A program made the position numbers and the translations under genes. 64,000 bases of DNA from an uncultured bacterium (GTDB lineage Bacteria > Atribacterota > Atribacteria > Atribacterales > Caldatribacteriaceae): contig CAKZPS010000021.1 of assembly GCA_937139415.1 (NCBI GenBank), positions 1 to 64,000 on the forward strand, in the 5' to 3' direction. The notes beneath the pieces were generated by a model. It did not search any database. It worked only from the letters and a program-made list of their open reading frames with translations, and was not told the DNA's origin. How positions within the stretch are numbered: position 1 is the first letter of the stretch; every line of letters starts with the position of its first letter. This document shows positions 1-64,000 of this stretch, one piece after another.

Positions 1-867
1 TTGGCCTTCCATTTTACCGATCAGGAGGTCTTTTTTTTCTTCTTCTATTCGGATGTCTACCCAAAATACGATACACTATCAAATATAGAAACATTGTTAG
101 AGCATTTGGCTCAGGTGCAAACATAAAAATCTGTCTAGTACGATCGCCGAAATAAAAATTCCCGTCCCACCGCTGGCAATGCAGGAGAAAATCGTGGCGG
201 ACTACCAGGTGATTGATAAGGAAGCGGAGCAGGTGGAAAGGGAGATTGAACAATATCGGCAAATCATGCAGCAAAAGACACAGGGTTGCTTCTCTCATGG
301 GCGCGAAAAATGTACTGGTTTCTTGCACACATCAATCGAAAAAGTATTGACCCTACACAATATCCAGACAGAGATTTTATTTACATTGATATAAGCAAGG
401 TCGAAAAAGAGACAGGCATCATAGACTTTTCGCAGGCTATCAAGGGCAAAAATGCGCCTTTGCGGGCACGACGAATAGCCCCGAAAGGTAGGGTCATTAT
501 CTCTACGGTTCGTCCGAATCTAAAAGGTTTTGCCTTTGCTGAACGGGATACCACAGATTTGTGTTCTCAACGGGTTTCGCCGTGCTGGAAAGTAAAGATG
601 AGAATGTTCTTAGCAATAAAGCTCTGTATTATGCCTTTATGTTTCTCGATGACTTTACGCAGCAAATGACCGATGCGATGGCCAAGGCTGGTTATCAGAG
701 TATCGACCAATCTGATAGAAGGTCTAAAGTTGCGAATACCCGATAAAAGCGCACAACAAGCTCTCATTCAAAAATTGAGTGAATTAGAAGCCCGTCTGCG
801 CTTCGCCCGCGAGGTCATTGCATTCGCTCCGGCGCGACGGCAGGAGGTGTTGGTTTCAAATATATAA
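1..867 (+). pseudogene. Decayed type I restriction-modification specificity subunit (hsdS remnant), cut by the left edge
   Basis: Several plus-strand frames together spell an HsdS protein. Around 100-125 one frame reads RAFGSGANI. Around 135-280 another reads EIKIPVPPLAMQEKIVADYQ followed by a coiled-coil-like EQVEREIEQYRQIM, the classic central conserved region. From about 300 to 555 a further frame gives target-recognition-like sequence (FIYIDISKVEKETGIIDF, RGRVIISTVRPNLKGF-like). From 555 and again from 715 the frame changes before QEVLVSNI and the TAA at 865-867. At least four frame changes are needed (near 130, 280, 555 and 705), so no functional protein is possible. The family role is DNA target recognition. 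The left end lies outside the window. Confidence 0.75.
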
Positions 868-929
868 TCACGCCCACATCAAACTTTCTCTACAGCACGC
901 CGTCAAGGAAAAAAGTGAAATTGCTCTAT

Positions 930-1334
930 AAAAAATGATGTTTTAATTTGGCATACTCAAGGCTCAGGAAAAACCTATACGATGATTACCGTAGCGAGGC
1001 AACTTCTTGAAAATCCAATCTTAGAGAATACCACTGTGACTATGCGGTTGACAGAAACGAGCTCGAAAGTTTGAAATTGATGAAAATCGAACCGCCAGTT
1101 CAAAAAGGCACCTGCAGGAACTGCCTCAAAAAGACACCTGTGGCTTAATCGTTAGTATCATTTATTTATAAGTTTGAAGGTAGCTATATTTGTTTTGGTT
1201 GACGAGGCACATAGAACCACAGCGGGCGATTCAGGAAACCATCTTATAAGATCTTTGCCTAATGCTCCTACATTGGTTTTACCGGCACACCTATGGATAA
1301 AACTTCACACGACAAAGACACATTTTAGTAGAGA
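930..1334 (+). pseudogene. Decayed, truncated type I restriction endonuclease motor subunit (hsdR remnant)
   Basis: Helicase motifs of HsdR survive in order but in different frames. Motif I (Walker A) WHTQGSGKTYTMI lies at about 949-990. VDRNELES follows at about 1047-1070. Motif II VDEAHRTTAGDSGNHL lies at about 1198-1245. Motif III GFTGTPMDK lies at about 1278-1300. At least three frame changes and a TGA/TAA break it up, and the reading fades out by about 1334. A real HsdR is about 1,000 residues, so more than 85 percent is missing. It sits directly after the hsdS remnant, so the whole locus has decayed. No transposase or repeat is visible that would explain the truncation. Confidence 0.75.
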
Positions 1335-1373
1335 AAGATTCCCTAATTCCAACGAAAAAGGAATCCTACCGGA

Positions 1374-2336
1374 TCATTTGCGCTTCATACCCCCCAAATT
1401 ACTCACTATAACTGCAATAGCAATTACCAAACCAATAACAATCTCTTGATAATAGGCGCTAATATTTAAAAGGTTAAGCATATTGGAAATAAGGCCCATG
1501 AGCACAACACCTAAAAATGTTCCCAAGGCGCTCCCCTTCCCACCCGTAAGGGGTACTCCCCCAATAACAACTGCAGCAATAGCCCGTAACTCTAATCCCG
1601 ATCCCGTAGAGGGCAACGCAGAACCAAGACGTGAGAGAAGCACCATGGAAGCTAAACCGACCAAGGCTCCGTTCAGGGCGTACACTAAAATTTTGATCTT
1701 TAACGTATTCACACCGGAGAGAAAAGCCGCTTCTTCGTTCCCCCCCACAGCATAAATTCGTCGCCCCGTTCGCGTATATCGGAGAATAAGAAAAAGCAAA
1801 ATATAGGTCGCAACGAATGGGAAGATGGGATTGTGAATTCCTAAGGTTGTTCCTCTTCCCAAAAGATAAAACTTCCCACTTAGCGACTGAGTGACACCTC
1901 CAGTAACAACCAGTGCAAGTCCATAGAAGATGCTCCGCGTAGCCAAGGTCATAATAAAAGAGGGAGTTTTTGTCACCGCAACCACAAATCCGTTCAGGGT
2001 ACAACCGAAAACCGCCATTAAGAAACCCAAAAATATTGCTAAGAAAATACTATATCCTTTCACCACCAACGAAGCAGCAAAAGTGGTGACAAAACCGACT
2101 AATGATCCTATGGAAATATCAAAGTTTCCCGAGATCATTACCAAGGTTGCCCCAGCAGCGGCGATACCTAATACTGCATTTTGATTGAGAATATTGAGCC
2201 AGTTCCGTAATGAGAAAAAGGCAGGGTTTAGAAAAGTAGTAATACTGCTCATGACGGCAATTAAAATGAGCAAAAAGAAAGACTGGGTAAGAGACCTGGT
2301 AGACTTTCGATAACGCAAAGCGCTAATCCTCATCAT
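1374..2336 (-). CDS. CUT2-family sugar ABC transporter permease (RbsC-like)
   Basis: A 320-residue hydrophobic protein with about eight to ten membrane segments and the conserved CUT2 permease pattern GNFDISIGSLVGF near residue 70 and YAVGGNEEAAFLSGVN near residue 190. The late motif AAVVIGGVPLTGGKGS also fits the RbsC/XylH family (BPD_transp_2). It would form the channel for a monosaccharide or polyol with the ATPase at 2323-3840 and the binding protein at 3882-4868. The start overlaps the end of the ATPase gene by 14 bases, which suggests translational coupling. This is the last gene of a long minus-strand gene train. Substrate cannot be read from sequence. Confidence 0.92.
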   Translation of the reverse strand: MMRISALRYRKSTRSLTQSFFLLILIAVMSSITTFLNPAFFSLRNWLNILNQNAVLGIAAAGATLVMISGNFDISIGSLVGFVTTFAASLVVKGYSIFLAIFLGFLMAVFGCTLNGFVVAVTKTPSFIMTLATRSIFYGLALVVTGGVTQSLSGKFYLLGRGTTLGIHNPIFPFVATYILLFLILRYTRTGRRIYAVGGNEEAAFLSGVNTLKIKILVYALNGALVGLASMVLLSRLGSALPSTGSGLELRAIAAVVIGGVPLTGGKGSALGTFLGVVLMGLISNMLNLLNISAYYQEIVIGLVIAIAVIVSNLGGMKRK

Positions 2337-3840
2337 TCATTTTCCTCCCCAAGGCACAAGAAAGGATATTCTCTTCGCTCGCTTCTTCCTTATTTAAAAT
2401 AGCAACCATCTCCCCATCACACATCACGCCCACGCGGTCACTCAAAGCAATTAACTCTGGCATGTCAGAAGAGACCATAATTACAAACTTGCCATCCTCT
2501 GCTAACTTCACCATCAATCGGTAAATTTCTTCCTTCGCCCCTACATCGATCCCCCGCGTAGGTTCGTCAAAAAGGTATATTTTTCCTCGGGTTAAAAGCC
2601 ACTTCGCCAAAACTACCTTCTGTTGATTCCCGCCGCTGAGGTACATCACTTCCTGATCGATGTGAGGAGTTACAATTTGCAGCTGCCCCACTATCTTTTC
2701 TACCTTCTCCCCCTCAATTTCGAGGTTCAACCATTCCCTACGGGTGAGATTAATGGTAGCAAGAACCGTGTTTTCCCTCACCGAACGACTCAAAATTAAG
2801 CCCGTTTTCTGGCGATCCTCGGTAATTAAGCAAATCCCTCGAGCAATAGCCTCCAAAGGAGAGCGAGGGATAATATTACGTCCGTTCAAGAGCAACTCTC
2901 CTCCTTCACGTGGATCGAGCCCAAAAAGCAGCCTCAATAATTCAGTTCTTCCCGAGCCCACCATACCTCCAATACCAAATATTTCTCCCGAGAACACTTG
3001 GAAACTGACATTCTTTACCATAACTCCCCGAAGATTGTGGACTTCCAAGACCTCTCTCCCGTCATCTCTTTCCTGAGATGGCAGCCGTCCCCGAACATAA
3101 AATAACTCCGCCGGACGACCTACCATTTCCCGAATCAACGTATCTTGGTTCACTTTCTCCACCTCATGGGTTGCCACTTTTTTTCCGTCCTTGAGCACAG
3201 TTATCCGATCACCGATCTCAAAGACCTCCTCTAAGTGGTGAGAAATGTATATGATCGCTACTTCCCGTTCCTCAGCCTGTCGCAAAACCTTAAAGAGCGT
3301 TGCCTTTTCCACCGCCGAGAGGGCAGCAGTTGGTTCATCAAGGATGAGAACCCTCGCTTCTTGTGACAGTGCTTTGAGAATCCCTACAATTTGCTTCTCA
3401 GCATTAGAAAGATTCTCCACGAGCTCTCCTGGAGAAAGAGCAACCCCAAATCGAGAAATAATTTCTCCTGCTCGTTCCATGGTTTTACTTCGGGAGAACA
3501 ATCCCCATCGAGCAATCTCTTCATGACCCAAAAAAATGTTCTCTGCCACGGAAAGCGAATTTACCAAAACGCTCTCTTGGTATACCGTCTGAATCCCTAA
3601 GGTAATTGCTAACGAAGGATGAATAGTTCGATAAGTCTTTCCAAAGACCTTAATGGTTCCCTCATCGGGAACAAGCGCACCGGAGAGAATCTTGATAAAA
3701 GTTGTTTTCCCAGCACCATTTTCTCCCACTATACAATGGACTTCACCCGCATAGAGAGAAAAAGTGATATTCTTTAAAGCCTGGACTCCAGGGAAGTTTT
3801 TCGATACATTGTCAACTTCTAATACAAGTTCTTGAACCAT
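2323..3840 (-). CDS. CUT2-family sugar ABC transporter ATP-binding protein (RbsA/MglA-like, two NBDs)
   Basis: A 505-residue tandem ATPase. The first nucleotide-binding domain has Walker A GENGAGKTTF near residue 40 and Walker B VLILDEPTAALS near residue 165. The second has the degenerate Walker A GMVGSGRTELL typical of this family, signature LSGGNQQKVVLAKWL and Walker B YLFDEPTRGIDVG. It energises import through the permease encoded next. All catalytic motifs look intact, unlike those of its paralogue at 22982-24508. It follows the binding-protein gene with a hairpin in the 41-base gap and overlaps the permease gene. Confidence 0.94.
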   Translation of the reverse strand: MVQELVLEVDNVSKNFPGVQALKNITFSLYAGEVHCIVGENGAGKTTFIKILSGALVPDEGTIKVFGKTYRTIHPSLAITLGIQTVYQESVLVNSLSVAENIFLGHEEIARWGLFSRSKTMERAGEIISRFGVALSPGELVENLSNAEKQIVGILKALSQEARVLILDEPTAALSAVEKATLFKVLRQAEEREVAIIYISHHLEEVFEIGDRITVLKDGKKVATHEVEKVNQDTLIREMVGRPAELFYVRGRLPSQERDDGREVLEVHNLRGVMVKNVSFQVFSGEIFGIGGMVGSGRTELLRLLFGLDPREGGELLLNGRNIIPRSPLEAIARGICLITEDRQKTGLILSRSVRENTVLATINLTRREWLNLEIEGEKVEKIVGQLQIVTPHIDQEVMYLSGGNQQKVVLAKWLLTRGKIYLFDEPTRGIDVGAKEEIYRLMVKLAEDGKFVIMVSSDMPELIALSDRVGVMCDGEMVAILNKEEASEENILSCALGRKMNDED

Positions 3841-3852
3841 TTTAAGCTCCTT

Positions 3853-3878
3853 CGGGGGGAAATTTTCCTCCCCCCCCG
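3853..3878 (-). other. Intercistronic hairpin between binding-protein and ATPase genes
   Basis: CGGGGGG (3853-3859) pairs with CCCCCCG (3872-3878) around a 12-base loop, giving seven G-C pairs. It starts three bases after the stop of the binding-protein gene and ends about 13 bases before the ATPase start, so the arms lie close to the ribosome binding site. The minus-strand RNA has no run of U after it. A role in stabilising the upstream message or throttling the downstream genes is inference. Confidence 0.6.
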
Positions 3879-3881
3879 TTT

Positions 3882-4868
3882 TTACTTTTTAAACTCTTCA
3901 AAGGTTTGATACACCAGTTCTATCGCTTTCTCGTCGGCCTTCCAAGCTACCGCTTGATCCACGTTTTCTTTCGTGATCCAGATCATAGGAATGAGAATTT
4001 TTTCGGGTACCTTCTCGCCCATGACGTGGCGATAGAGAGCTTCGAAACAAACCACTCCTTCCACACCAGGCGAGGTTGAAACCGTGGCTTGAAGCTCGCC
4101 ATTCTTAATCGCTTCTAAACCTTCTGGAGATCCGTTGTTACTGATCACCTTAATAGGATTGTTCAACTTGCCAGCATCTTTCAAAACCTGTAAAACACCC
4201 ATGGCCATATCTTCATTAGAAACGTGAACTACGGTGAATTCTTGACCAGACTGAAGCATGTTCTGCATGACGTTCATCGCCTTCTCGCGATTATAGTCAG
4301 CGGGATGAATGCCGATAAGCTCGTTTTTACCCAGTTCTTTCATCTTGCCGGTCAAACCACTTAAAAGCATGTCAATAGGTCCCTGGCCAATGAGACCAGT
4401 AATTTCTAATACTTTTTCCCCTGGATAGTGTTCGGCAATATACTCAGCAATCATTTCCCCCAGTCGAACCCAATCGAACTCAATATCACAAACCACTTTC
4501 CCTGGTCCCTCCGCAATGTGACTCATTTCTACTGTCAGGGGGATACCCGCAGCGTTACATTTTTGTGCGGCAATCTGTGCACCATCGGGATTGAAAGAAA
4601 ACAAGTTGATCCCATCTACCTTCTTGGTTATGAGGTCTTCAATGTTTGCCAACTCTTTTTGTTGATCGTAGTCAGAGTTGAGTACTATTACATTGACTCC
4701 CCGTTTTTGAGCTGCAAGGAGAAATCCATCTCGCGCATAGGCATACCATGGGTCACTTCCCGGCATAATGTACCCAAAAACCAATTGTTTCCCTTGCACA
4801 ACTGAACTCAATACTCCTAACGTGCTCACCACTATGATCGCCAAAACAAACCACTTCCAAAATCTCAT
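3882..4868 (-). CDS. Sugar ABC transporter substrate-binding protein (CUT2, periplasmic binding protein type 1)
   Basis: About 328 residues. A signal peptide (MRFWKWFVLAIIVVSTLGVLSS) precedes a Peripla_BP_4-type domain with LVFGYIMPGSDPWYAYARDG at the start of the mature part. Later come VISNNGSPEGLEAIKNGELQA and the C-terminal ENVDQAVAW. The chosen ATG at 4868 has AAGGAGG eight bases upstream; an in-frame ATG six bases earlier sits too close to that site, and a longer reading from 4922 would spoil the signal peptide. It is the first gene of the CUT2 set, consistent with high expression. The ligand is probably a sugar or polyol handled by the Gfo/Idh and isomerase-like genes just upstream. 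Confidence 0.92.
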   Translation of the reverse strand: MRFWKWFVLAIIVVSTLGVLSSVVQGKQLVFGYIMPGSDPWYAYARDGFLLAAQKRGVNVIVLNSDYDQQKELANIEDLITKKVDGINLFSFNPDGAQIAAQKCNAAGIPLTVEMSHIAEGPGKVVCDIEFDWVRLGEMIAEYIAEHYPGEKVLEITGLIGQGPIDMLLSGLTGKMKELGKNELIGIHPADYNREKAMNVMQNMLQSGQEFTVVHVSNEDMAMGVLQVLKDAGKLNNPIKVISNNGSPEGLEAIKNGELQATVSTSPGVEGVVCFEALYRHVMGEKVPEKILIPMIWITKENVDQAVAWKADEKAIELVYQTFEEFKK

Positions 4869-4958
4869 AACCATAGCCTCCTTTCTTCTCGCTGCCCACA
4901 AATTCAAAACGCATCGAATCATTTGTCTTTTCCTACCACCCCCGATCGTTTTTAATCA

Positions 4959-6002
4959 TCAAAAATCGTTTCGCACCTTTACCGGCTTTCCCGTTTCAAT
5001 CGACTGATAAGCAGCGTAACAAACGGCAATTGACTTTGCTCCTTCCACACAATCAGGAATAGGAGTTTTATTCTCCAAGAGACACTCTTCGAAGTGTCGG
5101 AGATAGCGCAATACCGTCATTCCGTGTCCAAAGGCTCCCTCCATTTCAGGAGGAAACATCGTCTCCCAGGGAGATTTGATCTCGAATTTATCAAAAACGA
5201 CTTTCACCCGTCCTCCTTCTTTATCGGTGAAATCAGCAATAACACTCCCTTTGGTTCCAAAAAGCGAAAGACCCATCATGGGTATAGGAGGATGCACGAT
5301 ACCATAGGCTCCAAGAATTCGAGCAATCACTCCATTCTTAAATCGTAGCGTGAGAAGAAAATTCTCTAAAAGGGGATATGCAGGCGTTAAGCCGCTCCGA
5401 TTCCCCAAGGCAAATACTTCATCTACATCTCCCAAAAACCAGCGCAAAACGTCTACCGGATGACACACTCCTCCATACATGAAGTCTTGCGGCGCAGTGA
5501 GTCTCCAAGGAGTAAAGGCAAATACTGGGCGCATATCGTGGACATAATGTGTCTCAGCAAGAATAACATCACCTAATTGACCTTCTTCAACGAGAACCTT
5601 AACACTGGCAAACTGGGGTTCATATCGCATAGTTTGACCTACTAAAAATTTTAGGTTTTTGGTTTTTACCAATTGACAAATTTTCTCTGCCTCCTCCATA
5701 CGAGTGACCATAGGTTTCGTGCAGATTACGTGTTTCCCTGCCTCAAGAGCCCGGATGGCTTGCTCACCGTGAAGGTGGTCAGGGCTGAAAATAGCTATGA
5801 CCTCTATCTCTTCTTCTTCAAGGAGCTCGCTGTAATCTGTGGTCACAAAGCGAATATGAAACTCTTGTGCCAGACCTTCCAATTTTCTCTCATCGATATC
5901 ACATATCCCTCGTACCTCAAGAACCGAGTCATCGACGCGATTAATGGGGAGCACATTAGCTCCCATACCTAATCCAACAACTCCAATGCCAATTTTTTTC
6001 AT
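4959..6002 (-). CDS. Gfo/Idh/MocA-family oxidoreductase
   Basis: A 347-residue NAD(P)-dependent dehydrogenase. The N-terminal Rossmann fold reads IGVVGLGMGANVLPIN, followed by the family motif HVICTKPM near residue 95, a variant of the usual EKP in which Thr replaces Glu before the conserved Lys. The C-terminal half includes GGVCHPVDVLRWFLGDVDEV, where the His is a usual catalytic position. Such enzymes oxidise sugar or inositol hydroxyls. It starts 15 bases after the isomerase-like gene (6018-7427) ends and is followed by the CUT2 binding protein, so it belongs to the same catabolic set. Substrate unknown. Confidence 0.9.
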   Translation of the reverse strand: MKKIGIGVVGLGMGANVLPINRVDDSVLEVRGICDIDERKLEGLAQEFHIRFVTTDYSELLEEEEIEVIAIFSPDHLHGEQAIRALEAGKHVICTKPMVTRMEEAEKICQLVKTKNLKFLVGQTMRYEPQFASVKVLVEEGQLGDVILAETHYVHDMRPVFAFTPWRLTAPQDFMYGGVCHPVDVLRWFLGDVDEVFALGNRSGLTPAYPLLENFLLTLRFKNGVIARILGAYGIVHPPIPMMGLSLFGTKGSVIADFTDKEGGRVKVVFDKFEIKSPWETMFPPEMEGAFGHGMTVLRYLRHFEECLLENKTPIPDCVEGAKSIAVCYAAYQSIETGKPVKVRNDF

Positions 6003-6017
6003 TCCCTACTCCACCCC

Positions 6018-7427
6018 CTAAGGCACGATAACTTCAACATCGAGAAGCTTTCCCACCTCTAAAAGCTCATCGAGAAGATCCCCATAAACCAGAGCCTGAT
6101 GATGTTCAACGCCATGGGCAAAAATGGTTTCTATTACTCTTCGAATTCCGGCGTCGAAAAGAATTTCGGCATAAGCACCCTTGAAGTAATCTCGTGCCGG
6201 TACAATCTCCCCCGTAGCAACGAAGAGCTTGAGAGTTTCTTCAAGCTGAGCGAAACGGGCAATCGTAACCCTTCCAGGGGTAAAAGGAAATTCAATTACG
6301 GTCGTACCAGGAGCTAAGGTATGTTTTTCTAAGGTTATCTCTCCCTGCGCATCTGCATACATACTGGGAGCCTGGCCACAATGCCACATGACACCTATAT
6401 TCCGTTCCTCGTTTACCTTTACGATTTCTAAGAGTACTCCTGGTTTTCCGCTCAAAAGGAATTCAAGATACATACTCAACAACAAACCCACATCACCCTC
6501 GCAACCGACGATCATACCTTCATCGGCCAGCTTAGATATGGAAAAGCAGGGGTTGAGATCAAACCAGTTTTTGAGCTCTGGTTGACACTTAATCGAAATA
6601 CAGTCGAGGTTGTATTTTTCCAAGAAACGCTTCAAGGCAAGATAAGCTTTTGCACTATTGGCTAAATCTTGCTCGGAGACAAAACACCTTACCTTTTCGC
6701 TTCCTTGAACATACAGGGAAGAAGTTACCCGATCCACTTCTTCTCTTGGCAAAGCGTTGATTTCCTCAAGAAAGTCACGAATTTCAAAGTGAACCAACTC
6801 CACACCGAGAATTCTCCTTATGGTCATTTCATCATAGGTCGCCGCAAAATACCCCGTGAATGGAACACCTATAAGACCTATTGTCGAGCGACGAAGAGCC
6901 TTCAAACTTTGAAGCGCACGAATTTTTTGGTTAAAGAAAGTATATACTTTTGTTTCGCTCGGTAAGCCAAAGAGGAATTCCGGAGTTTTTCCAATCTTTC
7001 GCAATGCCGAATTATTACTCATTGCTCCGGCAAGCGAATTAATTTGCAATCCACCCTTCCGCGATACACCTTCAGGGTACGCCCAAAGCACGAGCGGACC
7101 ACGATAGTCATTCACCACAGAGAGAATGTAACGATCGAGATTAAAAGTCCCACTTTGGATGATAAGGAGATCCGGTTGACACCGATCCAAGAGATTGGCA
7201 ACGGCACCAAGACGCTCTTGTACGGTAACTTCCATCTCCTCAAAGGTTCTTCTCCCCATGGCCATTTCCTCAAAAACCAAGCTGGGCAAGGGGAGAATGT
7301 CTATTCCCTCAAAACCCCGAAGCATTGCCAGAGACTCCTCTTCTATTCTTTTCGATTCCTCTAACTCAAAATAAGGATTGATGGCAAAGGTAAGAAAAGC
7401 AACTGTTACAGCAGGATTCTGTTTCAT
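6018..7427 (-). CDS. L-fucose/L-arabinose isomerase-family protein, probable ketol-isomerase
   Basis: A 469-residue protein of the FucI/AraA superfamily. Superfamily marks are VGCEGDVGLLLSMYLEF near residue 310 (metal-binding Glu), VLLEIVKVNEERN about 25 residues later, MWHCGQAPSMY (metal-binding His) and a C-terminal VEHHQALVYGD, comparable to the closing His motif of AraA. All expected metal ligands appear present. It would interconvert an aldose and a ketose before phosphorylation by the FGGY kinase at 8486-9988. It is not close enough to FucI or AraA for me to name the sugar. Two relatives occur at 26493 and 29355. Operon neighbours are an amidohydrolase (9 bases) and Gfo/Idh (15 bases). 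Confidence 0.82.
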   Translation of the reverse strand: MKQNPAVTVAFLTFAINPYFELEESKRIEEESLAMLRGFEGIDILPLPSLVFEEMAMGRRTFEEMEVTVQERLGAVANLLDRCQPDLLIIQSGTFNLDRYILSVVNDYRGPLVLWAYPEGVSRKGGLQINSLAGAMSNNSALRKIGKTPEFLFGLPSETKVYTFFNQKIRALQSLKALRRSTIGLIGVPFTGYFAATYDEMTIRRILGVELVHFEIRDFLEEINALPREEVDRVTSSLYVQGSEKVRCFVSEQDLANSAKAYLALKRFLEKYNLDCISIKCQPELKNWFDLNPCFSISKLADEGMIVGCEGDVGLLLSMYLEFLLSGKPGVLLEIVKVNEERNIGVMWHCGQAPSMYADAQGEITLEKHTLAPGTTVIEFPFTPGRVTIARFAQLEETLKLFVATGEIVPARDYFKGAYAEILFDAGIRRVIETIFAHGVEHHQALVYGDLLDELLEVGKLLDVEVIVP

Positions 7428-7436
7428 TTCTCATCA

Positions 7437-8480
7437 TCATCCTCCTTCTTTCAGCTTGACTTTCACCTTGTCCCGTCTTATCTCTTGGACCAAGCGATAA
7501 GCATTTCCGTAGAATATTTTCTCCACCTCCTTCAAGGACCATCCCGCTCTTTGAGAGGCTTTCTTCACAGCTCGCAGACTCTCATAGAGCATAGGAGCAA
7601 AACTATATCCAAGGTGGGGATTCGAGAAACTCCAAGGGTAAGATTCTTGAGTGACAAAAAGGTTTTGCTCATTCACGCATACGGTCTTACCACGCACTGC
7701 AGATATTGGTAAATCTGAACCAAAAATAATTCTCTCCGGAGCAATTCGTGAAAACACAAATTCTAACACTTCCCAATTCTGCACCACAGTAATATCCCAA
7801 AAGAGATTAGGAAGGGTGGAGAGTTTTTCTAAACTTTTCTCAATAGACCACAAGCAATATGACCTCCCCAAATGGGCGAGAACGACTTTGATATTGGGAT
7901 AATGAGAAGCAAGCCAGTGAATTTGTTCCACATTCAACGGATCGGCGAGACGCAACTTTCGTGGAATGTGTAAAACAACGCATAATCCCTGGCGGTGAGC
8001 GAAATCGAGTTGTTCCTCGCTGAGCATATCCATAATGGACACGTCGTTCTGCTCCTTGTGGACAACAAAAGTCCAGTACGGCTTATAGCCTATAAACCCG
8101 GGGTGATCAAAGAAGGGTTTCAAGTCCTCTAAGGGAGTAGCGGGGCCAACCAAGGTAAGAGCGAAGAAACGCTGGTCATCGACCATCGTTTCCACATAGC
8201 GATTGTTTTTTTGGAGATCGACACCGGGATAAGGCATACCGAATAAGAGAAAAGAGAGCTCACGACCAGGTAGTGCTTCTCTATAGAACGCTAAGAGTTT
8301 TTCACAACGAAACTCATCGACAACGACGGGGAGCGAAGGAAGATCACTGCGAAAAGAAGACGGCATAACGTCTTTCGTCCAAAGATGAACGTGAAAGTCA
8401 AAAATACGCTTGGGCAAAAAATCATCGAATTCACGTTGAAAAATTTTACGGTCTTCAGGAGTAACGATAAGATCAAACAC
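7437..8480 (-). CDS. Amidohydrolase-family TIM-barrel metal-dependent hydrolase
   Basis: A 347-residue protein of the amidohydrolase-2 group. Motifs in order are FDFHVHLW near residue 28 (HxH metal site), LHIPRKLR near residue 183, VVLAHLGRSYC near residue 217, IIFGSDLP near residue 275 and FYGNAYRLV near the end. Members hydrolyse sugar lactones or decarboxylate aromatic or sugar acids. In this sugar operon a lactonase acting after the Gfo/Idh dehydrogenase is the most natural reading, which is inference. The gene lies five bases from the kinase gene and nine from the isomerase-like gene. Confidence 0.85.
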   Translation of the reverse strand: MFDLIVTPEDRKIFQREFDDFLPKRIFDFHVHLWTKDVMPSSFRSDLPSLPVVVDEFRCEKLLAFYREALPGRELSFLLFGMPYPGVDLQKNNRYVETMVDDQRFFALTLVGPATPLEDLKPFFDHPGFIGYKPYWTFVVHKEQNDVSIMDMLSEEQLDFAHRQGLCVVLHIPRKLRLADPLNVEQIHWLASHYPNIKVVLAHLGRSYCLWSIEKSLEKLSTLPNLFWDITVVQNWEVLEFVFSRIAPERIIFGSDLPISAVRGKTVCVNEQNLFVTQESYPWSFSNPHLGYSFAPMLYESLRAVKKASQRAGWSLKEVEKIFYGNAYRLVQEIRRDKVKVKLKEGG

Positions 8481-8485
8481 TTAAT

Positions 8486-9988
8486 CTACCCCCTCGGCAA
8501 GCTTTCCAAAAATTCTCTGTACTTCTCGTATCCTCTCCGGTACACGTCGATGTGTTCTCCTCTTTCTCTCACCATTTCCACTTCCACCGGAAAGAACGTT
8601 TCCCCATCGTCAAGAACACTGCTCTCACCCCGTAGTGCTCGCCAACCTAAATATGCTAACTCTGCAGCTCCAAGTGCCGGAGCATCAATAATTCCTACTC
8701 GTTCTAAGGAAATGTCCCGAATAGCGAGGATATCGGCAATAATTTGCACCCACACCTTACTTTTTGCTGCCCCACCATTCAACCGAATCTGGTGAATGGG
8801 AATCTCTTGCGCAAGAAGATACTCGAATTGTCTCAAAACTTCATAACCAATACCTTCCATCATAGCACGATAGAAGTGGTACTTATGATGGAAAAGTTGC
8901 ACACCGAGAAAACCCCCGGGTGAAGTGACTGGATCGCCGAGTACGATAGGTACAAGATGAGGGAGGAAGAATAAACCTTCACTCCCTACAGGAAGCTCTT
9001 CTACCGCGCGATCGACTTGGGTGTAGTCCTCTACAAAGGGAGCGTCGAGACAAGCTCGGGTTATTTTTTCTTGAAACCACTTCAGGGCGGCACCACCACA
9101 GGGAATAGAGAAAAGGGCACCGAATTTACCCCGTACAACGTGCCGTTCAACGGCAACCTGAAACCGGGGGTCTTGCCAAAGTGATTCCATCGGAACTACC
9201 CCCGCCCAAGCGGTTCCTCCGGAGAGATGTATTATTCCCTCTCGTATCGCACCTACTGCAAAAGCAGCACAGAATTGGTCATGACCTCCCGTAAATACAA
9301 ACGCCTCCCGAAGGCCGATCTCTCGGCACACCGAAGGTAAAACCATACCCACCAAACTTCCTGATTCACGAATGGATGACAATTGACCACGGTGTAGACC
9401 GAGATAACTCAGCAGTGAATCACTCCAGTCGCGGCGACGAATATCGCAAAGCATGCTGATACCGGCATTCGAAGGATCACAAAACCACATGCCTGTGAGA
9501 CAGAAGGCGATAAAATCATTCACAAAGGCGACCTTAGCTATACGCTGAAAGGTCTCCTTTTCGTGTTCCCGCAACCAGAGCAACGTAGCCAAAGGGAGGG
9601 CACTCATTATACCATAACCGGTAAGCTGATAGAGCAAATTTTTGCCCCAGTCACGCTCGAGCATTGCCGCCACTTCCTCCCCCCTGCTATCCATCCAGGT
9701 AATCCCCTGTCGCAGAAGATGGTTGTGCTCATCGAGAAGGAAAAGGGTCCCTCCTTGAGTAGAAAGACCAATAATCAAACGATCTTTAACCTCTAAGGGC
9801 TTAACACTCTCCCCTATAACCACCTTGGTAGCCTGCCAAATTTCTTCTCCGCTCTGCTCCACCCAGCGAGGAAAAGGGGTAAAAAGAGAATAACTTTTAT
9901 AATGAGTACTAAGACGTTCTCCCCGATCATTAAAAAGGAGTGCTTTTACGCCCGTCGTTCCGACATCCAAGCCGAGAAAGTAATCCAC
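8486..9988 (-). CDS. FGGY-family carbohydrate kinase
   Basis: A 500-residue two-lobed sugar kinase. The N-terminal phosphate-1 motif is FLGLDVGTTGVKALLFND. A TWMDSRGEEVAAML segment follows near residue 98, then the catalytic-loop motif VFTGGHDQFCAAFAVGA near residue 235, whose Asp is the catalytic base. Later come HLSGGTAWAG and the ATP-site segment IRLNGGAAKSKVWVQIIADIL. It resembles xylulokinase and related kinases and would phosphorylate the ketose made by the isomerase-like protein. Paralogues lie at 27851-29371 and 53518-54990. Substrate assignment within FGGY is not possible by eye. Confidence 0.93.
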   Translation of the reverse strand: MDYFLGLDVGTTGVKALLFNDRGERLSTHYKSYSLFTPFPRWVEQSGEEIWQATKVVIGESVKPLEVKDRLIIGLSTQGGTLFLLDEHNHLLRQGITWMDSRGEEVAAMLERDWGKNLLYQLTGYGIMSALPLATLLWLREHEKETFQRIAKVAFVNDFIAFCLTGMWFCDPSNAGISMLCDIRRRDWSDSLLSYLGLHRGQLSSIRESGSLVGMVLPSVCREIGLREAFVFTGGHDQFCAAFAVGAIREGIIHLSGGTAWAGVVPMESLWQDPRFQVAVERHVVRGKFGALFSIPCGGAALKWFQEKITRACLDAPFVEDYTQVDRAVEELPVGSEGLFFLPHLVPIVLGDPVTSPGGFLGVQLFHHKYHFYRAMMEGIGYEVLRQFEYLLAQEIPIHQIRLNGGAAKSKVWVQIIADILAIRDISLERVGIIDAPALGAAELAYLGWRALRGESSVLDDGETFFPVEVEMVRERGEHIDVYRRGYEKYREFLESLPRG

Positions 9989-10009
9989 GCTTCAACTCCT
10001 CCCATAAAC

Positions 10010-11275
10010 TCACCCACATTTTTCGATATCTCTCAACAATCTTTGTATGCGCTCACAGATACGGGAGAAAAGGGCATTCTTTTGTCGAACATCGAGATTC
10101 AAGAAACAACTGGTGGATTCGGAAAATCCATGACCGCTACTGTCGGTAAGGAAACCATGCTCAAGGCCTGGTAAATCTATGAAACCGCGATAACCCCCAT
10201 ATCCCGTAAGTGTAATTCCTCGTCCCTTGCTTGTCCGAATCACCTCGGGAAGATAATACTCATCGTAAATCTCAAGAGGAGTTCTCTCCTCCCAAACTGT
10301 ATCTTTCCATCCTACTTCTACGTCTCCCATACCCAAAAAAAGCGCTACTCCGGCATCGAGAAAAGTTCGAACATATTCAGGATGAAACTCCCGAGGACTC
10401 AAGTGAGCGTTGACAGCCCGGAGTCCGGGAATTTTCAGAATACTCTCTATTAAGTGTCCAAAATCCCCACAACAGTGATAATAGAGCCCACCAAATGTTT
10501 CCGATATTTTTGCAAGATAGGGGAGATTAAATTCCTCAAAAAGTTGAGGAGAAAGAAGCACCGCTTCATCATCCGAAATAGAGATCCCTCGTGCACCCTT
10601 CAATAGGGGAAAACTATGTCCAGGTAAGGCGGGGTTTTTGAGGAGTCCATATTGCAAAGAATAGAACTCGATAAACGCCTCAGTTACCATGTGAAGAAGA
10701 TGGTGCACTTCCTTCGGTCTTTCCCTCAAGGCGAGAAGAAAAGAGGTATTATCCCAAATAAGCGAGGCAACATCTAAGGGACTTTGAGGGTCGGTAACCG
10801 TTACCGGAAGAGCATAATCCGTCATCTCCTCGAAAAAATGGAGATGTTCTAAAATCCTAAGATATACGGGGTTATGAGCATCAGGTTTTTGCAGGTTCCA
10901 AACATCCCAATAGTTCTCAAAAATGAGAGGACGGGAGACTTGTGGGTCTCCATGGGATGGAACGATTACTTCGCAACCAAAAGCTTCAGCGAGCACGGTT
11001 ACTCCTTCGAAGGAATCGATAAAAGGCATGTAATCCGTTTCGTGTTGAAGAGTGAGAACAATATTAGCGAGTTGGGCTAAAAGAAGCTTTTCTTTTGCTG
11101 AGAAGATCTCTTCACGAGGAAAGAGCACCGTCTGGGTTACCTGGATGACCGGAGGCCGATCCAGGGGTTCAAAGTGAAAAGCAGCAAAAATCCTTCGAGA
11201 AGAATCTTCTATCCGCTCTTTTTTATCATCGATGAGACGCTTATAGCGACTGAGGAGTGAAGTTAAATCTTGCAT
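10010..11275 (-). CDS. Uroporphyrinogen-decarboxylase-like (URO-D/MtaA superfamily) protein
   Basis: About 421 residues. The start ATG at 11275 is preceded by AAGGAGAG at a normal distance; a longer reading frame to 11383 overlaps the permease gene and lacks a ribosome site. The N-terminal helix is followed by FEPLDRPPVIQVTQT, and the C-terminal half has YYHCCGDFGHLIESILKIPG and HGFLTDSSGHGFSES, a URO-D barrel layout. True heme enzymes are about 350 residues and begin differently. This one sits between a CUT1 transporter and an FGGY kinase, so heme synthesis is unlikely. Methyl transfer or sugar-linked chemistry is possible but unproven. A second superfamily member lies at 62654-63772. Confidence 0.75.
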   Translation of the reverse strand: MQDLTSLLSRYKRLIDDKKERIEDSSRRIFAAFHFEPLDRPPVIQVTQTVLFPREEIFSAKEKLLLAQLANIVLTLQHETDYMPFIDSFEGVTVLAEAFGCEVIVPSHGDPQVSRPLIFENYWDVWNLQKPDAHNPVYLRILEHLHFFEEMTDYALPVTVTDPQSPLDVASLIWDNTSFLLALRERPKEVHHLLHMVTEAFIEFYSLQYGLLKNPALPGHSFPLLKGARGISISDDEAVLLSPQLFEEFNLPYLAKISETFGGLYYHCCGDFGHLIESILKIPGLRAVNAHLSPREFHPEYVRTFLDAGVALFLGMGDVEVGWKDTVWEERTPLEIYDEYYLPEVIRTSKGRGITLTGYGGYRGFIDLPGLEHGFLTDSSGHGFSESTSCFLNLDVRQKNALFSRICERIQRLLRDIEKCG

Positions 11276-11289
11276 CCCTTTTTCTCTCC

Positions 11290-12123
11290 TTAAGCTTTTA
11301 AGCCGGTCATACTCATGCCTTTCACAAATTGACTTTGGAAAAAGGCATACACTATAAGCACTGGCGCAACCACCAGCGTACACGCTGCCATTGATTCTCC
11401 AGGAAATTTAGCCTCTGCTTGAGTAAAATGCCCTAAAATCAACGGAATCGTCATCATCCGATTATCGTGAACCACTACGAGGGGCCACAGGAATTCATCA
11501 TAGTTCCAGAGGAAAGTGAGAATACCAAGAACAGCCATAGATGAACGCACTAAGGGCAAAATCACCGACCAATAGATCCTGAAATCGGAAGCACCATCTA
11601 TTCTCGCCGCCTCTACGAGATCATTGGGAATACCCCTAATAAACTGACGCATAAGGAAAATGCCAAACGCGCTCATTAAAAAAGGAAAGGCTAATCCTTG
11701 GTAAGTATTAATCCACTGTAGACGGTTCATAAGAGTATACAAAGGCACAAGCACGATATGGGGTGGTATCATAACACTCGCTAACGTAAGGACAAATAAC
11801 TGATCTCTTCCACGAAAGCGGAGTTTTGAGAAAAGATACCCCGCCGCTGTCGCAGAAAGAAGGACCGAGAGAGTAACTCCACTGGCAATCAAAATGCTAT
11901 TGAAATAACCGCGCCCCAACGAAACTTCTTGAAAAACACGTAAATAATTGGCAAACGTCCACGTTTTCGGGAAGAAACCAAACTCAACATTAATAACCTC
12001 CAAAGAGGGCTTAAAAGAAGATAACACCATCCAAACAAAAGGAGCAATCATTAATATTCCTCCCAAAAGGAGCACACCGTGGAGAACAACCTGACCGATC
12101 TTTCTCCTTACTCGATATTTCAT
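11290..12123 (-). CDS. CUT1-family sugar ABC transporter permease (MalG-like)
   Basis: A 277-residue inner-membrane protein with six predicted membrane segments. The EAA loop is VEAARIDGASDFRIYWSVIL near residue 175, and the C-terminus QFVKGMSMTGLKA is typical of MalG relatives. It pairs with the MalF-like permease at 12139-13032 and the binding protein at 13102-14445. No CUT1 ATPase (MalK/UgpC type) is encoded in the window, so a shared ATPase elsewhere must power it. It lies 14 bases before the URO-D-like gene. Confidence 0.93.
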   Translation of the reverse strand: MKYRVRRKIGQVVLHGVLLLGGILMIAPFVWMVLSSFKPSLEVINVEFGFFPKTWTFANYLRVFQEVSLGRGYFNSILIASGVTLSVLLSATAAGYLFSKLRFRGRDQLFVLTLASVMIPPHIVLVPLYTLMNRLQWINTYQGLAFPFLMSAFGIFLMRQFIRGIPNDLVEAARIDGASDFRIYWSVILPLVRSSMAVLGILTFLWNYDEFLWPLVVVHDNRMMTIPLILGHFTQAEAKFPGESMAACTLVVAPVLIVYAFFQSQFVKGMSMTGLKA

Positions 12124-12138
12124 GCGCTTACTCTCCTT

Positions 12139-13032
12139 CTAATATTCCCAACGTTGTTCAAAAGACCGCAACTCCAAAACCACCAAACCCACGAGGATAG
12201 CAAAGATAATCATTGATATCGTCGCGCCATATCCAAAACGTAATCCGTAGAAGGCTTCTTGGTACATTTGAATGGCAAGCACCTTAGTGGAATTTGCCGG
12301 TCCACCAGGTGGATTACCGGTCATCATATAAACAGGAACAAACAAACGAATAGCATTGATCGAATATATGGCCCCTACGAAAATGAGCTGTGGTCGAAGC
12401 AAAGGCACGGTAAGGGTAAAAAACTGCCGCCACTCGGAGGCACCCTCAATTTTCGCTGACTCAAAAATGGAATCGGGCATCTCATCCATACCGGCGAGGA
12501 AAATAACCGTTCTTAAGCCAGAATCCTTCCACACATCCATAAAAATAATACAGAGAAGGGCGGTGGCAGGATTCTGTAAAAAAGTCAAGTTGTTAGGATC
12601 AATACGAAAAAGAGAGGAAAGAATTTGGGCAAAGAGACCAATTTTGGGATGATAGAGTAACTGCCATATTAAAGCAGCAGCAACCATGGAAGTTACTACT
12701 GGGGCAAAATACAAAGCAGTATAGATTTTACGCATGGCTCCCGTCGTGCGGTAAATAAGCGCTGCAGCGAAGAGAGAAGTGACGATGCCGAGTGGAACCA
12801 TTACGGCTAAGTAAAAAATGTTATTCCTCAACGATCGCCAGAATACTGGGTCTTTCCAGAGAAAGCGAAAATTTCCCAAGCCAATGAACTTATTCTCGGT
12901 CAGAAGGTCGGTCTTACGAAAAGAGAGATAGAGATTAAAGGTAAAAGGCCATACACAAACAAGAACGTAGTAAACAAGTACGAGAGAGGCTACAAAAATA
13001 ATGTAAGTGTTCAAACTTTTTCTTTTCACCAT
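12139..13032 (-). CDS. CUT1-family sugar ABC transporter permease (MalF-like)
   Basis: A 297-residue permease with six membrane segments. The first spans about residues 9-30 (IIFVASLVLVYYVLVCVW). The EAA loop is FESAKIEGASEWRQFFTLTV near residue 195. The MTGNPPGGPANSTKVL segment is a hallmark of MalF/UgpA relatives. The ATG at 13032 has GAGGAGG about ten bases upstream. It follows the binding-protein gene after a 69-base gap that holds an 11-bp hairpin, and is 15 bases from the MalG-like gene. Confidence 0.93.
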   Translation of the reverse strand: MVKRKSLNTYIIFVASLVLVYYVLVCVWPFTFNLYLSFRKTDLLTENKFIGLGNFRFLWKDPVFWRSLRNNIFYLAVMVPLGIVTSLFAAALIYRTTGAMRKIYTALYFAPVVTSMVAAALIWQLLYHPKIGLFAQILSSLFRIDPNNLTFLQNPATALLCIIFMDVWKDSGLRTVIFLAGMDEMPDSIFESAKIEGASEWRQFFTLTVPLLRPQLIFVGAIYSINAIRLFVPVYMMTGNPPGGPANSTKVLAIQMYQEAFYGLRFGYGATISMIIFAILVGLVVLELRSFEQRWEY

Positions 13033-13061
13033 CCCTTAACGCCCTCCTCGTTGCAGCGAGA

Positions 13062-13095
13062 CCATACCACGGCCAATTTACCGACCGTGGTATGG
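13062..13095 (-). other. Intercistronic hairpin between binding-protein and permease genes
   Basis: CCATACCACGG (13062-13072) pairs perfectly with CCGTGGTATGG (13085-13095) around a 12-base loop. It begins seven bases after the binding-protein stop codon. The minus-strand RNA lacks a U tract after the stem, so it does not look like a full terminator. A role in transcript stabilisation or partial attenuation is inferred. Confidence 0.65.
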
Positions 13096-13101
13096 CATAG
13101 A

Positions 13102-14445
13102 TTATTGAGCTATTTCCTTTTCCTGACTGGTAAGATATTCGGAAAGATACTTCAACATCTCATCGATAGATTTACGACCCAAGAAAACTTCTTGCATTTC
13201 TGGGAAAATCACGCTTCGGATAAGGATGGCTTCAGAAATCTTGGTATCAAGTGGACTCAAAGCAGGAACGCCTATCTCGGTGGCCTGTAAGGCTGCCTTA
13301 GAATATTCGTTGAGCTCGGCTTCTTTTGCTCGCAAGTCCGCTACCGCCTTTTTGCTGCTCGTGACACCAACCCAGTACGGAGGAACGTGATTAAAGGGAA
13401 TCTCATAAAATGTAAGCGGGTCATCGATAATTTGCTTAATGTAGAGAAGACCAGCTTTCTTTTTATCTCCCTCCAAGCGGCGTGAGAGAAAGAGCGTGCC
13501 CCAATGGCAGATTGCACCAATCTGTAACGGAGTTTTCGAGGTAGGAAAGGGAGGCATCATAAAAAACCCAATATCGAGCTCTGGAAAGTCAGTCATTACT
13601 GCGCCAACTCTCCACGGACCATTGAGAAGCATAGCCCCAAGTTTATTTGGAAAGGATACCGAAGGATCGCCGGATTCAGGATCGTATACCTTATTCTCCA
13701 CAAACCAGTAAAAAGTCTCCATAGCGTTTCTCGCTTCAGGAATATTAAAACTCCACTCTGCTTTCTCTGTATTTAAGAGTTTGTCCTTTGCTCCCTGCAT
13801 GATAATCATGTCGAGCAGAGCATTAGCGGCCTCTGTGTAGGAGAAAAGCACACCACTCCTTTGAATTGAACCATCAGGATTATAGACGGTGAGCTTTTTG
13901 CCTACGGTTTTCAGGTCATCCCAGCTTTTGATACTCGTTACGTCAATGGCTGACTCTTGGAAAAGATCCTTATGATACACAAAACCAAAGGCGTTCCCTC
14001 CCGAAGCTATTGGATACCCGTAAATGTTTCCGTCCGAGCCTGTTAGGTGCTTGAGGGGCGCTTCAAAAACACGGTTTTTCAGCTCTTCGACCGAGTAAAT
14101 CGTCGGCGTAAGGGGGAGAAAGAGCTTAGACACATCCCTTCCAATAACCCAATCGTCATATCCATAGAGAATATCTGCTTCGGTCTTTTGAGCAATGGCC
14201 GGAATAAGCTTAGTGAATAGCTGTTCAAAGGGCACAGGGATGAGGTTAATGTGAACGTTGGGGTGTTGACTCTCAAACCACTGCGCGTAATCGCGCATCC
14301 AGCTCACGCCTCCGGACCAGTCTTGGAACCACATGTCCAGAGTGACTTTTGACGCAGGTTCGGTAAGGTTTTCCTGTGTTATCCCTACCGTCACCAAGAC
14401 AAAAAACACAAAAAACACAACTGTTCCAAGTAGCCTTCCTCTCAT
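13102..14445 (-). CDS. CUT1-family extracellular sugar-binding protein
   Basis: A 447-residue secreted binding protein (SBP_bac_1 type). The signal peptide is MRGRLLGTVVFFVFFVLVTVG. The mature part begins KVTLDMWFQDWSGGVSWMRD, with DILYGYDDWVIGRDVSKLF and GAMLLNGPWRVGAVMTDFPE further on, as expected for family-1 binding proteins. The start has AAAGGAGGAGG upstream. It captures a sugar or polyol for the MalFG-like permeases. There is no lipobox Cys, so it is probably periplasmic. Upstream genes are the SIS isomerase and aldolase. Confidence 0.93.
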   Translation of the reverse strand: MRGRLLGTVVFFVFFVLVTVGITQENLTEPASKVTLDMWFQDWSGGVSWMRDYAQWFESQHPNVHINLIPVPFEQLFTKLIPAIAQKTEADILYGYDDWVIGRDVSKLFLPLTPTIYSVEELKNRVFEAPLKHLTGSDGNIYGYPIASGGNAFGFVYHKDLFQESAIDVTSIKSWDDLKTVGKKLTVYNPDGSIQRSGVLFSYTEAANALLDMIIMQGAKDKLLNTEKAEWSFNIPEARNAMETFYWFVENKVYDPESGDPSVSFPNKLGAMLLNGPWRVGAVMTDFPELDIGFFMMPPFPTSKTPLQIGAICHWGTLFLSRRLEGDKKKAGLLYIKQIIDDPLTFYEIPFNHVPPYWVGVTSSKKAVADLRAKEAELNEYSKAALQATEIGVPALSPLDTKISEAILIRSVIFPEMQEVFLGRKSIDEMLKYLSEYLTSQEKEIAQ

Positions 14446-14531
14446 AGTTCCCTCCTCCTTTCAAAAAGGTGTAGAAACACTCTCCCTTACTCCTCGTTTT
14501 GGTATGCTTATCTATCACCTCACCTTCTTAT

Positions 14532-15113
14532 TCATTGGAGATTTGCATGTCTCCGATCAAACTTCTCCGCATCTTCACCCCAACGCGCCATCAAAATAAC
14601 AATAAGAGCATAGATGGTCACATACAGGGCGATACCAAACAATGCACCTGAGAGGTTTCCATGACGAACGTCACCGATGTTGCTAAGTTCCACAAAATCG
14701 ACATCGTCATGCTTGACTTTTATCTTGAGAAGTGCGTCACTCAAATTACTCAAGGAAGAATGCGGACAGGAGGTTAACCCTAAAACTTTTCCTCTCAAAG
14801 ATTTGGCTCTCCTCGCCAAAGAAAGTAAAGTACTGGTTTCTCCAGATTGAGAAATGACGATAAGAAGATCTCCTTCCTCAAAAGGTGGGTTGACAATGTC
14901 AAAGACCTGATAGGCTCTCTTTCCGAGGTGGTTAAGTTTCATAGTCAAAACTTGAGCAATCAAGTTACTGTGTCCAATAGCAGCAACAAACACTTTTGGT
15001 GCTGCAGAAATGAGTTCTACCGTTTGTTGCAACCCTTCCTCAGACAGGTCTTGACACATCTTCTCTATATCAGCGTAAAATTCCCGAGCAACCGCAGCAA
15101 TAATCTCTCTCAC
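14532..15113 (-). CDS. SIS-domain sugar-phosphate isomerase-like protein
   Basis: A 193-residue single SIS domain. KVFVAAIGHSNLIAQVLTMK carries the phosphosugar-binding loop, and EGDLLIVISQSGETSTLLSL is the signature SIS motif near residue 85. Length and layout recall 6-phospho-3-hexuloisomerase or phosphoheptose isomerase. The C-terminus differs, with a hydrophobic helix (ALYVTIYALIVILMA). The GTG start overlaps the aldolase stop by one base (TAGTG), so translation is coupled. An aldose-ketose phosphate isomerisation just before or after the aldolase step is the likely job. Confidence 0.82.
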   Translation of the reverse strand: MREIIAAVAREFYADIEKMCQDLSEEGLQQTVELISAAPKVFVAAIGHSNLIAQVLTMKLNHLGKRAYQVFDIVNPPFEEGDLLIVISQSGETSTLLSLARRAKSLRGKVLGLTSCPHSSLSNLSDALLKIKVKHDDVDFVELSNIGDVRHGNLSGALFGIALYVTIYALIVILMARWGEDAEKFDRRHANLQ

Positions 15114-15916
15114 TATGCACCACCCAAGCTCCGATAGAACTCTTCCGCTTCTACAGGTTTCATTCCTCGCTTGACTACCGCGATTAAAACCTCTAAAAAA
15201 GTTTCAGGATGAGTAGCTTGAAAAACATTTCGCCCGAATACGACACCCGCTGCGCCCTTTTGAACTGCCTGGTAGGCAATCTCAAATGCCTCGAGAGGAC
15301 GAGTAGTTTTTGCTCCTCCTAAAGCTAAAACGGGAACTGGCGAAATCTTGGTAAGATAATTAAACTGTTCTATATAAACCGTCTTAATGAGATCTGCGCC
15401 AAATTCTACACAAGCCCTCACCCCTCGAGCTAAGGCTTCAAGATCTCCCTGGTATCGATCAATACCCCCGATGGGGATATACTCTCCGATAAGAGGCACT
15501 CCAAAACGCCGACAATCGGTGAAAGCACGTCCAAAGAGCGAAATATTTGATACATTCGCCTCTTCGCTTCCTCCAAAAACTAACGAGCAAATGACCGCAT
15601 CTGCTCCTAAGCTCAAAGCCTCTTCTACTGAAATCAATATTTCTCCATAACCCTTCTGAAACCCTGGACAGTAGTGGCTTCCCCAATTCACGCGAACAAC
15701 ACAAGCAGGGGCACTTTTAGAGGCAAAAACTTTCTGACAGGCAGACATCATCCCAGGCATTACTAATATGCCGTCAGCCTTCTTAAACTGTTCTATAGCT
15801 TGAGGTAAATCTTCAATCCCCGGAAGTGGCCCTTGGTAACTTCCGTGATCTACTGCCACAATTACCGGCTTATCGTTGGAAAATATTTTTCCAAGCCTAA
15901 TAGCCTTACCACTCAT
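15113..15916 (-). CDS. Class I aldolase of the DhnA/LsrF (DeoC/LacD) family
   Basis: A 267-residue TIM-barrel enzyme. VIVAVDHGSYQGPLPGIEDL opens the barrel, GADLIKTVYIEQF near residue 175 carries the presumed Schiff-base Lys, and VPVLALGGAKT followed by GAAGVVFGRNVFQ forms the phosphate-binding site. This layout is shared by archaeal-type fructose-bisphosphate aldolase and LsrF. In this operon it probably cleaves a phosphorylated ketose or ketoacid made by the kinase. The sugar is unknown. It is coupled to the SIS gene and lies 21 bases after the aminotransferase stop. Confidence 0.87.
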   Translation of the reverse strand: MSGKAIRLGKIFSNDKPVIVAVDHGSYQGPLPGIEDLPQAIEQFKKADGILVMPGMMSACQKVFASKSAPACVVRVNWGSHYCPGFQKGYGEILISVEEALSLGADAVICSLVFGGSEEANVSNISLFGRAFTDCRRFGVPLIGEYIPIGGIDRYQGDLEALARGVRACVEFGADLIKTVYIEQFNYLTKISPVPVLALGGAKTTRPLEAFEIAYQAVQKGAAGVVFGRNVFQATHPETFLEVLIAVVKRGMKPVEAEEFYRSLGGA

Positions 15917-15937
15917 ATTTTCTACTCCTTTCCGAGG

Positions 15938-17248
15938 TTAAACTCTATTTCTGTCATAATGGCGAATGTATTTCTCAAACACTTCAAGCACTTTATCCGC
16001 CTGTTCCTGAGTGATCACCAGCGGAGGTTTAATCTTCAAAACATTACCCTGTCCCTTGAACCGACTGTGTCCAAAAATAACGCCATCCTCAATGGCCTCT
16101 TCCACAATTCGATTGGCGATGACGTTCGCGGGTTCCTTGGTCCCTCGATCCTTTACCAACTCTATGCCGATCATGAGTCCCGGACCTCTGACATCACCAA
16201 TAATTTCATAATCTTTCTGCATTCTTTTGAGGTGCATAGTGATATATTGACCTATTTTTTGTGCTCTTTGAGGAAGGTTTTCCTCAATGAGCACATCAAG
16301 AGTCGCACAAGCAGTGGCAAAAGAAAGAGGGAAATGAGAAAAAGTAAAAGAATCAGTCGCTGGAGGAAAAGGTTTCAATTTTTTACTGGCAATAACACCG
16401 GCCAACGGATAACCACCGGCAATAGCTTTTCCAAAGGTCAACATGTCAGGCAAGGCGTTATACATCTCACAAGCAAACATGGCACCCAACCGTCCAAAAG
16501 CAGTCTGAATTTCATCATAGATAAGGAGAATCCCATACTTGTCGCATAATTCTCGAATCTTCGGTAAGTACCCTTGGGGATACTCGATCATGCCTCCTGA
16601 GCCAGGCATTGGTTCCATAAAAATGGCGTATGCTGGTTCGTTGACATGAATCATGTTCTCTAAAAATTTGACGCACTCAAAATCACATGCAGGATAGGTT
16701 CGATGAAAATAGCAACGATAACAATAAGCTTCGGGAAAACGAATAAAATGGTTCATAAATAACTTAAACGGAGCACTCACCTCTGGATCCACATAACTGG
16801 CAGCAATGGTTGCTAAAGTTCTCCCCGAATAATTGCTATAGGGGACGAAGAATTTCATTCCTTCAGGCTTATTCACCATAGCTAACTTCATTGCTCCTTC
16901 ATTAGCTACTGATCCGTGAAGACAGAAACTGATTTGTTTTAAATCGCCAGGACTTATTTCTCCAAGCTTTTTCAGCAATACCAGCTTCGGAATAGTCTCA
17001 AAACTGGTACGCACATGGGTGATCTTTTGAGCTTGCTCAATAGCAGCCTGTACCACTCTCGGGTGGTTGAAACCGATGTTGTAGGTCCACGCCTGTGAGG
17101 TACAGTCAATGTACTCCTTTCCTTCACGGTCAACAACAACTGCCCCATAACCACTCTCGATGATTATAGGCAGTTTGCCACCAACTGATCCTGACATCAA
17201 ATACTTTCGACCTTCCTCTAAATCTTGCGCAGTAATATTTTCGAACAT
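15938..17248 (-). CDS. Class III (PLP-dependent) aminotransferase
   Basis: About 436 residues. The ATG at 17248 has AGAGGTGAT upstream; a longer frame to 17329 adds only a hydrophobic AT-rich leader. Family marks are VVVDREGKEYIDCTSQAWTY near residue 35, AIFMEPMPGSGGMIEYPQGY, ILLIYDEIQTAFGRLG (PLP-ring Asp) and LTFGKAIAGGYPLAGVI, whose Lys forms the internal aldimine. It resembles 4-aminobutyrate and 2,2-dialkylglycine type aminotransferases. A four-Cys cluster CYRCYFHRTYPACDFEC near residue 185 is notable and may bind metal. Nearby gdhA could recycle 2-oxoglutarate and glutamate. Confidence 0.9.
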   Translation of the reverse strand: MFENITAQDLEEGRKYLMSGSVGGKLPIIIESGYGAVVVDREGKEYIDCTSQAWTYNIGFNHPRVVQAAIEQAQKITHVRTSFETIPKLVLLKKLGEISPGDLKQISFCLHGSVANEGAMKLAMVNKPEGMKFFVPYSNYSGRTLATIAASYVDPEVSAPFKLFMNHFIRFPEAYCYRCYFHRTYPACDFECVKFLENMIHVNEPAYAIFMEPMPGSGGMIEYPQGYLPKIRELCDKYGILLIYDEIQTAFGRLGAMFACEMYNALPDMLTFGKAIAGGYPLAGVIASKKLKPFPPATDSFTFSHFPLSFATACATLDVLIEENLPQRAQKIGQYITMHLKRMQKDYEIIGDVRGPGLMIGIELVKDRGTKEPANVIANRIVEEAIEDGVIFGHSRFKGQGNVLKIKPPLVITQEQADKVLEVFEKYIRHYDRNRV

Positions 17249-17267
17249 CGATATCACCTCTTTTAAG

Positions 17268-17273
17268 ATTATA
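17268..17273 (-). promoter_or_regulatory. Candidate -10 element for the aminotransferase operon
   Basis: The 77-base gap between the alcohol dehydrogenase and aminotransferase genes is extremely AT-rich and carries a perfect TATAAT on the minus strand, 19 bases before the ATG. No good -35 is present 16-18 bases upstream (AT-rich only), so this may be a weak or activator-dependent internal promoter. Confidence 0.4.
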
Positions 17274-17325
17274 ACAAAAATAGATAAAAGAAAAATATCG
17301 TAAAAAATAAAAAAATAGAAATTCT

Positions 17326-18372
17326 TCACTCCGCTACCAAAACCACTTTTAAGCCCTCTTTTTTAACGGCTACTCCCATTGCATCGAGCACTCTATCGAG
17401 CGAGAATCGATGGGTAACAAAACGTTCTAAACCTAAATAGGGTGACCATTGAACCGCTCTATAGAAATCTTCAAGCGTAGCATCAATACTTCCAATCACA
17501 TTGACTTCTCGGTAATGAATAAAATTGGGGTCAAGCGAGAGGGTGTTACCAGCAGGCAATCCTCCAAAAATTAAGACCGTCCCACCCTTGCGAACTAATT
17601 GTAACGCGTACTCAATGGAAGACACTGTCGGCGCAGCAGTAATAACCAAGGAAGCACCATTATTCCCAAGTATTTGGAGGACTTGTTTTCTCCATTCACT
17701 ATCACTCGCGTTTACCACAAAATCGGCACCAAACTTCTGAGCATCCCTTAAACGTTGAGGAATAAAATCAATCAATCCTACCATCCCCGCCCCCATTTTT
17801 TTACTAACCAATAAATGCACGAGTCCAATAGGACCTGCACCAAAAATAACTACCTTATCACCAGGTTTCAAACCTGCTCTCCGCTGTCCATGAAGGCAAC
17901 AACTTACCACTTCAATGAGCGTTCCAGCCTCGTCAGACAAGCTTGAGGGTAAGGGAACTAAAACCCCCCTCTCTACTCCTTTTTCAGGAATGAGCATATA
18001 CTCTGCATATCCACCATCCAAGGTACATCCAAAAACAACCACCTCATCACAAAGGTTCTCCAAACCCAAAAGGCAAAACTCGCATCTCCCACAGCCATAA
18101 ATAGGAGCTACTACAACTCTTTCTCCCAGTTGCAGTTGTTGTACCCTCGAACCCATTGCCACAACTTCTCCGGTAACTTCGTGACCGAAGATAATCGGTA
18201 TCTTGTATCTCTCTTCTATACCGTTAACATAACTTCGCACATCCGAACCACAGATACCAGAAGCCCTCACCTTAAGGAGCACATCGCCTTCACCCACTTG
18301 AGGAATATCCACAGTTTCTAAGCGCATATCCCGCTTCTCACCATAAAAAAGAGCTGCTTTCATTTTGTTCAA
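17326..18372 (-). CDS. Zinc-dependent medium-chain alcohol/polyol dehydrogenase
   Basis: A 348-residue MDR-family enzyme. GICGSDVRSYVNG carries the catalytic-zinc Cys, IIFGHEVTGEV the GHE motif, and CGRCEFCLLGLENLC the four structural-zinc Cys residues. The NAD-binding fold has VVIFGAGPIGLVHLLVS near residue 172. It resembles sorbitol, threonine and L-iditol dehydrogenases and would oxidise a polyol to a ketose. The TTG start at 18372 has GAGGGGTGA upstream; an ATG three codons in is the alternative. It lies 13 bases downstream of gdhA, so it is probably cotranscribed. Confidence 0.92.
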   Translation of the reverse strand: MNKMKAALFYGEKRDMRLETVDIPQVGEGDVLLKVRASGICGSDVRSYVNGIEERYKIPIIFGHEVTGEVVAMGSRVQQLQLGERVVVAPIYGCGRCEFCLLGLENLCDEVVVFGCTLDGGYAEYMLIPEKGVERGVLVPLPSSLSDEAGTLIEVVSCCLHGQRRAGLKPGDKVVIFGAGPIGLVHLLVSKKMGAGMVGLIDFIPQRLRDAQKFGADFVVNASDSEWRKQVLQILGNNGASLVITAAPTVSSIEYALQLVRKGGTVLIFGGLPAGNTLSLDPNFIHYREVNVIGSIDATLEDFYRAVQWSPYLGLERFVTHRFSLDRVLDAMGVAVKKEGLKVVLVAE

Positions 18373-18385
18373 ATTTTCTCACCCC

Positions 18386-19648
18386 TCACGGATAAATTCC
18401 TCTCACCTTGATGGCCTCTCCAATACGCTCAATGGCAACAAGGTAAGCCGCCTCTCGCAGAGAGAGGTCATGGTGTCTCGCTAAGGAAAAGCACTGTTTG
18501 AAGCTATTACTCATGATGAGCTTGAGACGTAGGTTGACCTCTTCTTCGTTCCAGAAGAAAGACTGTAAACCTTGAACCCATTCAAAATAGGACACCACCA
18601 CTCCTCCGGCATTGGCTAAGATGTCCGGGACCAAGGTGATACCCTTCTCCTGCAAGACTCGATCCCCTTCTTCAGTGGTCGGTCCATTGGCTCCTTCTAC
18701 CACAAGCTTACAGTGCAAACGTTGAGCGGTCTCTTCATCAATCTGGTTCTCTAAGGCAGCGGGGATGAAGATGTCACTGGGGATATCGAAGATGGCTTCA
18801 CGGGGAATGGTTTCTCCCTGGGAGAAATGGGCTACGGTTTTCTCCTTCTCGACATGCTCGCGCAGGGCTCTCACCTCTAACCCCTCCTCGTTCACTACTC
18901 CTCCTCCGAGATCGGCCACGGCGATAATCTTACAGCCATACTCTTCCTGGAGAATCTTCGCCGCTGGGTATCCTACTTTACCGAATCCCTGTACGACCAC
19001 CCGTGCTCCGCGAAGAGGGAGCTTCATTTCCTGGGTAATGAAGTAGGTGAGGTAGGCGACTCCCCTCCCGGTAGCCTCTTGTCTCCCTTGGGAGCCACCG
19101 ATGATTAAGGGTTTTCCGGTCACCACCGAGAGCACCGAATACCCCTTGTGCATACTGTAGGTATCCATGAACCAGGACATCACCTGGGCATCGGTGTTCA
19201 CATCGGGAGCAGGGATATCGGTCTCCGGTCCAAGGAGAATACTGATCTCGGTGGCGAAGCGGCGGGTGAGGTTCTCTAACTCCCGGGGGGAGAGTTGGTG
19301 GGGATCGCACACCACTCCCCCTTTCGCTCCTCCGAAGGGAATGTTCACCACTGCACACTTCAAGGTCATGAGCATGGCCAAGGCCTGAATCTCATCTAAA
19401 TTCACCTCGGGATGGTAGCGGATACCTCCTTTGGCTGGACCACGGATGATGTTGTGGTGGACTCGATACCCTTGGAAGACCTGGATATCTCCGCTATCCA
19501 TCTTCACCGGGAAGGAAACGATGAGTTCTCGCTGACAGCTCTTCAATAAACTGCAGAGGTAAGGTTCTACGGCTAAGAATGCACAGGCCCGCTCGATACG
19601 TTGGTGCATCTCGGTGAGGAGTGGGGAGACACAAACTTCCTGAACCAT
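18386..19648 (-). CDS. gdhA: Glutamate dehydrogenase
   Basis: A 420-residue hexameric-type glutamate dehydrogenase that interconverts glutamate and 2-oxoglutarate plus ammonia. Clear marks are GPAKGGIRYHPEV near residue 75, IPFGGAKGGVVCDP with the catalytic Lys near 105, PAPDVNTDAQVMSWFMD, and the nucleotide fold VVVQGFGKVGYPAAKIL near residue 215. Length is usual for the family. By eye the gene is richer in G and C than its neighbours, consistent with high expression. A strong sigma-70-type promoter lies just upstream. It heads the minus-strand gene train that includes a polyol dehydrogenase and an aminotransferase. Confidence 0.97.
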   Translation of the reverse strand: MVQEVCVSPLLTEMHQRIERACAFLAVEPYLCSLLKSCQRELIVSFPVKMDSGDIQVFQGYRVHHNIIRGPAKGGIRYHPEVNLDEIQALAMLMTLKCAVVNIPFGGAKGGVVCDPHQLSPRELENLTRRFATEISILLGPETDIPAPDVNTDAQVMSWFMDTYSMHKGYSVLSVVTGKPLIIGGSQGRQEATGRGVAYLTYFITQEMKLPLRGARVVVQGFGKVGYPAAKILQEEYGCKIIAVADLGGGVVNEEGLEVRALREHVEKEKTVAHFSQGETIPREAIFDIPSDIFIPAALENQIDEETAQRLHCKLVVEGANGPTTEEGDRVLQEKGITLVPDILANAGGVVVSYFEWVQGLQSFFWNEEEVNLRLKLIMSNSFKQCFSLARHHDLSLREAAYLVAIERIGEAIKVRGIYP

Positions 19649-19719
19649 ACATCTCTCCCTCCTTTCGTTTTAATTTTTTTAAAATCATTTATTTTCTTTT
19701 GATTTCGTTTTACACCTCT

Positions 19720-19747
19720 ATTATAATGCTCCACTCAATTTTGTCAA
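19720..19747 (-). promoter_or_regulatory. Strong sigma-70-type promoter of gdhA
   Basis: On the minus strand TTGACA (19742-19747) is followed by a 16-base spacer and a perfect TATAAT (19720-19725). Transcription would start near 19713, leaving a leader of about 64 bases before the gdhA ATG. Both hexamers match the consensus exactly. Confidence 0.8.
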
Positions 19748-19755
19748 CGTACTTT

Positions 19756-19767
19756 GAAAAATTTTTC
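19756..19767. promoter_or_regulatory. Perfect 12-bp palindrome in the gdhA/deoR-type divergent region (candidate operator)
   Basis: GAAAAATTTTTC is a perfect inverted repeat eight bases upstream of the gdhA -35 box and about 75 bases upstream of the DeoR-family start. Its position between divergent genes suits a regulator site, but AT-rich palindromes arise easily by chance. Confidence 0.3.
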
Positions 19768-19842
19768 CTCTGGTCTTTTCTTTACACCAAATTCTTATAC
19801 AATAAGACATAAGCAAGATAAAAATTCTGAAAAGAGAAGGCT

Positions 19843-20604
19843 ATGTTTCCGGAGGAAAGAGAAGTTCACATTTTAAACCTCTTGCGAGAAAATGGGAGAA
19901 TTGAAGTAAAAGAACTCAGCAATTTGCTCAACGTATCCGAAGTTACCATTCGTAATGACTTGACTAAAATGGAAAAAAAGGGTCTTTTGAGGAGAACCCA
20001 TGGTGGTGCTATCCTTGCTAAAGAACGAGAGGCAGAAATTTCTTACCTTCAGCAAATTGCGGTAAGAACCGAACAAAAAAACAAAATTGCCAGAGCTGCC
20101 TGTAAACTCATAACCGATCATGGGAAAATCATCATAGGAACAGGCTCTACCACACTTCAAATGGCCAACCATCTCGGAGACAAAAAAAATCTCACCGTAA
20201 TAACCCCCTCTCTCCCACTTTCTTATCAGCTTTCCCTTTTACCCAACATCTCTATAATCATGACGGGTGGATATTACCGTTCTTCCTCAGGTATTCTCTT
20301 CGGTCCTTTCTTCAAGGAAAACATGGAGAAGATTTTTGTAGAAAAAGCTTTTATTGGTGCTAAAGGCGTTACTGAAGAATATGTAACCGACGCGGACATG
20401 ATCGAAGCAGAAGTGAACACCACGCTTCTTTCCCGGGCGAAGACGAAAGTCCTTCTTGCTGATAGCAGCAAGATCGGCTATTTCGCTTTCGCTATCATTA
20501 CCGGCACTCATGACATCGACATACTGGTTACCGATGCAGAGGCCAATCCTCAAGAATTGGAGAAAATTGCCCGCAAGGGTGTACAGATAATTATCGCTCA
20601 GTAA
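19843..20604 (+). CDS. DeoR-family transcriptional regulator
   Basis: A 253-residue repressor. The N-terminal winged helix-turn-helix reads IEVKELSNLLNVSEVTIRND and LLRRTHGGAIL, the DeoR signature. The C-terminal sugar-phosphate sensor domain contains IIGTGSTTLQMANHL near residue 105 and DADMIEAEVNTTLLSRAKT near 185, as in the family. Such proteins respond to phosphorylated sugars. It is divergent from gdhA and precedes the second sugar operon, so it may control either or both. It is intact, unlike the adjacent IclR gene. Confidence 0.93.
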   Translation: MFPEEREVHILNLLRENGRIEVKELSNLLNVSEVTIRNDLTKMEKKGLLRRTHGGAILAKEREAEISYLQQIAVRTEQKNKIARAACKLITDHGKIIIGTGSTTLQMANHLGDKKNLTVITPSLPLSYQLSLLPNISIIMTGGYYRSSSGILFGPFFKENMEKIFVEKAFIGAKGVTEEYVTDADMIEAEVNTTLLSRAKTKVLLADSSKIGYFAFAIITGTHDIDILVTDAEANPQELEKIARKGVQIIIAQ

Positions 20605-20715
20605 ATTGTCTCCTTACGAGTTATTGATCAGAAATCCTACATTCTCATTTTCTTAGTCGTTTCAATTCGTAAATATAATTCCTTCAAAAATCTCCTCAAA
20701 AAAATAAAAAGAAAC

Positions 20716-20744
20716 TTGACAAAGCAATTCGAAAGTGTTACTAC
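20716..20744 (+). promoter_or_regulatory. Candidate promoter for the iclR-type/second sugar operon
   Basis: TTGACA (20716-20721) is followed after 17 bases by TACTAC (20739-20744), with TACTAT three bases further on. It lies in the 197-base gap after the DeoR gene, about 60 bases before the IclR start. The -35 is perfect and the -10 moderate. Confidence 0.5.
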
Positions 20745-20757
20745 TATTTCCACGGAG

Positions 20758-20769
20758 ATTTTCGAAAAT
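20758..20769. promoter_or_regulatory. Perfect 12-bp palindrome after the promoter (candidate operator)
   Basis: ATTTTCGAAAAT is a perfect inverted repeat just downstream of the expected transcription start and 32 bases before the IclR-type ATG. This is a position where IclR- or DeoR-family proteins often repress. No second copy was found in front of the other operons. Confidence 0.35.
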
Positions 20770-20801
20770 TGAAAAAAGTTTTCTCTTTTTAAAAGGGAAC
20801 G

Positions 20802-21658
20802 ATGACCACTTTAAAAACCACTAACAAAGTTTTCCAAATTTTAGAGTTCCTTATCCTTGAAAAGAGAGCGTTTTCCGGAGGTGAGATTGCTACCATGTTC
20901 CATATACCGGAGAGTACTGTTTATCGTATTCTCGCCACCTTGAGAGCAAAAAAAATACGTTGTTCAAGACAAGCCCAACAAAAGATATAGAATTAGCTAC
21001 GGGTTGCTGAGTATACTTCATGCTCTTTCTTTTGATTTTGTACTCCTTTTCCCAGAAAGTCATCTGATGCTCAAAAAACTAGCCTTTACTACTGGTTTCA
21101 CCGCTTCTCTCTCGATCAAAGAAGAATACGGAGCATATTTTATCGATAGAGTAGAACCGCCCAATAACATTAAGTTGGTCACCCAAATAGGTTCTCCCGT
21201 TCCTCTCCATTCCAGCGCCTCGGGAAAAGTTATCTTAGCTCACCTTGCACCATCAGAACTAGAAATTTTTCTTGCCTTAAATCCACTCGTTCCTCACACC
21301 CCTAAGACCATTACTTCGCGCAACGAGTTAGAGAAAGAATTAGGAGAGGTACGAAAAACAGGTATCGCTTGGGATTTAGAAGAAAACTCAAAAAGGCATT
21401 TTCTGCCTTGGAGCCCCGATATTCTCACCCCAAAGGGATATTCTTGGAGCAATTGCAATTGGAGGACCGCTTTTCTCGTTTGAAGAAACCCAAAAAGAGC
21501 ACTATATCAGTGCTGTCGTACAGACTGCACAATGGCTCACAAGTCAATGTCAGGGGAAACGAGAAAACGCTGAAGAAAGGAGGTGGCAGAAACCTTTTAT
21601 TTATTCACGTTCATTTTCAGATGGGTTTAACAAACTTAAAGAACTTAGGAGGGATTAG
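20802..21658 (+). pseudogene. IclR-family transcriptional regulator broken by two frameshifts
   Basis: The N-terminal helix-turn-helix (AFSGGEIATMFHIPESTVYR) is read from the ATG at 20802. At the A8 run 20948-20955 the frame must change to continue as YVVQDKPNKRYRISYGLL and the sensor domain (YGAYFIDRVEPPNNIKLVTQ, PLHSSASGKVILAHL). At the A5 run 21390-21394 it must change again to read GAIAIGGPLFSFEETQKEHY, ending at TAG 21656-21658. Once both shifts are corrected the protein is about 285 residues, near normal for IclR. Either a recent pseudogene or homopolymer sequencing errors. It stops two bases before the binding-protein gene, which it probably regulated. Confidence 0.8.
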
Positions 21659-21660
21659 AA

Positions 21661-22917
21661 ATGAAGAATAAGAGTCTACAAATCGGTATTGTTTTGGTTA
21701 CTGTCTTGGTTCTCATGCTCGCTTCACAAGGTTGGACAGCAACGAGAAGACCAAATCGACCCGATGCAAAAATTGGTAATCCGGTAACTCCCACGGATTT
21801 TCCCGCAAAGTTCCTTCCCGGCATCGAAAAACCAGGGGTAATACCCGAAAAAAAATACTTTATTGCTTTCTCTAATGGTGACATGAACGATCTGTAGAGA
21901 TTAACTTTTGTCAGAGACGTAGAAAATTTTGCCAACCGATACATGGAAGAATTTGGCATCAAATTTATGTGGACCAATGCCGGCCACAATAGTGCCAAGC
22001 AATTAGCCGATATTGAATCACTTCTCGCCTTAAAACCAGACCTTCTCCTTATGTCAGCCAATGAAAGAGAGCCGCTGAATGTGGTTAAAGAAATGTGTGA
22101 CGAGCAAGGAGTTCCCCTCATTATTCTTGACCGAGGAATCGTTTATCAACCGACCGATGACCCGAATGACATGTATATTCAGTCCCAGTCCTTAGACTTC
22201 TTTCTAAACGGTATCGCTATGGGCGTAGCAGTGGTGAAGTTTCTCACTGAAAAGTATGGTGAACCAAAGGGAAACGTAGTCGAACTAGCGGGTATTCTTG
22301 GTTCTGAACCAGGTATCCAGCGTTCTCAAGGAGTTAAGTTTGTGCTTAAAAACTACCCAAATATTCATGTGATTGCTACGAGACCAGCAGAATTCGACCG
22401 AAAAATGGGTTACGAAGCAATGCGTGACCTCTTAGAGACCTATCCTAAGGGGCAGATTGACTGTGTTGTTTGTGGCTGCGACGAGACCGGTTTAGGAGCA
22501 CTACAAGCTATCAAAGAAGCCAAGAGAGATGAGTTAATAGGTTCTCTTATTAGTACGGATGCTATTGTAGAGTATTTAGAAGCTATTGATAAGGGAGAAG
22601 CGTATATGACTACAGAATGCACCCCCTACTTCGGTCTTACCGGCTTCGAGTATGGTATACGATATCTCAACGGTGAAGATATCCCGTCTCGGATTATGTT
22701 GCCACAAAGAGTATATATTCGCGATGGGGATCCTAAAAAAGCCGAATTATTGAAGGCTCATATTCAGTATTGTCGAGAAAATAACCTTAACTTCCCTCCA
22801 TTAGCCTTAGGTGGACAAGATATTTTGTGGCTCCCAGAGTTAGATGAACTTTATCCGAAGCCTTGGTATGAGAATCCCTCGATCTTGGAAGGCCTTGAAC
22901 CATTCACAACCTACTGA
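21661..22917 (+). pseudogene. Sugar ABC transporter substrate-binding protein with an in-frame TAG (nonsense)
   Basis: From ATG 21661, after a good AGGAGG site, the frame gives a signal peptide (KSLQIGIVLVTVLVLMLASQ) and 78 codons before TAG at 21895-21897. The same frame continues without any other interruption to TGA at 22915-22917: RLTFVRDVENFANRYMEEFG, then SLLALKPDLLLMSANEREPL and VEYLEAIDKGEAYMTTE. The context NDL-stop-RL suggests a TGG Trp codon changed to TAG. Restored length is 418 residues, normal for a periplasmic binding protein type 1. Translation from an internal ATG (21943) would lack the signal peptide. The transporter ATPase and both permeases downstream are open. Confidence 0.85.
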
Positions 22918-22924
22918 GGAGAGT

Positions 22925-22963
22925 TTATACACACAGAGTGGATAACCCACTCTGTGTGTATAA
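22925..22963 (+). other. Long perfect intercistronic hairpin after the binding-protein gene
   Basis: TTATACACACAGAGTGG (22925-22941) and its exact reverse complement (22947-22963) enclose a five-base loop, a perfect 17-bp stem. It begins seven bases after the stop codon and ends 18 bases before the ATPase start. No U run follows, so it is not a standard terminator. It is the strongest of five such structures in the window. Confidence 0.8.
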
Positions 22964-22981
22964 GATTGAAAGGGAACTAAA

Positions 22982-24508
22982 ATGCCACTTTTAGAGATGA
23001 AGAAAATTCAGAAAACCTTTCTCGGCGTCGTGGCTCTCAATGGTGTCGATTTCGATCTTGAAAAAGGAGAAGTACATTGTCTTGTAGGAGAAAATGGAGC
23101 CGGCAAATCTACTTTAGTTAAAATCCTTTCTGGGGCTTATACTGATTACCATGGAGAAATCTTTTTGGACAGTCAGCCGGTTAGAATCGACAATCCTCGA
23201 AAATCCCGTCACTTAGGTATTGCTGCTATCCAACAGCATAGAGACTTAGTTCCCACTTTGAACGCAGTAGAGAATATGTTTCTGGGTCAAGAAATGAAAA
23301 GGGGGAAAACAATACTCTTTCAAAAGGAATATGCTCGAGCCAAAGAAATGATAGCCATTTTTGGGCGCACCATTGATTTAGAAATCCCTGTGTCGTCTCT
23401 TTCAGTGAGCGATCAGGAAATTGTTGCTATATGCAAAGCCTTACTTTCCAACTGCAAGATACTCATTCTGGATGAAACAGCCGCTCCACTGGATCGTCAA
23501 GAACGAGTTATTCTCTTTCAAAAAATCCGTGAGTTGGCCGAAAAAGGCTTGGGCATTATTTACATCTCTCACGACTTAGAAGAGATCTTCGAAGTTGGTG
23601 ATCGCGTGACCGTCCTTAAAGATGGGAGAAAGGTGGGAACAAGAGAAGTCACCAAAACTGATTTAGAAGAGATTGTGAAAATGATGATCGGCACTGAGCA
23701 AAAAAAGCCTACTACTAACAAAGATATCCAAAAATCCATACAACCTATCCTGAGGGTACGTAATCTCACTGTAGAAAAAAGGTTAAAAAATATCTCTTTC
23801 GATCTTTTTGGAGGAGAAATTCTTGGAATATATGGTTTAGCTGGTTCGGGAATTGAATACATTGGTTATGCTCTCTTTGGTGTCGTTCCTAAAAGTAAAA
23901 ACAGCGAAATATACCTACATGAAAACAGAGTAAGACTTGGAAACCCCAAAGAATCTCTTCGAATGGGGATTGCACTCATTCCCGATGACCGAAGAATCAA
24001 AGGATTGGTGAGTACTCGTTCTGTAGGGCAAAATATCGTGTTGCCCCTCATTAATAAAACCAAGCAACGTCTTATACCCTCGCAGTTTGTCTACACCATC
24101 AGCCGAGAGTACATCGAGAAATTACATATTAAAACCCCCTCTTACCTTCAACTCGTTGAATACTTAAGCGGGGGGAACCAACAAAAGGTCTTGGTAGCAA
24201 AAATGTTAGTCACTAACTGCAATGTACTCATTCTCATTGAACCGACGGAAGGTATTGATGTTGGAACTCGGTACGAGCTCTATCAACTCTTTCGTAATCT
24301 ATCTGAAGACACCCATAAAGGGCTCATTCTTATCTCCACAGACCTTGATCAAATTTTAGCCCTTTCCGACCGAATCCTAATACTCTGTAGAGATGGAAAC
24401 TTAAGAGAAGGCTTCCCTCAGGAATGGAATAAACAGGAAATTTTTGAAATGGCCTTGGGGGCAAATTCTGTTAAATACAATAGCAATACAAAGGGTTGTG
24501 AAAAATGA
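22982..24508 (+). CDS. CUT2-family sugar ABC transporter ATP-binding protein with divergent Walker B motifs
   Basis: A 508-residue tandem ATPase. The first domain has an intact Walker A GENGAGKSTLVKILSG and the H-loop IIYISHDLEEIFEVGD. Its Walker B reads ILILDETAAPLD, where family members have DEPTAAL. The second domain keeps the signature LSGGNQQKVLVAKML but has VLILIEPTEGIDVG, with Ile in place of the usual Walker B Asp; the Glu remains. The second Walker A is degenerate, as is normal in the family. The reading frame is open to the permease gene (4-base overlap). Function is plausible but the substitutions may reflect relaxed selection. Confidence 0.9.
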   Translation: MPLLEMKKIQKTFLGVVALNGVDFDLEKGEVHCLVGENGAGKSTLVKILSGAYTDYHGEIFLDSQPVRIDNPRKSRHLGIAAIQQHRDLVPTLNAVENMFLGQEMKRGKTILFQKEYARAKEMIAIFGRTIDLEIPVSSLSVSDQEIVAICKALLSNCKILILDETAAPLDRQERVILFQKIRELAEKGLGIIYISHDLEEIFEVGDRVTVLKDGRKVGTREVTKTDLEEIVKMMIGTEQKKPTTNKDIQKSIQPILRVRNLTVEKRLKNISFDLFGGEILGIYGLAGSGIEYIGYALFGVVPKSKNSEIYLHENRVRLGNPKESLRMGIALIPDDRRIKGLVSTRSVGQNIVLPLINKTKQRLIPSQFVYTISREYIEKLHIKTPSYLQLVEYLSGGNQQKVLVAKMLVTNCNVLILIEPTEGIDVGTRYELYQLFRNLSEDTHKGLILISTDLDQILALSDRILILCRDGNLREGFPQEWNKQEIFEMALGANSVKYNSNTKGCEK

Positions 24509-25485
24509 ATAATGAAAAGATGATTCGACAGATTCGAATGTTTCTCGGTAATTTTAACTTGGTCCCCATATACTTAGCTTTCCTTCTGCTTTTAGCCCTG
24601 ACCACGCCTGAGTTTTTCAATACTTTCAACCTTCGTAGCACGGTAACTTTCTCTTCCATACTCGGTTTCTTAGTGCTCGGTGAAACTATTGTTATCATTA
24701 CCAAGGGGATCGACCTCTCAGTAGGATCCATTGCCAGCCTAAGCACAGTAATCACGGCTGCTCTGATGAAATTCTACGGAAAGGAATTAAACAATGTGCT
24801 GATTTTCGCTCTATGCTTTGCTATTTCCATCTTAGCAGGACTTGGAATAGGAACGATTAATGGGTTTTTTGTATCCTATTGCAAAGTTCCACCTTTCATT
24901 AGCACCTTGGCTGGTCTTCTCATCGGAAGCGGGTTCGCTTTTTTTATCCTTCGAGGTGTACCTACACCACTGGCCATTTCCTCTTTTAGAACCATTGCTC
25001 GAGGAAACTTTCTTATCTTTCCTATACCAATACCATTTTTTTCCCTCCTCATCTTCGGTATAACCTTTTGGTATCTCCTGAGTAGAACGAGTTGGGGGAA
25101 ATATCTCTACGCGGTAGGAGGAAACGAGTACGCTAGTTTTCTCTCCGGCATTGATACCAAAAGAATTATGCTCTCTGCTTACCAAGTTTCGGGCGTCTTG
25201 GCCGCAATCGGAGGAGTAATGTTAGCAGCTCTTTCAAACGCAGGATTTCCCAGAGCAGCTGAGGGTTACGAATTTAGAGCCATCACGGCTGCAGTCATCG
25301 GAGGAGTATCACTTTCTGGCGGGGAAGGAAATCTTTTCAGCGCACTTTTAGGGATATTCATTTTAACCACTCTTGGCAAATCAATCATTTTTTGGCAAAT
25401 ATCTCCCTTTATGGAAGGGATTTTCATTGGAAGTGTGCTTTTGGGGGCTATGTACATTAGTGTGAAAGGAAAGAAGAAAAGATGA
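24505..25485 (+). CDS. CUT2-family sugar ABC transporter permease 1
   Basis: A 326-residue membrane protein of the RbsC family. It has IVIITKGIDLSVGSIASLST near residue 55, KYLYAVGGNEYASFLSGIDT near residue 200 and AAVIGGVSLSGGEGNLFSAL near residue 265. It overlaps the ATPase gene and the second permease gene by four bases on each side (ATGA type), so all three are translationally coupled. Together with the next gene it would form a heterodimeric channel, unlike the single-permease system at 1374-2336. Confidence 0.93.
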   Translation: MNNEKMIRQIRMFLGNFNLVPIYLAFLLLLALTTPEFFNTFNLRSTVTFSSILGFLVLGETIVIITKGIDLSVGSIASLSTVITAALMKFYGKELNNVLIFALCFAISILAGLGIGTINGFFVSYCKVPPFISTLAGLLIGSGFAFFILRGVPTPLAISSFRTIARGNFLIFPIPIPFFSLLIFGITFWYLLSRTSWGKYLYAVGGNEYASFLSGIDTKRIMLSAYQVSGVLAAIGGVMLAALSNAGFPRAAEGYEFRAITAAVIGGVSLSGGEGNLFSALLGIFILTTLGKSIIFWQISPFMEGIFIGSVLLGAMYISVKGKKKR

Positions 25486-26471
25486 AGGTAGAACGAAAAG
25501 AAGAAAGGATAGCCTTAAAAATCATTCTCTATATATTTCGAAATTACAGTGTATACGTAACTTTCTTCCTTATCCTCATCGTCTCAGGTATTGTCAGTAG
25601 AGGAATCTTCATCCGCCCAACGAATCTCTGGGCAGTTATGCTGAGATCGAGTATTCTTGGACTTGTTTCTTTAGGTCAGATGTTAGTGGTCATGACCGGG
25701 GGTATCGATCTTTCTGTAGGCTCTCTCTTCAGTCTTTCGCTCACCATTATGGCTTTGGGAGAATTCACGAGGATAAATCCTTATATTGCTATTATACTTG
25801 CGATTGGTGGGGGTACGATGGTTGGCCTCTTGAATGGAATTATCGTAGTCACCACGAAAATATACCCATTCATTGTCACTTTCGCAACGATGATGATATT
25901 GGAGTCATTCAATCTTACCATTCTCGGAGCAGCAGCTTTTAATTTTCCCACCATTCAAGGAGCACTCCTTAGCATCATGAATTTTCTCCACCTCGATGAA
26001 ACTATTCTTTCAGTAGCTCTATGGGTCATTGCTACCTCCGTTACTTTCTTCATGTGTCGCTACTCAACATTCGGACACAATCTCTATGCCGCGGGTGGGA
26101 ACGAAATAGCCTCCGTATTCTCTGGAGTTAATATCAAAAAAGTCAAAATCCTCAGTTATACGTGCAGTGGTTTCTTGAGCGCGCTTGCTGCAGTTATGGC
26201 AGCATACCGTCTCGGTGGAACTAACGTTGGAGCCGGTTCTGGCTACCAACTCAATTCTATAGCCGCTGTGGTAGTAGGAGGGGTTAGTCTCTATGGAGGT
26301 GTTGGGAATCCCATAGGTGTGGCTATTGGTTCTATAGTCATTGCTATGCTCCTCAACATCATGAATATCCTCAATGTAGATCCTTTTATTCAAAATGCCA
26401 TCCAGGGTCTTATCATTCTCGGCTATGTTGCTTTAAGCAACTACTTACAATGGTTAAGGTTAGAACGCTAA
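25482..26471 (+). CDS. CUT2-family sugar ABC transporter permease 2
   Basis: A 329-residue RbsC-type permease. Family motifs are LVVMTGGIDLSVGSLFSLSL near residue 75, HNLYAAGGNEIASVFSGVNI near 195 and IAAVVVGGVSLYGGVGNPIG near 265. It overlaps permease 1 by four bases and lies 21 bases before the isomerase-like gene. Having two distinct permeases fits systems for larger or unusual monosaccharides, though this alone does not define the substrate. Confidence 0.93.
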   Translation: MKVERKEERIALKIILYIFRNYSVYVTFFLILIVSGIVSRGIFIRPTNLWAVMLRSSILGLVSLGQMLVVMTGGIDLSVGSLFSLSLTIMALGEFTRINPYIAIILAIGGGTMVGLLNGIIVVTTKIYPFIVTFATMMILESFNLTILGAAAFNFPTIQGALLSIMNFLHLDETILSVALWVIATSVTFFMCRYSTFGHNLYAAGGNEIASVFSGVNIKKVKILSYTCSGFLSALAAVMAAYRLGGTNVGAGSGYQLNSIAAVVVGGVSLYGGVGNPIGVAIGSIVIAMLLNIMNILNVDPFIQNAIQGLIILGYVALSNYLQWLRLER

Positions 26472-26492
26472 AAGAGGGAGGGAAGAAATAAT

Positions 26493-27854
26493 ATGGAAAA
26501 CATGGGCAAAACCAAAGTTGGCATAGTTCATTTGGGATTTTTCGCCTATCCTCGAGAGTATTTAGCCAAGAGAGGACAAGAATGTAAAAATTTATTGGAA
26601 GAGAATGGTTTCGAAGTCGCCTCTGCCCAAATGGTGATCGGCACAGAAGAAGCAGAGAGATGTGTCTCTGAGCTTAAAAAAGTTGACCTAGATCTCCTCA
26701 TTTTGAATTTCCTAAGTTGGACTAATTCCCCACCTGTAATTCACGTGGCGCAAAACTTTAGAGACGTCCCCATTCTCTTATGGGGTATAGGCGGAAGAAC
26801 CGATCCAGACACAGGTAGCTTAGTGTCTCCGGCTGCGGTTGCAGGAATTACTGCGGCTCTGTCTCCCCTTAAGATGATCCACGGAAAGCTCTTCACGGTT
26901 ATTGACGAACCAGATCAACCTACTCAAATTAAGGAAATAAAAAGGATTGGGAATGTTTCCCGAGCGGCTACCCTTCTGTGCAAATCTCGTATCGGTATTG
27001 TAGGATACGCCGATATGGGTCTCTATACCGCCATGTATGAGGGACTCTCGTTGAAGGAAAAAATTGGTGTAGAGGTAGAGGAATTTTCTCTCCTTGAAAT
27101 TACTCAAAAAATGGACAAGATATCAGCAGAAAAGGCACAAAGACTCGTAGACCAAATGAAAGGAGACTGGCAATTTGAAGTCCTTACTGATGAAGCAACG
27201 TTATTGGAAACCGCCAAAATATACTTAGCGTTAGAGGAAAAAATACAGGAAAGAGGATATGATGGTTTGTCGATAAAATGCGTTGAAGGCATGAGTAAAA
27301 TTATGGGTATAACTCCTTGCATTCCTCTCTCGATGCTGGCTGATCAAGTCGTGTCAACTTGTGAATGTGATGTCCCAGGCATGGTTACCGAGCTTATTTT
27401 AAAGTATATTTCGCAAGGGAAAACACCAACTTTCATGGAACACTACGAGATTATTGGAAATCGAATACTCGTAGGCGTTTGTGGTTTTGCCCCCTTTTCT
27501 TGGTGCTATCGTCCTCCACACATTAATCGTTATGGGTGGGGTGGTTTTACCGGTTTAGCTAATACTTCTACGATCAAATCTGAGCAAATTCTTACAGTAG
27601 CACGGTTATCCTCTTTTGGTAACCAATATCGCCTCTTCGTTACAAGAGCGAAATCTTATCCACCACGCCTTTGGGAAGAATTAGGATGGCCTCAACCAGC
27701 CCCTCGATTCCCCAGTCTGGAACTCGAACCAGAGTGTGATATTGAGCATTATCTACAAGAAATTTCAGCACAACATTGTCTCATCATTGAAGGCGACTAT
27801 TGTCAAGATTTAGTCGATTTAGCTTATCTCCTCGACCTTGAGGTGATTCAATGA
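26493..27854 (+). CDS. Fucose/arabinose isomerase-family protein, metal-site His apparently replaced
   Basis: A 453-residue relative of the FucI/AraA superfamily, with GGGAGG upstream of ATG 26493. It shares the superfamily fold marks IVGYADMGLYTAMYEGLSLK near residue 170, VSTCECDVPGMVTELILKY (metal Glu) near 288, and PTFMEHYEIIGNRILVGVCG. The position that is WHCGQAP in the 6018-7427 paralogue reads VGVCGFAP, so a metal-ligand His may be missing. A C-terminal SAQHCLIIEGDYCQD could supply the other His. It overlaps the kinase gene by four bases. Either an isomerase with altered metal chemistry or a partner subunit of the protein at 29355. Confidence 0.78.
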   Translation: MENMGKTKVGIVHLGFFAYPREYLAKRGQECKNLLEENGFEVASAQMVIGTEEAERCVSELKKVDLDLLILNFLSWTNSPPVIHVAQNFRDVPILLWGIGGRTDPDTGSLVSPAAVAGITAALSPLKMIHGKLFTVIDEPDQPTQIKEIKRIGNVSRAATLLCKSRIGIVGYADMGLYTAMYEGLSLKEKIGVEVEEFSLLEITQKMDKISAEKAQRLVDQMKGDWQFEVLTDEATLLETAKIYLALEEKIQERGYDGLSIKCVEGMSKIMGITPCIPLSMLADQVVSTCECDVPGMVTELILKYISQGKTPTFMEHYEIIGNRILVGVCGFAPFSWCYRPPHINRYGWGGFTGLANTSTIKSEQILTVARLSSFGNQYRLFVTRAKSYPPRLWEELGWPQPAPRFPSLELEPECDIEHYLQEISAQHCLIIEGDYCQDLVDLAYLLDLEVIQ

Positions 27855-29371
27855 AATGGTGTATCACTGTCGATATTGGCACCACTGCAACAAAGGTGTC
27901 AGTATTTACAATAGATGGACAATGTGTTTTCTCGACCGCCGAGGAATACTCCTTAGAATTTCCTCAAGAGGAATGGGTAGAAATTAACTTTTATGAATAC
28001 TACAACGCTTTTCGAAGAGGTTGGAAAAAATTCCTCGCGCAAAACAGTATACCACAAGCTGAAGTTACACTCATTTGTACCTCAAGCCAAGGGGAAAGTA
28101 TTGTGGCTGTTGATCGTCAGGGTGAACCACTATCTAACGGTATTGTTTGGCTTGACAATCGAGCCAGAAAGGAAGCCCAAAAACTTTCGAGCATCATTGA
28201 AAACCAGTTTTTTTATCAAAGGACAGGCATTCCTGAAATAGGTCCTAACTGGCCTATTACCAAAATCATGTGGATAAGACAGAATAACCCTGCACTCTAT
28301 GCATCAGCCTATAAATTCCTTCTCGCGGAAGATTTTACACTTTATAAACTCGCTAAGGAGTTCGCTACCAATAAATCTGTGGCTTGTACCACAGGGTTTT
28401 TCGATATTATAATCGAAAATTGGTGGCAGGAGCTTCTCAAAGAGGTTAATATCTCCGCAGACCTACTCCCCAAAATTGTACTACCTGGAAGTGTGATAGG
28501 ACATCTCCATCCTCAAACTGCAAAAGAATTGTCTATTCAGGGAGAATGTTTGGTCGTTTGTGGCGGAATGGACCAAGCTTGTGGAGCCATAGGAGCAGGT
28601 AACTTTATGGAGGGCGTGATTTCAGAAACCACGGGAACAGCATTAGCTGTTGCTGCAACAATTCAAAATCCGCGGTTTGATCTTCCAAATAAAATCCCTT
28701 ACTATTGTCACTCTCTCAAAGAGAGAGTATACCTCGCTCTACCCTATTGTCCCACCTCCGGTATCATTTTAAAATGGTTTAGAGATAACTTTTTTGATTC
28801 CCCCAAAAACTATGAAGAACTAATACAAATGGCCGAGGACATTCCTCCAGGTAGTGAGGGGCTCATCTTGGTCCCGTACTTTGCTGGTTCTCTCAGTCCT
28901 GATTACAATCCAAATGCCAGGGGAATTTTTTTTGGTGCCACCTTATCAACGAAGAGAGCACACTTTGTTAGAAGCATACTCGAGGGCGTGGCCTTCGCTT
29001 TACGTGAAAATGTTGAGCTTATCGAAAGCATGGGAGTAACTACGCAAAGAATCGTGTCGCTCGGTGGAGGAGCGAAAAGCAAAGTCTGGCTCCAGATTAA
29101 AGCTGATGTTTTACAAAGGGATATCTTCAAGCCACATATGGAAGAATCAACCTCCTTGGGTGCCTTTATATTAGGAGCAGTTGCAGTAGGGTATTTTCCT
29201 ACACTTCAGATCGCTTATGAAAGACTCGCAAAAGAGGGAACAATATTCTATCCTCGCAGAAACCACCAAATGGTACATGAGTCTTCTTTTCAAAAGTTTC
29301 GCCAAATATATGCTCGATGCCGAGAAATATTTTTATTAGAGGAGGATGACTTACATGGGACAAAGTCCTAA
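27851..29371 (+). CDS. FGGY-family carbohydrate kinase
   Basis: A 506-residue sugar kinase. It has CITVDIGTTATKVSVFTIDG at the N-terminus, IVWLDNRARKEAQKL near residue 98, VVCGGMDQACGAIGAGNFM near 235 carrying the catalytic Asp, and IVSLGGGAKSKVWLQIKADV near 398. In the catalytic loop Met replaces the usual His of GGHDQ. It is sandwiched between two isomerase-like genes (4-base overlap upstream, 17-base overlap downstream), so it almost certainly acts on their product. Confidence 0.92.
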   Translation: MKWCITVDIGTTATKVSVFTIDGQCVFSTAEEYSLEFPQEEWVEINFYEYYNAFRRGWKKFLAQNSIPQAEVTLICTSSQGESIVAVDRQGEPLSNGIVWLDNRARKEAQKLSSIIENQFFYQRTGIPEIGPNWPITKIMWIRQNNPALYASAYKFLLAEDFTLYKLAKEFATNKSVACTTGFFDIIIENWWQELLKEVNISADLLPKIVLPGSVIGHLHPQTAKELSIQGECLVVCGGMDQACGAIGAGNFMEGVISETTGTALAVAATIQNPRFDLPNKIPYYCHSLKERVYLALPYCPTSGIILKWFRDNFFDSPKNYEELIQMAEDIPPGSEGLILVPYFAGSLSPDYNPNARGIFFGATLSTKRAHFVRSILEGVAFALRENVELIESMGVTTQRIVSLGGGAKSKVWLQIKADVLQRDIFKPHMEESTSLGAFILGAVAVGYFPTLQIAYERLAKEGTIFYPRRNHQMVHESSFQKFRQIYARCREIFLLEEDDLHGTKS

Positions 29372-30749
29372 GATCGGTGTTTTGGTCACCGCGCTCTTAG
29401 AAGATGACTTTAATAAAACAGGGTACCTTCGACCACAAGCACGGGAAGCGGCACAAAAAATTGCTTCCGTTTTTAACTCGATGGGGCAAACCATATTTCC
29501 GGGGTTGGTTGAAGAAGAATGGCAAGCACAACAAGCCGCAGAAACATTTAATCGTGAAATGGTTGACCTCATAGTTTTCACCGAACTTGCTTACACAAAG
29601 GGTATCGTCCCACTACGAACCTTTCTATCAACCCACGCACCTATTCTTCTCTGGATTACTCAATTCATTCGATCGTTCCCTGAAAAGGCTGATTTTGACC
29701 TCGTAATGCTGAATTCGGGCATGTGTGGATTACCCGAAATCGGACAACTTCTTCAGCGGATTGGCAGAACCTTCTTTGTCGTCTCTGGTCACTTCGAGGA
29801 CCCTAAGGTACACCAATCACTCAAAGAATGGATAGATGCTCTTAAAGTGAAAAGAACGCTCCAAGAGCCTAAAATAGGGACTATTGGTCATCCTTTTGAA
29901 GGGATGGCGGATTTACGACTAGACGAAATATCTCTCCGCAAGTTTCTGGGACCAGTATGCTGGCCAGTAGAACACGAAGTGATTCCGCAGATCATGTCCA
30001 CCATCGACGAAAAAAGCGCTAGAAGTTTAATTTTAGAAGAAGAGCGCGCCTACGGTGGCATAGAAGTCCCCGAAGAAACCATGTTAAGATCGGCAAAATT
30101 AGCCCTGGCCTTGGAAAAAATGGTAGAGGAAAAAAATCTTAGTGCAGTAGCCCTTTTCGACCAAATATGGCTTGATGATCCTCGAGTAGGGATCATACCT
30201 TCCTATGGTACCTCCCGTATGGTAAGCAAAGGCATTCCTTTCACCTGCGAAATGGATATTGCTCAGGCAGTTTCCATGATTATATGCAACTCCCTTACCG
30301 GCTCTTCTACCTTCTTAGAAAACTATGTCATAGACTTCGAAGAAAATGCTATCATTCTTTCCCACGATGGACATGGTAACCCCGCTTTGGCTACTCACCC
30401 CAAGGAGGTGAAAATCAAACCGAGCATATACTATCGGGGTGTCCACGGTTTCGGCGCTTCTTTCGAATACGCCTACCATCCTGGAAACGTAACTTTACTC
30501 TCTCTCAGTTATTTAGGACAAGACCGATGGAAACTCATCATTTGCGAAGGAGAATCGATACCCATGGCACCAAGACCCATAGTCGCACCACAAATGCTCT
30601 TTCGACCTAAAAATGGTTCAATTGAATCCTATACCAAACTATGGGTACAAGAAGGCGCATCACACCATCACGCTCTTGCATATGGTCATTGGGAATCCGT
30701 TTTGGTCAAAATTGCTTCCCTGTTAGGTGTCGATTATCGAGTGATATGA
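29355..30749 (+). CDS. L-arabinose isomerase-family protein, probable ketol-isomerase
   Basis: About 464 residues. ATG 29355 has GGAGG nine bases upstream; the earlier ATG at 29346 directly abuts that site. AraA-superfamily features include PFTCEMDIAQAVSM (metal Glu) near residue 295, SSTFLENYVIDFEENAIILS, SHDGHGNPALAT (metal His) and a C-terminal EGASHHHALAYGHWE. All four usual metal positions appear to be present, in contrast to the partner at 26493. Classic AraA is about 500 residues. The gene overlaps the kinase gene by 17 bases. It would convert the imported aldose to a ketose. Confidence 0.82.
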   Translation: MGQSPKIGVLVTALLEDDFNKTGYLRPQAREAAQKIASVFNSMGQTIFPGLVEEEWQAQQAAETFNREMVDLIVFTELAYTKGIVPLRTFLSTHAPILLWITQFIRSFPEKADFDLVMLNSGMCGLPEIGQLLQRIGRTFFVVSGHFEDPKVHQSLKEWIDALKVKRTLQEPKIGTIGHPFEGMADLRLDEISLRKFLGPVCWPVEHEVIPQIMSTIDEKSARSLILEEERAYGGIEVPEETMLRSAKLALALEKMVEEKNLSAVALFDQIWLDDPRVGIIPSYGTSRMVSKGIPFTCEMDIAQAVSMIICNSLTGSSTFLENYVIDFEENAIILSHDGHGNPALATHPKEVKIKPSIYYRGVHGFGASFEYAYHPGNVTLLSLSYLGQDRWKLIICEGESIPMAPRPIVAPQMLFRPKNGSIESYTKLWVQEGASHHHALAYGHWESVLVKIASLLGVDYRVI

Positions 30750-30784
30750 TTATAATTATAAAAATTGAAAAGGGAGGAAAGGAT

Positions 30785-31708
30785 ATGCTCCAAATTGCAG
30801 AAATTCCCTTCGGGGGTTGGGCGCGGAACTGTCTCATTTCTAATGGCCGCATTGAAGCGGTGGTCACCGAAGAGGTGGGACCTCGGGTTATCCGATTGGC
30901 TTTTGTGGGGAAAACCAATCTTTTCGTAGAGATGTCCGAGGAATTAGGCATCACTGGTGGTAGCGAATGGCACATCTTCGGTGGACATAGGCTCTGGCAT
31001 GCTCCGGAAGTAAATCCTCGCTCCTATTACCCGGACAACGGTCCGGTATCGGTTGAGAAAACCAAAGAGGGTGCGCGTTTCATCCAGGAGATCGAAAAGT
31101 CAACCGGAATTCAAAAAGAGATAGAAATCAAGATGTGGGAAAATGAGAATGCTCTCACCGTGATCCATCGCCTCACCAATCATAATCTCTGGCCCATAGA
31201 GCTCGCCCCCTGGGCTCTCTCTGCTATGGCTAAAGGGGGTATGGCTATTATCCCCCAAGAACCGTACCAAAGCTGGTCAGATAACCTCCTTCCGGTCAGG
31301 CCTCTCGTTCTGTGGGGATACTCCGAGATGGATGATCCTCGCTTCCGCTGGGGGAAGAAATACGTAACCCTGAAGCAGAACCCTCAAGCTTCCTCCCCCA
31401 ACAAAGCCGGTTTCGGGAATAAGCAAGGGTGGGGAGCATACCTCTTAGGGGAATATCTCTTCATTAAGATTGCTTCCTATCGAGAACACGCCGTCTATCC
31501 CGATATGGGCTCTTCGTTTGAACTCTACACCGATCATCGTTTTTTGGAATTAGAATCGTTGGGTCCTCTTTCTCTCTTGCAGCCTCACGGCACAGTAGAA
31601 CACGTGGAGTACTGGTTCCTTTTTGAAGGAGTGACCGCCGAAGACTCCGACGAGAGTATCGACCGAGAAGTACGGCCTCTTGTGGAAAGAGCGATGTCTC
31701 TCATATAA
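30785..31708 (+). CDS. DUF4380 / galactose-mutarotase-like protein
   Basis: About 307 residues. The ATG at 30785 follows GGGAGGAAAGG. The beta-rich protein begins LQIAEIPFGGWARNCLISNG and EEVGPRVIRLAFVGK, with EWHIFGGHRLWHAPE in the first third. This is the layout of DUF4380 proteins of the galactose mutarotase-like fold. A role in anomer interconversion or sugar binding at the end of the sugar operon is inferred. By eye it is richer in G and C than the genes before it and closer to the following housekeeping genes, so it may not share their history. Confidence 0.75.
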   Translation: MLQIAEIPFGGWARNCLISNGRIEAVVTEEVGPRVIRLAFVGKTNLFVEMSEELGITGGSEWHIFGGHRLWHAPEVNPRSYYPDNGPVSVEKTKEGARFIQEIEKSTGIQKEIEIKMWENENALTVIHRLTNHNLWPIELAPWALSAMAKGGMAIIPQEPYQSWSDNLLPVRPLVLWGYSEMDDPRFRWGKKYVTLKQNPQASSPNKAGFGNKQGWGAYLLGEYLFIKIASYREHAVYPDMGSSFELYTDHRFLELESLGPLSLLQPHGTVEHVEYWFLFEGVTAEDSDESIDREVRPLVERAMSLI

Positions 31709-31727
31709 ATGATGGATACGCTTCCCA

Positions 31728-32216
31728 CTATGTGTGCCGATGGGCAACGCGGGAAGCCCCAAACGATTCCGGCTTCACCTTCACCACGAAACCCATATTT
31801 TCAATCATCCCCACAATCTCTTTGATAAGGGTCCGTGTAGGTCCGTTATTGCCAATATCGATATGAATCTCGACGTCGTAGTTCGAAAGGTGGTTATCAG
31901 GGTAAGAACGCAGAACCTGGAGAAGTTTTTGTGAAACCTGGAGAGAGAGCCATGCCTCTCCATAGATTTTATTGCGGATATCAATGGCTCCTCGCCAATG
32001 GCTCCGCCGCCAAAAATATCGACCTCCGTGGCCCACGCGATGTACGATGAGCGCGGTTACGAAGACCTGCACCGGGGGATTTTCACGAAAATCACGGGAA
32101 TCAGTACCGATAATCACGCGATAGTGACACTTTGGCTCTTCCCGGATAAATTCAAAAACCGCTCGAACCAGGTCTTCAAACTTCAATAATCCTTGGGTGG
32201 GACTGTAAAAATACAA
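31728..32216 (-). CDS. YkuK-family predicted RNase H-like protein (DUF458)
   Basis: A 162-residue protein matching the YkuK/DUF458 family. It has YRVIIGTDSRDFRENPPVQV, whose Asp fits an RNase H-fold active site, then IRNKIYGEAWLSLQVSQKLL and YDVEIHIDIGNNGPTRTLIK. The cellular role is unknown in the family. The TTG start at 32216 has AAGGAG directly adjacent (no spacing), so the true start is uncertain; the frame is open upstream to 32268 without ATG, GTG or TTG at a good distance. Convergent with the mutarotase-like gene (19-base gap, no hairpin seen). Confidence 0.78.
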   Translation of the reverse strand: MYFYSPTQGLLKFEDLVRAVFEFIREEPKCHYRVIIGTDSRDFRENPPVQVFVTALIVHRVGHGGRYFWRRSHWRGAIDIRNKIYGEAWLSLQVSQKLLQVLRSYPDNHLSNYDVEIHIDIGNNGPTRTLIKEIVGMIENMGFVVKVKPESFGASRVAHRHT

Positions 32217-32272
32217 CTCCTTAGGGAGAGAAATAAATCCGACGCCTTTGATCTCACTTCCTTTCTCTTTTC

Positions 32273-32289
32273 ATTGTATCATTTATAAT
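32273..32289. promoter_or_regulatory. Back-to-back -10 elements for the YkuK-like and pcm genes
   Basis: On the plus strand a perfect TATAAT lies at 32284-32289, 20 bases before the pcm start. On the minus strand TACAAT lies at 32273-32278, about 57 bases before the YkuK-like start. Neither has a convincing -35. The two would overlap and compete. Confidence 0.45.
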
Positions 32290-32308
32290 GAGGATAGGTG
32301 AAAGGAGT

Positions 32309-33022
32309 ATGAAAAAGAAAATAAAATTTTTTATCGGTATGGTCCTCGTCTTCACTTTTGTGCCCTATAGTTTTGCTCAAGAGTCCTGGGAAAAAGCACG
32401 TATCCAAATGGTGGAAGAGCAAATCGTTGCCTATGGCATTAGCGATCCCTTGGTTCTTGAGGCCCTGCGAACCGTTCCCCGACATGAATTCGTTCCTGAA
32501 GAAATGAAAGAATTGGCTTATGCAGATACACCGCTTCCCATTGGTTACGGACAAACTATCTCCCAACCCTTTATCGTTGCCCTCATGACCGAAAAAGCCA
32601 AGGTAAAACCTCAAGACAAGGTGTTAGAAGTCGGTACCGGTTCCGGTTACCAAGCCGCGGTTCTCAGTGCCATGGGATGCACCGTCTATACCGTAGAAAT
32701 CATCCAAAAACTTGTTCTATTGGCAGAAGCAACCCTCAAACGTCTGGGCTATCAGCATATCACCGTAAAATGGGGTGATGGTTATTTTGGCTGGCAAGAA
32801 GCATCTCCCTTCGATGCCATTATTGTCACCTGTAGCGTTGATCACATCCCTCCACCCTTGATCGAACAGCTCAAAGAAGGAGGAACGATGGTTATCCCCG
32901 TCGGTCCACCCTGGAGCATACAAAGTCTCTGGGTTATAGAAAAAACCCTGCAAGGACTGCAAGTAGAAGACTTGGGAGCAGTGCGATTCGTCCCTCTCAC
33001 TCGGGAGATACGCGAGAAATAG
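32309..33022 (+). CDS. pcm: Exported protein-L-isoaspartate O-methyltransferase
   Basis: About 237 residues. The signal peptide KKKIKFFIGMVLVFTFVPYSFA precedes a complete Pcm domain. AYADTPLPIGYGQTISQPF is the family hallmark, and KVLEVGTGSGYQAAVLSAMG near residue 100 is the S-adenosylmethionine motif. The enzyme methylates L-isoaspartyl residues for repair of aged proteins. ATG 32309 has AGGTGA seven bases upstream, while ATG 32288 lies inside the -10 box. A Sec-type leader on an SAM-dependent enzyme is unusual, since SAM is cytoplasmic. It overlaps the convergent membrane-protein gene by 26 bases. Confidence 0.93.
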   Translation: MKKKIKFFIGMVLVFTFVPYSFAQESWEKARIQMVEEQIVAYGISDPLVLEALRTVPRHEFVPEEMKELAYADTPLPIGYGQTISQPFIVALMTEKAKVKPQDKVLEVGTGSGYQAAVLSAMGCTVYTVEIIQKLVLLAEATLKRLGYQHITVKWGDGYFGWQEASPFDAIIVTCSVDHIPPPLIEQLKEGGTMVIPVGPPWSIQSLWVIEKTLQGLQVEDLGAVRFVPLTREIREK

Positions 33023-35285
33023 AAGAAAAACGAAGCAGTAACCACCAAAACATACCGTAACTCCAAAAGGTGATAAGAAAGCCAATCCCAACACCCCAGA
33101 AAATCATTACAAGATGGGCAAGCAAGGAAGAAACTACCGAAAAAAATCCGTTATAGGCGAAAATGATGGGGAACAAGGAGGGAGAAAAAAGACGAGTCGC
33201 TTCCGAGAGGAGAGGAAAAGGAAATCCACTGACAAAAGCCACCGCCACTATCGGTAACACAGCTACAATGGGCATAGAAAGGAAAGCGTGACCCCAATAG
33301 GTCAAAAGGAGAAGATATCCCCCCAAGAGAATAAGGTGAGAGAGCGCGGCGAACTTTGGTCGACTCCCCAAAAATGATCTACCGACCTGCCAGCTTCCCC
33401 AGCCTGAACCTACAAGGAGTATCAAGAGCAAAAGGGAAAAAGTATAGAGGGGAAGTCCCACAAAGAGGGTTAAACGAACGAAAAGAGAGATTTCCAAAAA
33501 CATGAATCCTACACCGGTACAAATACTCCCCCCAAGGAGTAACTTTTCTCTCGGTGAATACCCTCGTTTCCTCATCGCCCTCACCGGCCAGAGGAGACCG
33601 AACACAGAGAGGAGAATAACCGTTCCTATCACCGCAAGCACCAGCAAAAATCCTGCTCCTCCAAAGGGAAGCCACCGTTTTCCCAAATTCCACCACGCCT
33701 CCTTGAGTTGAGAAAAGCGGAAGAAATTGGTGAAATAAGGACGGTGATCGTCATTGGGCCGAAGGTCAAAAAGAGACTCTACTCTCTTCTCTTCAAGGAT
33801 ACGTCTTACAAGGTGGGCATATCGCCTTTCAGTGTGAAAGATGGTTTCCATTTCTCCTTCGTCCCCCCCAGGAAAATAAATGAAATCAAAACATTGTTCC
33901 CGACACTCCTCTCTCATAACTCTTACCTCCTCTTTGCTCCACCCTCCCTTTTTCACGAGACACAGGGCGTAATCAAGGTTCTTTACCACGATGAGACTCA
34001 ATCTTAGGCTCTCATGCCCATACGCAGAGGCAAGGATGGTCACCAATTTCGGGAGAACCGAAGGAGGGTTTTGTAAAAACAACGAAAAGGAGAGAAGGCC
34101 TCCTTCGCGGAGAGCGAAGAAGAGTTCCCGCATTCCCTCCATGGTAAAGAGGAAATCCTCTTTGAAGGAAAAGCTCCCCGGAAATATCGACGCCCGAGAA
34201 ACCGGTACGTGAACGTGAATGTAATCGTACGCTTCCCGACTTCGCAAGAGATGATACCGGGGAGAAGTAACCATAACCCGAGCAGGAAAACCGGGAACCC
34301 ATTCCCGCAGGAAACGAGCGAAGAGAAAGGAACTGGTTAAAAATTCAATTTCCGAAGCACCGAAGTGCTCCGCCACATACACACCCAACCCACTTTTCTC
34401 CTCCATCACCAACGCTCTTCGGGGACTAAGAAAACGAAAAGGAAGAGAGAGTAAGAGTGCTTCGAGAAAATCCCCGGAAATCTCCCCTGGGAATAACTCC
34501 ATGGCATGATGGTCAAAAACGAGTGCCCACCCTGAGGGGGGAATACCGCGGAAATTCATGCTCAATCCCCACCCAAGGCGAAGAGAAGGAACCGAAAAAA
34601 CTTCTAAAACCTCTGCCGGGTGGCGGTAAGTAATGAGCAAGCTGGTCTCAGGAATTTGATTTAAGGCTCTCGATGGGGAATAGGGAGAAAGATACATGTG
34701 CAAAGGGGAAAAGAGAAACGCCATCCACACCCCCAGGAAGAGTACCCGCCACCACCACTTCATCCGTTCGAGAAGACCGATAAGACAAAGGGGCAAAACT
34801 GCTTTCCCTTCTTCAAACCTACCGAGTAACCAAAGGCCTACCCCAATACCGCTTGCCGACCCCAAAAGGTTGAGAGCGTAGAAACGAGGAAAAAACTGGG
34901 GAAAACGTTCAAAAACAATCACTTGGATCAAACCGTGGATCAAAAACGGCAACAAGGTGAGGAGTAACAAAATCCCCAAGAGAAGGAATTCTTGCGGTTT
35001 TACCATCACCTCATAAACATCAAAAGGGAACAAGGTAAACGCTACCAAGAAAATGAGGAGTAGCATCCCCATGCCCAAGGAGGGATAATTCTTGAAAAAG
35101 GTAGGAATTTGAGCAAAAATACTCCCTGCAATTCCATATCCTAAAAGAGCCACGGCAACCAGCAAGGAGACAAAGTGATAGCCAAAGAGAAAAGTAAACC
35201 CCCGGAAAAGAATGGTCTCAAAAGCGAGAGCAACGAGAGCAACGCTGAACATCACCCAAGAAAAATACCGTACTTCGCTCACCAT
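32997..35285 (-). CDS. Spermidine-synthase-like multi-pass membrane protein (degenerate catalytic domain)
   Basis: A 762-residue protein with three parts. The N-terminal seven or so membrane segments (about residues 5-210) include FETILFRGFTFLFGYHFVSL and FYALNLLGSASGIGVGLWLL. The soluble middle region (about 215-530) resembles a spermidine synthase Rossmann domain. The C-terminal membrane domain (about 545-750) contains GVGFMFLEISLFVRLTLFVG, a hallmark of the membrane-bound spermidine-synthase-like family. In the middle domain the usual glycine-rich SAM loop and following acidic residue are not recognisable (RRALVMEEKSGLGVYVAEHF, then FLTSS), so catalysis is doubtful. Function in this group is unknown. 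Confidence 0.75.
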   Translation of the reverse strand: MVSEVRYFSWVMFSVALVALAFETILFRGFTFLFGYHFVSLLVAVALLGYGIAGSIFAQIPTFFKNYPSLGMGMLLLIFLVAFTLFPFDVYEVMVKPQEFLLLGILLLLTLLPFLIHGLIQVIVFERFPQFFPRFYALNLLGSASGIGVGLWLLGRFEEGKAVLPLCLIGLLERMKWWWRVLFLGVWMAFLFSPLHMYLSPYSPSRALNQIPETSLLITYRHPAEVLEVFSVPSLRLGWGLSMNFRGIPPSGWALVFDHHAMELFPGEISGDFLEALLLSLPFRFLSPRRALVMEEKSGLGVYVAEHFGASEIEFLTSSFLFARFLREWVPGFPARVMVTSPRYHLLRSREAYDYIHVHVPVSRASIFPGSFSFKEDFLFTMEGMRELFFALREGGLLSFSLFLQNPPSVLPKLVTILASAYGHESLRLSLIVVKNLDYALCLVKKGGWSKEEVRVMREECREQCFDFIYFPGGDEGEMETIFHTERRYAHLVRRILEEKRVESLFDLRPNDDHRPYFTNFFRFSQLKEAWWNLGKRWLPFGGAGFLLVLAVIGTVILLSVFGLLWPVRAMRKRGYSPREKLLLGGSICTGVGFMFLEISLFVRLTLFVGLPLYTFSLLLLILLVGSGWGSWQVGRSFLGSRPKFAALSHLILLGGYLLLLTYWGHAFLSMPIVAVLPIVAVAFVSGFPFPLLSEATRLFSPSLFPIIFAYNGFFSVVSSLLAHLVMIFWGVGIGFLITFWSYGMFWWLLLRFSSISRVSPE

Positions 35286-35329
35286 CTCCCCCTCCTTCCC
35301 TATTGTATCTCAACACAATCACCCGATGG

Positions 35330-35335
35330 TATAAT
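35330..35335 (+). promoter_or_regulatory. Candidate -10 element for dut-glgP
   Basis: A perfect TATAAT lies 25 bases before the dut ATG in the 75-base gap that separates it from the divergent membrane-protein gene. A TTGTAT 21 bases upstream is too far for a good -35, so the call rests mainly on the -10. Confidence 0.4.
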
Positions 35336-35360
35336 AAAATAAAAGGAAAGAGGAGGATCC

Positions 35361-35792
35361 ATGGACGAAGTCGTTATCCGTTTCCAAAAGCTCTCGGATC
35401 GAGCCTGCCTCCCTTCTTTTGCCTTCGAAGATGATGCTTGCTTCGATCTCTTTTCTCCTGTTGATGCCTGTATCTCTCCCGGGGAAAGCGTGATCATTGA
35501 CTTAGAAATAGCTTCGGAGTTTCCTCCCGGCTATGAAGTGGTTCTCCGTCCGCGAAGTGGTATGGGGATTAAACATGGCATTATTATTCATCTTGGCACG
35601 ATCGATGCTGGATATCGGGGAAGCTGGATAGTGAGATTATTCAACTTAGGAAAAGAAATGTATCGAATCCAGAGAGGAAACCGCATCGTTCAAGCCGCCC
35701 TCCGACCGATTCCAAAAGTGAAAATCGTTGAAACACACTCTCTTTCTCCAAGCCTAAGAGGAGAAAGAGGCTTAGGATCTACCGGAAAGTGA
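35361..35792 (+). CDS. dut: Deoxyuridine 5'-triphosphate nucleotidohydrolase (dUTPase)
   Basis: A 143-residue trimeric dUTPase, converting dUTP to dUMP. All five motifs are visible: DDACFDLFSP (1), RPRSGMGIKHG (2), LGTIDAGYRGSW (3), NRIVQAALRPI (4) and the C-terminal RGERGLGSTGK (5). Length is normal. The start ATG has AGAGGAGG upstream. It ends 18 bases before glgP, so the two are probably cotranscribed. Confidence 0.95.
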   Translation: MDEVVIRFQKLSDRACLPSFAFEDDACFDLFSPVDACISPGESVIIDLEIASEFPPGYEVVLRPRSGMGIKHGIIIHLGTIDAGYRGSWIVRLFNLGKEMYRIQRGNRIVQAALRPIPKVKIVETHSLSPSLRGERGLGSTGK

Positions 35793-35810
35793 AAGAGGAG
35801 GTATATGTTC

Positions 35811-37520
35811 ATGGAAACGATATTACGCGTTCTGCGTCAAGAGCCGATTATCGCCTATTTCTCTATGGAAATAGCCCTTACCGATAGTATTCCCACCTAC
35901 AGTGGAGGATTAGGAGTCTTGGCCGGAGATACCCTCCGCTCTGCAGCCGACCTTCTCCTTCCTTTTGTGGCCGTGACCCTCCTCAGTCGTAAGGGCTACT
36001 TTCGTCAAGAACTCACTCCTGACGGATGGCAAATCGAGCATCCCGTAGAATGGCAGGTTGAAGATATTCTTACCCCTCTCCCCATCACTGTAGAAGTAGA
36101 AATTGAAAAAAGGCCGGTAAAGGTGGGAACATGGATCCATATCTTGACCAGTATCACCGGGGGGGTAGTTCCAGTCATTTTTCTGGACACCAACCGTCCC
36201 GAAAATGCCCCCGAAGACCGAGGCATCACCGATTTTCTCTACGGTGGAGACCGTCGATATCGCTTGAAACAAGAAATCGTTCTGGGTATTGGGGGAGTAC
36301 GTGTCTTAAAAGCCTTAGGATTTGAAGTGAGAAAATACCACATCAACGAAGGACATGCGGCGCTCATCACCGTGGAACTCTTACGACAAGAAAAGGACTT
36401 CAACTTAGAAGCGGTCCGCTCCCGGTGTGTTTTCACCACCCATACCCCGGTAGAAGCAGGCCACGATAAGTTTCCCCAAGATTTAGTACATGAAGTTTTA
36501 GGGGAGCCTATCCCTGCTCCCCTCCTCCGTAAATTAGGAGGAGAAGATTACCTCAACATGACACTCCTTGCTCTCAATCTGAGCGGTTACGTCAACGGAG
36601 TGGCCAAAAGACATAGCGAGGTCTCGCGTAACATGTTCCCCGGTTACACGATCCACTCCATCACGAACGGAGTGCATGGATTCACTTGGACTTCAGAAAG
36701 TTTTCGCAACATCTTTGACCGCTACATCCCCGGATGGGCTCACGAACCAGGACTTTTGGTTCGGGCAGACATCATCCCCGATGAAAAAATCTGGGAAGCT
36801 CACCAGCGAGAAAAAGCGAAACTCTTGCAATTCGTTAGAGAGAAAACGGGAATGGAAATGGATAATGATACTCTTACCATAGGTTTCGCCCGGAGAATGA
36901 CCTCTTACAAACGACCTCATTTTGTGTTTACCGACTTAGAACGGTTGCGCAAGGTGAAACGAAAAGGGAATATCCAACTCATCTTTGCCGGGAAAGCCCA
37001 TCCCCAAGATTTTGAAGGCAAAAAGCTCATCCAAGAGATCATCCATCAGAGTCGAGAACTTCGTTCGGAAATCAAGATTGCCTTCTTAGAAAATTACAAC
37101 TTAGAGATTGCCAAAAAGATGGTTGCCGGGGTCGATGTATGGCTCAATACCCCCATGCGGCCGTTGGAGGCTTCGGGAACAAGTGGCATGAAAGCCGCTC
37201 ACAACGGAGTGGTGAACTTCAGTGTTTTAGACGGTTGGTGGATTGAGGGACACCTCGAAGGAGTCACCGGCTGGTCAATAGGACCAGAAACCGAGGATGG
37301 GAAAACACCCCAACAAATCTTTGAAGAAGAGAGCGACGACTTCTATCATAAATTGGAATACATCATTCTCCCTCTCTATTACGGTCGCATTGATTGGTGG
37401 ATAAAGCTCATGAAGAACTCGGTAAGCAAAATCGCTTCGTACTTCAATTCTCACCGGATGATGCGGCGGTACATTAGTGAAGCATATTTCCATCAGATCA
37501 TTCTCAACAACCACCACTGA
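35811..37520 (+). CDS. glgP: Alpha-glucan (glycogen/maltodextrin) phosphorylase, short form
   Basis: About 569 residues of GT35 phosphorylase, releasing glucose 1-phosphate from alpha-1,4-glucans. It has FSMEIALTDSIPTYSGGLGV at the N-terminus, HINEGHAALITVELL near residue 180 and EASGTSGMKAAHNGVVNFSV near 460, where the Lys binds PLP. ATG 35811 lies nine bases after GAGGAGGT; ATG 35805 is only three bases away. The protein lacks the extra N-terminal domain of the longer (about 700-850 residue) forms. A strong bidirectional terminator follows. Confidence 0.94.
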   Translation: METILRVLRQEPIIAYFSMEIALTDSIPTYSGGLGVLAGDTLRSAADLLLPFVAVTLLSRKGYFRQELTPDGWQIEHPVEWQVEDILTPLPITVEVEIEKRPVKVGTWIHILTSITGGVVPVIFLDTNRPENAPEDRGITDFLYGGDRRYRLKQEIVLGIGGVRVLKALGFEVRKYHINEGHAALITVELLRQEKDFNLEAVRSRCVFTTHTPVEAGHDKFPQDLVHEVLGEPIPAPLLRKLGGEDYLNMTLLALNLSGYVNGVAKRHSEVSRNMFPGYTIHSITNGVHGFTWTSESFRNIFDRYIPGWAHEPGLLVRADIIPDEKIWEAHQREKAKLLQFVREKTGMEMDNDTLTIGFARRMTSYKRPHFVFTDLERLRKVKRKGNIQLIFAGKAHPQDFEGKKLIQEIIHQSRELRSEIKIAFLENYNLEIAKKMVAGVDVWLNTPMRPLEASGTSGMKAAHNGVVNFSVLDGWWIEGHLEGVTGWSIGPETEDGKTPQQIFEEESDDFYHKLEYIILPLYYGRIDWWIKLMKNSVSKIASYFNSHRMMRRYISEAYFHQIILNNHH

Positions 37521-37534
37521 GAGAAGGCAACAAA

Positions 37535-37561
37535 AAAAGCCCCAGCAATGCTGGGGCTTTT
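37535..37561. terminator. Bidirectional rho-independent terminator between glgP and csp
   Basis: AAAAGCCCCAGC (37535-37546) and GCTGGGGCTTTT (37550-37561) form a perfect 12-bp stem with an AAT loop. The A tract on one side and T tract on the other let it end both convergent transcripts. Confidence 0.92.
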
Positions 37562-37568
37562 GGGCTTC

Positions 37569-37769
37569 TTAGAGTTTCCTCACCTTCACTGCTTGAGGCC
37601 CCTTCGCTCCGTGCTGAACCTCAAATTCCACTGCCTGACCCTGCTCCAAAGTCTTAAAACCATTTCCTTCGATGGCGGTATAATGGACAAACACGTCTCC
37701 ACCACCATCAGACTCGATAAAACCATACCCTTTTGTTGCACTGAACCACTTCACTTTACCAGTTGCCAT
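37569..37769 (-). CDS. csp: Cold shock protein (CspA family)
   Basis: A 66-residue single cold shock domain. RNP-1 is KGYGFIES and RNP-2 is DVFVHYTAI, with the N-terminal [11 protein letters not shown]. It binds single-stranded RNA or DNA and acts as an RNA chaperone. It has its own strong promoter (37826-37854), an AGGAGG ribosome site and a 5' hairpin, and ends at the shared terminator, so it is monocistronic. Length and motifs are typical. Confidence 0.97.
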
Positions 37770-37801
37770 TGAGAATTAAACCTCCTAAATGTAAATTAAA
37801 G

Positions 37802-37819
37802 AGAGCTTGCGCAAGCTCT
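37802..37819 (-). other. Perfect palindrome at the 5' end of the csp transcript
   Basis: AGAGCTTGCGCAAGCTCT is an 18-bp perfect palindrome that starts at about +1 of the predicted csp transcript and lies 33 bases before the ATG. Folded, it would be a hairpin at the very 5' end of the mRNA; as DNA it could be an operator. Confidence 0.55.
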
Positions 37820-37825
37820 AGTCCA

Positions 37826-37854
37826 ATACTAACACCTTGCTTTCCGTTTGTCAA
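37826..37854 (-). promoter_or_regulatory. Sigma-70-type promoter of csp
   Basis: On the minus strand TTGACA (37849-37854) is followed by a 17-base spacer and TAGTAT (37826-37831). Transcription would start near 37819, giving a leader of about 50 bases. Confidence 0.78.
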
Positions 37855-37941
37855 ACCAAATTTGAGGAAAACGAAACTCACTTACCCATGCCTCAACAGC
37901 CGCCCGAGAAAAATGCTGAAAAATGAGGTCATTCCCCCACC

Positions 37942-39246
37942 CTAAGGGTAGAGACGGTAAATCTGCCGAGGGAAAGGAATAGCCTCGCGAATATGATGAA
38001 TCCCACAAATCCACGCTACCGTGCGCTCGATCCCCAAACCAAATCCCGAATGAGGGCAGGTCCCATACCGACGAAGATCGAGATACCACGCGAAAGCCTC
38101 TCTGGGGAGATGATGCTCGGCAATTCTCTCCTCTAAGAGATGCATATCATGAATGCGCTCACTTCCCCCAATAATTTCTCCATATCCTTCGGGAGCAATG
38201 AGGTCATCGTTGAGCACGAGTTGAGGATTTTCGGGGTCGGGTTGCATGTAAAATGCCTTCACCCGTGCGGGATAATGATGAATGAACACGGGACGATCGA
38301 ATTCCTGGGAAATAATCGATTCTTCATCTCCTCCAAAATCGTCACCCCATTGCACCGATAATCCTTTTTGCTGCAAGAGGCGAATGGCTTCATCATAGGT
38401 AATGCGGGGGAAAGGCGGCTCTATCTTTTTGAGTGGCGTTATATCTCTCTCCAAAATTTCCAGTTCTCGTGCCTTGGTACGAAGAACCTCTTGAATGATA
38501 AAACTCACCAATTCTTCTTGCAAACGCATATTATCCTGCCAATCATAGAAAGCCATCTCCGGCTCGAGCATCCAGAATTCGGTGAGATGGCGACGGGTTT
38601 TGGACTTCTCGGCTCGGAAGGCAGGTGCCAAACAGTACACTTTCCCGAAAGCCATACAGGCTGCTTCCATGTAGAGCTGCCCGCTCTGCGAGAGGTAGGC
38701 TTTCCCCAAGTCAAAATAGTCGAGTCCAAAGAGGGTAGTCGTCCCCTCACAAGCTGCCGGAGTGAGAATGGGTGAATCGATAAGGGTAAACCCTTGACCT
38801 TGCAAAAACTCATGGATGCTCATCACCACTTGATTACGAATGCGTAAAATAGCATTCTGGCGACGGGAACGCAGCCACAAATGGCGGTTTTCCATGAGAA
38901 ACTCTACGGAATGATCTTTCTTTTGAATGGGATACTCATCGGCCACTGACACTACTTTCACTTGGGTACCTTCGAGTTCATACCCCCCTGGAGCACGCTC
39001 TTCTTTACGCACTCGACCCCGGACAACGAGTGCCGACTCTAAGGGTAAACGCTCCAAGTCTTTGAGGGTTTCCTTATCAAAGAATGCCCCCACGCTCAAA
39101 GTAATTTGCGCAAACCCCGTCCCATCCCGGAAAACGAAGAACACTACCTTCCCACTGGAACGACGATTAGCTAACCACCCTCGCAACTCAACTTCTTTAC
39201 CTTCCCAATCGGGTAACTTTTCAATGGATACCCACGGACATTCCAT
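37942..39246 (-). CDS. asnS: Asparaginyl-tRNA synthetase
   Basis: A 434-residue class IIb synthetase that charges tRNA-Asn. The N-terminal OB-fold reads VELRGWLANRRSSGKVVFFV. Motif 2 is APAFRAEKSKTRRHLTEFWM and motif 3 is SGFGLGIERTVAWICG at the C-terminus. The anticodon-binding domain is complete, so it is not the AsnA-type paralogue. It lies 13 bases after the creatininase-family gene at the end of the Liv transporter gene train, so it may be cotranscribed with it. The gap of 172 bases after it holds only the csp promoter and leader. Confidence 0.95.
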   Translation of the reverse strand: MECPWVSIEKLPDWEGKEVELRGWLANRRSSGKVVFFVFRDGTGFAQITLSVGAFFDKETLKDLERLPLESALVVRGRVRKEERAPGGYELEGTQVKVVSVADEYPIQKKDHSVEFLMENRHLWLRSRRQNAILRIRNQVVMSIHEFLQGQGFTLIDSPILTPAACEGTTTLFGLDYFDLGKAYLSQSGQLYMEAACMAFGKVYCLAPAFRAEKSKTRRHLTEFWMLEPEMAFYDWQDNMRLQEELVSFIIQEVLRTKARELEILERDITPLKKIEPPFPRITYDEAIRLLQQKGLSVQWGDDFGGDEESIISQEFDRPVFIHHYPARVKAFYMQPDPENPQLVLNDDLIAPEGYGEIIGGSERIHDMHLLEERIAEHHLPREAFAWYLDLRRYGTCPHSGFGLGIERTVAWICGIHHIREAIPFPRQIYRLYP

Positions 39247-39259
39247 TTCTCTCCGCCTC

Positions 39260-40021
39260 TCAAATCTTCAACTTTTCCCCATAACGCCAGTTCTTCTTCT
39301 CCATCTCTGCTACAAACTCTACTACCAAGGTCACCAACGCTTCAAACATTTTCCGTCCTTTTTCGGCATCCCCTTTGGTCGGATCACCGGTTGCGCCGTA
39401 AGGGGTGATCTCGTCAAATTTCCATTTAATCTCCATTCCTGCGGGAAGTTGCAGCAACACTCCTCGGGCATTCTCCATGCGGCAGAGCTGGGGATAGAGA
39501 TAGAGCATGATCGAGGTTTCACCTTCTCCAGCGTGTCCCAATCCTCCCCACACTTCAAAGGTGTTAGGAGGAAGAAGTTCTCCTGCCTTGATCCACCATG
39601 CATCTAAGGAAGCGAGAAAAACGTGAGGGTGCATCACCTTCACTGCCCGGGAAGCGATCTCAATGGGAGCAATATTTCCATCATGCCCATTGATGACGAT
39701 AATCTTCGTGATCCCCTGATGAATACATGAAGTGAAAACATCTTTCAGAATTTCAATCAATACCTCCGGTCGCACCGCTAAGGTAAAGGGGAAATCCTGA
39801 TAGTGACCACTCACTCCATAAGCTACCGGGGGTAAGACTAACATTCCCTCTACCCTTTGTGCCACCCCTTCGGCAATAGCTTGAGCTACCAAGGTATCGG
39901 TACCAAAGGGGAGATGAAAACCGTGGTTTTCCGCCGATCCCACTGCAACAATGGCTTTATCGAATTTGCCTTCCTTAAAATCGGTGTAGGTTATTTTCTG
40001 ATGGAGAACTTTCTTATCCAT
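39260..40021 (-). CDS. Creatininase-family (creatinine amidohydrolase-like) metal hydrolase
   Basis: A 253-residue protein with the family metal site. VGSAENHGFHLPFGTDTLVA holds Glu, His and Asp ligands near residue 30, VINGHDGNIAPIEIA near residue 110, and GGLGHAGEGETSIMLYLYP near 160. Members hydrolyse creatinine, N-formyl compounds or cyclic amides. It overlaps livM by eight bases, so it is coupled to the amino-acid-type transporter. Its substrate may be whatever that transporter imports, which is inference. Confidence 0.9.
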   Translation of the reverse strand: MDKKVLHQKITYTDFKEGKFDKAIVAVGSAENHGFHLPFGTDTLVAQAIAEGVAQRVEGMLVLPPVAYGVSGHYQDFPFTLAVRPEVLIEILKDVFTSCIHQGITKIIVINGHDGNIAPIEIASRAVKVMHPHVFLASLDAWWIKAGELLPPNTFEVWGGLGHAGEGETSIMLYLYPQLCRMENARGVLLQLPAGMEIKWKFDEITPYGATGDPTKGDAEKGRKMFEALVTLVVEFVAEMEKKNWRYGEKLKI

Positions 40022-41030
40022 GACTCCCGCCTCCTTCTAAAACCCTGGTCGGTCTTTTCTTTTTCCCTGGAGACCGCCCTACTATCCCTTCCGGCTTCCA
40101 AAGCATGACCACAATTAAGAGTACTGCGTAAATGAGCTCGATCATCCCGTAGATTTTCAAATGCTCTTCCAAGGGTTTGAGAGCGTAACGCAAGGTTAAA
40201 AGGGATACCACCCCTACTATGGGTCCTGCGGTGGTTCCCATGCCTCCCAAGATAAGCATGACCACAATCTGGAAGGTCAAAAAGAAGGAAAACTCAAGGG
40301 GACGAATAGCCTTAGTGAAGTGGGCATATAAACCACCGGCTACTCCGGCAAAAAAAGCTCCTACCACAAAGGAAAAAAGCTTGTATTTCATAGGATAAAC
40401 GCCTAAAACCTGCGCTGCCGTTTCATCTTCACGTAGAGCCATAATGGCTCGGCCAAAACGAGAATGGACAATGCGCCATATAACGTAAACGGTGATAAAG
40501 AGCCACAAATAAGTCCAATAGATATTGGTATACAAGGGAATCGCACTAATACCCATCGGACCTCGAGTGATCCCCTTCATGGTTTTTGCGAGAGTAGTGA
40601 CGATGACCACGAAACCCAAGGAAGCTACGGAAAGATAATGCCCCCGCAAGCGTAAAACCGGCGCTCCGATCAAAAGAGCAGCAAAACTTGCTAGAGCCCC
40701 ACCCATGCATAAGGCAGGGAAAAAAGGCCACACAAAGTCAGGACCCCCCAAAAACCAGGGAAGTTTGGGGAGCTCATACGCTTCGCGCAAAGGGAGCGGA
40801 AAGGTAAGGAGAGTAGAAGCATAGGCACCGATAGCCATAAATGCAGCATGGCCCAAGGAAAAAAGACCGGCATATCCATTGGTAAGGTTGAGACTCACCG
40901 TAGCAATAGAGTAAATTCCTATGAGCACCAAAATATGAATGAGGTAACGATTGAGGAACTGACTCGCCAAAAATACCCCCAAGAAAAGGAGTATTCCCCC
41001 CCATACAAAGGCAAGCTCGGGCCGCTTCAT
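40014..41030 (-). CDS. livM: Branched-chain amino acid type ABC transporter permease (LivM)
   Basis: A 338-residue permease with about eight to ten membrane segments. It has VSLNLTNGYAGLFSLGHAAF near residue 46, the LivM signature, GHYLSVASLGFVVIVTTLAK near 132 and LGGMGTTAGPIVGVVSLL near 255. It overlaps livH by four bases and the creatininase gene by eight. Together with LivH it forms the channel of the HAAT-family uptake system. Confidence 0.95.
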   Translation of the reverse strand: MKRPELAFVWGGILLFLGVFLASQFLNRYLIHILVLIGIYSIATVSLNLTNGYAGLFSLGHAAFMAIGAYASTLLTFPLPLREAYELPKLPWFLGGPDFVWPFFPALCMGGALASFAALLIGAPVLRLRGHYLSVASLGFVVIVTTLAKTMKGITRGPMGISAIPLYTNIYWTYLWLFITVYVIWRIVHSRFGRAIMALREDETAAQVLGVYPMKYKLFSFVVGAFFAGVAGGLYAHFTKAIRPLEFSFFLTFQIVVMLILGGMGTTAGPIVGVVSLLTLRYALKPLEEHLKIYGMIELIYAVLLIVVMLWKPEGIVGRSPGKKKRPTRVLEGGGSHG

Positions 41031-41926
41031 ACCCGCACCTCTTCCTTAACTCCCATAATGCCCGCCGGACGCAAGAGCAAAACCACAATCAAAATGGCAA
41101 ACACAATCCCGTCTCGATATTCGGCAAAACGAGTAGGCAGAAAAGCGATGGAAAGAATCTCAGCTAATCCCAAAACAAAACCTCCCAACATTGCCCCGGG
41201 GATACTTCCTACTCCTCCTACCACTACGGCTACAAAAGCCTTAACTCCGGTCAAAAAACCCATATCGTAGGAAATTTGTCCATACTTTGCTCCCCACAGA
41301 AACCCGGTAAAAGCAGCAATTGCCGAACCTAAAACGAAGGTTAAGGAAATGACCCGATTCACCTCAATACCCATGAGGCGAGCAATCTCCAGATTTTCCG
41401 CGACGGCGCGCATGGCAATACCCATTTTGCTCTTTTTCACGAAGAGATGGAAAATGAGCATAATGATGATCGAAGAAACGATAATAAAAACGTCTATGGA
41501 ACGAAAAGTCAAAAATTGGGTCTTGTACATGATCGAAAGGTAAGGAGGAGTTTTAAAGGCGTAAGGCTGAGGAGAAACAACCATCTTCATGAAATTTTCT
41601 ACGAAGGTATAGAAACCCAACGAGGTAATGAGCAAGGCCACTTCTGGACCACCACGGAGCTTTCGGTAGGCAATCGTATCCAAAACGAGCCCCATGAGAC
41701 CTCCAAAACCCAGCACTAAAAACACAGAGGCGGGTAAACTCAATCCAGCGCGGAAGAAAATGAAGTACACGAAAAAAGCACCCACAGTGATGAGCGATCC
41801 GTGCGCAAAATTGATGAGGCGCAAGATTCCATATACTACCGTCATACCTAACGCCAACAGAGCATAAATACACCCTAAGATAATTCCGTTCATGCTCTGT
41901 TGTAAGAAATAACCCCAGGAAAACAT
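41027..41926 (-). CDS. livH: Branched-chain amino acid type ABC transporter permease (LivH)
   Basis: A 299-residue permease. The N-terminal GIILGCIYALLALGMTVVYG and INFAHGSLITVGAFFVYFIF are the LivH hallmark, and VVVGGVGSIPGAMLGGFVLG follows near residue 235. Its ATG has GGGAGG upstream. It is four bases from livF and overlaps livM by four. Confidence 0.95.
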   Translation of the reverse strand: MFSWGYFLQQSMNGIILGCIYALLALGMTVVYGILRLINFAHGSLITVGAFFVYFIFFRAGLSLPASVFLVLGFGGLMGLVLDTIAYRKLRGGPEVALLITSLGFYTFVENFMKMVVSPQPYAFKTPPYLSIMYKTQFLTFRSIDVFIIVSSIIIMLIFHLFVKKSKMGIAMRAVAENLEIARLMGIEVNRVISLTFVLGSAIAAFTGFLWGAKYGQISYDMGFLTGVKAFVAVVVGGVGSIPGAMLGGFVLGLAEILSIAFLPTRFAEYRDGIVFAILIVVLLLRPAGIMGVKEEVRV

Positions 41927-41930
41927 GTTT

Positions 41931-42635
41931 TTATCCTCCCAAATACACTCTTTTCACTTCGTCTAAGGATTTGAGTACCTCCGATTCTCCGAACAGTTTC
42001 ACATTACCACTTTCAAGAACGTAAGCATAGTCGGCAATGCCTAACGCGACGAGAGCGCTCTGCTCGACTAAGAGGATAGTCACCCCTTGGTCGCGAATTT
42101 TTTCAATCAACGTATAGAGTTCTCGGACCACAAGAGGGGCAAGACCCAGAGATGGTTCATCGAGGAGCATGAGTTGAGGACGAGCCATAAGACCCCGACC
42201 CAGAGCTAACATTTGCTGCTCTCCGCCGCTCAAAGTTCCGGCAATCTGCTTCCGTCGTTCGGCCAAGCGAGGGAAGAGGAGGTATATTTCTTCGAGGTCT
42301 TTGACAATTTCTTCCCTCGAGGAACGAGAGTACGCTCCCAAGAGGAGATTCTCTTCTACCGTGAGACGATTGAATATTCCCCGCCCTTCGGGCACCAAGG
42401 CTATTCCCAAACGCACTCGTAACGATGGGGAGAGAGAAGTAATGTCTTGACCTCGATAGAAAATTTTCCCTACTGCAGGACGCAAAACCCCCATTACCGC
42501 CTTGAGAGTAGTTGTTTTTCCTGCTCCATTGGCTCCAAGCAGGGTCACAATTTGACCCTCTCTGACCTCTAAACTCACATTGACTACCGCGGGAATCACT
42601 CCGTATTTCACCGTTAAGCCTTCAACCTTAAGCAA
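41931..42635 (-). CDS. livF: Branched-chain amino acid type ABC transporter ATPase (LivF)
   Basis: A 234-residue ATPase. Walker A is LLGANGAGKTTTLKAVMG near residue 34, the signature is TLSGGEQQMLALGRGLMARP near 138 and Walker B is LMLLDEPSLGLAPL near 158. The C-terminal LFGESEVLKSLDEVKRVYLGG is typical of LivF. The TTG start at 42635 overlaps the end of livG by eight bases and has GGAGTGGGTGAT upstream. Confidence 0.95.
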   Translation of the reverse strand: MLKVEGLTVKYGVIPAVVNVSLEVREGQIVTLLGANGAGKTTTLKAVMGVLRPAVGKIFYRGQDITSLSPSLRVRLGIALVPEGRGIFNRLTVEENLLLGAYSRSSREEIVKDLEEIYLLFPRLAERRKQIAGTLSGGEQQMLALGRGLMARPQLMLLDEPSLGLAPLVVRELYTLIEKIRDQGVTILLVEQSALVALGIADYAYVLESGNVKLFGESEVLKSLDEVKRVYLGG

Positions 42636-43404
42636 TCAAATCACCCACTCCTAAGTAGGCTTCAATGACTCGAGAATCATTGCGAATTTCCTCTGGGGTT
42701 CCAAAGGCAATCACCGAACCGTAATCTAATACTTGGATCTTACGCGCTAAACCCATAACGAAAGGCATCCTATGTTCTACAATCATCATGGTGAGACGGA
42801 ACTCTCCATGGATGGTTTCAATGAGATGTGCCAAATCCTCCGCTTCGCTGGTATTCATTCCTGCGGAAGGCTCATCGAGAAGCAACACCTCCGGCTGACA
42901 CATCAGTGCTCGGGCAATGTCCAGTTTTCGCTGCCACCCATAAGGAAGATTGGAGGCAATTTCTTGAGCGAATTCTCTCATTCCAAAGAGCTCAAGGATG
43001 GTTTCTACCCGTTCTTCGATGGCTTTCTCTTCCCGAAAGAAAAAAGGAGTATTGAAAAGCGTCGGCCAAAAACCACACCGAGCATGCATATGCGCGGCAA
43101 TCTTTAAATTCATCTCTACCGTCAAGGAGGGAAACAAGCGCAAATTCTGAAAGGTCCGGGTGAGGCCCAAAGTGGACACTTGATCGGGACGAAACCGGGT
43201 AATGTCTCTCCCTTTAAAGATGATTTTCCCTTTGGACGGTTTGATCACTCCGCTGATCAGGTTAAAAACCGTAGTCTTCCCTGCACCATTCGGACCAATC
43301 AACCCGTAAATCTCCCCACGGGGGAGTTCTAACTCATACCCACTGACCGCCGTAATTCCACCAAAGTGTTTCCACAGGTCAACAACTTGAAGAATCGTCT
43401 CCAC
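42628..43404 (-). CDS. livG: Branched-chain amino acid type ABC transporter ATPase (LivG)
   Basis: A 258-residue ATPase. Walker A is LIGPNGAGKTTVFNLISG near residue 35, LTRTFQNLRLFPSLTVEMNL follows at 80-100, and Walker B is VLLLDEPSAGMNTSE near 170. The signature NLPYGWQRKLDIARAL shows the LivG variant, with LPYGWQ in place of LSYGQQ. The GTG start at 43404 has GGAG eight bases upstream. It follows the binding-protein gene after a terminator-like hairpin. Confidence 0.94.
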   Translation of the reverse strand: METILQVVDLWKHFGGITAVSGYELELPRGEIYGLIGPNGAGKTTVFNLISGVIKPSKGKIIFKGRDITRFRPDQVSTLGLTRTFQNLRLFPSLTVEMNLKIAAHMHARCGFWPTLFNTPFFFREEKAIEERVETILELFGMREFAQEIASNLPYGWQRKLDIARALMCQPEVLLLDEPSAGMNTSEAEDLAHLIETIHGEFRLTMMIVEHRMPFVMGLARKIQVLDYGSVIAFGTPEEIRNDSRVIEAYLGVGDLIA

Positions 43405-43425
43405 TATCTACGCTCCATTCACAAA

Positions 43426-43450
43426 AAAGGGGTGGAAAATCCACCCCTTT
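43426..43450 (-). terminator. Terminator-like hairpin between livJ and livG (probable attenuator)
   Basis: AAAGGGGTGGA and TCCACCCCTTT form a perfect 11-bp stem with a three-base loop (43426-43450), three bases after the livJ stop. Read on the minus strand it is followed by TTTTTTG, a rho-independent terminator shape. Because the Liv genes follow with no visible new promoter, partial read-through is expected. Confidence 0.75.
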
Positions 43451-43453
43451 CCT

Positions 43454-44623
43454 TCATTTAGCAATCTTCGGATCGGACAAGTACTCAGGGGTTACCTGTT
43501 TGATGGTAACAAATTTTCCATTTTTGACCTCAATGACCGCTACCGACTTGTTGGGCACTTGATTCCCTGCCTCATAGGAAATAGTTCCTGAAACCCCTTC
43601 AAAACCCTTGATCTGGGCCAATCCTTCGGGGATCTTTTTGGGATCGTCACTCCCCACAAGCTCAATCGCTTTAGCCAAAACTTTCACGGCATCGTATCCT
43701 AAAGTGGCAAAAGCGTTTTCCGGTGCAGTACCAAACATTTCCTGGTAAGCTTTTTTGAAACCTTGGACAATCGGAGTCTCATCCTCTAAGGACATGTGGG
43801 TAGCAAAAATCACGCCTTCTGCTGCCTCGCCACCGGTTTCGACAAGGAGTGGAGTATCAAAGCCGTCCTCTCCCAACATGGGCACCGTAACCCCGCCTTC
43901 CCGGAGCTGCTTGGCGATGAGTCCACAATTCGAAGGAATGGCTCCCACATACACGAAATCGACTTTACCTTGATCTTGATACTCTTTCAAACGAGCGACC
44001 ATGCTGGAAAAATCGGTCCAGCTCGTCTCGAAGTAATCCTCATAAACCACTTCTCCACCATAGTTTTTGAGAGCATCGGCGAAATAGGCACACACGGCTA
44101 CGCTGAAGTCGACCGCGGTATCAACCCAGATCGCCCCTCGCTTCAAGCCCAAATCGCGCACTGCGTATTCTGCAATAGCCGCTGCCTGGGCGTTATCTCC
44201 GAAACAAACCAACCATGCACCGGTTCGCTCGGGAATGCGGGGATGAGTGGCTCCCGGAGTGATGAAAGGAATACCGTACTCACGAGCCAAGGGGGCAGCA
44301 ATATTGACCCAGTGAGTATCACAGTATCCTATCAAGGCGGAAACTTTTTCATTCTCGATGAGTCGAATAACTGCTGCCACCGTTTCTCCTTCATCCGCCT
44401 TGGTATCCACGATTTTCAACTCGATGGGTCTTCCCAAAACGCCACCGGCCTTATTGATTTCCTCGGCAGCGAGCTTTGCTCCATTGGTCGCAGGGGTATC
44501 GATAGAGGCCCATGGACCGGTTAAACCCATCACCACACCAATCTTCACCGGTTCCGCGGCACAGACACTCCCAGCCATCCCCACCAACATAACTACCACA
44601 AGAAGAGCCATAAACTTCCTCAC
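43454..44623 (-). CDS. livJ: Branched-chain amino acid type ABC transporter substrate-binding protein
   Basis: About 389 residues. The signal peptide MRKFMALLVVVMLVGMAGSV ends VCAAEPVKIG. The receptor-family ligand-binding region includes KIGVVMGLTGPWASIDTPAT and GAKLAAEEINKAGGVLGRPI, the Leu/Ile/Val-binding protein hallmark. The GTG at 44623 has GGGAGGTG upstream; the TTG at 44638 lies before that site. The ligand may be an amino acid, amide or small peptide. It is preceded by a strong promoter and followed by a terminator-like hairpin. Confidence 0.93.
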   Translation of the reverse strand: MRKFMALLVVVMLVGMAGSVCAAEPVKIGVVMGLTGPWASIDTPATNGAKLAAEEINKAGGVLGRPIELKIVDTKADEGETVAAVIRLIENEKVSALIGYCDTHWVNIAAPLAREYGIPFITPGATHPRIPERTGAWLVCFGDNAQAAAIAEYAVRDLGLKRGAIWVDTAVDFSVAVCAYFADALKNYGGEVVYEDYFETSWTDFSSMVARLKEYQDQGKVDFVYVGAIPSNCGLIAKQLREGGVTVPMLGEDGFDTPLLVETGGEAAEGVIFATHMSLEDETPIVQGFKKAYQEMFGTAPENAFATLGYDAVKVLAKAIELVGSDDPKKIPEGLAQIKGFEGVSGTISYEAGNQVPNKSVAVIEVKNGKFVTIKQVTPEYLSDPKIAK

Positions 44624-44650
44624 AATCCCACCTCCCAATGTGTTTTTACT

Positions 44651-44679
44651 TTTATACCGAGAAAGGCCACTAAAGTCAA
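44651..44679 (-). promoter_or_regulatory. Sigma-70-type promoter of the liv operon
   Basis: On the minus strand TTGACT (44674-44679) is followed by a 17-base spacer and TATAAA (44651-44656), 27 bases before the livJ GTG. The -35 box overlaps the stop codon of the upstream isoaspartyl peptidase gene. Confidence 0.75.
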
Positions 44680-45578
44680 TTCCTTTTCAAGAAAAAGGGC
44701 CTCTCCATATCCTCCTTCCAGTAGGCAAAGAGGAGAGTTCCTCCGTTCTCTCCCCATCCGACACTTCCATCTTTCCTCACCGCAATTGCTCCACAAAAGA
44801 CTCCAAAACGGCGCGCCAATTCCATGCCTCGATCCACTGCCTCTTGAGCACTCCAATGTTCCATCCATTCGCCGATTTTGCGGGCTAAACCCAGGCGGAT
44901 AATTTCCTCACCTTCTCCGGTCATGGAAACTCCTCCCCATTCACAGGCAAAACATCCGCACCCTACGATGGGGGAATCCCCGACGCGTCCAGGGAGCTGC
45001 ATTTCTATCCCACCCGTTGAAGTCCCCGCTGCTACACGTCCTCTCCCATCTAATGCCACGGCACCGACCGTCCCCAAGTGAAGCCGGCGCACTTTCTCTT
45101 GGGCCCTCTTGAGATAGAAATGGTAAATGAAATCCGTCTCTTTTTTGGCCTTTTCAATAGACTTTTCCAAAGTCTTTATGGTGAGGTCGGCCACCGGATT
45201 ATATGGCTCAAAGCCCAAGAGACGGGCGAAGAGATTCGCTCCCTCACCTACGAGGAGCACATGATGGGTTTTCTCCATAACTGCCCGTGCTACGGAAATG
45301 GGGTTTTTGATGTTTTTGATCGCTGCTACTCCACCACAGGAAAAATCATCCTTCATGATACTCGCCGACATCTCCACTTCTCCCAAGAGATTGGGGAAAG
45401 AACCGGTACCGGCATTGAGGCGAGGATCGTCTTCTAAAACTTTTACCACCTCTTCCACGGCGTCAACCGCCTCTCTCTCTCGCAACGCCTCTCTACCTCG
45501 CTCGCAGGCACGGGTCAGGCCGTCGTAGGCATCCGGTATCTCATCCTTGCAAATTCCACCATGAACAATAATGAGCAT
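44676..45578 (-). CDS. Isoaspartyl peptidase / L-asparaginase (Ntn-hydrolase, plant type)
   Basis: A 300-residue Ntn-hydrolase precursor that would self-cleave before Thr170 in HLGTVGAVALDGRGRVAAGT. The N-terminal VHGGI and LNAGTGSFPNLLGEVEMSAS also fit the family, as does GGIEMQLPGRVGDSPIVGCG in the beta subunit. It releases Asp from beta-aspartyl peptides or deaminates Asn. No signal peptide is seen. Its 3' end contains the liv promoter, and it lies 36 bases after the MalG-like gene. Confidence 0.92.
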   Translation of the reverse strand: MLIIVHGGICKDEIPDAYDGLTRACERGREALREREAVDAVEEVVKVLEDDPRLNAGTGSFPNLLGEVEMSASIMKDDFSCGGVAAIKNIKNPISVARAVMEKTHHVLLVGEGANLFARLLGFEPYNPVADLTIKTLEKSIEKAKKETDFIYHFYLKRAQEKVRRLHLGTVGAVALDGRGRVAAGTSTGGIEMQLPGRVGDSPIVGCGCFACEWGGVSMTGEGEEIIRLGLARKIGEWMEHWSAQEAVDRGMELARRFGVFCGAIAVRKDGSVGWGENGGTLLFAYWKEDMERPFFLKRN

Positions 45579-45614
45579 GATGACGTCACCCTTTCTGCAA
45601 TAGTGAGTGTTCCT

Positions 45615-46475
45615 CTATCCTTTCACTGCTCCAGAGAGCAATCCTTCCACAATATACCTCTGAAAGAGGAGCGCAATCAGCACCGGAGGCAAAGCGGCCA
45701 AGACTCCCCCGGTAGCCATCATCCCAAAATCGATCGAATGCCGTCCCGAAAACTCGGCAATCGCTACGGGAATGGTTTTTGCCTGCAGAGTGGAAGTCAA
45801 AATGAGGGCAATGAAAAACTCTTCCCAGGACATGAGAAAAGCAAAGAGGAGAGTAGCCACGATTCCGGGCAGAGACAAGGGAAAAATCACCCTGAAAAGA
45901 GTACCCAAATGAGTACATCCATCTATTTTCGCCGCATCTTCAAGATCTCTCGGAATGGTATCAAAATAGGTTTTCATCATCCAAATGACAAACGGCACTA
46001 AAATTGCCGAGTACACCAAAATTAAGGCGCCTTTGGTATCGAGCATGCCCAATTGGCTCAAATTTTGATACAAGGGAATGATAAAGGCAATCGGGGGAAG
46101 CATATAGGAAAAGAGGAGTAAAAAGAGAACCCTCTCTCTTCCTGGAAAACGCAGGCGGGAAAAGGCATAAGCGGCAAGCGAGCCGAGGAAAACACAGATA
46201 ACGGTAACCGCCAAAGCAATCGAGAAGCTATTCCACATAATTTTGCGAAACTCGCTCTCCGGTCCCTGAGAGAACAAAATACCCCCGTAACGGGCAAAGG
46301 TGGGATGACGGGGAATCCAGCGGAGAGGGATGGCCAAGAGTTCCTTGAGCTCGGCAATGCTTGATAGGAAAAGCCAGGCTAAGGGAGCAAGAATAAACGA
46401 GGCCAAAAGGAGTGCCCCACAGGCAATACCGATTTTGTACCCCAGCGACTTACTCACTTTCTCCTCTCTCCTCAA
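45615..46475 (-). CDS. CUT1-family sugar ABC transporter permease (MalG-like)
   Basis: A 286-residue permease with six membrane segments. The EAA loop is EDAAKIDGCTHLGTLFRVIF near residue 180, where Cys replaces the usual Ala/Ser after Gly. The C-terminus RYIVEGLLSGAVKG is typical. It overlaps the MalF-like gene by four bases. As with the first CUT1 set, no ATPase is encoded nearby. Confidence 0.93.
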   Translation of the reverse strand: MRREEKVSKSLGYKIGIACGALLLASFILAPLAWLFLSSIAELKELLAIPLRWIPRHPTFARYGGILFSQGPESEFRKIMWNSFSIALAVTVICVFLGSLAAYAFSRLRFPGRERVLFLLLFSYMLPPIAFIIPLYQNLSQLGMLDTKGALILVYSAILVPFVIWMMKTYFDTIPRDLEDAAKIDGCTHLGTLFRVIFPLSLPGIVATLLFAFLMSWEEFFIALILTSTLQAKTIPVAIAEFSGRHSIDFGMMATGGVLAALPPVLIALLFQRYIVEGLLSGAVKG

Positions 46476-47362
46476 TACTCGATTTGACGTTTGAGCGTTT
46501 TGGTATAGAGATAAGCGAAAAGTGCCACTACCATCGTGATAATATACGATAAAGCGGCACCTTTACTAAAGTGGAGAAATTTAAAAGCCTCTTGATAGGC
46601 TAAAAAGGAAATCACCTTGGTGGCGTTTGCTGGCCCCCCTTGGGTCATGATGTAGACTACATCGAACACCCGGAAAGCGTCCAAAGTTCGCAGGACTAAA
46701 ACCACGTTTACGGTGGGTAAAAGAAGGGGCATGGTAATACGCCACAGGGTGACGAAACGGCCTGCTCCATCGACTAAAGCTGCCTCATAGAGTTCGCGAG
46801 GGATGGTCTGCAAACCGGCCAAAAGGAAGAGAGCCACGAGGGGGGTAACCTTCCACACATCGGCGATGATCACCCCGTGCATGGCGCTCCACGGTTGGGT
46901 GAGCCAAGGTCGATAGCTCTCTAAAATCCCCACTTGGGTCAAAAAGGCATTCAAGGCACCGTAATTGGCATTGAAAATCCACTTCCACATGATGGCACAT
47001 ACGGTAATAGGCAGAGCCCAAGGTAAAAGGAGGAGACTCCGCAAAACCCCTCGCCCATAGAATTTTTGGTGTAAAAGCAACGCAATGAAAAAGCCCAAAA
47101 GCATCTCGAGAGCAATGGAAACCACGGTAAAATAAGCGGTGCGTCCCATAGAGGTCCAAAAGTATCCACTCCGCAAGATTTCGGCATAGTTCTTGAAACC
47201 GACAAAGGGTGTCCCCATTGCCCGACGGGTGAGATCGACTTGGAAGAGACTCAAGAGGAAAGAAGAGAACACCGGGTAAAAAATAACGAGAGCAATGAAA
47301 AGGAAGGACGGCGCAATCAAAAACCAGGCAAAATATGCTTCTCTCTTTTGAAAGGACGACAT
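46472..47362 (-). CDS. CUT1-family sugar ABC transporter permease (MalF-like)
   Basis: About 296 residues, six membrane segments. The EAA loop is YEAALVDGAGRFVTLWRITM near residue 200, and VVYIMTQGGPANATKVIS near 245 is the MalF/UgpA hallmark. ATG 47362 is preferred; the TTG at 47374 would start inside the hairpin. The ribosome site (AGAGG) is weak and close, so translation may depend on coupling or on melting of the hairpin just upstream. Confidence 0.92.
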   Translation of the reverse strand: MSSFQKREAYFAWFLIAPSFLFIALVIFYPVFSSFLLSLFQVDLTRRAMGTPFVGFKNYAEILRSGYFWTSMGRTAYFTVVSIALEMLLGFFIALLLHQKFYGRGVLRSLLLLPWALPITVCAIMWKWIFNANYGALNAFLTQVGILESYRPWLTQPWSAMHGVIIADVWKVTPLVALFLLAGLQTIPRELYEAALVDGAGRFVTLWRITMPLLLPTVNVVLVLRTLDAFRVFDVVYIMTQGGPANATKVISFLAYQEAFKFLHFSKGAALSYIITMVVALFAYLYTKTLKRQIEY

Positions 47363-47372
47363 GCCTCTACCC

Positions 47373-47396
47373 AAGGCGGGAGAAAACTCCCGCCTT
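47373..47396 (-). other. Intercistronic hairpin between binding-protein and MalF-like genes
   Basis: AAGGCGGGAG and CTCCCGCCTT form a perfect 10-bp stem with a four-base AAAA loop (TTTT in the RNA sense). It lies six bases after the binding-protein stop and 10 bases before the MalF-like ATG. No U tract follows. Confidence 0.75.
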
Positions 47397-47402
47397 CACC
47401 TC

Positions 47403-48659
47403 CTAATATTTCGCCATAATCTCTTTGGTCCGCTCGACCGCATCATTGAGCGCATTCTCTACGCTCTTTGCTCCGGTGAGCGCCGCTTGCAACTCCTCAC
47501 TGAGAACCAAGGAAAATTGTGAATACCAGGGTACCTGGGGTCGGTCAAAAATGTAGTGAATCTGTTCTTTCGCCACTTGAACCACTTCTCCCTGCTGGGC
47601 AATGAGCTCGGGGTCATCGTAGAGCGACTTCCAAATGGGGAGGGCATTTTGGCTATACTTCTTCTGCACCTCTTTACTCGCTAAGTAACTCACGTATGCC
47701 CATGCTTCGTCGGGGTGCTGACTCGTCTTCATGATACTCAAACCCATCCCCCCGTTACAGGTGGCACTCCGTTTTCCGTCCGGAAAACCGGGAATGACCG
47801 CTAACACCGCATCCCCAGCAATTTGCGATTCCTGGGGGTCGTTCGCCAAATTGTACATGTAGGTCCAGTTGAGTCCGAAGGCGGCTTGTCCTGCGGAGAA
47901 CACCCGTCGCACTTCTTCATAGAAAGATTCAATACACGCAGGGTTGAAGAGACCTTCTTTCAAATTATCGATCATGAAGCGCAGGGCTTCTTGGGGTTTC
48001 CCCTGGTTCAGGATCGGGTTTCCTGCTTCATCGAAGAGTTTCCCATTCATCGCTTCCACATACTGTAACCATTGGATGACCACTGCCTCTCCCTGACCCC
48101 AAGCATCGATGATGGGATACTCGACAATACCTTGGGCTTTCATTTTCTTGGCATAGTCGATCACTTCCGTCCAGTACTGGGGTGGTTGTCCACCGATTGT
48201 CTCTAACATCTTACGGTTATAGAAAAAGTACTGCCAGTCATTGAGCCAAGGCATGCCGTAGAGCCGACCCTTATAGGTCACCGAAGAGAGGACCTCGGGG
48301 AAAATATCCTCGCGATCCTCGGGAGCGAGTCGCTCGGTGACATCCAAAAGCCACCCTGCTTCTACGAACTCGGCCGGCCAGATACAGTCGAGGAGAATCA
48401 CGTCATACGTCCCCGCACCGCTTGCCGCAGCAACTACGATTTTGTCGTGTAATTCTTCATAGGCGACAAAGGCGAGATTCACCTCAACCTCAGGATGTGC
48501 CTTCACAAACTCTTCGGTCATCGCGCGGATATCACTCTCCTGATACCCGGCCTGTTTCATGAAAAGACCACTCAAGGTGACTTTCCCATACCCTCCGCTG
48601 GCCAAAAGGAGTACTCCTCCCAGAACCAAAAGAACCACGAAAATCTTTTTCACCTTCAT
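47403..48659 (-). CDS. CUT1-family extracellular sugar-binding protein
   Basis: About 418 residues. The signal peptide MKVKKIFVVLLVLGGVLLLA ends near SGGYGKV. The SBP_bac_1 fold shows YDVILLDCIWPAEFVEAGWL near residue 90 and LYGMPWLNDWQYFFYNRKML near 145, with CNGGMGLSIMKTSQHPDEAW later. ATG 48659 is close to GGGAGGG; a GTG two codons downstream (48653) is at a better distance. Upstream in-frame codons to 48683 are less likely. No lipobox is seen. Confidence 0.93.
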   Translation of the reverse strand: MKVKKIFVVLLVLGGVLLLASGGYGKVTLSGLFMKQAGYQESDIRAMTEEFVKAHPEVEVNLAFVAYEELHDKIVVAAASGAGTYDVILLDCIWPAEFVEAGWLLDVTERLAPEDREDIFPEVLSSVTYKGRLYGMPWLNDWQYFFYNRKMLETIGGQPPQYWTEVIDYAKKMKAQGIVEYPIIDAWGQGEAVVIQWLQYVEAMNGKLFDEAGNPILNQGKPQEALRFMIDNLKEGLFNPACIESFYEEVRRVFSAGQAAFGLNWTYMYNLANDPQESQIAGDAVLAVIPGFPDGKRSATCNGGMGLSIMKTSQHPDEAWAYVSYLASKEVQKKYSQNALPIWKSLYDDPELIAQQGEVVQVAKEQIHYIFDRPQVPWYSQFSLVLSEELQAALTGAKSVENALNDAVERTKEIMAKY

Positions 48660-48681
48660 CCCTCCCTCTTCCATTTCTCCC

Positions 48682-48690
48682 ATTGTAACA
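48682..48690 (-). promoter_or_regulatory. Extended -10 promoter element for the second CUT1 operon
   Basis: On the minus strand TGTTACAAT (48682-48690) is an extended -10 (TGnTACAAT), 22 bases before the binding-protein ATG. No clear -35 is needed for this class, and none is seen. Confidence 0.45.
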
Positions 48691-48753
48691 TATTTTCCCT
48701 CGCAGACTCCCTCCTTAAAAGCTCTCTTTGTTTCAAAATTGGGAAAATTGCAT

Positions 48754-48759
48754 TATAAT
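48754..48759 (+). promoter_or_regulatory. Candidate -10 element of the chemoreceptor gene
   Basis: A perfect TATAAT lies 34 bases before the chemoreceptor ATG. The hexamer 17 bases upstream (TTTCAA) is a weak -35. The ribosome site GGGGGG is G-rich and unusual. Confidence 0.45.
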
Positions 48760-48793
48760 GAGCAAAAATGATACGTAAAGGGGGGGTAAAAAC

Positions 48794-50983
48794 ATGTCTT
48801 TTTTTCACTTCACCCTCAAGGGGAAGCTCTTAGCGTATTTTCTCCTCTTCACCTTGGTGCCCTTTTTCCTCGTGGTGTACCTGGGAGTAACCCGCTTCGA
48901 GCGAACCCTCACCGAGCGAGAAATCGCGAACGGAAAAAACCTCACCATCGCTCTCGAGAATAACCTCATCCATTTTTTCCATAGTTTCCTCGAGGAAACC
49001 AATCTCGTAGCGAAAGCCTTGGAAGAAAGAGGAGAAAACGGGGAAAAGGGAGCACTCCTCAAAAAGTTTGTCGAGAATGAACCTCTCTTTATCTCAGCCT
49101 CATTCACCGACTCTGAGGGTATCCAAATCGCCGACTCGCAAGGAAGGGGTATAGGAGAGGATAAAAGCGGAAGCGAATGGTTCCAAGCTTCGGGGAGAGA
49201 GAAGAAACTCTTCCTCTCGGACGTCCGCTACTCTAAGGACCTCGGGATACACACGGTCAACGTGAGCGCCCCAGTATACGATAAGGAAGGGAACTTCCAG
49301 GGAGTAGTAACCGCTCGGATTGACTTAGAAGCTCTCCACAAGCGACTATCCGAAGGGATTACCATCCTCAAGACCGGCTACTTTTACCTCTACGACGTAC
49401 GGAATAAAAAGATGGTCCTCCACCGGGATAAAGACTTCTGGGGGAAAAGTTTTGCGGAGATCGATCCGAATCTCCGCTTCGTGGATGAAGAGCTCACTCG
49501 GAAAAAAGAGGGAGTACTCCAATACGTGTATCAAGGGGAGGAACGGATTGTCTTCTTCCAGAGCTTTGAGGCGTATGGCAATTTTTCCGGAGAGAACTTC
49601 AAAGACTGGCGCATCGCTGCGGTAGCCCCCTTCGCCGAACTCCGGGAACCGGTGACCGAGATGTTCCGCTTCATCCTCATCTTGGCCGGGGTTGTCGTGG
49701 CAGTGGTCGTAATTCTCTCTCTCCAGATCGCTTCCTCCCTGGCCTCACCCATCCGCCGTGTGGCCCAGGCCCTCGCCAAGGTGGCCCAAGGAGAACTGCG
49801 GGTGGAGGTAGAAGAGTACCGCAAAAACGACGAAATCGGAACCTTAACCGCTTCCCTGCGAGAAATGGTGGGGAATCTCCGGGAGCTTGTGAGGAGCACC
49901 TTGAACGTTTCCTCGCAACTTGCTGCCTCAAGCGAAGAACTCTCCTCTTCAGTGGAGGAAGTCTCCAAAGCCACCCAGGAGATCGCGAAAACCATGAGTC
50001 AGGTAGCCGATGGTTCAACCCGTCAGGGAGAAGACCTGCAAACCCTGAGTACTCACGTCGAAGAAATTGCCAAAATGGCGGAGAAAATCCAGAGCGAAAC
50101 CAAAGAACAGTCCCACCGCGTCAACGTGGTGATGGAAGAGCGTCTCGGTGAGAACACCAAAGCCCTGCAGAGTATTAAGAGAGAAATCGAAGGAGCCACC
50201 AAAATGGGTGACGAGGTAGGCCAAGAAGCGCAAAGGGGGAAAGAACTCCTCTCCGTTCTCATCGAAGAGATCACCGCCATTTCCCGCGCTACCCAAGAAG
50301 TGGCTCGCAGTATCGGTGGCTTAGAATCCCGTTCCCAAGAGATTGGGCGAATCGTGGATGTGATCTCAGGAATTGCCGAGCAGACTAACCTCCTTGCCCT
50401 GAATGCTGCCATCGAGGCGGCGCGGGCTGGTGAAGCAGGACGAGGCTTTGCGGTAGTAGCTGAAGAAGTGCGTAAACTCGCCGAAGGGTCAGCGCAGGCA
50501 GCGCAGCAGATTGCCGGTCTCATTAGCGAAATCCAAAAGGAGACCCAGGGCGCGGTGAAGAACATGGAGAACGCTCAGCACGAAGTCGAGGAAGGAGTGA
50601 AAAAAGGAGAAACCGTTGCCCAGAGCTTTGCCCAGATCCTCGTTACCGTGGGAAAGGTAGCGGAGAATATCCGGCAAATTGCTTCCGCCTCTCGGATCCT
50701 CGATAAGGCACAAGAAGACCTCTTGCAGGTTCAAAGAGAGAGTACTACCGCCATGGAGCATGTCGCTCAGAACGTGGAACAGGTGACCGCTTCCATAAGC
50801 GAGGTGACTGAGCGGGTGAGCTCCATCGCCGCCGTAGCTGAAGAAAATGCTGCTTCCTCCGAAGAAGTATCCGCTTCAACCGAGGAACAGAGCGCTTCTC
50901 TCGAGGAAATCACCTCCGCTACTTCGTCACTGGCCAAACTAGCGGAAGAATTGCAGAAAACGGTGAGTGTGTTCCAAGTCTAA
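48794..50983 (+). CDS. Methyl-accepting chemotaxis protein with periplasmic dCache-type sensor
   Basis: A 729-residue receptor. TM1 (about residues 12-32, [20 protein letters not shown]) precedes a Cache sensor region of about 250 residues ([20 protein letters not shown], then [20 protein letters not shown]). TM2 (about 292-315, [20 protein letters not shown]) is followed by HAMP ([20 protein letters not shown]). The long signalling coiled coil carries the tip motif [18 protein letters not shown] near residue 535. No other chemotaxis gene is in the window. Its ligand may be one of the sugars or amino acids taken up by neighbouring systems; that is inference. Confidence 0.95.
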
Positions 50984-50990
50984 ACTCCTT

Positions 50991-51014
50991 TTGCCCACCT
51001 TGCAAGGTGGGCAA
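50991..51014. terminator. Shared palindromic terminator between chemoreceptor and manC-type genes
   Basis: TTGCCCACCTT-GC-AAGGTGGGCAA is a perfect 24-bp palindrome in the 36-base convergent gap. It is followed by a short T-containing stretch (GCCTTT) on the plus strand and preceded by AAAAGG-type sequence on the other, so it can end both transcripts. Confidence 0.75.
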
Positions 51015-51019
51015 GCCTT

Positions 51020-52084
51020 TCATAAATATTTTTCGAGATCGCGATTCTCGCGAAGGAGCGCCACCAATTTTTTTACTTCCTCACTCTTCCCTTTGGAGGC
51101 GATGAAAAGGAGATCCTCTTCTTCGATAACCACAAGATCCTCTACCCCCAAGGCAAAGAGAGGTTTGCGCGTCAAAAAGAGGTTGCCCCGACTCTCGATT
51201 CCCCGGTAGTTTCCCTCTCCTGCGTTATGGAAAACATCGTGGGGGAAAACCTCCCACAAGGAGGAGAGAGACCCTAAGTCACTCCAGGAGAGTGTAGCAG
51301 GGATGACCACAACCCGGGAGGATTTCTCCATCACCGCATAGTCAATAGAAATGGAGGGAAGGGTGGCAAAAACTTCTTGGAAGAGAGCAGTCTTCCCCTC
51401 TTCTCGGTATGTTTCCGCTTCCCTCAAGCCCTGATACACCTCGGGGAGGTAAGAAGCCAATTCTTCGAGAATAACCCGGGTCTTCCACACGAAAATGCCA
51501 CTGTTCCAGAAATGGCTCCCTGAGTGAAAGTATTCTCTCGCCAAACTTTCGTTGGGCTTTTCGGTAAAGCGTCGCGCCCGGTAGGCTTCAAGGTCCCCTT
51601 GACGCCGATACAGCTCTCCTATCTCGAGATACCCATAGCCGGTGTGTGCGCTCCTTGGAACGACACCCAGGGTAACCAGCCAATCCTCTTCTCCTATCTC
51701 GCAGGCGAAACGGAGGAGTTCCCGGAAATACTCTTCTTCCTCGATGAGGTGATCGGCGGGAAGAACCATCATCACCGCCTCCGGGTCAAAGCGTAAAAGG
51801 CGCATCGCCGCAAGTCCAATACAGGGCGCAGTATTCCTCCCGGTGGGTTCGATAATAAGGTTTTTCTCTTCCACAAAGGGAAGCTCGGCATGAATCAATC
51901 CTCGGTACTCCTCGGGAGCCACGATGAAGAGATTTTTCTTCCCCACCAAGGATAAGATTCTCTCTACCGTCCTCTCGAGGAGACTCTTCCCTCCTATCTT
52001 GAGGAACTGCTTGGGTCGTTTCTTCCGACTGAGCGGCCACAGGCGCTCTCCTCGCCCCCCGGCCATAATCACTCCCACATGCAT
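51020..52084 (-). CDS. manC: Mannose-1-phosphate guanylyltransferase
   Basis: A 354-residue single-domain nucleotidyltransferase making GDP-mannose. Marks are GVIMAGGRGERLWPLSRKKR at the N-terminus, PKQFLKIGGKSLLERTVERI, VMMVLPADHLIEEEEYF near residue 107, FTEKPNESLAREYF near 172 and SIDYAVMEKSSRVVVIPATL near 265. It lacks the C-terminal isomerase domain of bifunctional ManC/AlgA. GDP-mannose feeds surface glycans or compatible solutes such as mannosylglycerate. Convergent with the chemoreceptor and divergent from the MFS gene. Confidence 0.93.
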   Translation of the reverse strand: MHVGVIMAGGRGERLWPLSRKKRPKQFLKIGGKSLLERTVERILSLVGKKNLFIVAPEEYRGLIHAELPFVEEKNLIIEPTGRNTAPCIGLAAMRLLRFDPEAVMMVLPADHLIEEEEYFRELLRFACEIGEEDWLVTLGVVPRSAHTGYGYLEIGELYRRQGDLEAYRARRFTEKPNESLAREYFHSGSHFWNSGIFVWKTRVILEELASYLPEVYQGLREAETYREEGKTALFQEVFATLPSISIDYAVMEKSSRVVVIPATLSWSDLGSLSSLWEVFPHDVFHNAGEGNYRGIESRGNLFLTRKPLFALGVEDLVVIEEEDLLFIASKGKSEEVKKLVALLRENRDLEKYL

Positions 52085-52154
52085 GGTTCACTCCCCCCTT
52101 TCTCCTCGCCTCTTTTCGTGGTACACTGTGCTCATCACCGAACGAGGAGTAGAC

Positions 52155-53327
52155 ATGGACTTTTTCATGTTCTTTTTCCATCTTTTCGTCGATTTCGTAG
52201 TGGCTTTCCCTGCACCTCTAAGCCCATACTTAGTTCAATTTTACCACCTCAATGCCCGCACCGTAGCGATGGCTGTGGCTTTTCTCCCCTTCGTAGGATC
52301 GTTAAGTCAACCACTCTTCGCCATGACTTTTCGCTCTTTCTCCTTCCCCACCTGGCAGTTGTATCTCACCCTCAACGCCCTCCTTCTCCCCTTCTTCCTC
52401 TTTGCTCTCCCCGTGTCTTTCTCCATTTTTCTCATCGTCTTCGTGACCATTTTTCTTGCCGATGGCTATTTTCACCCTGTAGGCGCCGCCTTAGCAGGGA
52501 GAAACCGAGGAGGGAAAGGGGTCACTGCCTTCATCTCTGGCGGCATCCTTGGTGGAGCATTGGGTCCTTTTTTCATCACCCTTTTCGTGTCTCGATACTC
52601 GCTCTCCTCACTCTGGCTCTTTGGACTCCTCTCCCTACCTTTGAGCCTTTGGTTCTTTCGTCAGCCTCAACCCCGGTATCAACCACAACCGAGAAATTTC
52701 TCTTGGCGTTTTTTCGGTTTCTTCTGGCCTATATGGTCCCTGGTGAGTACCCGCACCTTCTTTTCAGCCGCTTTCCACACTTTCGTTCCCCTCTACCTCA
52801 ACGAGAGAGGGTATCCACTCCTCTCGGGAGGAACACTGCTCTCCTTGGGGGTTCTCTGCGGCATCGGGGCAAACGTACTGGGAAGTAAGCTCTACCATCG
52901 CTTCTCCAACTGGACCTTGAATCTCATTTCTTTCCTTGTCTTAGGGAGCATGATCCTCCTTTTCACCGTGGTGCATCACTTCTTGCTCCTTTTCTTCTTC
53001 TTCATTGCTGCCGATTTTGCCACTTTCCTCACCATGAGCACCAACGTCTCCGAAGCCCAACGGTTACTCCCGGGAAACCGAGTGTTTGCTTCTTCCCTCT
53101 CCATGGGATTTGCTTGGTCCATGGGTCACGCCCTCAATGTCCTGTGGGCATTTTTATTCGGTCATAATGTCCAACTGGTTCTCCAAAGCGTGGGAATGAT
53201 GGCCATTGGTATGGGGATTACCCTCTCTCTTTCCCGGAACAAATTTACTCCTCAGCCCGTGGACTCGCAGTGGCAATCAATGCCGACCGTACCCGCACCC
53301 CAGGAACTCGACCCAGCCTCCCGGTGA
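52155..53327 (+). CDS. MFS transporter (fosmidomycin-resistance-like)
   Basis: About 390 residues with 12 predicted membrane segments. ATG 52155 has CGAGGAG upstream; a longer frame to 51924 runs antisense through manC and is not used. FHLFVDFVVAFPAPLSPYLV at the N-terminus recalls the His-x-x-x-Asp start of Fsr-type exporters, and AVAFLPFVGSLSQPLFAMTF follows in TM2. Family identity beyond MFS is uncertain. Its last 83 bases overlap the convergent TM1266-like gene, which covers the soluble tail PVDSQWQSMPTVPAPQELD. Confidence 0.82.
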   Translation: MDFFMFFFHLFVDFVVAFPAPLSPYLVQFYHLNARTVAMAVAFLPFVGSLSQPLFAMTFRSFSFPTWQLYLTLNALLLPFFLFALPVSFSIFLIVFVTIFLADGYFHPVGAALAGRNRGGKGVTAFISGGILGGALGPFFITLFVSRYSLSSLWLFGLLSLPLSLWFFRQPQPRYQPQPRNFSWRFFGFFWPIWSLVSTRTFFSAAFHTFVPLYLNERGYPLLSGGTLLSLGVLCGIGANVLGSKLYHRFSNWTLNLISFLVLGSMILLFTVVHHFLLLFFFFIAADFATFLTMSTNVSEAQRLLPGNRVFASSLSMGFAWSMGHALNVLWAFLFGHNVQLVLQSVGMMAIGMGITLSLSRNKFTPQPVDSQWQSMPTVPAPQELDPASR

Positions 53328-53514
53328 GTGCCCCAAGCGCATCAGTCGTCCCATCCACGATGAGCGCCAAGACGGAAATATTCTTCTCCCGATAGGGGAT
53401 TCCCATGCGCCCAACGATGAGATCTCCGAAATCGGCAAGAATTTCATTGACTTTATGGGCCTGTTTCTCTCGGTCAGTGATGATAATGCCGATTACCCCT
53501 ACCCGATTTTCCAT
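53245..53514 (-). CDS. TM1266-like regulator (iron-only hydrogenase system regulator family)
   Basis: An 89-residue ACT-like protein. VGVIGIIITDREKQAHKVNE opens it, and GDLIVGRMGIPYREKNISVL is the family hallmark, followed by VDGTTDALGALTGRLGRVPG. Homologues (TIGR03959, named for TM1266) lie next to [FeFe]-hydrogenase maturation genes. No hydrogenase gene is in this window, where it follows the FGGY kinase by three bases at the end of the rnf region. The C-terminal codons overlap the convergent MFS gene by 83 bases, and both frames look genuine. Confidence 0.85.
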   Translation of the reverse strand: MENRVGVIGIIITDREKQAHKVNEILADFGDLIVGRMGIPYREKNISVLALIVDGTTDALGALTGRLGRVPGVRVRSALIATASPRAEE

Positions 53515-53517
53515 GGC

Positions 53518-54990
53518 TCAAGAGAAAATCCTCCGCAACTTCTCATTGAGAGATTTTAAATCCTCGCGTAACTCTCGGTACACCTGAAACCACCGCTCTA
53601 AATCCCACTGATACTCTTCTTGAGGGAGAAAGGTTTCTTCCACCCGAAAAGTTTGCGAAAAAGCATGGTGGTAATCACGGTAAACCCCACTCCCCAAGCC
53701 GGCAAGGAGTGCCGCTCCTTTACAACTTCCCTCACGGTCCTCCGGTACAAGAATTTCCCTCCCGAGCACCGAAGCCTTGAGGTTCATCCAGGTGCGATTC
53801 TTCGTTCCTCCCCCCACATTCACTGCCTCATCGATGGGAATCTTCACCTCGTCGCATACCATATCAAAAATATGCCGATACTCCAAACAGAGACCCAAGA
53901 GAACACCAAAGAGTATTTCTCGCTCTTTCGTCTCGGCAGAGAGATTGAAAAAAGCCCCCCGCGCTGCTTCATAGTAACTCCCCAAAAGATAAGGGAAAAA
54001 GAGGGGAATCGCAGGAGAGAGGGAAAGAGATAAGTTTTGAAAGACGGCGTGATTCTCCTTGAGGAGACGCATCGTCCAATCGACGGCATAGCCACCACTG
54101 TAAATTCCGTTCATGACGTAATAGGCCGGATAGGCCACATGGTGGCCCCAAGAGAAAGGCTTTTCCCAAGAAGCCTTTTTGCGAAACGGTGTCTCATGAA
54201 GAGCCATGGTCACCGATTCGGTGGTTCCCGAAGAAATGAGTACCCATCCCGGCTGATAGACTCCACTCGCCAAAGCAGCACAGAGGTGATCGTGCCCTCC
54301 CACCACAATCGTAGTTTCCGGATGGAGACCGGTTACCTTGGCCACTTCCGGACGAATCTTCCCCAAGGGCTTTCCGGAAGGGTAAAGAGGAGCCATCCGG
54401 TCTATGGGCACTCCTGCCCGTTCACACATCGCTTCCCACCAGTTCCTCTTCTTTTGGTCAAAGAGCATAGTGCGCGAGGCTAAAGAATAGTCAAAGGAGA
54501 GTTCGCCACTGAAAAAGAAGAGAATGAACCCCGACATGGAGGTCCAGAAACGAACCTTGGCAAAGAGTTCCGGTTCCATCTCACGGTGCCAGAGGAGTTT
54601 ATAAAAAGAGTACTTATGCTGAGGACTCAAACCGGTCGTCCAATACACCTCCTCTTCGTCTAACTCTATCGATGAGAACTGTGATTTGGTACAATCGCTA
54701 TACCAAGGAATACTCCGGGGAAGGACGGTACCGTCTTTGTAAAGGCCTACCATAACCTCAGCAAAACTCGATACACTGAGCGCAACCACACAAGATAAGA
54801 GCGCACGATCAAAATCGGAGATGGCCTGGACTATGGAGGTAGCAATGTCCTCGGGAACGTAAAACTCTACCCCGCCTTGAGACACAAGAGGGGTAGGAAA
54901 GTTTTTTTCTCCTCGAATTCTCCCTTCCTCATCATAGAGGCGAATTTTAGTATTGGTGGTTCCGATATCCATGCCAAGAAGGAGTTCCAT
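53518..54990 (-). CDS. FGGY-family carbohydrate kinase
   Basis: A 490-residue kinase. It has LLLGMDIGTTNTKIRLYDEE at the N-terminus, the catalytic-loop segment IVVGGHDHLCAALASGV near residue 243, LISSGTTESVTMALHE and the ATP-site AVNVGGGTKNRTWMNLKASV near residue 400. It differs clearly from the other two FGGY kinases in the window. It starts one base after rnfB ends and is followed by the TM1266-like gene, an odd place for a sugar kinase. Its substrate is unknown. Confidence 0.92.
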   Translation of the reverse strand: MELLLGMDIGTTNTKIRLYDEEGRIRGEKNFPTPLVSQGGVEFYVPEDIATSIVQAISDFDRALLSCVVALSVSSFAEVMVGLYKDGTVLPRSIPWYSDCTKSQFSSIELDEEEVYWTTGLSPQHKYSFYKLLWHREMEPELFAKVRFWTSMSGFILFFFSGELSFDYSLASRTMLFDQKKRNWWEAMCERAGVPIDRMAPLYPSGKPLGKIRPEVAKVTGLHPETTIVVGGHDHLCAALASGVYQPGWVLISSGTTESVTMALHETPFRKKASWEKPFSWGHHVAYPAYYVMNGIYSGGYAVDWTMRLLKENHAVFQNLSLSLSPAIPLFFPYLLGSYYEAARGAFFNLSAETKEREILFGVLLGLCLEYRHIFDMVCDEVKIPIDEAVNVGGGTKNRTWMNLKASVLGREILVPEDREGSCKGAALLAGLGSGVYRDYHHAFSQTFRVEETFLPQEEYQWDLERWFQVYRELREDLKSLNEKLRRIFS

Positions 54991-54991
54991 G

Positions 54992-55840
54992 TTATTTCAC
55001 CTCAACCTGGGCCTCAGAAACCGGCGATACCGAGGACTCCTCAAAAATCCGCACCAAGCAATGGGTAGGACATTTCTCAACACATAGGCCACAGAGGGTG
55101 CATTTTTCTTGATCAATATGAATGATCTCTTTCTCAAAACGAATGGCCTTCTCAGGACAGGTCTTGACACACAATTGACATTTAATGCATCCCCGTAAAC
55201 ACGCCTGACGGACAACTTTTCCGCTCTCTTTGGATACACATGCCACGAGCACCTGCTCCCGATCAGGAACGAGGACCAATACCCCTTGAGGACACTCAGT
55301 CACACACTTCCCGCAACCGGTACATTTTTCGGGGGAAATCACCGGAAGACCACTCTCTCGGTCCATGGTGATGGCGGAAAATGGGCACACTTCTTCACAA
55401 GTTCCCAAACCTATACACCCATAGCGACACACCCGCGCAGAAACTCCGAGCAATTTGTATGCCCGACAATTCTTGACACCCCGATAAGAGGCGATCTCTT
55501 GTGCCACACCTTTTCCTCCTTGGCACACGAGCACTGCTTTTTTCGATTCGAAACGAAATTCTTCGTGATTCCCTAAGAGACGAGCAATTTCCGCCCAGGT
55601 TTTGGGACCTCCCACCGGGCAGGCATTCATCGGTGCCTCTTGAGTCGCTATTTTCTCCGCCAACCCTACGCACCCCGGATACCCACAGGCACCGCAATTA
55701 GCACCGGGAAGAAGGTCGAGGATCTTTTGCACCAAAGGGTTTTCCTCTACGGCAAATTTCTTCGCTAACCACGCTAAGGTTAAACCAAATCCCAAACCCA
55801 AGATACCCATGATTATTGCCGGTAAGAAAATGTCTTCCAT
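54992..55840 (-). CDS. rnfB: Rnf complex subunit B (electron transport complex iron-sulfur protein)
   Basis: A 282-residue protein. The N-terminal membrane helix (about residues 5-25, PAIIMGILGLGFGLTLAWLA) is followed by the Fe-S domain PGANCGACGYPGC (Cys49, 52, 57, with Cys74). Three or more ferredoxin-type clusters follow: CRYGCIGLGTCEEVCP, CTGCGKCVTECP, CIKCQLCVKTCP and CTLCGLCVEKCP. It takes electrons from reduced ferredoxin. It is the last rnf gene in this C-D-G-E-A-B order and lies 13 bases after rnfA. Confidence 0.96.
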   Translation of the reverse strand: MEDIFLPAIIMGILGLGFGLTLAWLAKKFAVEENPLVQKILDLLPGANCGACGYPGCVGLAEKIATQEAPMNACPVGGPKTWAEIARLLGNHEEFRFESKKAVLVCQGGKGVAQEIASYRGVKNCRAYKLLGVSARVCRYGCIGLGTCEEVCPFSAITMDRESGLPVISPEKCTGCGKCVTECPQGVLVLVPDREQVLVACVSKESGKVVRQACLRGCIKCQLCVKTCPEKAIRFEKEIIHIDQEKCTLCGLCVEKCPTHCLVRIFEESSVSPVSEAQVEVK

Positions 55841-55853
55841 CGCTTTACTCCTC

Positions 55854-56444
55854 TCACCTCACTAAACCTTTAAAACCTAAGAAAGCAATCGCCAAAAGAC
55901 AGGTAGCAATAAAAACGATAGGATATCCTTGGTAAAAAGGGGATAACCGAGCAAAACGGAGCCGTTCCCGAATTCCTGCAAGAAGCACTAAGGCAACGGT
56001 GAATCCCAGGGCGACGCTGATGCTATACACTACTACCTGAAGGAGCGTATACCCATAATCTACTCCCAAAAAAGCTACCGCAAGAATGGCACAGTTTGTG
56101 GTAATCAGGGGGAGGTAAATACCCATGGCTCGGTAGAGATTGGGCATATTCTTTTTCAGGACGATTTCTACGAGTTGCACCAAAACGGCGATAACCAAAA
56201 TGAACACCATGATCCGGAAATACTCTAAATGGAGGGGGAGAAAAACGAATTTCCACAACGCCCAGGTCACACAGGAAGCTAACACCATCACGAAAGTTAC
56301 CGCCATTCCCATACCGATAGAATTGGCTACATTAGAGGACATGCCAATATACGGGCAAAGACCGATATATCGTGCCAAAATAATGTTATCCACAAATGCG
56401 GCACTGAGGAAAATCTTAAGGAGCATCACCAGTTCTCCATTCAT
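55854..56444 (-). CDS. rnfA: Rnf complex subunit A
   Basis: A 196-residue integral membrane protein with six segments. Marks are LLKIFLSAAFVDNIILARYI, GLCPYIGMSSNVANSIGMGM and YLPLITTNCAILAVAFLGVD. ATG 56444 overlaps the rnfE stop (ATGA) and has AAGGAG upstream; a longer frame to 56966 runs through rnfE out of phase and is not real. RnfA and RnfE form the membrane core that binds a [2Fe-2S] cluster and couples electron flow to ion transport. Confidence 0.96.
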   Translation of the reverse strand: MNGELVMLLKIFLSAAFVDNIILARYIGLCPYIGMSSNVANSIGMGMAVTFVMVLASCVTWALWKFVFLPLHLEYFRIMVFILVIAVLVQLVEIVLKKNMPNLYRAMGIYLPLITTNCAILAVAFLGVDYGYTLLQVVVYSISVALGFTVALVLLAGIRERLRFARLSPFYQGYPIVFIATCLLAIAFLGFKGLVR

Positions 56445-57043
56445 TTTTCCCTTCTCCTTCCGAAATAATTGAGCATAGCGATGTAAATACCGATGAGCAA
56501 AAATGCCCCTGGTGGAAGAATCATGAACATCATCCCTTGATAGGTAGGAGGAAGAACCTGACGCGAGAAGAGAGAACCATAACCAAATAACTCTCTGACT
56601 ACTCCAATGGCAGTAATAACGAGCGTATATCCCACACCCATTCCCAAAGCATCGGCCAAAGCGAGAACAATCGGTTTCCGTGAGGCAAAAGCCTCTGCCC
56701 TCCCCATGATTATGCAATTCACCACGATCAAGGGGATGAAAATTCCCATGGCCCGAGAAAGTGCAGGGAGGTAAGCTTTCATCACCAAGTCGACAATGGT
56801 GGTGAAAGTAGAAATGATGACAATGAAAATCGGAATTCGTACTTGACTGGGGACGAAATGGCGTATAGCGGAAATGACCAGACTCGAACAGACGAGCACG
56901 AAAATGACTCCCGCCCCCATGGCTAAGCAATTTTCTCCTTTCACTGAAACCGCCAACACCGAACACAGACCAATCATTAAACGCAAGATAGGGTTTTCCC
57001 CAAAAATACCATTCTTAAAATAGAAGAAAAATTGCCTCATCAT
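56441..57043 (-). CDS. rnfE: Rnf complex subunit E
   Basis: A 200-residue membrane protein with six segments. It has NGIFGENPILRLMIGLCSVL, ENCLAMGAGVIFVLVCSSLV, GIFIPLIVVNCIIMGRAEAF and ASRKPIVLALADALGMGVGY, all typical of RnfE/NqrD. It is homologous to RnfA in inverted topology. ATGA overlap with rnfG upstream and rnfA downstream shows tight coupling. Confidence 0.96.
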   Translation of the reverse strand: MMRQFFFYFKNGIFGENPILRLMIGLCSVLAVSVKGENCLAMGAGVIFVLVCSSLVISAIRHFVPSQVRIPIFIVIISTFTTIVDLVMKAYLPALSRAMGIFIPLIVVNCIIMGRAEAFASRKPIVLALADALGMGVGYTLVITAIGVVRELFGYGSLFSRQVLPPTYQGMMFMILPPGAFLLIGIYIAMLNYFGRRREK

Positions 57044-57597
57044 TCCGCCTCCAAGTTTTTAAAATACGTAATCGCCTCTTGGCAAGCACGGATCACTGCT
57101 TTCGTAGAAATGGTGGCCCCGGTAACTCCTTGAATATCTCTCTTGATTTCAAATGGATCATCGAGAGATTTGGACACAAACTGAGAGAGAAAACGTTCTT
57201 CGGTTATATTCGAACCGAGTCCAGGCGTTTCCTGATGCTCTAAAACTTGGATCCCCATGATTTTCTTTTCCTGAGCAGAAATTCCCACAAGGAGCACCAT
57301 TTCTCCTCCGTATCCCATGACCGATACGCGCAAAACGTATCCTACACGATCTTCCCCGATGAGAGCATGGTATACCTCTAACACCGAGACCCCACTTCGC
57401 GAGGAGAGATCGTGAGAGAGGTTCATTCTCTCAAAGCGCTCCGCCGAGGGAAAAACAACTTGGAGCTTCTCTCGTAACTCCTCGGCACTCCGACGCTCAA
57501 TTTCCTTTTTGGTCACGTAGTTCACCGCAGCGAGAGAAATCGCCGCCAAAAGACATACCACCATGAGTGCCCAGGCAACGCGAAAAATTCCTTTCAT
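57040..57597 (-). CDS. rnfG: Rnf complex subunit G (covalent FMN-binding)
   Basis: A 185-residue protein. An N-terminal anchor (VAWALMVVCLLAAISLAAVN) precedes a periplasm-facing FMN-binding domain. DIQGVTGATISTKAVIRACQ near the C-terminus carries the Thr that takes FMN by a phosphoester bond, the S/T-GAT motif. It needs an ApbE-type flavin transferase, which is not in the window. It overlaps rnfD and rnfE by four bases each. Confidence 0.95.
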   Translation of the reverse strand: MKGIFRVAWALMVVCLLAAISLAAVNYVTKKEIERRSAEELREKLQVVFPSAERFERMNLSHDLSSRSGVSVLEVYHALIGEDRVGYVLRVSVMGYGGEMVLLVGISAQEKKIMGIQVLEHQETPGLGSNITEERFLSQFVSKSLDDPFEIKRDIQGVTGATISTKAVIRACQEAITYFKNLEAE

Positions 57598-58583
57598 ATC
57601 TTTTTCACCCCAAACCTCCGTGGTAAGAGACGATCTAAAAATGGCACCACCGCATTCATGATGAGAATTCCAAAAGTAACCCCTTCCTGATATCCACCTA
57701 ACCAGCGGATCATACCGGTAATCATACCGGCAAAAAAACCAAAAATCATCCTCCCTTTGGGGGTCATAGGAGAAGTGGTGTAATCAGTGGCCATGAAACA
57801 CCCCCCCAAGATCGCACTTCCGGCAAGAAGGTGGTAGAGAGGGTTTTGTCGAGCGAGAACAGCAACGAGCGCAATGCCCAAAAAATAGAAAACGGGAATA
57901 TCCCATCGCACAATTTTACGCCAGAGCAGGTAGGCAAATCCACATAAAAGGAGAAACGCCGAGATTTCTCCAATGCACCCCGGTACAGTTCCCCAGAACA
58001 AGCGCCAGAGAATCCGAGGCTCAAGGTGAGCGAGAGCTTGATACCCTTGCATCTTGGAAATACCTAAAGGAGTTGCAGTGGTTACTACCTCCCACAGAGA
58101 AGAAACTACCTCCCCACTCTTTGATAGCGTCCACACATTGCGCACCACATAAGTACTCATCAACCCCGGCCAAGAGAGAAAGAGAACCGCTCTTCCCACC
58201 AAAGCCGGATTGAAAATGTTTTGCCCCAACCCTCCGAACATCTGTTTCCCCAAAATGATCGCCGTTCCCCCTCCCACGATGGGTAACCAAAAGGGCACAC
58301 CGGGAGGAAAAGAGAGTCCCAAAAGAAGCCCGGTGACTAAGGCACTCCGGTCACCTAAGGACAAAGGTTTTCGAAAGAGAAAACAATCCAAAGCCTCAAA
58401 ACCGAGGCAACTCAAGAGAGAGAGTACGATCGGCCCAAGCGTCAACCGGTAACCAAAAAAAGCCATCCCCCAAAACGTCGCCGGGAGGAGAGCCAAGAAG
58501 ACATGGGTCATGACTTGAGGCACATCGAGAGCACTCTTCACATGCGGAGGAGGGGTAAGCACCGTCTTGAACTCTACACTCAT
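57594..58583 (-). CDS. rnfD: Rnf complex subunit D (covalent FMN-binding membrane subunit)
   Basis: A 329-residue protein with about nine or ten membrane segments. ATG 58583 overlaps the rnfC stop (ATGA); a longer frame to 58667 would intrude into rnfC. It has GKQMFGGLGQNIFNPALVGR near residue 110 and GGCFMATDYTTSPMTPKGRM near 265, where a Thr of the TTSP segment is the expected FMN-attachment site. It carries electrons across the membrane in the Rnf complex. Confidence 0.95.
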   Translation of the reverse strand: MSVEFKTVLTPPPHVKSALDVPQVMTHVFLALLPATFWGMAFFGYRLTLGPIVLSLLSCLGFEALDCFLFRKPLSLGDRSALVTGLLLGLSFPPGVPFWLPIVGGGTAIILGKQMFGGLGQNIFNPALVGRAVLFLSWPGLMSTYVVRNVWTLSKSGEVVSSLWEVVTTATPLGISKMQGYQALAHLEPRILWRLFWGTVPGCIGEISAFLLLCGFAYLLWRKIVRWDIPVFYFLGIALVAVLARQNPLYHLLAGSAILGGCFMATDYTTSPMTPKGRMIFGFFAGMITGMIRWLGGYQEGVTFGILIMNAVVPFLDRLLPRRFGVKKI

Positions 58584-59908
58584 CGTGTGACACCACCCTT
58601 CTTCCTGCGGATTATTTCTGCTTTGGCCAACTTGATGAACTGAGTGAGGGGAATCCCTGCCGGGCACACGTAACTACACACGCCGCACTCCATGCAATCG
58701 AGGACCCGATGCTCTTCCGCCTCGAGAAAAGCCTGAAATTCGGCAAGACGAGCGAGATGGTAAGGAAGGAGGAACATGGGGCACCCATCCACACACCGCC
58801 CACACCGAATACAAGGATACTCTTTCTTCTCATACGGTCGGGAAAAAAAGAGGAAACCCGATGTTCCTTTAATCACCGGTACTTGCAAGGAACTTTGCGC
58901 AATTCCAGTCATGGGACCACCCATAATGATCTTCTGCGGAGTCTTTACAAAACCTCCGCAAAACGCCACGATACCTTCAAGCACCGTCCCTAAGGGAACC
59001 TCAAGATTCCCCGGTGTCTGAATACATTCACCACTCACCGTAATCACCCGCTCGACAAGTGGCATTCCCTCTTCTGCCATTCTTCCGATGGCGCTTGCCG
59101 TTTGAACGTTATTCACCACCACACCGACATCTAACGGTAATCCACCGGGAGGGACCTCTCGCCCTAAGATGGCTAAAATGATTTGTTTCTCTGAACCTTG
59201 GGGGTACTTGGTCGCCAAAGGCACAACCTCAGTGGGAATAGACATATATTTCACTAATTTGGCAAAGAGAGTGAGGCACTCCTCTTTGTTCTCCTCGATA
59301 CCGATATACGCTCTCTTTGCTCCACAAGCCCGTACCAAAATCCGTAAACCCAAGAGCACGGTATCCGGACGCTCAACCATCACCCGGTGATCACAGGTCA
59401 AGTAGGGTTCACACTCTGCCCCATTGAGAATGACCGTGTCGATTATCTTCCCCGCAGGTGGAGAAACCTTCACATGGGTGGGAAAGGCTGCTCCCCCAAG
59501 GCCCACCATACCCCCCTCCCGAATCCATTTCCGCAAAAAGAGGGAATCGAGGTTCTCTATGTCTTTGGGAAGCGGTTCCCTCCTCTCCACTTCTTCTTGG
59601 CCGTCATTTTCAATGACTATGGCCCGAAACTTTCCCATACTGGGGTGCCACCACTCTTCAATCGCGGTCACCTTTCCCGAGATGGAAGCATGGAGGGGAG
59701 CAGCAATAAAAGCCTCTACATCAGCTACTTTCTGCCCCTTTTTCACCACATCCCCTCTCTTGACCAAGGGCTCAAGAGGTGCGCCGGTGTGTTGCCAAAG
59801 GGGGAGAACCACTTTCGGCGGTGATCCTATTTCCACGATAGAACGATGGGCGGTGAGTTCCTTCGCAGGAGAAAGAAACACCCCCTGAGGAAAAGTTCGC
59901 AACTTCAT
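58580..59908 (-). CDS. rnfC: Rnf complex subunit C (NADH-binding)
   Basis: A 442-residue protein. The N-terminal barrel-sandwich domain includes ISGKVTAIEEWWHPSMGKFR. GLGGAAFPTHVKVSPP near residue 140 is the Nuo51-type NADH and FMN site. VILNGAECEPYLTCDHRVMV follows, then the two ferredoxin-type clusters CIRCGRCVDGCPMFLLP and CMECGVCSYVCPAGIPL near the C-terminus. It passes electrons to NAD+. It is the first rnf gene and lies eight bases after the biotin carboxylase gene. Confidence 0.96.
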   Translation of the reverse strand: MKLRTFPQGVFLSPAKELTAHRSIVEIGSPPKVVLPLWQHTGAPLEPLVKRGDVVKKGQKVADVEAFIAAPLHASISGKVTAIEEWWHPSMGKFRAIVIENDGQEEVERREPLPKDIENLDSLFLRKWIREGGMVGLGGAAFPTHVKVSPPAGKIIDTVILNGAECEPYLTCDHRVMVERPDTVLLGLRILVRACGAKRAYIGIEENKEECLTLFAKLVKYMSIPTEVVPLATKYPQGSEKQIILAILGREVPPGGLPLDVGVVVNNVQTASAIGRMAEEGMPLVERVITVSGECIQTPGNLEVPLGTVLEGIVAFCGGFVKTPQKIIMGGPMTGIAQSSLQVPVIKGTSGFLFFSRPYEKKEYPCIRCGRCVDGCPMFLLPYHLARLAEFQAFLEAEEHRVLDCMECGVCSYVCPAGIPLTQFIKLAKAEIIRRKKGGVTR

Positions 59909-59916
59909 GATCCTCT

Positions 59917-61266
59917 CTATCCTCCTTCGTAAAAATTATCTTCCAAGAACTGGGTATGGAAACGGCCATCGACAAAGTCAGGGTGAGAGAGAATCTTGAG
60001 ATGGAAGGGAATGGTGGTCATGACCCCCTCGATAGTAAAAGAGCGGAGGGCCTCACGAGACCGTCGAATGGCAAAGACACGATCTACATCCCACACGATG
60101 AGTTTTGCCAAGAGGGAATCATAGTAAGGGGGTACCACGTATCCGGAATAACAGTGGGTGTCAATACGCACCCCCGGACCATGGGGAACTTCAAAACGGA
60201 CGATCCTCCCCGGAGAGGGAGCAAATTTGCGCGCCGGGTCCTCGGCATTGATCCGCATCTCAATGGCATGACCGTCCAAAGTGATCTGCTCCTGGGCGAG
60301 CGAGAGTCTCTCCCCTGCGGCCAAACGAATCTGTTCTCTCACTAAATCTACCCCGGTAATCATTTCCGTCACCGGATGTTCTACTTGGATACGGGCGTTG
60401 AGCTCCATAAAGTAATATTCTCCCTCATCGGTCACCAAGAATTCCAGAGTCCCACAGGTGGTATATCCTAAGGAAGAAACCGCCCGCACTGCCGATTCCC
60501 ACAACTTGTGGCGTACCTCTTGAGGGAGTCGAGGCGCAGGAGCCTCCTCCAAAATTTTCTGCCGACGGCGTTGCAGAGAACATTCCCTCTCTCCTAAGTG
60601 GATAACGTTACCGAAATGATCAGCAAGAATTTGCACTTCGATATGACGAGCGCGATCGATGAGCTTTTCGAGATAGAGATCCCCACTCCCAAAGGCAAGC
60701 TGCGCCTCCCGACCGGCGCTCAAGAAAACTTCCTCAAACTCTTCCTCTTTTTTCACCACCCGAATGCCTCGCCCCCCTCCGCCCAAACACGCCTTCACTA
60801 ACACGGGATACCCAAGATGAGAGGCCATACGTTTTGCCTCTTTCACATCCCGGAGCGACTCTAAGGACCCGGGGATAACTGGAATCCCTGCTTGGTGCAA
60901 CAGTTGTTTGACTAAAAGCTTATTTTTCATCCGTCGCAAAACTTCTACCCGAGGACCGATGAAGGCAAACCCTCTTTCGGTAAGTTTCTCCACAAATTCG
61001 GCATTCTCGGACAGAAAACCATATCCAGGATGAACTGCCTCGGCACCGGTCAGTTCACAAGCACGAATAATTTTTTCTACGTTGAGGTAGGTCTCTTGGG
61101 GGAGATTCCCTCCTAAGGAGACCTTCTGATCCACATACCGTAAATGAAGGAGGTTTTCATCCGCTTCGGAGAAAACCCCCACCGTCTTAATACCTAACTC
61201 CCGACATGCTCTGACTACCCGTAGAGCAATTTCACCTCGATTGGCAATGAGCACCTTGGAAAACAA
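59917..61266 (-). CDS. accC: Biotin carboxylase (AccC / PycA type)
   Basis: A 449-residue ATP-grasp enzyme that carboxylates biotin. Marks are KVLIANRGEIALRVVRACRE at the N-terminus, EAVHPGYGFLSENAEF near residue 77, VLVKACLGGGGRGIRVVKKE near 155 and FMELNARIQVEHPVTEMITG near 287. Length is typical for a separate subunit. No biotin carrier, carboxyltransferase or decarboxylase subunit gene is adjacent or elsewhere in the window, so its complex cannot be named. It lies eight bases upstream of rnfC, so it is probably cotranscribed with the Rnf genes. Confidence 0.94.
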   Translation of the reverse strand: MFSKVLIANRGEIALRVVRACRELGIKTVGVFSEADENLLHLRYVDQKVSLGGNLPQETYLNVEKIIRACELTGAEAVHPGYGFLSENAEFVEKLTERGFAFIGPRVEVLRRMKNKLLVKQLLHQAGIPVIPGSLESLRDVKEAKRMASHLGYPVLVKACLGGGGRGIRVVKKEEEFEEVFLSAGREAQLAFGSGDLYLEKLIDRARHIEVQILADHFGNVIHLGERECSLQRRRQKILEEAPAPRLPQEVRHKLWESAVRAVSSLGYTTCGTLEFLVTDEGEYYFMELNARIQVEHPVTEMITGVDLVREQIRLAAGERLSLAQEQITLDGHAIEMRINAEDPARKFAPSPGRIVRFEVPHGPGVRIDTHCYSGYVVPPYYDSLLAKLIVWDVDRVFAIRRSREALRSFTIEGVMTTIPFHLKILSHPDFVDGRFHTQFLEDNFYEGG

Positions 61267-61284
61267 TTTCTACCACTCCCAAAC

Positions 61285-62628
61285 TCAAATGAGAATTTTT
61301 TCTTCTGGATAAACGAGTAACTCCCTCCGCTCTTGTGCAGCTCGAAAAGACACTAAAGCGGTCAAAATCCCCACCCGTCCCAAGTACATATTGAGAACGA
61401 GCACCAATTTCCCCACCATGGAATGATAAGGGGTGAGACCTCGTGAGAGTCCCACCGTACCAAAAGCGGAAATCACTTCAAAAAAGGTATCTAAGGGGTC
61501 GGTTTCCTGAAAAATTAAGAGAAAGACACCACTTACGAAAATGAGAGAAAAAGCGAGCATCGTCAATGCCACTGCCCGGTACACCACTGAAGAGGCAATA
61601 CGGCGATGGAAAAATTCCACCTTTTCCCGTCCTCTGATAAAGCTCCAAATCATACCGAGAAGGATGGCAAAAGTGGTGGTCTTCACTCCTCCTCCTGTCC
61701 CTCCCGGAGAAGCACCGATAAACATGAGAAGCATCACCAAAGCAGTGGTAGCCGGCTTCAAAGCGGCGATGGGTACGGTATTGAAACCGGCGGTGCGGGG
61801 AGTGATAGCTTGGAAGAGACCGGTCATAACTCTTCCCCACCAGGGGAGTTTCCCCATCGTTTGAGGGTTATCCCACTCCAAAAAGAGCACGAACACCGTT
61901 CCCACTGCGACTAAGAGAAGAGTGGTACCGACTACCACCCGGGCATGGAGACTCAAGAGACGCTTCTCTTCCACTACCTCTCTCATCACCACAAAGCCGA
62001 TCCCCCCGAGAACGATAAGCGCCATGACCGTACCGCAAATCGCCGGATCGAGGACAAAACGTTCTAAACTGTTACTGAAAACCGAAAATCCTGCGTTACA
62101 AAAAGCGGAAATACTGTGGAAAAGAGCAGGGAAAAAAGCCTCTTTCCACGTAAAGTAACGCAAAAACCCCAGAAATAAAAAGACAAAGCCTATGCCCTCC
62201 ACAAAAAAGGTGTAGCGAATCACCGCTAAGACAAAACGCACTGCCCCTCCGGGAACATCCAAAGCGAAGGAATCTCGGATCGCCAAACGACCTCGGTACT
62301 CTATCCTCCGACGAATGACCATGGCAAGGAGAGTGGTGATGGTCATGTACCCTAATCCACCGATTTGGATCAACACGAGAATCACCATTTTCCCCCACAA
62401 GGAAAAAAAGGTTGCCGTGTCCACAACGATGAGTCCGGTCACGCACACGGCGGAGGTAGCGGTAAACAAGGCATCGACGAAATGGAGATGACACCCGGGA
62501 TTGACCATGAAGGGGAGGAGAAGCAAAAATGTACCACCTACAATAATAGCCAAGAAGCCGAAGAGTACGAGAGAAGCCGGCGTAAACCTTGCTAAGAATT
62601 TTTCTATTTTCGACCATCCAAACGCCAC
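61285..62628 (-). CDS. TrkH/KtrB-family potassium transporter subunit
   Basis: A 447-residue membrane protein with four pore repeats. Selectivity-filter-like segments include FTATSAVCVTGLIVVD near residue 57, HSISAFCNAGFSVFSN near 175, QAITPRTAGFNTVPI near 285 and EVISAFGTVGLSRGL near 385, each with the filter Gly. Family members import K+ with Na+ or H+. No TrkA/KtrA regulatory partner is encoded in the window. It starts 25 bases after the URO-D-like gene and ends 18 bases before accC, in the Rnf gene train. Confidence 0.93.
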   Translation of the reverse strand: MAFGWSKIEKFLARFTPASLVLFGFLAIIVGGTFLLLLPFMVNPGCHLHFVDALFTATSAVCVTGLIVVDTATFFSLWGKMVILVLIQIGGLGYMTITTLLAMVIRRRIEYRGRLAIRDSFALDVPGGAVRFVLAVIRYTFFVEGIGFVFLFLGFLRYFTWKEAFFPALFHSISAFCNAGFSVFSNSLERFVLDPAICGTVMALIVLGGIGFVVMREVVEEKRLLSLHARVVVGTTLLLVAVGTVFVLFLEWDNPQTMGKLPWWGRVMTGLFQAITPRTAGFNTVPIAALKPATTALVMLLMFIGASPGGTGGGVKTTTFAILLGMIWSFIRGREKVEFFHRRIASSVVYRAVALTMLAFSLIFVSGVFLLIFQETDPLDTFFEVISAFGTVGLSRGLTPYHSMVGKLVLVLNMYLGRVGILTALVSFRAAQERRELLVYPEEKILI

Positions 62629-62653
62629 TCTATCGCCTTCTTATCGACCACGT

Positions 62654-63772
62654 TTATTGGATGCGTCGTGCCTCGTCATACATGGCGATGACATTTTCCG
62701 GAGGAACGTCAGGCTGAATGTCATGAACGGCACAGAGAACGTATCCCCAGGGACCTAATTCTTGCACGCGCTTGCGCACTTCTCTTCGCACCTCGTCTTG
62801 GGTCCCCCGAGGTAATACGTAGGTGGTATCAACCGCTCCCCAAAAGGAAAGCTCTCTTCCAAATTTCTCTTTGAGCTCGCGGGTGTCCATCCCCTGAGCG
62901 GAAACTTGCACCGGATTCAAAATGTCAACTCCGATCTCGATGAGGTCGGGGATAAAGGGCGCAATACTCCCACAAGAATGATAGAGGAGCTTGGCATGGG
63001 GAGCCAGCTGCTTCAAATTTTTGAAATACTCTTTATGGAAAGGCTTCACCATCTCGCGGTAGGTTTTAGGGCTCATGATGACATTTTCTGCGGTGGCCAA
63101 GTCATCCCCCACGAAAAGAACATCCAAAAGGTCTCCAACTTCTTGGAGAAAGAGAGAATACCGTTTCAACTGATACTGATACATTCCCTCCATGAGCTGA
63201 GAAGCAAAATCAGGGTTACTCAATAAATCAACCAGGAAATTTTCAAACCCCCTGAGATACCAGCAAGGTTCAAAAATCCCGGTATCAATCATGTCACCAA
63301 CCAAACAGTACTCGCCGTCTTCCTTGAGACGCAGAGCTCGATCACGAACTCCTCGAAGATCCATACTCTTTTCCGGTTCTGGCCAGGGATAATCCCGTAA
63401 CATTTCGATACTCGCCGAAGCAAGAGGATGTTCAACCATGTCATAATAGAGGCCACCTTCAGGCATGTGATACTTAATCCCAAATTCGTTGTAGTAGGTT
63501 CGCTCATCAACCTCTCTCTTTTGTGCTACCGGCCGAGGATGAATTCCCCGAGTATCAATGGCCAACATGGTCAAAACCTCTTCATCGATGAAGACAATCT
63601 GGAAATTCTCCATCATCAATTGGGTCTCTTTTTGCATACCCAAGTAATGCAGCAAATTTTCATAAGCCTTTTTGGTCATGGTGGTACAATTGGTACTCCC
63701 CAAATCGAGAGGAATACGATCGGGAACCTTGTGGTTCAAAGATTTCATTACCCGCTCCCTTGACGTCACCAC
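62654..63772 (-). CDS. Uroporphyrinogen-decarboxylase-like (URO-D/MtaA superfamily) protein
   Basis: A 372-residue protein. The GTG start at 63772 has GGGAGGGAG upstream. TSRERVMKSLNHKVPDRIPL at the N-terminus is the superfamily opening, KLLYHSCGSIAPFIPDLIEI near residue 260 holds the His-x-Cys barrel motif, and LNPVQVSAQGMDTRELKEKF follows. This group includes methylcobamide:CoM-type methyltransferases and many sugar-operon proteins of unknown role rather than heme enzymes; no heme-pathway gene is nearby. It differs from the longer relative at 10010-11275. It heads the train that continues with TrkH, accC and rnf. Confidence 0.83.
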   Translation of the reverse strand: MVTSRERVMKSLNHKVPDRIPLDLGSTNCTTMTKKAYENLLHYLGMQKETQLMMENFQIVFIDEEVLTMLAIDTRGIHPRPVAQKREVDERTYYNEFGIKYHMPEGGLYYDMVEHPLASASIEMLRDYPWPEPEKSMDLRGVRDRALRLKEDGEYCLVGDMIDTGIFEPCWYLRGFENFLVDLLSNPDFASQLMEGMYQYQLKRYSLFLQEVGDLLDVLFVGDDLATAENVIMSPKTYREMVKPFHKEYFKNLKQLAPHAKLLYHSCGSIAPFIPDLIEIGVDILNPVQVSAQGMDTRELKEKFGRELSFWGAVDTTYVLPRGTQDEVRREVRKRVQELGPWGYVLCAVHDIQPDVPPENVIAMYDEARRIQ

Positions 63773-64000
63773 TTCTCCCTCCCAGAACCAAAATCTCCAC
63801 TATTTTATCACACCTCGAAAAAAGAGGGAAATAAGCCACCTCGATAATAGCACTTAAGCGCATCCCCTTACGAGGTCTTTCCCCCCAATCGAGGAGAATG
63901 AACATTCCTTCACGCTCTCGCTTTTGAAACGAGAAGAGCCGAACCCCGAAGAAGGCAAAGAGAAAACCACGAAAATCGAGAAATACATTGACGGAAAAAT
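63773..64000 (-). other. Right-edge intergenic region, no supported gene
   Basis: The last 228 bases hold no gene I can support. One minus-strand frame is open from the edge through about 63905 (FSVNVFLDFRGFLFAFFGVR) and continues past the URO-D-like start. It may be the tail of a gene beyond the window or chance. A TGATAAAAT at about 63803-63811 could be a -10 for the URO-D-like gene, without a -35. Confidence 0.3.

Follow-up and report, generated by a model that had tools for sequence, protein, structure and literature searches.

Enzymes of the AraA/FucI superfamily are hexamers, and the N1 domain of L-fucose isomerase (FucI) helps to recognise the substrate in the hexamer (PMC6894278). FucI binds Mn2+ via three residues, Glu337, Asp361 and His528 (PMC6894278), and the active-site residues of L-arabinose isomerase (AraA) are E306, E333, H350 and H450 (PMC11172353, PMC3520711). 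Two isomerases act in one pathway in sulfo-TK, SqvD first and then SqwI (PMC12890257). The 64,000-nucleotide stretch of Atribacterota DNA analysed here (the window) carries two isomerase genes, ISO1 and ISO2, and a kinase gene, KIN, which resemble these systems in part. The AraA/ribulokinase pathway likewise has an isomerase followed by an FGGY kinase, and ISO2 has the predicted fold and the four ligands of AraA; however, the identity is about 20%, far below the AraA equivalog cut-off, and the neighbours of the trio include a class I aldolase instead of any identified AraD-type epimerase. The locus also follows the isomerase, FGGY kinase and aldolase logic of the L-fucose isomerase, fuculokinase and fuculose-1-phosphate aldolase pathway, and ISO1 has a predicted three-ligand FucI site. 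Nonetheless, FucI is about 590 residues long whereas ISO1 has about 450, the aldolase is of the LsrF/DhnA class I type, and an extra AraA-like isomerase, an aminotransferase and an alcohol dehydrogenase are present.

Gene organization of the locus

An FGGY kinase gene lies between two unlike isomerase-family genes and overlaps both, as described in an earlier note on this DNA, which had also correctly placed a two-permease CUT2 importer and a mutarotase-like gene nearby. The features are as follows.

14532–15113, minus strand: SIS-domain sugar-phosphate isomerase, HxlB-like below cut-off
15113–15916, minus strand: LsrF/DhnA-type class I aldolase
15938–17329, minus strand: AT3, class III PLP aminotransferase family
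17326–18372, minus strand: ADH, zinc alcohol dehydrogenase
18386–19648, minus strand: glutamate dehydrogenase (GDH), first gene of the divergent operon
19699–19727, plus strand: promoter-like site ahead of the DeoR-type gene
19720–19747, minus strand: promoter-like site ahead of the divergent operon
19843–20604, plus strand: DeoR-type regulator, of a kind also found with the ISO2 operon elsewhere
20802–21570, plus strand: IclR-type regulator remnant, two frameshifts (near 20951 and 21395)
21661–22917, plus strand: CUT2 substrate-binding protein, in-frame TAG at 21895–21897
22982–24508, plus strand: CUT2 sugar ABC importer ATPase
24505–25485, plus strand: CUT2 permease 1
25482–26471, plus strand: CUT2 permease 2
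26493–27854, plus strand: ISO1, AraA/FucI-superfamily isomerase with a predicted FucI-type three-ligand metal site
27851–29371, plus strand: KIN, FGGY ketose kinase, XylB-like below cut-off, with Asp241 in a GGMDQ motif
29355–30749, plus strand: ISO2, AraA-like isomerase with four AraA ligands
30785–31708, plus strand: mutarotase-like protein, TTE1925 family below cut-off

The open reading frames of ISO1 and KIN overlap by 4 nt (27851–27854). ISO2 has two candidate starts, the mechanical ORF start at 29346, from whose ATG the ISO2 residues are numbered here, and an ATG at 29355. The latter is preferred because its ribosome-binding site is better (AGGAGG about 9 nt upstream) and because it agrees with the start of the Chloroflexi homologue; it gives a KIN/ISO2 overlap of 17 nt. 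ISO1 and ISO2 are homologous and remote, with 23% sequence identity (E=2e-12) and a profile–profile E value of 6e-34. Since related gene sets occur in other genomes, a chance arrangement of the trio is excluded. The promoter-like sites ahead of the DeoR-type gene and the divergent operon match at 10/12 and 12/12 (TTGACA-16-TATAAT), respectively, consensus promoters as a class being no commoner than in shuffles.

The earlier proposal of a complete but unnamed sugar route is supported as regards an isomerase–kinase route, which is larger than proposed, but because of the in-frame TAG in the binding-protein gene the route is not intact in this genome. With the binding-protein and IclR genes both broken, the importer-trio cluster may be decaying here; these interruptions are seen in a single assembly, and sequence errors could account for them. 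The mutarotase-like protein has one relative (36%) beside ISO1-KIN, in locus L112. The Chloroflexota loci described below have an epimerase-like gene, but a match between this and the mutarotase-like gene was rejected, the two not being shared.

Metal sites, folds and family assignment

The AlphaFold models of ISO1 (pLDDT 92.7) and ISO2 (pLDDT 89.4) match L-arabinose and L-fucose isomerases over their full length. Foldseek query TM scores are about 0.8–0.88 against AraA, whose fold both models share, and about 0.8 against FucI. The four AraA residues E306, E333, H350 and H450 are kept in ISO2 as E302 (CEMD), E325 (LENY), H340 (LSHDG) and H441 (SHHH). The ISO2 ligand set is thus complete, as the earlier note had it, but the third ligand is H340 of the LSHDG motif and not H343 of GHGNP.

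The corresponding motifs of ISO1 contain E291 (CECD), E316 (FMEHY), V329 (VGVCGFAP) and H428 (AQH), and the AraA set fails at His350, the position of V329. The V329 column holds Val in 35 of 44 ISO1 relatives and His in none. The profile of these 44 relatives aligns E291 with FucI Glu337 and E316 with Asp361 in 1fui, and H428 occupies the His528 position in an alignment to the FucI-family enzyme 3a9r, so that E291, E316 and H428 account for all three FucI metal ligands. The respective columns contain Glu in 44/44, Glu or Asp in 38 and 6, and His in 44/44 relatives. Because FucI uses three ligands and all are kept among the ISO1 relatives, ISO1 carries, on these alignments, a FucI-type metal site. 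A metal-binding His had previously been read as missing from ISO1; V329 does replace the additional AraA ligand, His350, but the three-ligand FucI set is complete. The possibility that ISO1 is a dead subunit was rejected after this comparison. As ISO1 keeps the FucI set and ISO2 all four AraA ligands, neither appears from its residues to be an obvious dead subunit. Nor do the two proteins fit one and the same characterised isomerase with all its ligands, which the earlier note had named as an outcome against its proposal.

ISO1 scores 24.2 bits against AraA (NCBIfam NF002795, cut-off 622) and 22.7 bits against FucI (TIGR01089, cut-off 850), and ISO2 scores 82.5 bits against NF002795. The best NCBIfam family for both is the sulfoquinovose isomerase SftI/SqvD (NF048012), but at 100.4 bits for ISO1 and 93 bits for ISO2 they remain below its cut-off of 700. 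KIN reaches 334.4 bits against XylB (TIGR01312, cut-off 380.25), its best FGGY model, and the mutarotase-like protein 329.5 bits against the TTE1925 mutarotase (NF052227, cut-off 550). Because none of the four attains a curated named-function cut-off, they are given no function name. Sulfoglycolysis was considered in view of the SftI match and rejected on the score and the missing partners; among the neighbours of the trio we recognised no sulfoquinovosidase, sulfolactaldehyde reductase, transaldolase or transketolase.

Occurrence of the two isomerases

A single-sequence ISO1 search of genome contigs returned no relatives and plasmid searches gave distant matches only. An ISO1 profile scan of 84,980 species yielded 47 loci. 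A KIN-like FGGY kinase lies near ISO1 in 23/46 loci and a PfkB kinase in 10/46; counting sugar kinases of any family, the number is 33/46. Clade ISO2 is absent from 41 of 45 ISO1 genomes and present in four, and ISO1-KIN pairs without ISO2 occur in Bacillota and other groups.

ISO2 cassettes were surveyed in 400 Chloroflexota genomes, with gene content taken from tblastn. An LsrF-KIN-ISO2 operon is conserved in all ten Chloroflexota loci (L183–L192) that were found in addition to L087 and G345. ISO1 was not found in these ten genomes, in which the best match to the ISO1 profile is ISO2 itself. This operon resembles the window genes (ISO2 about 50%, KIN 37–39%, aldolase 40–44%, DeoR 28–34% identity) but is without ISO1 and has a CUT1 rather than a CUT2 importer. 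In nine of the ten loci a TIM-like protein and YjbQ follow, replacing the ADH and AT3 that are found in L189; in L185 YjbQ was not seen, and the contig ends there. The LsrF-KIN-ISO2-TIM-YjbQ operon of Chloroflexota was seen in this analysis and is unnamed.

Besides the window, just one genome has both isomerases and the kinase at a common locus, the Chloroflexi MAG RBG_19FT_COMBO_62_14 (L087). There KIN (43%), ISO2 (51%), AT3 (50%) and ISO1 (40%) share a strand, non-adjacent, in a stretch of about 11 kb. In G345, also Chloroflexi, AT3, ISO2, LsrF, DeoR, KIN, SIS and ADH are on one contig and ISO1 is on another. The earlier note had staked its proposal on conservation of the trio elsewhere, and this is half borne out: L087 shares the locus and G345 has it split over two contigs, but only the pairs are widespread. 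Among the members searched of the window's own family the trio is absent, with no close ISO1 or KIN relatives. No publication naming such a gene set was found in the literature searched.

Several further associations were seen. The TIM-like protein and YjbQ (UPF0047) turn up repeatedly next to ISO1-KIN (L111, L112, L113, L116, L118, L123) as well as next to the cassettes of L183–L192. In Verrucomicrobia and others (L098, L100, L104, L106, L107, L110, L120 and more) ISO1 relatives adjoin a PfkB kinase, often together with a relative of the class III aminotransferases and a Ceramidase_alk-like protein, which makes a further candidate pathway. MttB-like or URO-D-like methyltransferase genes lie near isomerases of the superfamily in L165, L166, L043, L045 and L090 and may point to methylated substrates. 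Contigs C16, C32 and C67 of the genome to which the window belongs (G000) hold at least three further AraA/FucI-superfamily isomerases outside the window, two of them adjoining FGGY kinases.

Kinase and ISO1 trees

Most ISO1-paired kinases and all ISO2-paired and both-paired kinases fall into one clade of 29 rows (support 100/96). Outside it are control kinases that score similarly in blast but have neither isomerase, the kinases of the remotest ISO1 relatives and some ISO1-linked FGGY kinases (L126, L128–L131), in a tree whose outgroup sample is small, as kinases were sampled for isomerase proximity or likeness to the window KIN. Long branches were flagged in both the kinase and the ISO1 trees. 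The window KIN and ISO1 each group with the Bacillota loci L088 and L090 (99/96 and 100/96), where ISO1 and KIN are present and clade ISO2 is absent, and the L087 KIN groups with ISO2-only kinases (100/100). On these groupings, the ISO1+ISO2 combination may have arisen twice.

The divergent operon

The GDH-ADH-AT3-LsrF-SIS genes are transcribed away from the trio and not cotranscribed with it. AT3, ADH and LsrF are nonetheless counted with the trio because their best relatives sit in ISO2 cassettes. Relatives of AT3 at 48–51% identity, against 32% for the next best, occur only beside ISO2 (L087, L164, L189). The best relatives of ADH (38–39%, L164 and L189) and LsrF (40–44%, adjoining KIN-ISO2) are also in the L087/L164/L189 cassettes. 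Downstream, with gaps of at most 86 nt, the operon continues to a second isomerase/kinase module. In all, this minus-strand operon (1374–19648) comprises sixteen genes, including the second isomerase (6018–7427), an amidohydrolase (7437–8480), an FGGY kinase (8486–9988), importers of the CUT1 and CUT2 types, Gfo/Idh and a URO-D-like protein. Ardenticatenia loci L168/L169 contain a comparable set together with LsrF and DeoR.

Proposed route and alternative explanations

The reading we favour, as somewhat the more probable, is that ISO1 and ISO2 are separate, competent metal-dependent aldose–ketose isomerases that provide alternative or parallel entries into one kinase–aldolase route. Each would turn an aldose, probably a different one, into a ketose, which the common kinase KIN would convert to a ketose phosphate. 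Cleavage of this by the LsrF-type aldolase of the divergent operon would give a triose phosphate plus an aldehyde. What is left, or a substrate that contains nitrogen, might be handled by ADH, the class III aminotransferase and GDH, with GDH recycling glutamate; this lower part and an amino-sugar substrate are suggested by gene content. The reading is based on the order and homology of the genes, on the ligand residues and predicted folds of the isomerases, on the finding of ISO1 and ISO2 independently of each other with one kinase clade, and on the specific linkage of ISO2-KIN with aldolase, ADH and AT3. From these we infer catalytic activity and its direction, sugar entry at ISO1 or ISO2, the order of steps and the feeding of the same kinase by both isomerases. 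As both isomerases and the kinase share one locus in just one other genome, their co-use could be coincidental.

The subunits of an obligate heteromer would always be found together, but each isomerase is found beside one kinase clade without the other, which is why alternative entries are preferred. The 4 and 17 nt overlaps suggest coupled translation and, with the hexameric state of AraA/FucI enzymes and the role of the FucI N1 domain in substrate recognition (PMC6894278), speak for a mixed ISO1+ISO2 hexamer with shared active sites, a heteromeric isomerase having been one suggestion of the earlier note. However, ten ISO2 genomes are without ISO1 and 41/45 ISO1 genomes without ISO2, each protein has its own metal ligands, and the trees place the window KIN and ISO1 with loci that have ISO1 and KIN but lack ISO2. 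Independent occurrence and separate ligand sets thus make a heteromer very improbable. The same solitary occurrence beside the kinase clade implies that neither isomerase needs the product of the other there, and it renders successive isomerisations a lesser possibility, despite the presence of both genes in one operon with one kinase and the sulfo-TK precedent of SqvD then SqwI (PMC12890257). Under that scheme ISO1 and ISO2 would convert one sugar in turn, an aldose first to a ketose and then to another aldose or ketose, or one would act before the aldolase and the other after it on the released short aldehyde; nothing specific points to such a succession.

It is unlikely that the importer-trio operon is out of use in this genome and the second isomerase a leftover. 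The in-frame TAG, the two IclR frameshifts and the lack of close ISO1 or KIN relatives in the family members searched are consistent with such decay, but ISO1, KIN, ISO2, the ATPase, the permeases and the mutarotase-like gene are intact with conserved ligands, and the breaks, known from one assembly, are possibly sequence errors. That ISO1 is here a related non-isomerase, an epimerase or a regulator-like paralogue, would agree with its scores under every family cut-off and with the prevalence of Val, never His, at the AraA His350 position (35/44). It is highly improbable given FucI-type ligands kept in 44/44 relatives and a sugar kinase nearby in 33/46 loci, at times of another family.

Implications

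Beyond the favoured reading of alternative entries, we tentatively propose an undescribed route in which FucI-type and AraA-type isomerases would be interchangeable at one kinase clade with a class I aldolase, across Atribacterota, Chloroflexota, Bacillota and others. It would have two alternative lower halves, TIM-like protein and YjbQ or ADH and class III aminotransferase, and possibly serves an amino or otherwise modified sugar. The analysis provides a testable, widely conserved sugar gene set in uncultured phyla, consisting of isomerase, kinase and aldolase with either of these pairs, and places YjbQ and the class III aminotransferase repeatedly in the context of a sugar pathway. It also illustrates that a "missing" metal ligand can mark the change from one known type of metal site to another within one superfamily.
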